From the IMG/VR virus record IMGVR_UViG_3300033182_000320, positions 1 to 22,572 of that record: a stretch of DNA of 22,572 nt; one strand, given 5' to 3'. Both the position numbers and the translations under genes were made by a program. This DNA is from a virus. Positions 1 to 22,572 of the stretch are shown piece after piece (positions within the stretch are counted from its first letter, which is position 1; every line of letters starts with the position of its first letter). The notes under the pieces were generated by a model. That model saw only the letters and a program-made list of their open reading frames with translations. It made no database searches and was not told the origin of the DNA.

Positions 1-2
1 AC

Positions 3-242
3 ACAAAAATTAGCGCAGTTAAGATAATGGACGAACTTGAATATCTAAAAAAACTTGCAGGTGTTAATGAGTTTAAAGGATATACAGAATATACTTTAGA
101 GAATATGTCTCAGACAGCGACTGAGATTAAAAAGAAGGAAAGAGAACAGAATATTAAACCAGGCGATAAAGAATGGTTTGAACTATGGTTTAGTAAACCT
201 TATATGACAGGACACACGTTTAGAGGACGTAAGAAAAAATGA
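3..242 (+). CDS. Conserved phage hypothetical protein, probably 5'-truncated by the window edge
   Basis: The reading frame is open from the left edge to a TGA at 240-242. The first ATG is at 27, but no good Shine-Dalgarno sequence precedes it (AGTTAAGATA) and no stop lies upstream in frame. I therefore think the true start is outside the window; if the ATG at 27 is used, the product has 71 residues. The visible part is charged and mainly helical, with a C-terminal block containing PGDKEWFELWFSKPYMTG and a basic tail ending RGRKKK. From memory, the EWF.LWFS.P..TG block resembles a type found in hypothetical proteins of T4-like marine phages. Its stop overlaps the next start (ATGA), so it is translationally coupled to the virion-protein run that follows. 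Function not recognised. Confidence 0.6.
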   Translation, partial: TKISAVKIMDELEYLKKLAGVNEFKGYTEYTLENMSQTATEIKKKEREQNIKPGDKEWFELWFSKPYMTGHTFRGRKKK

Positions 243-1204
243 AAGTTTACGAAGTATCACAAGGTACCAACGAAAGTACATTTACTAGAGGCATTTCAAA
301 ATTAGCTAGTGAAATTTATAATGCTGTCACTGGTCACGGTGTGTCATCTAGTATGTCCAAACACAAAGGCGTCGATGCAATTATAGATATCTGGGGTAGT
401 GTAGAAAGAAACTTAAAACCAGGTGTAGGGATCGTTAATAGAAAAAGATTACCAGCAATTCAAAAAAGATTTAATCGATTAGCACAATACGCTGAAGAAT
501 TTCAAACTCTTAATTCTAAAATAGTAGACTTAGAAAAAAATATACAAAATATGGAAGGTTCTTGGTCAATTAGCACTAGATTTGAGAAGAAAAAACTAGA
601 AGCAGAATTAAGAAAATTACTAGATCAAAAAGAAGACTTACTAGAAAAAATGATCAATAATACTATAGAAGCTAAAAGACTTCAATATGATCCGCGTCCA
701 GAATTAGATCGTATTATACCAGAATCTAAAAAAAAACTTAAAGAAGGCGTAACTTCATTCCTTATTAAATGGTTTGAAAAACGCGGCGCTAAATTTACAC
801 AAACACAAAAAAATACACTAGAATTGCATCATGCCAAATATAATAGCAACGAACAACAAATAAACAAACTTACAGCAGAATCTAATGCTGGAGAAAATAT
901 TGATTTCAAACAACTAGATCGTCTACACAAAGAACAAGAAATTCTAAAAGATGAAATAACTACCATTGGCATAGAAGCAGGTGCAAGGGTAAGAAAACCT
1001 GTTAAAGAAGCAGACGCAGTTATTTCAAGTGGCGAATTACGTAGATATATCCGTGGACTAATCGACGATGCTATTGACAAAGAAGACGACATCAATAAAC
1101 TATCTCAAATACTTAAAATGCTTATCGGTAAAGAAATCAAATCTCGTGGTAAGCGTTATGTAATTACCAGCGAAGATATTCGTGCAGCGTTAAATGCAAA
1201 ATGA
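239..1204 (+). CDS. Coiled-coil protein with MKVYE-type N-terminus, probable virion or head-interior protein
   Basis: This is a 321-residue protein, strongly charged and Lys/Glu rich. Long predicted coiled-coil stretches lie around residues 70-150 and 200-240 (heptad-like runs with LEKNIQNMEG and KKLEAELRKLLDQKEDLLEK). The start MKVYEV is nearly the same as the next gene's MKVYEIL, which suggests a capsid-targeting leader. However, the expected hydrophobic-x-Glu cut site is poor here: the nearest Glu is in GTNES at about residue 12. The C-terminus (ISSGELRRYIRGLIDDAI and SEDIRAAL) looks like a compact helical domain. It starts in an ATGA overlap with the upstream gene and ends in an ATGA overlap with the downstream gene. 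No enzyme motif is visible. An internal head or scaffold-associated role is inference from the leader and the neighbourhood. Confidence 0.75.
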   Translation: MKVYEVSQGTNESTFTRGISKLASEIYNAVTGHGVSSSMSKHKGVDAIIDIWGSVERNLKPGVGIVNRKRLPAIQKRFNRLAQYAEEFQTLNSKIVDLEKNIQNMEGSWSISTRFEKKKLEAELRKLLDQKEDLLEKMINNTIEAKRLQYDPRPELDRIIPESKKKLKEGVTSFLIKWFEKRGAKFTQTQKNTLELHHAKYNSNEQQINKLTAESNAGENIDFKQLDRLHKEQEILKDEITTIGIEAGARVRKPVKEADAVISSGELRRYIRGLIDDAIDKEDDINKLSQILKMLIGKEIKSRGKRYVITSEDIRAALNAK

Positions 1205-1404
1205 AAGTCTACGAAATACTAAATGAATGGGGCAGGATTGTAAAAGGTGTTAACACAACAGTAGATGTCGGTGTTGACGAAATTCCTCGCCAAGCAGAAA
1301 AATTTGGTAATAAAGTAGATAAGGACGGAAAGCCACCAACTTTGTCTAGTAAAGTAAAAGGAAAGTCAACTAATGTCCTTTATAACTTAGGAATGACAAA
1401 ATGA
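1201..1404 (+). CDS. Small protein with capsid-targeting-like leader (MKVYEILNE)
   Basis: This small basic protein has 67 residues. It opens with MKVYEILNEWGR, which fits a T4-style capsid-targeting sequence with a possible prohead protease cut after L-N-E (residue 9). The remainder would be about 58 residues, including a Lys/Gly-rich part (KFGNKVDKDGKPP, then SSKVKGKSTNVLYNLGM) with no recognised fold. In T4 the analogous internal proteins are small, basic, packaged with DNA and injected. Here that role is inferred only from the leader, size and charge. The gene is ATGA-coupled on both sides, to the coiled-coil gene before it and the HAD phosphatase after it. Confidence 0.75.
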   Translation: MKVYEILNEWGRIVKGVNTTVDVGVDEIPRQAEKFGNKVDKDGKPPTLSSKVKGKSTNVLYNLGMTK

Positions 1405-2165
1405 AGGCAGGCGATATTACAGGTAAGATATTAGTTATCTTTGACATCGACGACACACTTGTACATACACAAACAGAAGTGCATGTTGTTAAGGACGGTG
1501 TAACCATTCGTACATTAAACAGTCATGAGTTTACACATTACAAGTTACAACCAGGCGAATCATTTGACTTTGAAAACTTTCGAAATGCCAAGGAATTTTT
1601 TGACAAACACAAGCCTATCATACCAATGATGGACCAACTTAAACGTGACATTCATAGAGGTAACAAAGTTGTTATGGTAACTGCTCGTGCAGACTTTGAT
1701 GATAAGGAACTGTTCTTAGATACATTCCGCAAGTACAATGTTGAAATAAATAAGGTACACGTATACCGTGCAGGCAATCTAAAAGGTGGCAGCACGGAAG
1801 AACGCAAGAGACGAATTATCAAAACATTATTAGATAAAGATGATTACTCTAAAGCAATTATGTATGATGATGCTAAACCTAACTTAGACTTATTCGTTAG
1901 TCTTAAAAGAGAACATCCTAACACAATGTTTTATGCTTGGCATGTTAGTCCAGAAGGACAAGCGTCAGAGTATATGCGTGAAGATGTTAGCGAAAACTTT
2001 GCTGACGGTAAGAAGAAAGGCAAAAGTCGTCCTGGTAGAGTAAAGAAGGCTGGTGCTAGTTGTAAAGGTAGTGTTACAAGCCTACGTAAGAAAGCAAAGA
2101 AGTATAGCGGCGAACGTGGTAAAATGTATCACTGGTGTGCTAACATGAAGGGTGGTAAGAAGTGA
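1401..2165 (+). CDS. HAD-superfamily phosphatase with basic Cys-containing C-terminal tag
   Basis: The protein has 254 residues in two parts. Residues 9-190 are a HAD hydrolase: motif I is FDIDDTL with nucleophile Asp15 and acid/base Asp17, motif II is VTARAD with Thr94, and motif IV is MYDDAKPN with Asp156-Asp157. The layout is like the 3'-phosphatase domain of T4 polynucleotide kinase, but no kinase domain is present, so the substrate (nucleic-acid end, nucleotide or small phosphate ester) is unknown. Residues 203-254 form a separate very basic tail with Cys221 and Cys246 (GRVKKAGASCKGSV, then YHWCANMKGGKK). I recall similar tails on other marine T4-like phage proteins; such a tail could bind DNA or a metal. 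The gene has no clear capsid-targeting leader but lies inside the run of genes that do. It starts in an ATGA overlap. Confidence 0.85.
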   Translation: MKAGDITGKILVIFDIDDTLVHTQTEVHVVKDGVTIRTLNSHEFTHYKLQPGESFDFENFRNAKEFFDKHKPIIPMMDQLKRDIHRGNKVVMVTARADFDDKELFLDTFRKYNVEINKVHVYRAGNLKGGSTEERKRRIIKTLLDKDDYSKAIMYDDAKPNLDLFVSLKREHPNTMFYAWHVSPEGQASEYMREDVSENFADGKKKGKSRPGRVKKAGASCKGSVTSLRKKAKKYSGERGKMYHWCANMKGGKK

Positions 2166-2698
2166 AGATTAACGATCTGTTAACAGAGTCTAAGAAAGAA
2201 CTGGTACTAGAAAAACTTCCTTGTAGTAAGGACGGATTAGCACCTGTTATGAGCAAGGAAACCATCGATTACCATTACGGTAAACTTGCAGCAGGTTATG
2301 TTAAACGTTACAACGCAGGTGAAGGTAATAAGAAGTTTAATGAAGCAGGTGCTTTTCTGCATAACATTTTCTTTCCACAAATGTGCGAACCAAAGTCTAG
2401 CAACAAGCCAAGTGGTGCTAGTGAAGAACTGATCAATCGCAAGTATAAGTCATTTGACAAGTTTAAGGAAGCGTTTACAAAGGCTGCTATAGGTATACAA
2501 GGCAGCGGTTGGGTTTACATGAGTAAAGATGGTAGCATTAAGACCATCGTAAATCACGAAGTAAAGAATGATATTGCACTATTAGTTGACTGGTGGGAAC
2601 ATGCCTGGGCATTAGACTACCAAAGCGATAAGGCTAAATATTTAAACAACATTTGGAAAATTATTAACTGGGACGTGGTTAACACGAGATTATTATGA
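2162..2698 (+). CDS. Iron/manganese superoxide dismutase homologue with capsid-targeting-like leader
   Basis: The protein has 178 residues and starts at a GTG overlapping the previous stop (GTGA). Residues 16-178 follow the Fe/Mn-SOD family from end to end: KLPCSKDGLAPVMSKETIDYHYGK, the His motif FLHNIFF, GSGW, then DWWEHAW and NIWKIINWDVVN. The four metal ligands are all present as His38, His67, Asp143 and His147 (E. coli FeSOD His26, His73, Asp156, His160), and the gateway Tyr34 is Tyr46. Differences: the second-shell His30 is Leu42. The position four before the second His ligand is Gly63, as in Mn-type enzymes, and His132 seems to occupy the outer-sphere Gln site. The domain is slightly shorter than the usual 190-210 residues. 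The extra N-terminus MKINDLLTESKKELVLE has hydrophobic-x-Glu sites (LTE, VLE) like phage capsid-targeting leaders, so delivery into the virion is a reasonable inference. Confidence 0.85.
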   Translation: MKINDLLTESKKELVLEKLPCSKDGLAPVMSKETIDYHYGKLAAGYVKRYNAGEGNKKFNEAGAFLHNIFFPQMCEPKSSNKPSGASEELINRKYKSFDKFKEAFTKAAIGIQGSGWVYMSKDGSIKTIVNHEVKNDIALLVDWWEHAWALDYQSDKAKYLNNIWKIINWDVVNTRLL

Positions 2699-3819
2699 AA
2701 GTATTTGAAATTTTAGAAGCACACGGTAACAGTAAAGTATACGACAAGTGCTGGAAAGGTTATAAAAAAGTTCCAGGCAAGAAGCGTGGTGAAAAAGGAT
2801 CGTGTAAAAAAGAAAGTTTAGAAGAAGGTTTAGGTCAAAAACTTTTAATAGCGTTTGCTACAGTTGGCGGACTATTACTTGGCGGATATGTTGGTATGGA
2901 AGATCACAGACTTGCTGAAGAATGGTTAGAAGTCTACGATGACCTTAAAGAAAAAGATCCTGTAAAAGCAGAAGAACTTAATCGTTTAGTTAACCAATAC
3001 AAATACACAAACTATAAACAATCTATGCTTAGAAATATGACTAAACATAAGATTGAAAGAATTATTAATGATTTTAAAAATCAAGAATTAGGCAATGATG
3101 TAAAAGAAGGTATATTTGACTTTTTTGGCAGCGATGAGCCTGAAGTAAATGATAAAGGATTTCCTTACTTTACAGGTGATGAAGAAACAGATCTACCTGT
3201 AGTTGTATATATACTGAAAGCATACAAAGGCAGCGAAGATAAAACTTTAAGATATCTTGTTAAAGAATTAAAATATCCTCATGTAAAAGCTTCTCTTTAT
3301 ATCATTAGAGCACAAACTCCGGGTGTAGCTGACAAGTATGCTAAATTTAAACCTCAAAAGCCTAAAGTAAAAGAATCAGCAACAAAAAATACTCAGACAC
3401 AAGAACTAGCAGAATATAATTATAGCGATTATGCTGATGCTTATGATGACTCTACCGGGTATAAATTAAAATCAAAACTTTTAGCAGCGATAGCATTTGC
3501 AGAAGAAAAAGTGTTAAGCATGTTCTACGGTAAAGAAGAAGCAGAAGAAATGATGAAAGATTCTCTTAAGATGTGGGGCACTATTATTGATAAACACGAA
3601 GCAAAGAAAAATTCAGTAAAAGAAACAGCAACAGCAGGTGCTACAAGTGCAGGTGCTATTGCCACAGTAGCAAGTGTGCCTGGTGCAAAACGAAAAGTAT
3701 CTAAAAAAGGCAAATACGGTGCTCCAACTGCTCCACAAGCAACTAATAAAGATGGCACTGCTAAAAACGCACTTGACTTATCAAACAATCTGATGGGTGG
3801 AAAGACTATTAGAAGATAA
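2695..3819 (+). CDS. Probable proteolytically processed head protein with multiple V-K-E sites and CWKGYKKVPG module
   Basis: This 374-residue protein opens with MKVFEILEAHGN, a capsid-targeting-like leader with a candidate cut after I-L-E (residue 8). A basic Cys module follows at once (residues 14-40; Cys19 in CWKGYKKVPGKKRG, Cys37 in GSCKKE), related in look to the DUF5872-type motif of viruses. Further candidate cut sites of the form hydrophobic-x-Glu before a small residue are LEE/G at 44, VKE/G at 138, VKE/S at 227 and VKE/T at 310. One membrane-like segment spans about residues 50-68 (LLIAFATVGGLLLGGY). The C-terminus is a low-complexity Ala/Thr/Gly and Lys region (TATAGATSAGAIATVASVPG). 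If cut at every site it would yield about five fragments. ATGA-coupled to the SOD gene upstream; a short intergenic regulatory region follows. Confidence 0.75.
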   Translation: MKVFEILEAHGNSKVYDKCWKGYKKVPGKKRGEKGSCKKESLEEGLGQKLLIAFATVGGLLLGGYVGMEDHRLAEEWLEVYDDLKEKDPVKAEELNRLVNQYKYTNYKQSMLRNMTKHKIERIINDFKNQELGNDVKEGIFDFFGSDEPEVNDKGFPYFTGDEETDLPVVVYILKAYKGSEDKTLRYLVKELKYPHVKASLYIIRAQTPGVADKYAKFKPQKPKVKESATKNTQTQELAEYNYSDYADAYDDSTGYKLKSKLLAAIAFAEEKVLSMFYGKEEAEEMMKDSLKMWGTIIDKHEAKKNSVKETATAGATSAGAIATVASVPGAKRKVSKKGKYGAPTAPQATNKDGTAKNALDLSNNLMGGKTIRR

Positions 3820-3822
3820 ATA
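3815..3822 (+). promoter_or_regulatory. T4 late-promoter-like motif GATAAATA
   Basis: GATAAATA differs at one base from the T4 late promoter TATAAATA recognised with gp55. It overlaps the TAA stop of the upstream gene and lies 39 bases before the ATG at 3854, in one of the few true intergenic gaps of this region. A late promoter would suit the virion genes downstream. A single 8-base match in AT-rich DNA is weak evidence alone. Confidence 0.4.
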
Positions 3823-3842
3823 CAATAAGTTATAACTTATTG
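3823..3842. repeat. Perfect 20-bp palindrome upstream of the 3854 gene
   Basis: CAATAAGTTATAACTTATTG reads the same on both strands, with no mismatch and no spacer. It begins right after the GATAAATA motif, and its last G is the first base of the GGAG ribosome-binding site (3842-3845) for the ATG at 3854. It may be an operator for a dimeric regulator. In RNA it could fold over the Shine-Dalgarno sequence. It has no T-run, so it is not a typical terminator. Confidence 0.6.
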
Positions 3843-3853
3843 GAGTAATTCTA

Positions 3854-4357
3854 ATGCGCAAATCAGATTTCAAAAAACTTCGTGTAGACGAAGGTTTGGC
3901 AGACTTAGCAGATATCGCCGAACGTGATCACGAAGTTCAAATGGCTCGTGCAGAGCTTTATAAAATTGCAAAGTATGCAATCAAATTACATGAAATGTTA
4001 AAAAGTGTTTCGGAAGAAACAGGTCTAGAAGCATGGGTACAATCTAAAATTACTAAGTCTGCAGACTACATTGGTTCTGTATATCACCACTTAGATTATG
4101 AAACTAAATTTGGCGGCGAATTAGAACAAGCAGTTGAATCATCTGAATATAAAGATTCATTAAAGCAACGTTTAGAAGAAAAAGCAAAATCAAAAGCGCA
4201 ACAAAGATTTATGGGTATGGTCTATGCTACTAAGAAAGGCGAAAAGCCTGCTTCAAAAGAAGTTGCTAAAGTAGCAAAAGGCATGAGCAAAGCAGACGCA
4301 AAAGACTTTGCATCTACAAAGCACAAAGGCAAGCCTGAGCACGTTAAGAAGAGCTAA
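3854..4357 (+). CDS. Virion-type helical protein with DUF3008-like C-terminal module
   Basis: The protein has 167 residues. The ATG at 3854 follows a clear GGAG at 3842-3845 with eight bases between. The N-terminus MRKSDFKKLRVDEGLADL has a candidate V-D-E/G processing site at residue 13. Residues 25-86 are a helical domain (HEVQMARAELYKIAKYAIKL, then VQSKITKSADYIGSVYHHLDYE) that I associate with hypothetical proteins of T4-like marine phages. Residues 112-164 are a separate module: SKAQQRFMGMVYATKKGE, then EVAKVAKGMS and DFASTKHKGKPEHV. This matches the pattern of the bacterial DUF3008 family (SKAQQR.F..., KDFA.TKHKGLP). The function of either domain is unknown. The gene heads a new sub-run after the palindrome, followed three bases later by the 4360 gene. 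Confidence 0.75.
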   Translation: MRKSDFKKLRVDEGLADLADIAERDHEVQMARAELYKIAKYAIKLHEMLKSVSEETGLEAWVQSKITKSADYIGSVYHHLDYETKFGGELEQAVESSEYKDSLKQRLEEKAKSKAQQRFMGMVYATKKGEKPASKEVAKVAKGMSKADAKDFASTKHKGKPEHVKKS

Positions 4358-4359
4358 CA

Positions 4360-4989
4360 ATGCTTGCGTCAGAGATTCTTACAGAATGGTGGAAGGATTT
4401 ATTAGTACACAACCTTCCTAAACTTCGCAAAATGCTTGGAATGGCAGAAAAAGGATCTCCTGAATATAAAGACATTTCTAAAGCTATTGCATCTAAAGAA
4501 AGAGAAGCAGCAAAAGTAGCAGCGAAAAGAGACGAATTACAAAAAACAACAAGCAGGATTGAAACAGATCCTGAGAAACTTGCATTACAAAAACAAATTC
4601 AAACATATCGCGGTGAACTTAGCAAACGTGAAAGAGAAAGACAAGCTCAACTAGCAGAACTAGAAAAAGTAAGAGCTAACTTTGAAAAGATGGATACTAG
4701 TGCGCTACAAGCAATTATGAAATCAGAAAGAAAAGGTTCTGACTTTTATAACTTTATTAAAGACATAGTAGATAGCAGATTAGCAAAACAAGATTTATTA
4801 AAAAGTGTTTCAGGTAATATCAAACAAGGTACATCAACTGGAGCACAAGCAGCGGCGGACGCACCATGGACAATAATGGGTCTTAAGGGCGGAAGAAAAG
4901 AATTTAGAAAAATACTAAACAATCCGCAACACCCACGACATGCCGAAGCAAAAAAATTACAAAGCGAATACAAAGGGTCAGAACAATGA
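4360..4989 (+). CDS. Coiled-coil protein with capsid-targeting-like leader (MLASEILTE)
   Basis: The protein has 209 residues. The leader MLASEILTEWWKD carries a possible prohead protease site after L-T-E (residue 9). Residues 40-115 are almost uninterrupted helix with strong coiled-coil character (KEREAAKVAAKRDELQK, and GELSKRERERQAQLAELEKV). The C-terminal third is Gly/Lys containing with APWTIMGLKGGRKEFRKIL and no recognised fold. No catalytic motif is visible. The start lies two bases after the upstream stop, with GAAGAG at a suitable distance. The stop overlaps the next ATG. A core, scaffold-like or internal head role is inference from the leader and the coiled coil. Confidence 0.75.
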   Translation: MLASEILTEWWKDLLVHNLPKLRKMLGMAEKGSPEYKDISKAIASKEREAAKVAAKRDELQKTTSRIETDPEKLALQKQIQTYRGELSKRERERQAQLAELEKVRANFEKMDTSALQAIMKSERKGSDFYNFIKDIVDSRLAKQDLLKSVSGNIKQGTSTGAQAAADAPWTIMGLKGGRKEFRKILNNPQHPRHAEAKKLQSEYKGSEQ

Positions 4990-7271
4990 ACGATATTAGA
5001 AAGTTATTAGAAAGCGTAGATAAATTAAACGAATCACAAAATCACGATTTTCTAAATACTATTGTAGACAAATATGCTAAACCAGGAATGAAATTTTCTG
5101 ACATTGCTAATTTAGAAAAAGAAGCAATTGCTGCTAAACCACCAGAAGGTGGATTTTTATCTGGTCTTACTAATAAGTTATTAACTAATGATTTTAAGAA
5201 AAAGTATGTACTTGCTCACGCTTCTAGTAAATTAGGTCTACCAGGATTATATGACTCTCAAGGAAGATACTTACATTACTTAGATGACAGCGGTGAACCT
5301 GCAACTGCTGGAAACGCTAACAAACAAGAAGCAATAAAAATTAACGACGCTGGTTTACTTCCTCCTAGTGTTGCAACTTCGTTTAAATTAGATAATAAAA
5401 GTGGAGCACCAGGTGTTCCTGTAGATGACGAAACTAGTTTATCTCCAGGTAACCAGCGTGCTTCGACTTGGAAGAACCCAAATGTTAAAGACGGAAATGC
5501 TGCTGGCGCACCTTCACGTTGGCAAACACAGTTAAATAAAACTGGTGTTGATAGCAGTTCTATAACACTAAGATCGACTAACAAAACATATAGCTATTCC
5601 AATCAAGCAGATATAAGAACTGTTAGTAAAGAATACGGTAAATTAATCGTTCGCTATCAAAAATTAATGAAAAAGATGAACGAAAGTGCTCCTATTAGTT
5701 TGCGTGGTTATTTAAAAGAATATGCTATTCAAGATTTATTGCTTGAAGCATTAACTGTAGCAGAACAAAATGAATTAAAAGTAATATACCAAGACTTAAT
5801 GACCATTGCAAACTGGACCATTAAAGATTCTAGCGGAAAAAGAGTGCCTGTAATAGGTGAGTTTAATGTAAGAGATATACGCGATAAATTAAAAAATGCT
5901 CCTAGTTTTGTTAGAGACTCTACTCCAAAAGCAACAGCAGACTGGAACAAAGATTCTGGTATGAACTTAGATAGTCCAGAAGATGTAGGAAGCGGAACTC
6001 CAGGTAAGTTTTCTAGCGGATTTTCTCGTTCTTTAGCAGACTTTGCTAAGTCAGGTAAGAAAGGATTGTCAAACGATCCGGATGAGATACCTGCTATTAA
6101 AGAACTACAAGGATTTTTAAATGAAATAGGACTTCCTATTGGAAAGGTAGACGGAGTATACGGTCCTAACACCATGAACGCTGTTAAAAAGTTACAAGAA
6201 TTAACTGGCGCAAAAGTCGACGGCGATGTAGGTCCTGAAACTATCGCCGATATCATAATGTTAAAAAATCTTAAGTGGGGTAAGAACGGTGATCTAACTT
6301 CAACTCATTTAATGTCTTACATGGATGAAATAGAAGATTTAATAGGAAAAACAGGCGGAGCTCAAACATTCCCTGCAGGAGCAAATCCAGCTGGTGCACC
6401 AGATAGTGCAATGTTTAAATCTCCGTCCGCAGATGATATGAAGAATGATCAAAAATTCCAAAGTCAATTACAAGATTTAGGATTTGAAGAATCTAGAGAT
6501 TTTAGTTTCCGCGGACTAATTAATCTTGTTGAAAACATGTTAACTGAAGGATTATCGGCTCGCGAAAAAGAAAGATTACAACAGTTAATAGCAGATTTAC
6601 AAACATTGAAGAATAACCCAAATGCTCCTAAAGGTATTAAAAGTAAAGTTGATACACTTATTGCAAGAGCTAATGATGCATTAAAAGCACCAGAAGCAGA
6701 ACCAGAAGAACCTAAAGATGCAGTAGGCGCAGTGAAAAGTATCGGTGATCAATTAATCAAAGCATTTTCTGGAGCCGGAACTGTTGAAGACATGGTGTGG
6801 AACGCTCTTGAGAAATTACAAACGCAGCAAGAGTTTGATGCTTTAATAAAACAATATCCTGAAGTAGGAGAAGTATTAAGGGGTCAAGACGAAACTAGTC
6901 CGTTACTAGGACCAATGGGTATGAACGAATTAACATACTCTGAAAGAGAAAAAGTAAATAAAATACTTCAGCGCAAAGGCATTGATCTTTGGAAGGGATC
7001 TAAAGAAGAACCTAAAAAAGATACAGGATTAGGACCTAAAGATGCTAACATGCCAGACCAACTTAAATTTGCAGAGCCTGTAACTGCTAGAGAACCAACT
7101 CCAGATGAAATGAAAGATCCTAAGTTCAAGTCGATGCTTAAAGATTTAGAATTAGAATCTGTAGAAGATGCTAGAGATGTTGTTGCAGAATTTGCAGGTA
7201 AAGAAGCAGAAGCAATGAAAGCGTTATCTCCTGAATATCAAGAAAAATTTAAAAGAGCATTAGGTAAATAA
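4986..7271 (+). CDS. Large virion-associated protein with peptidoglycan-binding domain and internal duplications
   Basis: The protein has 761 residues. The N-terminus MNDIRKLLESVDKLNESQ gives two close hydrophobic-x-Glu sites (LLE/S and LNE/S). Residues 367-424 are a PG_binding_1 domain (VDGVYGPNTMNAVKKLQ, then VDGDVGPETIADI). Two segments are duplicated. Residues 238-272 (SLRGYLKEY, LLLEALTVAEQNELKVIYQDL) match 507-541 (SFRGLINLVENMLTEGLSAR, LQQLIADL). Residues 479-500 (PSADDMKNDQKFQSQLQDL) match 705-723 (TPDEMKDPKFKSMLKDLEL). The first duplicated unit has its own L-L-E/A (254) and L-T-E/G (521) cut-like sites. Residues 590-624 look like an annexin-type repeat (SGAGTVEDMVWNALEKL). The rest is polar and low in order. 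The peptidoglycan domain suggests contact with the cell wall during entry or assembly. No lytic catalytic domain is recognisable. ATGA-coupled upstream; TAATG downstream. Confidence 0.8.
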   Translation: MNDIRKLLESVDKLNESQNHDFLNTIVDKYAKPGMKFSDIANLEKEAIAAKPPEGGFLSGLTNKLLTNDFKKKYVLAHASSKLGLPGLYDSQGRYLHYLDDSGEPATAGNANKQEAIKINDAGLLPPSVATSFKLDNKSGAPGVPVDDETSLSPGNQRASTWKNPNVKDGNAAGAPSRWQTQLNKTGVDSSSITLRSTNKTYSYSNQADIRTVSKEYGKLIVRYQKLMKKMNESAPISLRGYLKEYAIQDLLLEALTVAEQNELKVIYQDLMTIANWTIKDSSGKRVPVIGEFNVRDIRDKLKNAPSFVRDSTPKATADWNKDSGMNLDSPEDVGSGTPGKFSSGFSRSLADFAKSGKKGLSNDPDEIPAIKELQGFLNEIGLPIGKVDGVYGPNTMNAVKKLQELTGAKVDGDVGPETIADIIMLKNLKWGKNGDLTSTHLMSYMDEIEDLIGKTGGAQTFPAGANPAGAPDSAMFKSPSADDMKNDQKFQSQLQDLGFEESRDFSFRGLINLVENMLTEGLSAREKERLQQLIADLQTLKNNPNAPKGIKSKVDTLIARANDALKAPEAEPEEPKDAVGAVKSIGDQLIKAFSGAGTVEDMVWNALEKLQTQQEFDALIKQYPEVGEVLRGQDETSPLLGPMGMNELTYSEREKVNKILQRKGIDLWKGSKEEPKKDTGLGPKDANMPDQLKFAEPVTAREPTPDEMKDPKFKSMLKDLELESVEDARDVVAEFAGKEAEAMKALSPEYQEKFKRALGK

Positions 7272-7750
7272 TGAACCCAGAAGAAGTAGAAAAGTTAAAA
7301 GCCGCTTTAGATTTACTTGATAAAGAAGGTGAGCTCGATAAAGCAAATACTGTTGCAAAAGGAAGCGATCCTAAAAGTATTGCTAAAATAATCTACGACG
7401 AAATGTCTGCATTAGTTAATACAGAAGAAGATGTAATTGGAGAACAGTTATTAAAAATAAAAACATACTCTGATTGGCAAAAAGTAAAAGAAGCATATAA
7501 AAGTTTAGATAATACCGTAAATTTATATAATGCTATAAAACAACAATTTAGTGATGACGAAAGACTTAAATACTTAAAACCTTTTGCTCAAACTGTTATC
7601 TTTGATGCTGCTGAAAATTATCCTGAGCCTACAGACTATAACACAGCAAAAGAAACATTAAGATTTTTAGAATCACTAGACGGCAACGAATACGTATTTG
7701 ATATGAATCAACTTCGTACTATGACTACACAAGTAGGTAAACAAAATTGA
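7271..7750 (+). CDS. Helical hypothetical protein with annexin-like repeat, probable virion protein
   Basis: This acidic, all-helical protein has 159 residues. Its start shares one base with the upstream stop (TAATG). Residues 40-76 (IYDEMSALVNTEEDVIGEQL, then KTYSDWQKVKEAYKSL) align in pattern with residues 588-624 of the 761-residue protein encoded just upstream. Both resemble one annexin-type helical repeat, in which a loop followed by D/E-rich residues precedes two helices. There is no clear capsid-targeting leader (MNPEEVEKLKAALDLLDKEG). No catalytic residues are seen. The shared repeat suggests the two proteins are related or interact. This is inference from visual alignment only. Confidence 0.7.
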   Translation: MNPEEVEKLKAALDLLDKEGELDKANTVAKGSDPKSIAKIIYDEMSALVNTEEDVIGEQLLKIKTYSDWQKVKEAYKSLDNTVNLYNAIKQQFSDDERLKYLKPFAQTVIFDAAENYPEPTDYNTAKETLRFLESLDGNEYVFDMNQLRTMTTQVGKQN

Positions 7751-8310
7751 AACTAATTGACATTACATCAAGTATTATAGTTGAAAGTAGTAAGTTATCT
7801 AACCCTGCTAATGCCTTACGATTAAAGGCCCTTTCTATACTTAAACAACCAGTCAATCGACTTCGTTCAAACGACACACAAAACTTACTTCCTGTAATTG
7901 AAAAAGAATTTGGCGATATTAACAATAACATTTTAAAACCAATCGACGAGGCTATTGAAAGTGGTGATCAATTTAATATGCGTGCTCGTTTTTCAATAAT
8001 CGCAAAACAAGTTATTATGAAACTTATGTCATCTGGAAAGTTTATAGCTGACGAGGAAAATAAGACTAGTATTCGTAATAATGTAAGAAAATTATTAGCA
8101 TTACATATTATATACAAATACTGGCCAGAAAGCGAATATGAAGCAGCAATAACATTGTTTAAATATAACATAAACCGTTTCTTTGAATTAACTTATAATT
8201 ATGCAGAAGTAGAAGTATTAGGTAAACAAGCAAAAAAACGTTCTCAAGAATTTCTACAAAAACGCAGAGAAAAGAAACAGGCAGAAAAAGGAAAGCATAA
8301 TGAAAAATAA
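7747..8310 (+). CDS. Basic helical protein with capsid-targeting-like leader, TTG start
   Basis: The protein has 187 residues. The start is a TTG that overlaps the upstream TGA (TTGA). It is chosen because it keeps an N-terminus of the local type: MKLIDITSSIIVESSKL has a candidate I-V-E/S cut site at residue 13. The middle is helical (NIRK-type segments, RNNVRKLLALHIIYKYWPE). The C-terminus is very basic (GKQAKKRSQEFLQKRREKKQ, then AEKGKHNEK), suitable for nucleic-acid contact. No family is recognised. The 3' end overlaps the next gene by 11 bases. A packaged internal protein is a reasonable but unproven reading. Confidence 0.7.
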   Translation: MKLIDITSSIIVESSKLSNPANALRLKALSILKQPVNRLRSNDTQNLLPVIEKEFGDINNNILKPIDEAIESGDQFNMRARFSIIAKQVIMKLMSSGKFIADEENKTSIRNNVRKLLALHIIYKYWPESEYEAAITLFKYNINRFFELTYNYAEVEVLGKQAKKRSQEFLQKRREKKQAEKGKHNEK

Positions 8311-8635
8311 TTCTGAAGAAATAAGAAGTATCTTAAACTTATTTGAAGATGATTCTAAAGAATTTGACTTAGCAAAAGTTACTGCTGGTACACTATCTCT
8401 AAAACAAGAAAAAGATGTAAATGCTCTTATTGCAGGTAGAGGCTTAATGAAAGCTGCTCAAGGCGAAGTTTTAACTAGTATCGAACGAGACGCTTTAAAA
8501 GGTTATATCGATTTATTTACAACAATGCTGGCTATTCCTAATTTAAGGGCAAGACTTAGAGCTATGCAAACGTTGTTACCTAAAAAAGAAGAACCTGAAA
8601 AGAGTTCTAAAAATGAACCTGAAGAAGACAAATAA
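8300..8635 (+). CDS. Small hypothetical protein of the virion-gene run
   Basis: This 111-residue protein overlaps the upstream gene by 11 bases, with GGAAAG of the upstream coding sequence serving as a plausible ribosome-binding site. The N-terminus [20 protein letters not shown] has a possible L-F-E/D processing site at residue 16. The centre is helical ([20 protein letters not shown], then [20 protein letters not shown]). The last 20 residues are charged ([17 protein letters not shown]). I do not recognise the family. It is the last gene here with a leader of this type; the following gene has a different character. Confidence 0.65.
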
Positions 8636-9245
8636 TCAGTTCGATCAAACTCCTTACTTAACAAATTCTATTAATGTCTACGCTATAAAACATAGTAGCA
8701 TGAAAGACTTTGACAAAGACGGATACGAAATAACTTGCGAATTAGAAAAATTATTTTACGAACATAATAACGTAGAACTAAATAAAAATATACAGAAGCA
8801 TTGTGCTCCTGTAAAAGAATGGTACTATAATGACAAAGAATACGGTTTAGTTGTAGATCATTCGATGTTATTAACACGTTGGGCGTTAGCAGACGAAGCA
8901 CGTGGCATAGTCAAACACATTGCTAAAGAACGTCCAATACTAAACAAACTATTAGGCATTAAACCCAAATGGGGTATTGACTTTTCATTAGACTGGATAG
9001 ACGAAAACGGTTGTATGGAAGTAATACACATTGAACAAGACTTTTTAACAGTAGACGAGGCAAACGAGGCTAAAATGAAACTAGAAACACTAATCGAAAA
9101 CACAGACTGGGAGGATGGCGTTCGCCAACTCATCAAACGTAAAGCAGAATGGGAACACCTTTGTTCCGACGATCATTCTGACTACAAAGCACAATACTTT
9201 GGATGGCATCGAGCATTTGACTCAAAAAAAGTATTTTCTGCTTGA
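8613..9245 (+). CDS. Conserved-type hypothetical protein of unknown function
   Basis: The protein has 210 residues with mixed alpha/beta character and many Trp, His and acidic residues ([40 protein letters not shown]). The ATG at 8613 overlaps the upstream gene by 23 bases; a later start at 8700 ([11 protein letters not shown]) is possible, but residues before it ([12 protein letters not shown]) look like real protein. No catalytic motif can be assigned. It has no capsid-targeting leader and no basic tail, so it need not belong to the virion. A strong promoter begins inside its last codons, making this gene the end of the left transcription block. Confidence 0.65.
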
Positions 9246-9270
9246 CATCGTCTAAATAATCACATATAAT
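9242..9270 (+). promoter_or_regulatory. Strong sigma70-type promoter for dsbA and the replication block
   Basis: TTGACA at 9242-9247 and TATAAT at 9265-9270 match both consensus hexamers perfectly with the ideal 17-base spacer. The spacer contains CTAAATAA at 9252-9259. The -35 box is 53 bases and the -10 box 30 bases before the ATG at 9295, which has an AGGAG at 9283-9287. The host RNA polymerase should read it early in infection. It overlaps the end of the preceding gene. Confidence 0.85.
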
Positions 9271-9294
9271 ATCAACATTAACAGGAGAAATCTA

Positions 9295-9555
9295 ATGAGT
9301 GATCGTACCTATGGCGCCGAAGAAAAGGCAAAGTTGGAAAAATTGGTAAACGAAGGTATTACCGTATTACAAGAAATCGAAGACCTTAAACAAGGGTTAA
9401 GCGAAACAGTAAAGCATGTTGCAGAAGAATTAGACATTAAACCAAGCCTAATCAACAAAGCAATTAAGATTGCACAAAAGGGCGATTGGGAACGTGTTGC
9501 AGACGAATTTGATGATTTAGAGACTCTTGTTGCTACTGTAGGTAGAGACAAGTAA
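9295..9555 (+). CDS. dsbA: DsbA-like double-stranded DNA-binding protein
   Basis: The protein has 86 residues, close to the 89 of T4 DsbA, a small DNA-binding protein that binds late-promoter regions. The sequence is acidic-basic and all helical (EEKAKLEKLVNEGITVLQEI, LSETVKHVAEELDIKPSLIN, KAIKIAQKGDWERVADEFDD). It follows the layout I know from T4-like cyanophage DsbA proteins, in which a long helix is followed by a helix-turn-helix-like EELDIKPSLINKAIKIA segment. The identification is by pattern, not by a search. It has the clearest leader in the window: a perfect sigma70 promoter and AGGAG eight bases before the ATG. Its stop shares a base with the next start (TAATG), so it is the first gene of the operon leading to DNA polymerase. 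Confidence 0.7.
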   Translation: MSDRTYGAEEKAKLEKLVNEGITVLQEIEDLKQGLSETVKHVAEELDIKPSLINKAIKIAQKGDWERVADEFDDLETLVATVGRDK

Positions 9556-9845
9556 TGAGTCTTTGGCAAAAAGTTAAAGACTTTTGGGTAAGAAGTTATA
9601 CTAGTGATACACGGGCATTTTACTATGAAACTATTGCAAGTGCTTGCGTATTCGTAAGTATGACATGGATTAGTTTAACTGCTGCTCATCCTCCAATGCA
9701 TTTAATTTATCCTGTAAGTTTTACAGGTGCTGTATTCAGTATTGCAGCATTTAGACGCAGAGGAGCAGGATGGCCTCTTGTAATGACTAGTTATTTTGCC
9801 TTTTTACATGTCTTTGGGTTTGGCAGGGCAATGGGCTGGTATTAA
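9555..9845 (+). CDS. Small three-pass membrane protein, first of a tandem pair
   Basis: The protein has 96 residues with three hydrophobic segments at about 23-44, 50-66 and 73-90. The N-terminus is amphipathic (MSLWQKVKDFWVRSYTSDTR). The landmarks HP.M.LIYPVSFTGAVF, RRRGAGWPLVMT and the C-terminal GFGRAMGWY are shared with the next gene, so the two arose by duplication. No catalytic motif is seen. Similar small membrane genes occur near the polymerase in T4-like marine phages as far as I recall. It may act in the host inner membrane early in infection, given the promoter upstream of dsbA. TAATG junctions link it on both sides. Confidence 0.75.
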   Translation: MSLWQKVKDFWVRSYTSDTRAFYYETIASACVFVSMTWISLTAAHPPMHLIYPVSFTGAVFSIAAFRRRGAGWPLVMTSYFAFLHVFGFGRAMGWY

Positions 9846-10126
9846 TGAAAAAAATACTAGATTTTTGGATGCACAGTTATCATACAGATAAGATAGCATT
9901 CTTTTTTGAACTAGTAAGTTTTGTTTTTACAGTAGGTGCAAGTGCTACATTAGCACTTACAGCAATGAATCCTGATATGCGAATAGTATATCCGTTTTTC
10001 TTTATAGGATCTGTTACAGGATTATACGGGTATTATAGAAGACATCTTGCTTGGCCAATGGCGTTGACAGCATGGTTTGTATTTGTTAATATACTAGGAT
10101 TCACTAGAGCAATGGGATGGATATAA
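9845..10126 (+). CDS. Small three-pass membrane protein, second of a tandem pair
   Basis: The protein has 93 residues and is a paralogue of the one just upstream: DFWMHSYHTDKIAFFFELV corresponds to DFWVRSYTSDTRAFYYETI, IVYPFFFIG to LIYPVSFTG, YYRRHLAWPMALT to FRRRGAGWPLVMT, and GFTRAMGWI to GFGRAMGWY. Three membrane segments are expected at about 17-41, 46-63 and 70-87. The two copies differ at many positions, so the duplication is old rather than recent. It starts in a TAATG overlap and ends one base before the TTG start of DNA polymerase. The family name is not known to me. Confidence 0.75.
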   Translation: MKKILDFWMHSYHTDKIAFFFELVSFVFTVGASATLALTAMNPDMRIVYPFFFIGSVTGLYGYYRRHLAWPMALTAWFVFVNILGFTRAMGWI

Positions 10127-10127
10127 T

Positions 10128-12800
10128 TTGAGCTACGTAGACGGAATGTTTGACAGAGATTCTGATATTATCAGAGTCGTAGAAAGAAAAGACGGTAAAC
10201 GGCATTATCACGAGTATCCTGTCAAATACACATTTTATTATAAAGATCAGAAAGGCAAATATAAAAGTGTCTATGGGGATCCCCTTTCACGTATTGTTTG
10301 TAAAAATACCAAAGATTTTAGAAAAGAAGTTGCTATTAATAGAGATAAAGAACTATTCGAAAGCGACATTAACCCAATCTTTCAGTGTTTGAGTGAAAAT
10401 TATCTAAACCAAGATGCACCAAAATTAAACATTTGCTTCTTCGACATCGAAACAGATTTCGATCCAGAACGTGGATTCGCTGATCCTAGCGATCCATTCA
10501 TGCCTATTACTGCGATTACAGTAAACTTACAATGGCTCGATGCGCTTATTACACTGGCACTTCCGCCTAAGACATTAACAATGGATCAAGCAACAGAGCA
10601 ATGTAAAGAATGGGGCGATGAAGTTATTTTGTTTAATAACGAAGCTGACATGCTTAATACCTTCCTCGATTTAATTGATGATGCAGATATCTTAAGTGGC
10701 TGGAATAGTGAAGGCTATGATATTCCATACACAGTGAACCGAGTAGCAAGAATCTTAAGCAAAGATGACACACGACGTTTTTGCTTATGGAAGCAATTAC
10801 CTAAGAAACGAGAGTATGAACGTTATGGTAAATCTGCAGAAACATACGACTTAGTAGGTCGTGTACATCTTGACAGCCTTGAATTATACCGTAAGTATAC
10901 CTACGAAGAACGCCATTCATATCGATTAGATGCAATTGGTGAAATGGAAGTAGGTGAAAACAAAACTGTTTACGAAGGCACACTTGATCAGTTATACAAC
11001 AATGACTTTAGAACATTTATCGAATATAACAGACAAGACGTTGCACTACTTGATAAGCTAGATAAGAAACTAAAGTTTATCGATTTGTCAAACGAACTTG
11101 CTCATGCAAATACTGTGTTGCTACAAACTACAATGGGTGCTGTTGCTGTAACAGAACAAGCAATTATCAATGAGGCACATCATAGAGGTTTGCAAGTCGC
11201 TAACAGACCAAAACATGAAGAAGGTAGTACGCAGGCTGCTGGTGCATATGTTGCATTTCCTAAAAAAGGCTTGCATAAGTGGATTGGGTCAATGGACTTG
11301 AATTCACTGTATCCTTCTGTGATTCGTGCATTAAACATGGCTCCGGAGACTATTGTTGGTCAATTGCGACCAGACCAAACCGAAGCATATTTGCATGAAG
11401 CCATGACACTACAAAAGAAAACATTTGCTGGTGCATGGGAAGGAAAGTTTGGTACACTTGAATACGATGCTGTAATGGAAAAGCGCAAAGATGTTGCTAT
11501 TACAGTTGACTGGGAAGATGGACGCAGTGACATTCTTAGTGGTGCAGAAATTTATCAATTAATTTATGATAGTCATATGCCATGGATGCTAAGTGCAAAT
11601 GGTACAATCTTTACAACAGAGTTTGAAGGCGTTATTCCTGGTATCCTTAAACGTTGGTATGCAGAACGTAAGGACTTGCAGAAGATGCTTAAAAAAGCAA
11701 AAGAAGCAGGTAATGCCACAGAAGTAGCGTTTTGGGATAAACGACAGTTAGTTAAAAAGATTAATCTAAACAGTTTGTACGGTGCAATTCTTAATCCAGG
11801 ATGCAGGTTCTTCGATAAACGTATTGGGCAATCTACAACATTAACTGGTAGACAAATTGCAAAACATATGGCTGCTAAAGTTAATGAAGTTATTACAGGT
11901 GAATATGACCACGTTGGTAAAGCAGTTATATACGGTGACACCGACTCTGTCTACTTTAGCGCATACACTACTCTTAAAGACGATATTGATGCTGGAAGAT
12001 TGCCGTGGACTAAAGAAAATGTCATTACGTTGTATGATCAAATCTGCGAAGAAGCAAACGGTACATTTACTGAATTTATGGGCAAAGCATTCCATTGTCC
12101 AAAGACTCGTGCAGAAGTAATTGCAGCAGGACGTGAAATCGTTGCTGAATCTGGATTGTACATTACTAAGAAACGTTATGCAGCGTTAGTGTACGATTTA
12201 GAAGGTTTTAGGACTGATGTAGACGGTAAGCCAGGCAAAGTTAAGGCCATGGGTCTTGATCTGCGTAGATCAGATACACCTGTATACATGCAAGAATTCT
12301 TAATGGAAATTTTGCTAATGGTACTAACAGGTAAACCTGAAAAAGATATTCTTGAACGCATTACTAAGTTTCGTACAGAATTTAAAGAACGTCCAGGTTG
12401 GGAAAAAGGTGCGCCTAAGCGTGCTAACAAAATTCAGCATTACCAGCGTCTTGAACAAAAACAAGGTAAGGCAAATTTGCCTGGACACGTAAGAGCAGCG
12501 ATTAACTGGAATACACTAAAACGTATGAACGGTGACAAGTATTCTATGGAAATCGTTGACGGAATGAAAACTATCGTATGCAAATTAAAACCAAACCCAA
12601 TGGGCTTTACAAGCGTAGGTTATCCTACAGACGAACTTCGTTTACCTGAGTGGTTTAAAGAACTTCCATTTGACGACGCAGCGATGGAAGAAACAATTAT
12701 TGACAATAAGTTAGGCAACTTAATTGGAGTGTTGGATTACGATTTAGAAGATACTAAACAGCATACTACCTTTAATAGTTTGTTTGACTTTGGAGACTAA
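10128..12800 (+). CDS. 43: T4-type family B DNA polymerase (gp43-like)
   Basis: The protein has 890 residues (T4 gp43 has 898). It carries the 3'-5' exonuclease motifs FFDIETD (Asp106, Glu108), GWNSEGYDIPY (about 191-201) and YNRQDVALL (about 300-308). The polymerase motifs are DLNSLYPS (Asp390), KKINLNSLYG (about 543-552) and YGDTDS (Asp604, Asp606). All catalytic residues are present, so it should be active for synthesis and proofreading. The last residues, NSLFDFGD, resemble the C-terminal clamp-binding peptide of T4-type polymerases; the clamp is encoded nearby at 14038. The start is a TTG one base after the upstream stop. This start adds MSYVDG, which fits the usual N-terminus of marine T4-like polymerases; the next ATG is at 10146. 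A hairpin sits 30 bases inside the gene. Confidence 0.95.
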   Translation: MSYVDGMFDRDSDIIRVVERKDGKRHYHEYPVKYTFYYKDQKGKYKSVYGDPLSRIVCKNTKDFRKEVAINRDKELFESDINPIFQCLSENYLNQDAPKLNICFFDIETDFDPERGFADPSDPFMPITAITVNLQWLDALITLALPPKTLTMDQATEQCKEWGDEVILFNNEADMLNTFLDLIDDADILSGWNSEGYDIPYTVNRVARILSKDDTRRFCLWKQLPKKREYERYGKSAETYDLVGRVHLDSLELYRKYTYEERHSYRLDAIGEMEVGENKTVYEGTLDQLYNNDFRTFIEYNRQDVALLDKLDKKLKFIDLSNELAHANTVLLQTTMGAVAVTEQAIINEAHHRGLQVANRPKHEEGSTQAAGAYVAFPKKGLHKWIGSMDLNSLYPSVIRALNMAPETIVGQLRPDQTEAYLHEAMTLQKKTFAGAWEGKFGTLEYDAVMEKRKDVAITVDWEDGRSDILSGAEIYQLIYDSHMPWMLSANGTIFTTEFEGVIPGILKRWYAERKDLQKMLKKAKEAGNATEVAFWDKRQLVKKINLNSLYGAILNPGCRFFDKRIGQSTTLTGRQIAKHMAAKVNEVITGEYDHVGKAVIYGDTDSVYFSAYTTLKDDIDAGRLPWTKENVITLYDQICEEANGTFTEFMGKAFHCPKTRAEVIAAGREIVAESGLYITKKRYAALVYDLEGFRTDVDGKPGKVKAMGLDLRRSDTPVYMQEFLMEILLMVLTGKPEKDILERITKFRTEFKERPGWEKGAPKRANKIQHYQRLEQKQGKANLPGHVRAAINWNTLKRMNGDKYSMEIVDGMKTIVCKLKPNPMGFTSVGYPTDELRLPEWFKELPFDDAAMEETIIDNKLGNLIGVLDYDLEDTKQHTTFNSLFDFGD
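10158..10178 (+). promoter_or_regulatory. mRNA hairpin at the start of the polymerase gene
   Basis: GATTCTGA and TCAGAGTC can pair over eight base pairs (one U-G wobble) around a five-base loop TATTA, beginning 30 bases after the TTG start. T4 and RB69 polymerases repress their own mRNA by binding a hairpin near the ribosome-binding site. This hairpin has a different position, so any such role is speculative. Confidence 0.3.
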
Positions 12801-12801
12801 C

Positions 12802-12951
12802 ATGGAACTAGAATTCAAGGTAAAACTTGACACAGAAAAAGAACAAGACATAGAGTTGATCGAAGATTTAATGGAACAACTACATGACTTAAAAGAAATA
12901 TTGGAAAACATTAAGAACGGCCTAAATAATACTACTACAACAAGGAAATAA
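12802..12951 (+). CDS. Small acidic coiled-coil ORF between polymerase and cupin
   Basis: This 49-residue ORF starts at ATG 12802, one base after the polymerase stop, with GGAG at 12791-12794 as a ribosome-binding site. It ends in TAA at 12949-12951, three bases before the next ATG. The product is acidic and helical, with a heptad-like run (IELIEDLMEQLHDLKEILEN) and a Thr-rich tail (NNTTTTRK). The good spacing to both neighbours and the clean coiled-coil pattern suggest it is real. Function unknown; it could be a small partner of a replication protein. Confidence 0.6.
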   Translation: MELEFKVKLDTEKEQDIELIEDLMEQLHDLKEILENIKNGLNNTTTTRK

Positions 12952-12954
12952 AGT

Positions 12955-13287
12955 ATGAAATACGGAAGTTATTTTGATGTAGGCGGCACTGTTGTAAAAC
13001 AAGATGATCGCTATATTGTTAAAGATAATACAGAACTAAACAACTTAGTTCTTAGTTCTACAAGACTTAATCCAAACAAAAGTACTTCTGGACATAAACA
13101 TGAAGGTCAAGAAGAAGTATATATGTTTATTACTGGTAGCGGTGAAATGGAATTAGACGATGAAAAGTTTTCTGTTACTGCTGGAGATATTGTTACAATA
13201 AAAGATGGAGTATTTCATCGTGTCCATGCTGGGCAGTATGGTTGTTATTTTATTTGTGTATTTGACGGCAAAAGAGATCAAAAATAA
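12955..13287 (+). CDS. Small cupin-fold protein
   Basis: The protein has 110 residues and a single cupin barrel. Cupin motif 1 is GHKHEGQEEVYMFITGSGEM, giving His47, His49 and Glu53 as probable metal ligands. Motif 2 is AGDIVTIKDGVFHRVHAG with His88. The full ligand set suggests a metal-binding, catalytically competent barrel like those of small sugar-phosphate isomerases or epimerases, or sensor cupins. The substrate cannot be told. AAGG at 12942-12945 lies ahead of the ATG. The next gene, a sugar-nucleotide-type SDR enzyme, starts two bases after the stop, which favours a sugar-related role. Confidence 0.8.
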   Translation: MKYGSYFDVGGTVVKQDDRYIVKDNTELNNLVLSSTRLNPNKSTSGHKHEGQEEVYMFITGSGEMELDDEKFSVTAGDIVTIKDGVFHRVHAGQYGCYFICVFDGKRDQK

Positions 13288-13288
13288 C

Positions 13289-14017
13289 ATGCGTATATTA
13301 TTAACAGGACACAAAGGGTTTATCGGTAGCGAGTTATGGAAACAACTACGTTATGACGGTCATACTGTATACGGTATTGACTTAAAAGAAGGCCAAGATG
13401 TTCTTACCTGCGATTTAAACTATGAAGTAGACGTAGTTATTCACTTAGCAGGTAAATCAGGTGTAAGAGAAAGTTTAAAGAACGCAGGTGCATATTGGTA
13501 TAATAATGTAGAAGGAACAAAGCGCATACTTGAACGTTTTAAAGATACTAGAGTAATATATGCTAGTTCAAGTTCAGCATATGAACCGCATCTTAATCCT
13601 TATGCAGCATCCAAACTAATGTGCGAATATGCTGCTGAAAATCATAAAAATGCACTCGGATTAAGATTGCACACAGTATATTCTGATACTCCAAGAGAAG
13701 GAATGTTTTTGGATAAACTTTCAAAAGATACGCTGGAATATACAACAAATCATTATAGAGATTTTATACATTTAACAGATGTATGCAATGCTTTCAAATT
13801 AATTATCGAAAGTAAATTAAAAGGTGTAATGGATGTAGGAATGGGTTATAGTGTTAGTATCAAAGATATTGCACCTAATCTTCCAATCCGTCTAAATACA
13901 CCACATGAAAGAAGTCACACACAGGCTAACACAAAATTATTGTCAGAACTAGACTTCAAACCTAAATATAGTATAGAAAAGTTCTTGACAGACAAAGGCA
14001 TAGAGCATAAAATATAA
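13289..14017 (+). CDS. NAD-dependent epimerase/dehydratase (extended SDR family)
   Basis: The protein has 242 residues from the ATG at 13289. A start at 13205 would lie deep inside the cupin gene and add a meaningless extension. The N-terminus MRILLTGHKGFIGSELW has the GxxGxxG nucleotide-binding motif. Ser94-96 (YASSSSAY) and Tyr105-x3-Lys109 (NPYAASK) form the SDR catalytic set. Later landmarks LRLHTVYSDTPREGMF and RDFIHLTDVCNAF are typical of nucleotide-sugar epimerases and dehydratases. It is shorter than the usual 300-330 residues, mostly in the substrate-binding C-terminal part, so specificity is unknown. It would act in the cytoplasm on an NDP-sugar. The end of the gene carries the likely promoter of the clamp gene. 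Confidence 0.88.
   Translation: MRILLTGHKGFIGSELWKQLRYDGHTVYGIDLKEGQDVLTCDLNYEVDVVIHLAGKSGVRESLKNAGAYWYNNVEGTKRILERFKDTRVIYASSSSAYEPHLNPYAASKLMCEYAAENHKNALGLRLHTVYSDTPREGMFLDKLSKDTLEYTTNHYRDFIHLTDVCNAFKLIIESKLKGVMDVGMGYSVSIKDIAPNLPIRLNTPHERSHTQANTKLLSELDFKPKYSIEKFLTDKGIEHKI
13985..14013 (+). promoter_or_regulatory. Sigma70-type promoter for the sliding clamp gene
   Basis: TTGACA at 13985-13990, a 17-base spacer and TAAAAT at 14008-14013 (one mismatch to TATAAT) lie inside the end of the SDR gene. The -35 and -10 boxes are 53 and 30 bases before the ATG at 14038, exactly as in the promoter before dsbA. AAGGAG follows at 14024-14029. The shared geometry raises confidence above what the hexamers alone would give. 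Confidence 0.65.
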
Positions 14018-14037
14018 CTTCATAAGGAGAAACAGGC

Positions 14038-14769
14038 ATGAAAGATATTTTACAAGACATAGTTGCGCATACACACGCACTAGGTTTCTTATCACTAGTT
14101 AAAGTCACTTCAGAAAATGGCAAAACTAGTATTGATTCAATGGCAGAGGATCGTTCAGTTATTCTTTCTGCAGAAACACATAATGCAGTAAACGAGTTTA
14201 CCGGCGTATTTGGTATGCCTAACTTAGAAAAGTTGAACCTGCACTTAAAGAATCCAGAATATAAAGATAACGCAAAAATTGAAGTAGTAAGTGCAGAACG
14301 CAACGGCGAAGTTATTCCTACACATATTCACTTTGAAAATGCAGCAGGCGACTTCCAAAATGATTATCGCTTTATGAATAAACAAATCATTGAAGAGAAG
14401 TTGAAGACTGTTAAGTTCAAAGGTGCTAATTGGGATGTTACCTTTACTCCTGCTATGGCAAGTATTGCACGTATGAAGTTAATGAGTGCTGCGCATACCG
14501 AAGAAGTAACATTTGCTGTTAAAACAGAAGACGGTAACTTAGTATTTTACTTTGGTGATGCAAGTACACACGCAGGTTCGTTCGTGTTCCAGCACGATGT
14601 AGGCGGAGAACTAAAGCATACTTGGAGTTGGCCAGTAGCACAAGTTCAGAGTATTCTTAATCTAGACGGCGACACGACTGTAAGTATTTCAGATCAAGGT
14701 GCCATGATGATTTCAGTAGATTCTGGCTTGGCAAAATTTGATTATATCTTACCTGCACAGAGTAAGTAA
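14038..14769 (+). CDS. 45: gp45-like DNA polymerase sliding clamp
   Basis: The protein has 243 residues (T4 gp45 has 228). The sequence runs as two similar beta-rich halves without catalytic motifs. The first half has NAVNEFTGVFGMPNLEKLNL, like the gp45 LNGFLGILSLV stretch. The second has MASIARMKLMSAAHTEEVTF followed by short beta strands and ends in AKFDYILPA. The protein would form a trimeric ring that holds DNA polymerase on DNA and, in T4, also activates late transcription with gp33 and gp55. The call rests on the layout and on gene order near gp43, not on a search. A strong AAGGAG precedes the ATG, and a promoter of the dsbA type lies 53 bases upstream. TAATG joins it to the TGT-like gene. 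Confidence 0.72.
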   Translation: MKDILQDIVAHTHALGFLSLVKVTSENGKTSIDSMAEDRSVILSAETHNAVNEFTGVFGMPNLEKLNLHLKNPEYKDNAKIEVVSAERNGEVIPTHIHFENAAGDFQNDYRFMNKQIIEEKLKTVKFKGANWDVTFTPAMASIARMKLMSAAHTEEVTFAVKTEDGNLVFYFGDASTHAGSFVFQHDVGGELKHTWSWPVAQVQSILNLDGDTTVSISDQGAMMISVDSGLAKFDYILPAQSK

Positions 14770-16331
14770 TGACCGAGATGAACACAGATTTAACAACCAG
14801 TCAAAATGACTATGCGTTGTTTTTGCCGGCAACGTCTGGCTTCTATGCGTCATTTATTGGATATCAAAGAATGCGATATCCTTATGTACAACCGTCAAGA
14901 ATCCCGCAAAACTTTGTAAACGATGTTGAGAGTTTAAATTTCTTAGACCCAAATAACGGATTGTTTTATTATAAGTGGTGCTTGTATAGCGCAGGCCATG
15001 CAAACTTAGATTTAAACAAACAAGACGATAGAGAAGAAATGTTTAGAACTAGAGATCGTTCAGGTACTAGTTGGGTACTCGGTGACTCTGGCGGATTCCA
15101 AATCGGTAAGGGTAAGTGGGAAGCAGATTGGAAAGATCCAAACTGCCCGGCGGCACAGAAGAAACGTAGTCAAGTATTAAACTGGATGGATAATCTAATG
15201 GACTATGGAATGTGCTTAGATATTCCAGCGTGGGTTGCTCGCAGTCCAGAAGGTCAAAAAGCAACTGGTATTTCTACTTACGCAGAAGCAGTACAAGGAA
15301 CTTACTTAAACAACGAATACTTTATTAATAATCGTAACGGCAACTGTAAGTTCTTAAATGTACTACAAGGTGAAAATCACGCAGACGCAGACGATTGGTA
15401 CAGTCGCATGAAGAAGTTTTGTGATCCAAAAGTATATCCAGATGCGCACTTTAACGGCTGGGCAATGGGTGGTCAGAATATGTGTGATGTTCACTTAGTA
15501 CTAAAGCGTTTGGTTGCATTGAGATTCGACGGATTGCTGGAACAAGGGTTGCATGATTGGATGCACTTCTTAGGTACATCGAAACTAGAATGGGCTGTAT
15601 TACTTACAGACATTCAACGTGCTGTTCGTAAATATCACAATCCAAACTTTACTATTAGTTTTGACTGTGCTAGTCCGTTCTTAGCAACCGCTAATGGTCA
15701 AATGTACATCCAGACAGAAATTGAAGATCGTAAAAAATGGTTATACAGAATGTTGCCTACACTAGACAATAAGCAATATGCCGGCGATACTAGACTGTTT
15801 AGAGATGCATTAATACAAGATGGTGTGTTCCCATACGTCGAAAACAGTCCTGTACTAGACGGTGTTAAAACAAATGAGATTTGTGTATACGCTCCAGGCA
15901 ACCTGAATAGAATGGGTAAAGAAAATAAAACTTCTTGGGATAGTTTTACTTACGCAATTCTTATGGGACATAATGTTTGGATGCACCTTACTTCCGTGCA
16001 AGAAGCAAATCGTCAGTATGATGCAGGACTAACTCCTGCTATGTTGGTACAAGAACGTTTCGACAGAGTCTTCTTTAGAGATGTTGTAGATGCAATTTTT
16101 GCAACAAGTGACAGAGGCGAAGCAGATAGAATTGTAGAAGAATTTAGTCGTTTTTGGATGGCTATTCCTGGTACACGAGGTGCTGTAGGCAAGCGCACTG
16201 TTAATGCTAGTACACATTTCCATAACTTGTTTGAAGAAGTAGAACCAGAACCGTCTGAGCCAGATACCTGCGAAGATTTTACCGAAGAACAAGAACACAA
16301 TTTAGAAGTATTGGAAGAAAGCGTAGAATGA
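14769..16331 (+). CDS. TGT/DpdA-like transglycosylase, candidate 7-deazaguanine insertion enzyme
   Basis: The protein has 520 residues. TGT-fold signatures appear in order: LGDSGGFQIGKG (106-111; Asp106 matches the TGT active-site Asp), CLDIPAW (Asp151), FLNVLQGE (about 195-202, like GIVQGG), GWAMGG (230-235), HFLGTSK, and FTISFDCASPF with Asp299 at the nucleophile site. The Cys/His zinc cluster of bacterial tRNA TGT is not visible in the C-terminal part. The enzyme family swaps guanine for a 7-deazaguanine base: in tRNA for TGT, in DNA for phage DpdA. In a phage, DNA modification that blocks restriction is the better guess, but RNA cannot be excluded. The acidic C-terminal tail (EPEPSEPDTCEDFTEEQEH) is a phage-type extension. 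Coupled to the clamp gene by TAATG and to the next gene by ATGA. Confidence 0.72.
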   Translation: MTEMNTDLTTSQNDYALFLPATSGFYASFIGYQRMRYPYVQPSRIPQNFVNDVESLNFLDPNNGLFYYKWCLYSAGHANLDLNKQDDREEMFRTRDRSGTSWVLGDSGGFQIGKGKWEADWKDPNCPAAQKKRSQVLNWMDNLMDYGMCLDIPAWVARSPEGQKATGISTYAEAVQGTYLNNEYFINNRNGNCKFLNVLQGENHADADDWYSRMKKFCDPKVYPDAHFNGWAMGGQNMCDVHLVLKRLVALRFDGLLEQGLHDWMHFLGTSKLEWAVLLTDIQRAVRKYHNPNFTISFDCASPFLATANGQMYIQTEIEDRKKWLYRMLPTLDNKQYAGDTRLFRDALIQDGVFPYVENSPVLDGVKTNEICVYAPGNLNRMGKENKTSWDSFTYAILMGHNVWMHLTSVQEANRQYDAGLTPAMLVQERFDRVFFRDVVDAIFATSDRGEADRIVEEFSRFWMAIPGTRGAVGKRTVNASTHFHNLFEEVEPEPSEPDTCEDFTEEQEHNLEVLEESVE

Positions 16332-17203
16332 AAGGGTTAATTATTGGTATGGGTATTGGCGGACTGTATCAGTCCGTCCTTACTACATTAGGGTATGATA
16401 TTGTAACTGTAGACACTAATCCTGATAAAAATGCTGACTTTACTGATGTAGACTCAGCTATTGAAACACACAAAAACTTTGATACCGTACATATTTGTAC
16501 TCCAAATTTTACTCATAAGGAGTTAACCGAAAAAGTTGCTCCTATTAGTAAAATTGTATTTGTAGAAAAGCCAGGATTTAAAAACGCAGCAGAGTGGCTA
16601 GATGTTATTACTAAATTTCCAAACACACGTATTATGATGATTAAGAATAATATGTGGCGAGATAACATTAAGGATTTACAAGAATTAGCCAACCGTTCAG
16701 ACTTAGTACGTATCGAATGGATTAGAAGAAATTGTATTCCTAGTCCTGGTAGTTGGTTCACTACAAAAGAGCTTGCATACGGCGGTGTTAGCAGAGATTT
16801 AATGCCGCATATGCTTAGTCTTTATATTGCATTAAACCCAAATTGGTTAGATAAAGAATCGATTTTTTCTAGTGCGGTCCAACAATGGAAATTAGAAGAA
16901 ATTGAAAGTACAGAATACGGAGTAATTAATCCAAATGGTGTTTACAATGTAGACGATTTGTGTATAATAGAATTTGACAACTGGCACTTAGAATCAAACT
17001 GGCGCAGTTTAGAAAAAGAAAGTAGTGCTATCGAATTTGTTTCTAACGGAGAAGTATTTGATCGGTTTGAATTAGGGTGGTGTCCAGAAGAAGCATACCT
17101 AAATATGGTTAAGGACGCTGTAGAAAACCTAAATAACAATGAGTTCTGGGACGAGCAATTTAAACAAGATTTTTGGATTCACACACAAATAGAAAAACTA
17201 TGA
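16328..17203 (+). CDS. Gfo/Idh/MocA-family NAD(P)-dependent oxidoreductase
   Basis: The protein has 291 residues. The N-terminal Rossmann fold starts LIIGMGIGGLYQS (GxGxxG at 7-12), followed by VHICTPNFTHKEL (about 54-66) and VEKPGF with Glu80-Lys81-Pro82, the signature of this family. YGGVSRDLMPHMLSLY (about 151-167) fits the usual catalytic region with a conserved His after the G-G-x-x-x-D. Members oxidise or reduce sugars, inositols or nucleotide sugars. It is a little shorter than typical 330-residue enzymes. ATGA overlaps connect it to both neighbours; the following gene encodes another dehydrogenase, so the two may work on one carbohydrate pathway. Confidence 0.85.
   Translation: MKGLIIGMGIGGLYQSVLTTLGYDIVTVDTNPDKNADFTDVDSAIETHKNFDTVHICTPNFTHKELTEKVAPISKIVFVEKPGFKNAAEWLDVITKFPNTRIMMIKNNMWRDNIKDLQELANRSDLVRIEWIRRNCIPSPGSWFTTKELAYGGVSRDLMPHMLSLYIALNPNWLDKESIFSSAVQQWKLEEIESTEYGVINPNGVYNVDDLCIIEFDNWHLESNWRSLEKESSAIEFVSNGEVFDRFELGWCPEEAYLNMVKDAVENLNNNEFWDEQFKQDFWIHTQIEKL
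16360..16376 (+). promoter_or_regulatory. Hairpin at the start of the Gfo/Idh gene
   Basis: CGGACTG and CAGTCCG form a perfect seven-base-pair stem with the loop TAT, 32 bases after the ATG at 16328. There is no T-run, so it is not a terminator. It lies fully in coding sequence. A role in translation is possible but unproven. Confidence 0.3.
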
Positions 17204-18099
17204 AAGTAAAACTTTTACATACAACAGGCAATGGCGTCTTCGAAGAAACAGAATGGGAAAAGCTAGAACCTAGCGAAACTGAAATTGAAGTAAAGGCTGT
17301 AATGACTGGTGTTTGTCGTAGCGATATCGACATGATGGAAGGCAACTTCGGTCCTCTTCCATTATCGATGCAAGGACACGAAGGGCTAGGTATAGTAACA
17401 AAAGTAGGTAGTAAAATTGACGATGTTAAGGTAGGCGATTACGTGGCAACACGCGGAGAACCCGCTTATGCTGATTACTACAATACTCGTAAAGATGAAT
17501 ATGTACGTGTACCTGCACTAGATCCTAAATACATTGTAGAACCTGTTGCATGCGGTGTTAACGTTGTTATGCAACCTTATAACGAAATTAAAAATCGTTC
17601 CGGACACCAATCAAGATGTTTAATCTTAGGAAGCGGTTTTCTTGCTTGGATTGTATACAATACATTAAACTTATTGAATTTAGAGTTTTCTGAAATTGTT
17701 GTCGTCGGAAATCACAATAAGGACTTATGGGAAGATAAATTAAGTTCTTCTTACGAAGGTGCATTTGATGTTGTGATTGACCTAAGCAGCAGGACAGATG
17801 TACTAGACAACATTGAAGTTAACAACGAAGCATTATTTGTTCTTGGCGTGCAAAAGAAACTTACGTCAGACTTTAGTAATTTATTATGGAAAGCATGTAC
17901 CGTTATTTTTCCAAGTCCTAGAACCAAAAACTTTATTCATGCAATGGAATATTCAGTAAGTTGGTTAACTTCGGGTGCATTGACTATTGACAATTTCTGG
18001 ACTCAAGGTTATAATAGAACTACAGAATGGCAGAAAGCATTTGAAGATGGTATTAACAGATCGGAAGGTTATAGCAGAGGATACATCAAGTGGGATTAA
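17200..18099 (+). CDS. Medium-chain (zinc-type) alcohol dehydrogenase family protein
   Basis: The protein has 299 residues from the ATG at 17200, which overlaps the upstream TGA; an ATG at 17173 would only extend into the previous gene. The catalytic zinc site is recognisable: Cys39 (TGVCRSDID), His60-Glu61 (MQGHEGLG) and Cys118 (VEPVACGVN). The structural-zinc Cys cluster is absent and the loop that should hold it is short. The nucleotide-binding motif is LILGSGFLAW, in which the third Gly is Ala. The protein is about 40 residues shorter than normal MDR enzymes. It most likely oxidises a polyol or sugar alcohol with NAD(P), next to the Gfo/Idh enzyme. The altered dinucleotide motif leaves cofactor preference open. 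Confidence 0.83.
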   Translation: MKVKLLHTTGNGVFEETEWEKLEPSETEIEVKAVMTGVCRSDIDMMEGNFGPLPLSMQGHEGLGIVTKVGSKIDDVKVGDYVATRGEPAYADYYNTRKDEYVRVPALDPKYIVEPVACGVNVVMQPYNEIKNRSGHQSRCLILGSGFLAWIVYNTLNLLNLEFSEIVVVGNHNKDLWEDKLSSSYEGAFDVVIDLSSRTDVLDNIEVNNEALFVLGVQKKLTSDFSNLLWKACTVIFPSPRTKNFIHAMEYSVSWLTSGALTIDNFWTQGYNRTTEWQKAFEDGINRSEGYSRGYIKWD

Positions 18100-18608
18100 A
18101 CACTGAAGAACGTCAACAAGTTAGATTTTTTACTGGTTACGAAGTAGAGCATACTATTGCTTATGGTGCTCATACTCTTTTCGTTGTAGGTATTCAACCT
18201 TTAGAAGAAATTCTTAAACTAGCCAAACATCATGAAGTAAAGCAAATTTACTTTGGTACCAGCCAAAGTTTTAACCCGTCTACACCTACTTCAGAAGAAT
18301 ATAAGCCTTGGGACGATATGATTATCGGTTGTTTGGAACAAGATTATTGGGTAGCATTAGACTTTGGTGTGGAACATGTCGAAGGTGTTATCGAATCTGG
18401 ATACTCTGAATACGAAAGATTTATTCCTATGATTAGTGTTAAGATTCCTTATATCAATCAATTAAACTATAATGCTACACTAAAAATTGACGATATTACT
18501 TGGGGGGCAACAAATCCAGGTGTATGGACACATCATTTACAAAGTCTAATGGGTAAGGATAAATTTACCTATTGGGATCAATATACACAAGACGCAGATT
18601 TAGGTTAA
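18090..18608 (+). CDS. Hypothetical protein of unknown function, GTG start
   Basis: The protein has 172 residues. The GTG at 18090 has AGAGG at 18076-18080 and overlaps the upstream gene by ten bases. The sequence is alpha/beta: RFFTGYEVEHTIAYGAHTLF, VVGIQPLEEILKLAKHHEVK, QIYFGTSQSFNPSTP, DYWVALDFGVEHVEGVI, ERFIPMISVKIPYINQLN. It has no Cys cluster, no nucleotide loop and no membrane segment, so I cannot assign an activity. I have the impression that T4-like cyanophages carry relatives. The position between two enzymes and a QueD-like gene suggests a metabolic or modification role. That is guilt by association only. Confidence 0.7.
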   Translation: MGLNTEERQQVRFFTGYEVEHTIAYGAHTLFVVGIQPLEEILKLAKHHEVKQIYFGTSQSFNPSTPTSEEYKPWDDMIIGCLEQDYWVALDFGVEHVEGVIESGYSEYERFIPMISVKIPYINQLNYNATLKIDDITWGATNPGVWTHHLQSLMGKDKFTYWDQYTQDADLG

Positions 18609-18610
18609 TT

Positions 18611-18991
18611 ATGAACGCAACAAAAAGTATTTGGGTTACCTTTCGCAAAGAAGGTATTCATATGTATCCAGGTGCAGACACTGATCCAAAGTTAGCAACA
18701 GGTGACTGGGATGACGTTTCGTTCTTGGGTGTTCCGCACAGACACATATTTCACTTCCGTGTCCGCATTGAAGTATTTCATAATGATCGCGACATTGAAT
18801 TTATTCAATTTAAGCGTTGGTTGGAACGACTGTTTGACCAAGGCACATTAGAACTCAACCACAAGTCATGTGAAATGATCTCAGATGATTTGTATGAGGC
18901 AATTTCTACAAAATATCCGAACCGCTTTGTAGAAATTGAAGTAGCAGAAGACGGTGAAAACGGTTCATTAATTTTTTATCCAGTAAATTAA
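18611..18991 (+). CDS. QueD/6-pyruvoyl-tetrahydropterin synthase-like T-fold protein
   Basis: The protein has 126 residues from the ATG at 18611; a start at 18572 would only add a basic tail from inside the previous gene. The order of elements fits the QueD/PTPS T-fold. A first strand ends in GIHMYPGA (His17). Then comes FLGVPHRHIFHFRVRIEV, in which His43-x-His45 takes the place of the HGH zinc pair. Next are IEFIQFKRWLERLF (like the V.DF..LK helix), LELNHKSCEMISDDLYEAI (like LDH..LN...PT.EN) and VEIEVAEDGENGSLIFY (like V.V.ET....A.Y). The catalytic Cys four residues before the zinc pair is replaced by Leu39. It may therefore be a divergent or changed-function member. Two genes upstream of it and beyond lies the TGT-like gene, a natural pathway partner. 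Confidence 0.5.
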   Translation: MNATKSIWVTFRKEGIHMYPGADTDPKLATGDWDDVSFLGVPHRHIFHFRVRIEVFHNDRDIEFIQFKRWLERLFDQGTLELNHKSCEMISDDLYEAISTKYPNRFVEIEVAEDGENGSLIFYPVN

Positions 18992-19007
18992 AAGAGAGTA
19001 AAATAAA

Positions 19008-19214
19008 ATGGCAAGCAACTTCCCTCCAGTAGATAAGATTTTTGACGATCTGGAAAAGTTCCGCGACTATTGTCGCTTTGAAGGTCACGTTTTTAACGAG
19101 GCTGATTTGTATAAAGACGGTGCTCGTGTATGGGAAGCATACAAAAAGCATCAAGGTTGGCTTAAGGCAAAGGCTCGCAATAAGTCGCGTAATAATAATT
19201 TTAGGGGAGCGTAA
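19008..19214 (+). CDS. Small basic hypothetical protein
   Basis: The protein has 68 residues. The ATG at 19008 follows AGAGAG at about 18993-18998. The N-terminal half is acidic and aromatic (FPPVDKIFDDLEKFRDYCRF), and the C-terminal half is basic (AYKKHQGWLKAKARNKSRNN). No family is recognised. The mixture suggests a small helical protein that could contact nucleic acid through its tail. It ends in a TAATG overlap with the glycosyltransferase gene, whose GGGGAG ribosome-binding site lies in its last codons. Confidence 0.65.
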   Translation: MASNFPPVDKIFDDLEKFRDYCRFEGHVFNEADLYKDGARVWEAYKKHQGWLKAKARNKSRNNNFRGA

Positions 19215-20308
19215 TGACTATTTTCGTTGTAGACATTGAAGCAGTTGACACACGTTATACTAAGCAATGGAAGGATCATCTTCCTAGGCAATTGCGTCAT
19301 GCTACCAACGAAGAAGTCGTTGTAATTAGCGGAGGAGAGACGCCTCAGGCTACAACGCCTGGGGCTTTCTTAAACTTTGGCGGTACTAACGTTTATAAAA
19401 GTAAACAGTTAGAAACTATTGGTGAAATGTTTTGCACAGGAAAAATAAAAGATGGTGACTATTTCCTATATACTGACGCTTGGAATCCGACGGTTATACA
19501 ACTTCGTTACATGGCTGAGTTACTCGGTGTGGATGTCAGAATTGGCGGCTTATGGCACGCTGGCAGCTACGATCCTCATGACTTCCTTGGCCGTTTAATT
19601 GGTGATAAGCCGTGGGTACGACATGCCGAAAAAAGCATGTTTTATGTGTATGACCACAACTTCTTTGCCAGCGATTTTCACATCGATATGTTTATCAGAA
19701 CATTATTTGGTTTTGAGAATCCTTGGGTAGAAGAAGATGTTGCGGAAGCACTTGCAGGCGAAGATCCTAAATTTAAGCGTGTAGGCTGGCCTATGGAATA
19801 CCTAAGCGAAAGTCTTGCAAGTTATAAAGGAATGGAGAAACGAAATCTTATCGTTTTCCCGCATCGTATTGCTCCAGAAAAGCAAGTGAATATTTTCCGC
19901 AGTTTATCTGAAAGATTACCGCAGTATGAATTTGTAATTTGTCAGGAACGCAGTCTTACTAAAAATGAATATCATAATTTATTAGGCGAAGCAAAATTAG
20001 TGTTCAGTGCTAACTTACAAGAAACGCTTGGCATCAGTTGGTACGAAGGAGCACTTGTTGGTGCTATTCCGATGGTCCCAGATCGATTAAGTTATTCAGA
20101 AATGGCATTGGACGAATTTAAATATCCGAGCGATTGGACTACTGATTTTGAACACTATCGAGAGCACATTGACGAAGTAGCAAATCGTATCGTAGGATAT
20201 ATGGAAAACTATAATACATATCTACCTATATTAGAAAAGCAAGTTAGTAAATTAAAGAAAGACTATTTCAGCGGAGCGGCATTATATGACGCAATCAAGC
20301 AAAGATAA
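19214..20308 (+). CDS. GT-B-fold glycosyltransferase (GT4-like)
   Basis: The protein has 364 residues. The C-terminal half shows the GT4-type pattern: NLIVFPHRIAPEKQVNIFRS (about 211-230), ERLPQYEFVICQ, GEAKLVFSANLQETLGISWY and EGALVGAIPMVPDRL, with an E-x7-E pair at Glu270 and Glu278 that would contact the sugar nucleotide. The N-terminal acceptor domain (GDYFLYTDAWNPTVIQLRYM, GGLWHAGSYDPHDF) is unlike common LPS enzymes. It could glycosylate host surface glycans or modified phage DNA bases; T4 itself uses GT-B enzymes on DNA. The sequence cannot decide. GGGGAG precedes the ATG. A terminator-like hairpin sits inside the gene at codons 43-52. Confidence 0.8.
   Translation: MTIFVVDIEAVDTRYTKQWKDHLPRQLRHATNEEVVVISGGETPQATTPGAFLNFGGTNVYKSKQLETIGEMFCTGKIKDGDYFLYTDAWNPTVIQLRYMAELLGVDVRIGGLWHAGSYDPHDFLGRLIGDKPWVRHAEKSMFYVYDHNFFASDFHIDMFIRTLFGFENPWVEEDVAEALAGEDPKFKRVGWPMEYLSESLASYKGMEKRNLIVFPHRIAPEKQVNIFRSLSERLPQYEFVICQERSLTKNEYHNLLGEAKLVFSANLQETLGISWYEGALVGAIPMVPDRLSYSEMALDEFKYPSDWTTDFEHYREHIDEVANRIVGYMENYNTYLPILEKQVSKLKKDYFSGAALYDAIKQR
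19342..19371 (+). terminator. Intragenic terminator-like hairpin
   Basis: GCCTCAGGC (19342-19350) and GCCTGGGGC (19357-19365) pair over nine base pairs with one U-G wobble around the loop TACAAC, followed by TTTCTT. This is the layout of an intrinsic terminator. It is one of the most GC-rich stems in the window, yet lies about 130 bases inside an intact open reading frame. It may attenuate read-through or protect RNA, or it may simply encode the protein. Confidence 0.4.
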
Positions 20309-20663
20309 AAACGAATCATTAACTATTACAACCGATACTGGTAGTTATACTATTGATTTGAACAATACCTACGGTACCACTACTACTTATATTACCACTG
20401 GCACAGATTATTATAATATAAATGACCCTAGCATAGATTGGGGAAGTATTACTATTGACGGAGACAATGACTACGACAATTTAGTTGGTAATATTAATAT
20501 ATTTGATGGATATATCGATAAAGACGAAATTGAAAAAATGTGCAAAGAATATCCAGCATTAGAAAAAGTTTGGCGCAACTTCAAAAGCGTATACGATATG
20601 TGTAAACAAGATTACGAAGGCAAGAAAAAGGCAGGTGAAATAGATGATGACATTCCATTCTAA
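20286..20663 (+). CDS. Small protein with bacterial SSB-like C-terminal tip (DDDIPF)
   Basis: The protein has 125 residues and overlaps the upstream gene by 23 bases; CGGAG lies about ten bases before the ATG. The first 80 residues are rich in Thr, Tyr, Asp and Asn with beta-like alternation (SLTITTDTGSYTIDLNNTYG, DYYNINDPSIDWGSITIDGD). The rest is helical and charged (EEIEKMC-type KDEIEKMCKEYPALEKVWRN). The last six residues, DDDIPF, are identical to the tip of E. coli SSB, which recruits many host replication and repair proteins. An OB-fold is not evident, so it may be a tip-bearing mimic rather than a true SSB. The tip codons overlap the start of the next gene in another frame. Confidence 0.75.
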   Translation: MTQSSKDKNESLTITTDTGSYTIDLNNTYGTTTTYITTGTDYYNINDPSIDWGSITIDGDNDYDNLVGNINIFDGYIDKDEIEKMCKEYPALEKVWRNFKSVYDMCKQDYEGKKKAGEIDDDIPF

Positions 20664-21084
20664 ATTCTTAAACTGGCTTGAGAAGCATGGCAGAAAGCGT
20701 GTAGTAATGGATCGATATAATAACGAACCTTACTTAACTCGCTATTACTTATTTTTAAAAGATCGCAAATGGTTTCCGTTTAACGTCTTTCTACACAACT
20801 TCCACAAAGGCGATTTAGATGACCTCCATGATCATCCTTGGCCTTATTTCACTCTTATTCTTCGTGGTGGGTATTGGGAGCATACTCCAAAAGGTAAATT
20901 CTGGCGGGCGCCTGGTCATTTTAGATTCTGTGGTTCTCGGAGTCTTCATAGGATTGAGCTCGATCCTGGTGTTAATACTTGGACGTTATTTGTTCCAGGG
21001 CCTCATCTAAGAGAATGGGGATTCATTCGCAAAGGCGAATGGGTACAGCATGAACAATACCTGAAAGAAAAGTATGAGCGATAA
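20644..21084 (+). CDS. Cupin-fold protein with HDHPWP metal motif
   Basis: The protein has 146 residues from the ATG at 20644 (a second ATG follows at 20647), with AGGTG at 20634-20638. It overlaps the upstream gene by 20 bases. The core has LDDLHDHPWPYFTLILRGGY (His62, His64), GHFRFCGSRSLHRIEL (His102) and TWTLFVPGPHLREWGF. The His pattern fits a cupin barrel with a bound metal ion, related in look to small dioxygenase-like cupins. The substrate is unknown. The C-terminal end (GEWVQHEQYLKEKYER) is helical. The gene is not a close relative of the cupin at 12955. Its stop overlaps the next gene by 11 bases. Confidence 0.75.
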   Translation: MMTFHSKFLNWLEKHGRKRVVMDRYNNEPYLTRYYLFLKDRKWFPFNVFLHNFHKGDLDDLHDHPWPYFTLILRGGYWEHTPKGKFWRAPGHFRFCGSRSLHRIELDPGVNTWTLFVPGPHLREWGFIRKGEWVQHEQYLKEKYER

Positions 21085-21313
21085 TTGGTCTGTTACTAGT
21101 GGCACATTTCCTGTAGAACATACTCTCAAGGTAGAAGGTCGTGCTATTATACAGGATAGAGATATACTACAAGAGCTTGACGAAATGCGTGATGCTCTGT
21201 TATTATTAAAGCGTGATGTAGATATGGAATCTAAGTATCCTAAGTTACGAGAACTAAAGGATGCTTACGAAGAACAACTTGAAAAATATAAAACTTGGGA
21301 AGCATTAAAATGA
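21074..21313 (+). CDS. Small coiled-coil hypothetical protein
   Basis: The protein has 79 residues and overlaps the cupin gene by 11 bases; GAAAGAAAAG lies before the ATG. A short beta-like start (SVTSGTFPVEHTLKVEGRAI) is followed by one long helix with coiled-coil pattern (ILQELDEMRDALLLLKRDVD, then LRELKDAYEEQLEKYKTWEA). No family is recognised. The C-terminus overlaps the next start (ATGA). Confidence 0.65.
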   Translation: MSDNWSVTSGTFPVEHTLKVEGRAIIQDRDILQELDEMRDALLLLKRDVDMESKYPKLRELKDAYEEQLEKYKTWEALK

Positions 21314-21582
21314 ACTGGCTTAAAAGAAAACTACGCAAATGGATACTCGAAGCAAACGAGGAAGTAATGCTATCAACTATTTCTATTAGAGAAGATGATC
21401 GTATGGATGCAGATCCCGTCCTAAACTTCCGTGTGTTTAGCGCAGTAGGCGGACAGGTAGTAGAGTTTAGACGTTATGATCGTGTAAAGGACCGTAGCGA
21501 TACTACTACATACATCATTCAAAAGGATGAAGACTTTGGTGAAAAGATTAGTAAAATAGCAAACTTGGAGATGTTAAAATGA
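21310..21582 (+). CDS. Small hypothetical protein
   Basis: The protein has 90 residues from the ATG at 21310, which overlaps the upstream TGA; a start at 21295 would only add five residues from inside the previous gene. The N-terminus is basic (MNWLKRKLRKWILEANEE), then beta-like segments follow (LSTISIREDDRM, LNFRVFSAVGGQVVEFRRYD) and a helical end (FGEKISKIANLEMLK). No motif or membrane segment is visible and no family is recognised. It is coupled by ATGA to the phosphoribosyltransferase gene. Confidence 0.65.
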   Translation: MNWLKRKLRKWILEANEEVMLSTISIREDDRMDADPVLNFRVFSAVGGQVVEFRRYDRVKDRSDTTTYIIQKDEDFGEKISKIANLEMLK

Positions 21583-22130
21583 TTAAAAAACATTATTATT
21601 CTTGGCAGGACGTAGAGCGAGCTTGTACTAATATCGCTCTACAAATGTACAAAGATGCGTGGCGTCCTGACTACATTGTAGGCATTACACGAGGCGGTAA
21701 TGTTCCTGCTACTATTCTGTCTAATATGTTAGGTGTCCGTTGCGAAGCACTAAAAGTTAGTTTGCGTGACGATAATATGGGCCCGGAAAGCAATCTTTGG
21801 ATGGCAGAGGATGCGTTTGGTTATATACCAGAAAACGAACGTAACGGTTCACGCTGGGATCCTAGTGTTCGCAAAAATATCCTTATCGTAGATGATATTA
21901 ATGATACTGGTGCTACACTAGACTGGATTAAAGAAGATTGGCAGTCTGGGTGTTTTCCTAACGAAGAATACGTTTGGCAAGGAATTTGGGGGCAAAGTGT
22001 TCGCTTTGCTGTATTAACAGATAACTTATCTAGCAAGTTTAGTCAATGTATTAATTACTGTGCTGACACAGTCAATAAAGCTGAAGAAGATGTTTGGCTA
22101 GTTTATCCTTGGGAAAATGTAGGACAATGA
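21579..22130 (+). CDS. Phosphoribosyltransferase-fold protein, probably purine-type
   Basis: The protein has 183 residues. The PRPP-binding loop is ILIVDDINDTGATLDWI (103-113). The nearby N-terminal GITRGGNVPATILSNMLGVR (about 35-53) supplies the PP-loop of xanthine/hypoxanthine-type phosphoribosyltransferases. Between them lie LKVSLRDDNMGPE and PENERNGSRWDP, with a flexible hood. Members transfer phosphoribosyl from PRPP to a purine base, or act as regulators. A phage could use it for nucleotide salvage, and next to TGT and QueD-like genes it may handle a modified purine. The acidic pair Asp105-Asp106 is kept. ATGA joins it to both neighbours. A strong inverted repeat lies just inside the gene. 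Confidence 0.8.
   Translation: MIKKHYYSWQDVERACTNIALQMYKDAWRPDYIVGITRGGNVPATILSNMLGVRCEALKVSLRDDNMGPESNLWMAEDAFGYIPENERNGSRWDPSVRKNILIVDDINDTGATLDWIKEDWQSGCFPNEEYVWQGIWGQSVRFAVLTDNLSSKFSQCINYCADTVNKAEEDVWLVYPWENVGQ
21612..21642 (+). repeat. Perfect 9-bp inverted repeat inside the phosphoribosyltransferase start
   Basis: GTAGAGCGA at 21612-21620 and TCGCTCTAC at 21634-21642 are exact reverse complements with a 13-base loop, beginning 33 bases after the ATG. The transcript could fold here. No T-run follows. It overlaps coding sequence, so chance cannot be dismissed. Confidence 0.35.
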
Positions 22131-22498
22131 CAGATACATACGAAAAGGCACGAGAAGAAGGTAGAGCACCTTGGACCGAAGTTGAAGTAGGTACTCGAGA
22201 TTTTATTATATTTCGTGATATATATCCTGTAACAGAAGGACATACGCTTATTGTTCCAAGAGAAAATACAATCGAAAATATTAATAAATGTTTTAAATTC
22301 GCTTTAGAGATGGGTAACCAAAATGTGTTAAGCGATAAAACTAACATTACAGGATACAATATAGGAATTAATATTGGCCAAAGTGCAGGACAAACTTGTA
22401 TGTATCCTCATGTACATTTAATATTTAGACGTGACGGTGACATGGAAGATCCAAGAGGTGGTGTCCGTGGCGTTATTCCTGACAAGCAAAAATATTAA
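22127..22498 (+). CDS. HIT-family protein with altered histidine triad
   Basis: The protein has 123 residues from the ATG at 22127, which overlaps the upstream TGA; the ATG at 22094 lies in the previous gene and adds an unlikely tail. The HIT layout is clear: FIIFRDIYPVTEGHTLIVPR (His39), GYNIGINIGQSAGQT, then MYPHVHLIFR. The normal triad HxHxH reads Tyr93-x-His95-x-His97, so the first His is replaced by Tyr; the middle His, which is the nucleophile in HINT enzymes, is kept. HIT proteins hydrolyse or transfer nucleoside monophosphate groups. The Tyr may reduce or alter activity. The C-terminus DPRGGVRGVIPDKQKY may be a phage-type tail. It is the last complete gene of the operon. Confidence 0.82.
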   Translation: MTDTYEKAREEGRAPWTEVEVGTRDFIIFRDIYPVTEGHTLIVPRENTIENINKCFKFALEMGNQNVLSDKTNITGYNIGINIGQSAGQTCMYPHVHLIFRRDGDMEDPRGGVRGVIPDKQKY

Positions 22499-22505
22499 TA
22501 AACAC

Positions 22506-22534
22506 TTGACAAAACCTAAATAAGTGTGTATAAT
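22506..22534 (+). promoter_or_regulatory. Perfect sigma70-type promoter at the right edge
   Basis: TTGACA at 22506-22511, a 17-base spacer and TATAAT at 22529-22534 match consensus exactly. The spacer carries CTAAATAA at 22516-22523, at the same offset as in the 9242 promoter. An ATG lies 53 bases after the start of the -35 box, the same distance as at dsbA. It would drive the genes beyond the right edge. Confidence 0.85.
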
Positions 22535-22547
22535 TAAAACAATAAGG

Positions 22548-22555
22548 TATAAATA
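22548..22555 (+). promoter_or_regulatory. Perfect T4 late-promoter motif TATAAATA
   Basis: TATAAATA is identical to the T4 late promoter core. It lies 14 bases after the -10 box of the sigma70 promoter and 4 bases before an ATG at 22559. If used, transcription would begin about at or after that ATG, so it would serve a later start or an untranslated leader. The motif is short and the region is AT-rich. Confidence 0.4.
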
Positions 22556-22558
22556 TAG

Positions 22559-22572
22559 ATGCTACACAAAGG
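22559..22572 (+). CDS. Possible start of the next gene, cut by the window edge
   Basis: ATG CTA CAC AAA opens a frame that runs to the edge. The only support is its position: it is 53 bases after TTGACA and 30 after TATAAT, as with the starts at 9295 and 14038, and TAAGG lies at 22543-22547. Only four codons are visible, so the product is unknown. Confidence 0.35.

Follow-up and report, generated by a model that had tools for sequence, protein, structure and literature searches.

Phage T4 packs the internal proteins IPI-III and the protein Alt into its head by means of an N-terminal capsid-targeting sequence (CTS) that is cleaved by gp21, and these proteins are injected, Alt being an injected enzyme. 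In the T4 record, the leaders of IPII and IPIII read MKTYQEFIAE/A and that of Alt reads MELITELFDE/D (a slash marks the known or predicted cleavage position throughout). The first 10 residues of IPIII are enough for packaging, and fusions to T4 leaders took foreign proteins into the head and onward into the host (PMC9026906). Superoxide dismutases (SODs) of the Fe/Mn type have been surveyed as SodFM1-5, which carry an HXXXHH motif whose second His is absent in SodFM4; the survey text mentions neither "virus" nor "phage" (PMC10172142). A Cu,Zn-SOD of Megavirus chilensis and SOD in giant-virus virions have been reported, as cited in PMC9405923. In the open papers that we searched, we found no description of a packaged or leader-bearing phage SOD, nor of the leader on EST35_0261, the SOD of jumbo phage PA5oct, and the MIJ3 paper does not mention SOD.

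The window analysed here, meaning the whole stretch of DNA, is a 22.6-kb IMG/VR virus record (22,572 nt). The original prediction described a SOD gene in it, and the reading frame and its GTGA overlap were present as described, on the + strand with a GTG start and 178 codons for amino acids (Table 1). Both SOD domains of the product exceeded the curated Pfam cut-offs, with PF02777 (Sod_Fe_C) at 1e-24 (86.8 bits, cut-off 20.9) and PF00081 (Sod_Fe_N) at 1.5e-9 (38.6 bits, cut-off 27). Structure prediction with AlphaFold (24 sequences) gave a SOD fold with a pLDDT of 90.4, falling below 50 solely in residues 1-10, and the top PDB matches of this model in Foldseek were Fe/Mn SODs (TM about 0.8-0.85, 28-35% identity). 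The four metal ligands and Tyr46, which the original prediction had listed as kept, were invariant in the 24 aligned phage relatives, and the three His and one Asp ligands together with the Tyr34 equivalent were invariant in all 46 phage SODs compared. These results indicate that the gene encodes a genuine Fe/Mn SOD in a T4-like phage fragment, and we infer that the protein would dismutate superoxide.

Table 1. Features of the window around the SOD gene
Feature	Position (nt)	Strand	Basis
Leader-bearing neighbour (MKVYEILNE)	1201..1404	+	Sequence
Gene directly upstream: HAD/polynucleotide-kinase-like domain and basic C-terminal tail (about 1983-2162)	1401..2165	+	phrog_415, 8.4e-12
Fe/Mn-type SOD, 178 aa	2162..2698	+	GTG start; Pfam, AF2, Foldseek
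GTGA start/stop overlap of SOD with upstream gene	2162..2165	+	Sequence
Putative capsid-targeting leader MKINDLLTE; prohead protease predicted to cut after Glu9	2162..2188	+	Family motif, T4 CTS comparison, disordered residues 1-10
Metal ligand His38 (His26, E. coli FeSOD numbering)	2273..2275	+	Invariant in 24 aligned relatives and 46/46 phage SODs
Leu42 at gateway His30 position of cellular SODs	2285..2287	+	Leu 46/46 phage, His 29/29 cellular
Tyr46, gateway Tyr34 equivalent, retained	2297..2299	+	Invariant in 24 aligned relatives and 46/46 phage SODs
Metal ligand His67 (His73 equivalent)	2360..2362	+	Invariant; placed by phmmer alignment, the MAFFT column being shifted by one position relative to cellular sequences
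His132, probable water-coordinating C-terminal His (SodFM3/4-like)	2555..2557	+	Invariant in 46/46 phage SODs; SodFM scheme (PMC10172142)
Metal ligand Asp143	2588..2590	+	Invariant in 24 aligned relatives and 46/46 phage SODs
Metal ligand His147	2600..2602	+	Invariant in 24 aligned relatives and 46/46 phage SODs
Ala150 at Tyr166 position of cellular SODs	2609..2611	+	Ala 42/46 phage, Tyr 29/29 cellular
Leader-bearing neighbour (MKVFEILE/A), overlaps SOD stop	2695..3819	+	Sequence
Leader-bearing neighbour (MLASEILTE)	4360..4989	+	Sequence
Leader-bearing neighbour (MNDIRKLLE/S), peptidoglycan-binding domain	4986..7271	+	Sequence, Pfam
T4-like family B DNA polymerase, marker of phage lineage	10128..12800	+	phrog_262, 1.6e-201

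Ahead of its enzyme core, the window SOD carries a disordered leader, MKINDLLTE/SKK. Phage SODs start 18-27 residues ahead of the core, Vibrio 2.275.O excepted, compared with about 7 residues in cellular SODs. We compared 44 representative phage SODs, less than 80% identical to each other, and a hydrophobic-x-Glu leader with Glu at positions 6-17 was found in all 44 (loose motif), while the residue after this Glu was Ala, Gly or Ser in 41 (strict motif); because the SODs are related, these leaders are not fully independent. In 2,000 shuffles of the leaders, the strict motif occurred on average 2.6 times and at most 8 times, against the 41 observed, and 4-9% of the other genes in four genomes matched the leader motif. 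The sequences themselves diverge widely (MKINDLLTE/S, MREYIDLVE/A, MTYNFIRHYILE/G, MKNFAHFVE/S) and the form is conserved. For the loose motif alone (pattern B), three large genomes showed no significant enrichment at gene starts relative to internal Met positions, and the similarity of the leader to others in its own genome was modest (p = 0.014), while a fuller M-[KR]-phi-x-acid-phi pattern was enriched at gene starts; with pattern B not enriched, the case for the leader rests on the SOD family and on this fuller pattern. The comparison thus provides good support for a conserved leader form that is not due to chance. The leader that the original prediction had described is real and common to the relatives, but the conserved motif confines the tag proper to the first nine residues, MKINDLLTE, rather than all 17. 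No leader was present among the 30 nearest cellular SODs found (200 genomes, one phylum), and neither these nor a scan across 84,980 species of bacteria and archaea yielded a non-phage homologue with the same N-terminus, a finding that would have refuted the original prediction.

Since the SOD bears what is predicted to be a removable head-loading tag of the T4 type, it probably enters the head together with the DNA and is delivered into the next cell. The comparative tests favour the capsid-targeting leader of the original prediction, which as a whole is partly supported. Our main reading, to which we assign a probability of roughly 0.7, is that the protein is a phage-specific Fe/Mn SOD with a CTS of the T4 internal-protein/Alt type, and that it would be targeted to the capsid, processed by the protease and injected. 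Two relatives depart from the common form. The SOD at L067:5983-7095 has no N-terminal leader and is C-terminally fused to a second protein with a leader-like start (RMSLSFIKELHEAR), which begins MSLSFIKELHE/A, and the Vibrio 2.275.O SOD lacks a leader and has a C-terminal extension with LDE/S; both features would suit targeting by another route.

The neighbouring genes had been described as virion-protein genes with the same type of leader. Similar starts were indeed found along a run at about 0.2-8.3 kb of the window, but we regard their products as putative virion proteins only. Directly upstream of sod lies a basic tail, about 57 residues long (ENFADGKKKGKSRPGRVKKAGASCKGSV...), which across phages is joined to different domains at one and the same place (window 1983-2162; L126:3375-4004; L127:2649-4004; L218:15301-15498). 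Its partners are HAD in the window, an ADP-ribosyltransferase in L126, a ParB-like domain in L127 and a leader alone in G026. The tail looks like a modular injected-protein cassette; a search for the tail in the phage library gave no match. The ADP-ribosyltransferase gene adjoins the SOD gene in L126, which recalls T4 Alt. After the polymerase, the window (12955-22130) holds cupin, nucleotide-sugar epimerase, clamp-like, alcohol dehydrogenase-like and phosphoribosyltransferase genes, and a large part of this block recurs in the same order in G026, around 48-61 kb.

An S77 (T4-type) prohead protease was found in seven SOD-bearing contigs and in six of the eight of those over 180 kb; none was found within the 22.6-kb window, which is a genome fragment. 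In G030, the genes surrounding the protease follow a T4-like order (portal, gp67-like, core protein, protease, scaffold-like, capsid). The major capsid proteins of four relatives and of PA5oct have in common L-x-E/[SNT]-A-[ST] at residues 39-44, which is likely the maturation site. In G012 (172655-172864), its flank, SATAGATSAGNVA, is found again in a small protein, just behind the leader, and the window protein at 2695-3819 contains KETATAGATSAG near residue 310, resembling the capsid site; both are stretches near-identical to the candidate site (E-SATAGATSAGNVA). The capsid protein of PA5oct is 66-70% identical to those of SOD-bearing relatives. Its SOD, EST35_0261, starts MNDSIKKYISIAE/AASS, with the leader ending SIAE/A, and is flagged ESI-MS/MS in the record; since the 93 MS-flagged proteins include cytosolic enzymes (RNR, thymidylate synthase, FtsH and DNA ligase), this flag is support for packaging and not proof of it. 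An MS-flagged gp67-like protein of PA5oct starts MKINDIITE/G. For a further MS-flagged protein, the N-termini of orthologues read MKTFKEYLVE and MKPFAKYLAE.

The sequence TAAATA, the T4 late-promoter core, ends 4-5 nt ahead of the SOD ATG in 21 of the 44 representatives. The window SOD gene is internal to an operon that begins outside the window. In the G012, G017, G026 and G030 genomes, TAAATA has two preferred positions, 15-34 nt ahead of the start and almost exactly 5 nt ahead of the ATG, and a Shine-Dalgarno-like stretch occurs in 3 of 84 genes with a spacing of 4-8 as opposed to about 40% of motif-free genes. This pattern suggests that late mRNAs of these T4-like jumbo phages are leaderless.

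Two contexts of the SOD gene were found: the run of leader-bearing genes in the window lineage, and Fe-S, ribonucleotide reductase (RNR) or redox loci. ErpA/IscA, IscU, SufBC, NrdAB, ferredoxin or glutaredoxin genes lay near the SOD gene in 27 of 44 loci. At such loci (L013, L014, L022, L051, L075, L080, L137, L150, L153, L176 and others), sod stands beside iscU, erpA/iscA, sufC-sufB/D or ferredoxin, or else is flanked by nrdA and nrdB, with glutaredoxin present as well. The neighbourhood fits a protection of iron enzymes, and because most relatives lie near RNR or Fe-S genes, the enzyme is also likely to act within the cell that produces it. The main rival to packaging is a purely cytosolic role, in which the SOD would be an auxiliary metabolic enzyme that shields RNR and Fe-S assembly during replication and stays unpackaged, the leader serving as a docking or regulatory peptide. 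The 27 loci, the position between nrdA and nrdB in several of them and the earlier reading of a virus-borne Fe/Mn SOD as a metabolic gene (PMC12542629) speak for such a role. However, in RNR and Fe-S operons the SOD retains its hydrophobic-x-Glu leader while its partners RNR, IscU and IscA have none, the leader resembles the known T4 head-targeting tags, and about half of the SOD genes have the T4-type late motif right at the start codon. We consider a cytosol-only SOD unlikely, while the enzyme may act in the cytosol in addition to being packaged.

We then compared the phage SODs with cellular ones. Scans of IMG/VR returned 221 relatives in the first and at least 581 in the second. The scan of 84,980 species, which used patterns from conserved stretches and would let more distant cellular relatives escape, gave one match, in which the SOD is truncated and the contig, from a metagenome-assembled genome, measures 3.9 kb. 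On this contig (L124, Polaromonas MAG), a phage-like sod and erpA are joined to host-type genes that by eye look bacterial (anmK-, M23 peptidase- and tyrS-like); the two parts were probably joined at erpA as a chimera, a hint that some of the SOD phages have Burkholderiales hosts. In the tree, 46 phage SODs, including those of PA5oct and Vibrio 2.275.O, were separate from 29 cellular SODs, the latter being from one phylum with cellular SodFM3-5 outside the sample. In all 46 phage SODs, gateway His30 is replaced by Leu and a C-terminal His is present; in nearly all, Ala takes the place of Tyr166 and Leu occupies X(D-2). The span between the first and second His ligands is 28-29 residues in phage SODs compared with 46-47 in cellular ones, indicating a shortened hairpin. 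The HXXXHH motif, present in all 29 cellular SODs, is absent from the phage SODs, which have HXXXL(A/Y) (45/46) or HXXXLH (1/46). By the SodFM key, the phage SODs fit none of SodFM1-5 (PMC10172142).

The family-wide loss of HXXXHH and Tyr166, together with the shortened hairpin, could also point to a head-core or internal structural protein that has kept the SOD fold and lost useful activity. These phage SODs, however, have the four ligands, Tyr46, Glu146 and the C-terminal His invariant, a degree of conservation not expected of a dead enzyme, and the Fe-S and RNR context points to a redox function, which makes this explanation quite improbable. The idea of a common SOD of host origin whose start codon was called wrongly, for which the GTG start and nothing else speaks, is ruled out by the family comparison and has a negligible chance of being correct, as the relatives have their ATG at the same place, often directly after the late-promoter motif, the leader form is conserved and the clade is found essentially only in viral contigs.

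Returning to the packaged SOD, we infer its cleavage, packaging, injection and catalytic activity as well as its protected targets along the following course. By analogy with T4, the leader MKINDLLTE would draw the SOD into the prohead core during head assembly, and a gp21-type S77 protease would cut it after Glu9. The mature enzyme, starting SKKELVLEKLP, would be enclosed with the DNA and enter the next host, where it would remove superoxide and most likely shield iron enzymes that the phage requires immediately, such as class I ribonucleotide reductase and Fe-S proteins. For the family as a whole, we lean somewhat towards a distinct phage-only Fe/Mn SOD subfamily outside SodFM1-5 that is CTS-packed by an exchangeable leader in many T4-like jumbo phages and injected with the DNA, so that iron-dependent phage enzymes would have protection as early as the first minutes of infection. 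If this is true, phages inject an antioxidant defence with the genome, as some eukaryotic giant viruses appear to carry one, and protection from superoxide and of iron enzymes ranks among the first needs of an infecting phage. The leader would then offer a simple sequence criterion by which further injected enzymes could be recognised in the genomes of jumbo phages, where most virion proteins lack an assignment, and the altered gateway residues of the subfamily would be useful for the study of SOD catalysis and quaternary structure.

Compared with known systems, the phage SODs resemble T4 IPI-III and Alt in their short N-terminal leader, which ends in hydrophobic-x-Glu and would be removable by an S77 protease; they differ in that the cargo is a metabolic redox enzyme, the leaders vary between phages and packaging is predicted. 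PA5oct EST35_0261 and its relatives are homologous phage SODs with a leader (MNDSIKKYISIAE/A), the former MS-flagged, about 44% identical to the window SOD and annotated as a hypothetical protein. With SodFM1-5 (PMC10172142), the phage SODs have in common the fold, the four metal ligands, Tyr34 and, as in most SodFM3/4, the C-terminal His, but they have lost HXXXHH and Tyr166, their hairpin is about 17 residues shorter, and they have Leu at X(D-2) and an N-terminal leader. The giant-virus SODs are likewise viral SODs reported among virion proteins, whereas they belong to the Cu,Zn family and to eukaryotic giant viruses and have no T4-type leader (PMC9405923). A giant-virus virion SOD and the T4 leaders were already known, and their combination and the phage SOD clade appear to be new.
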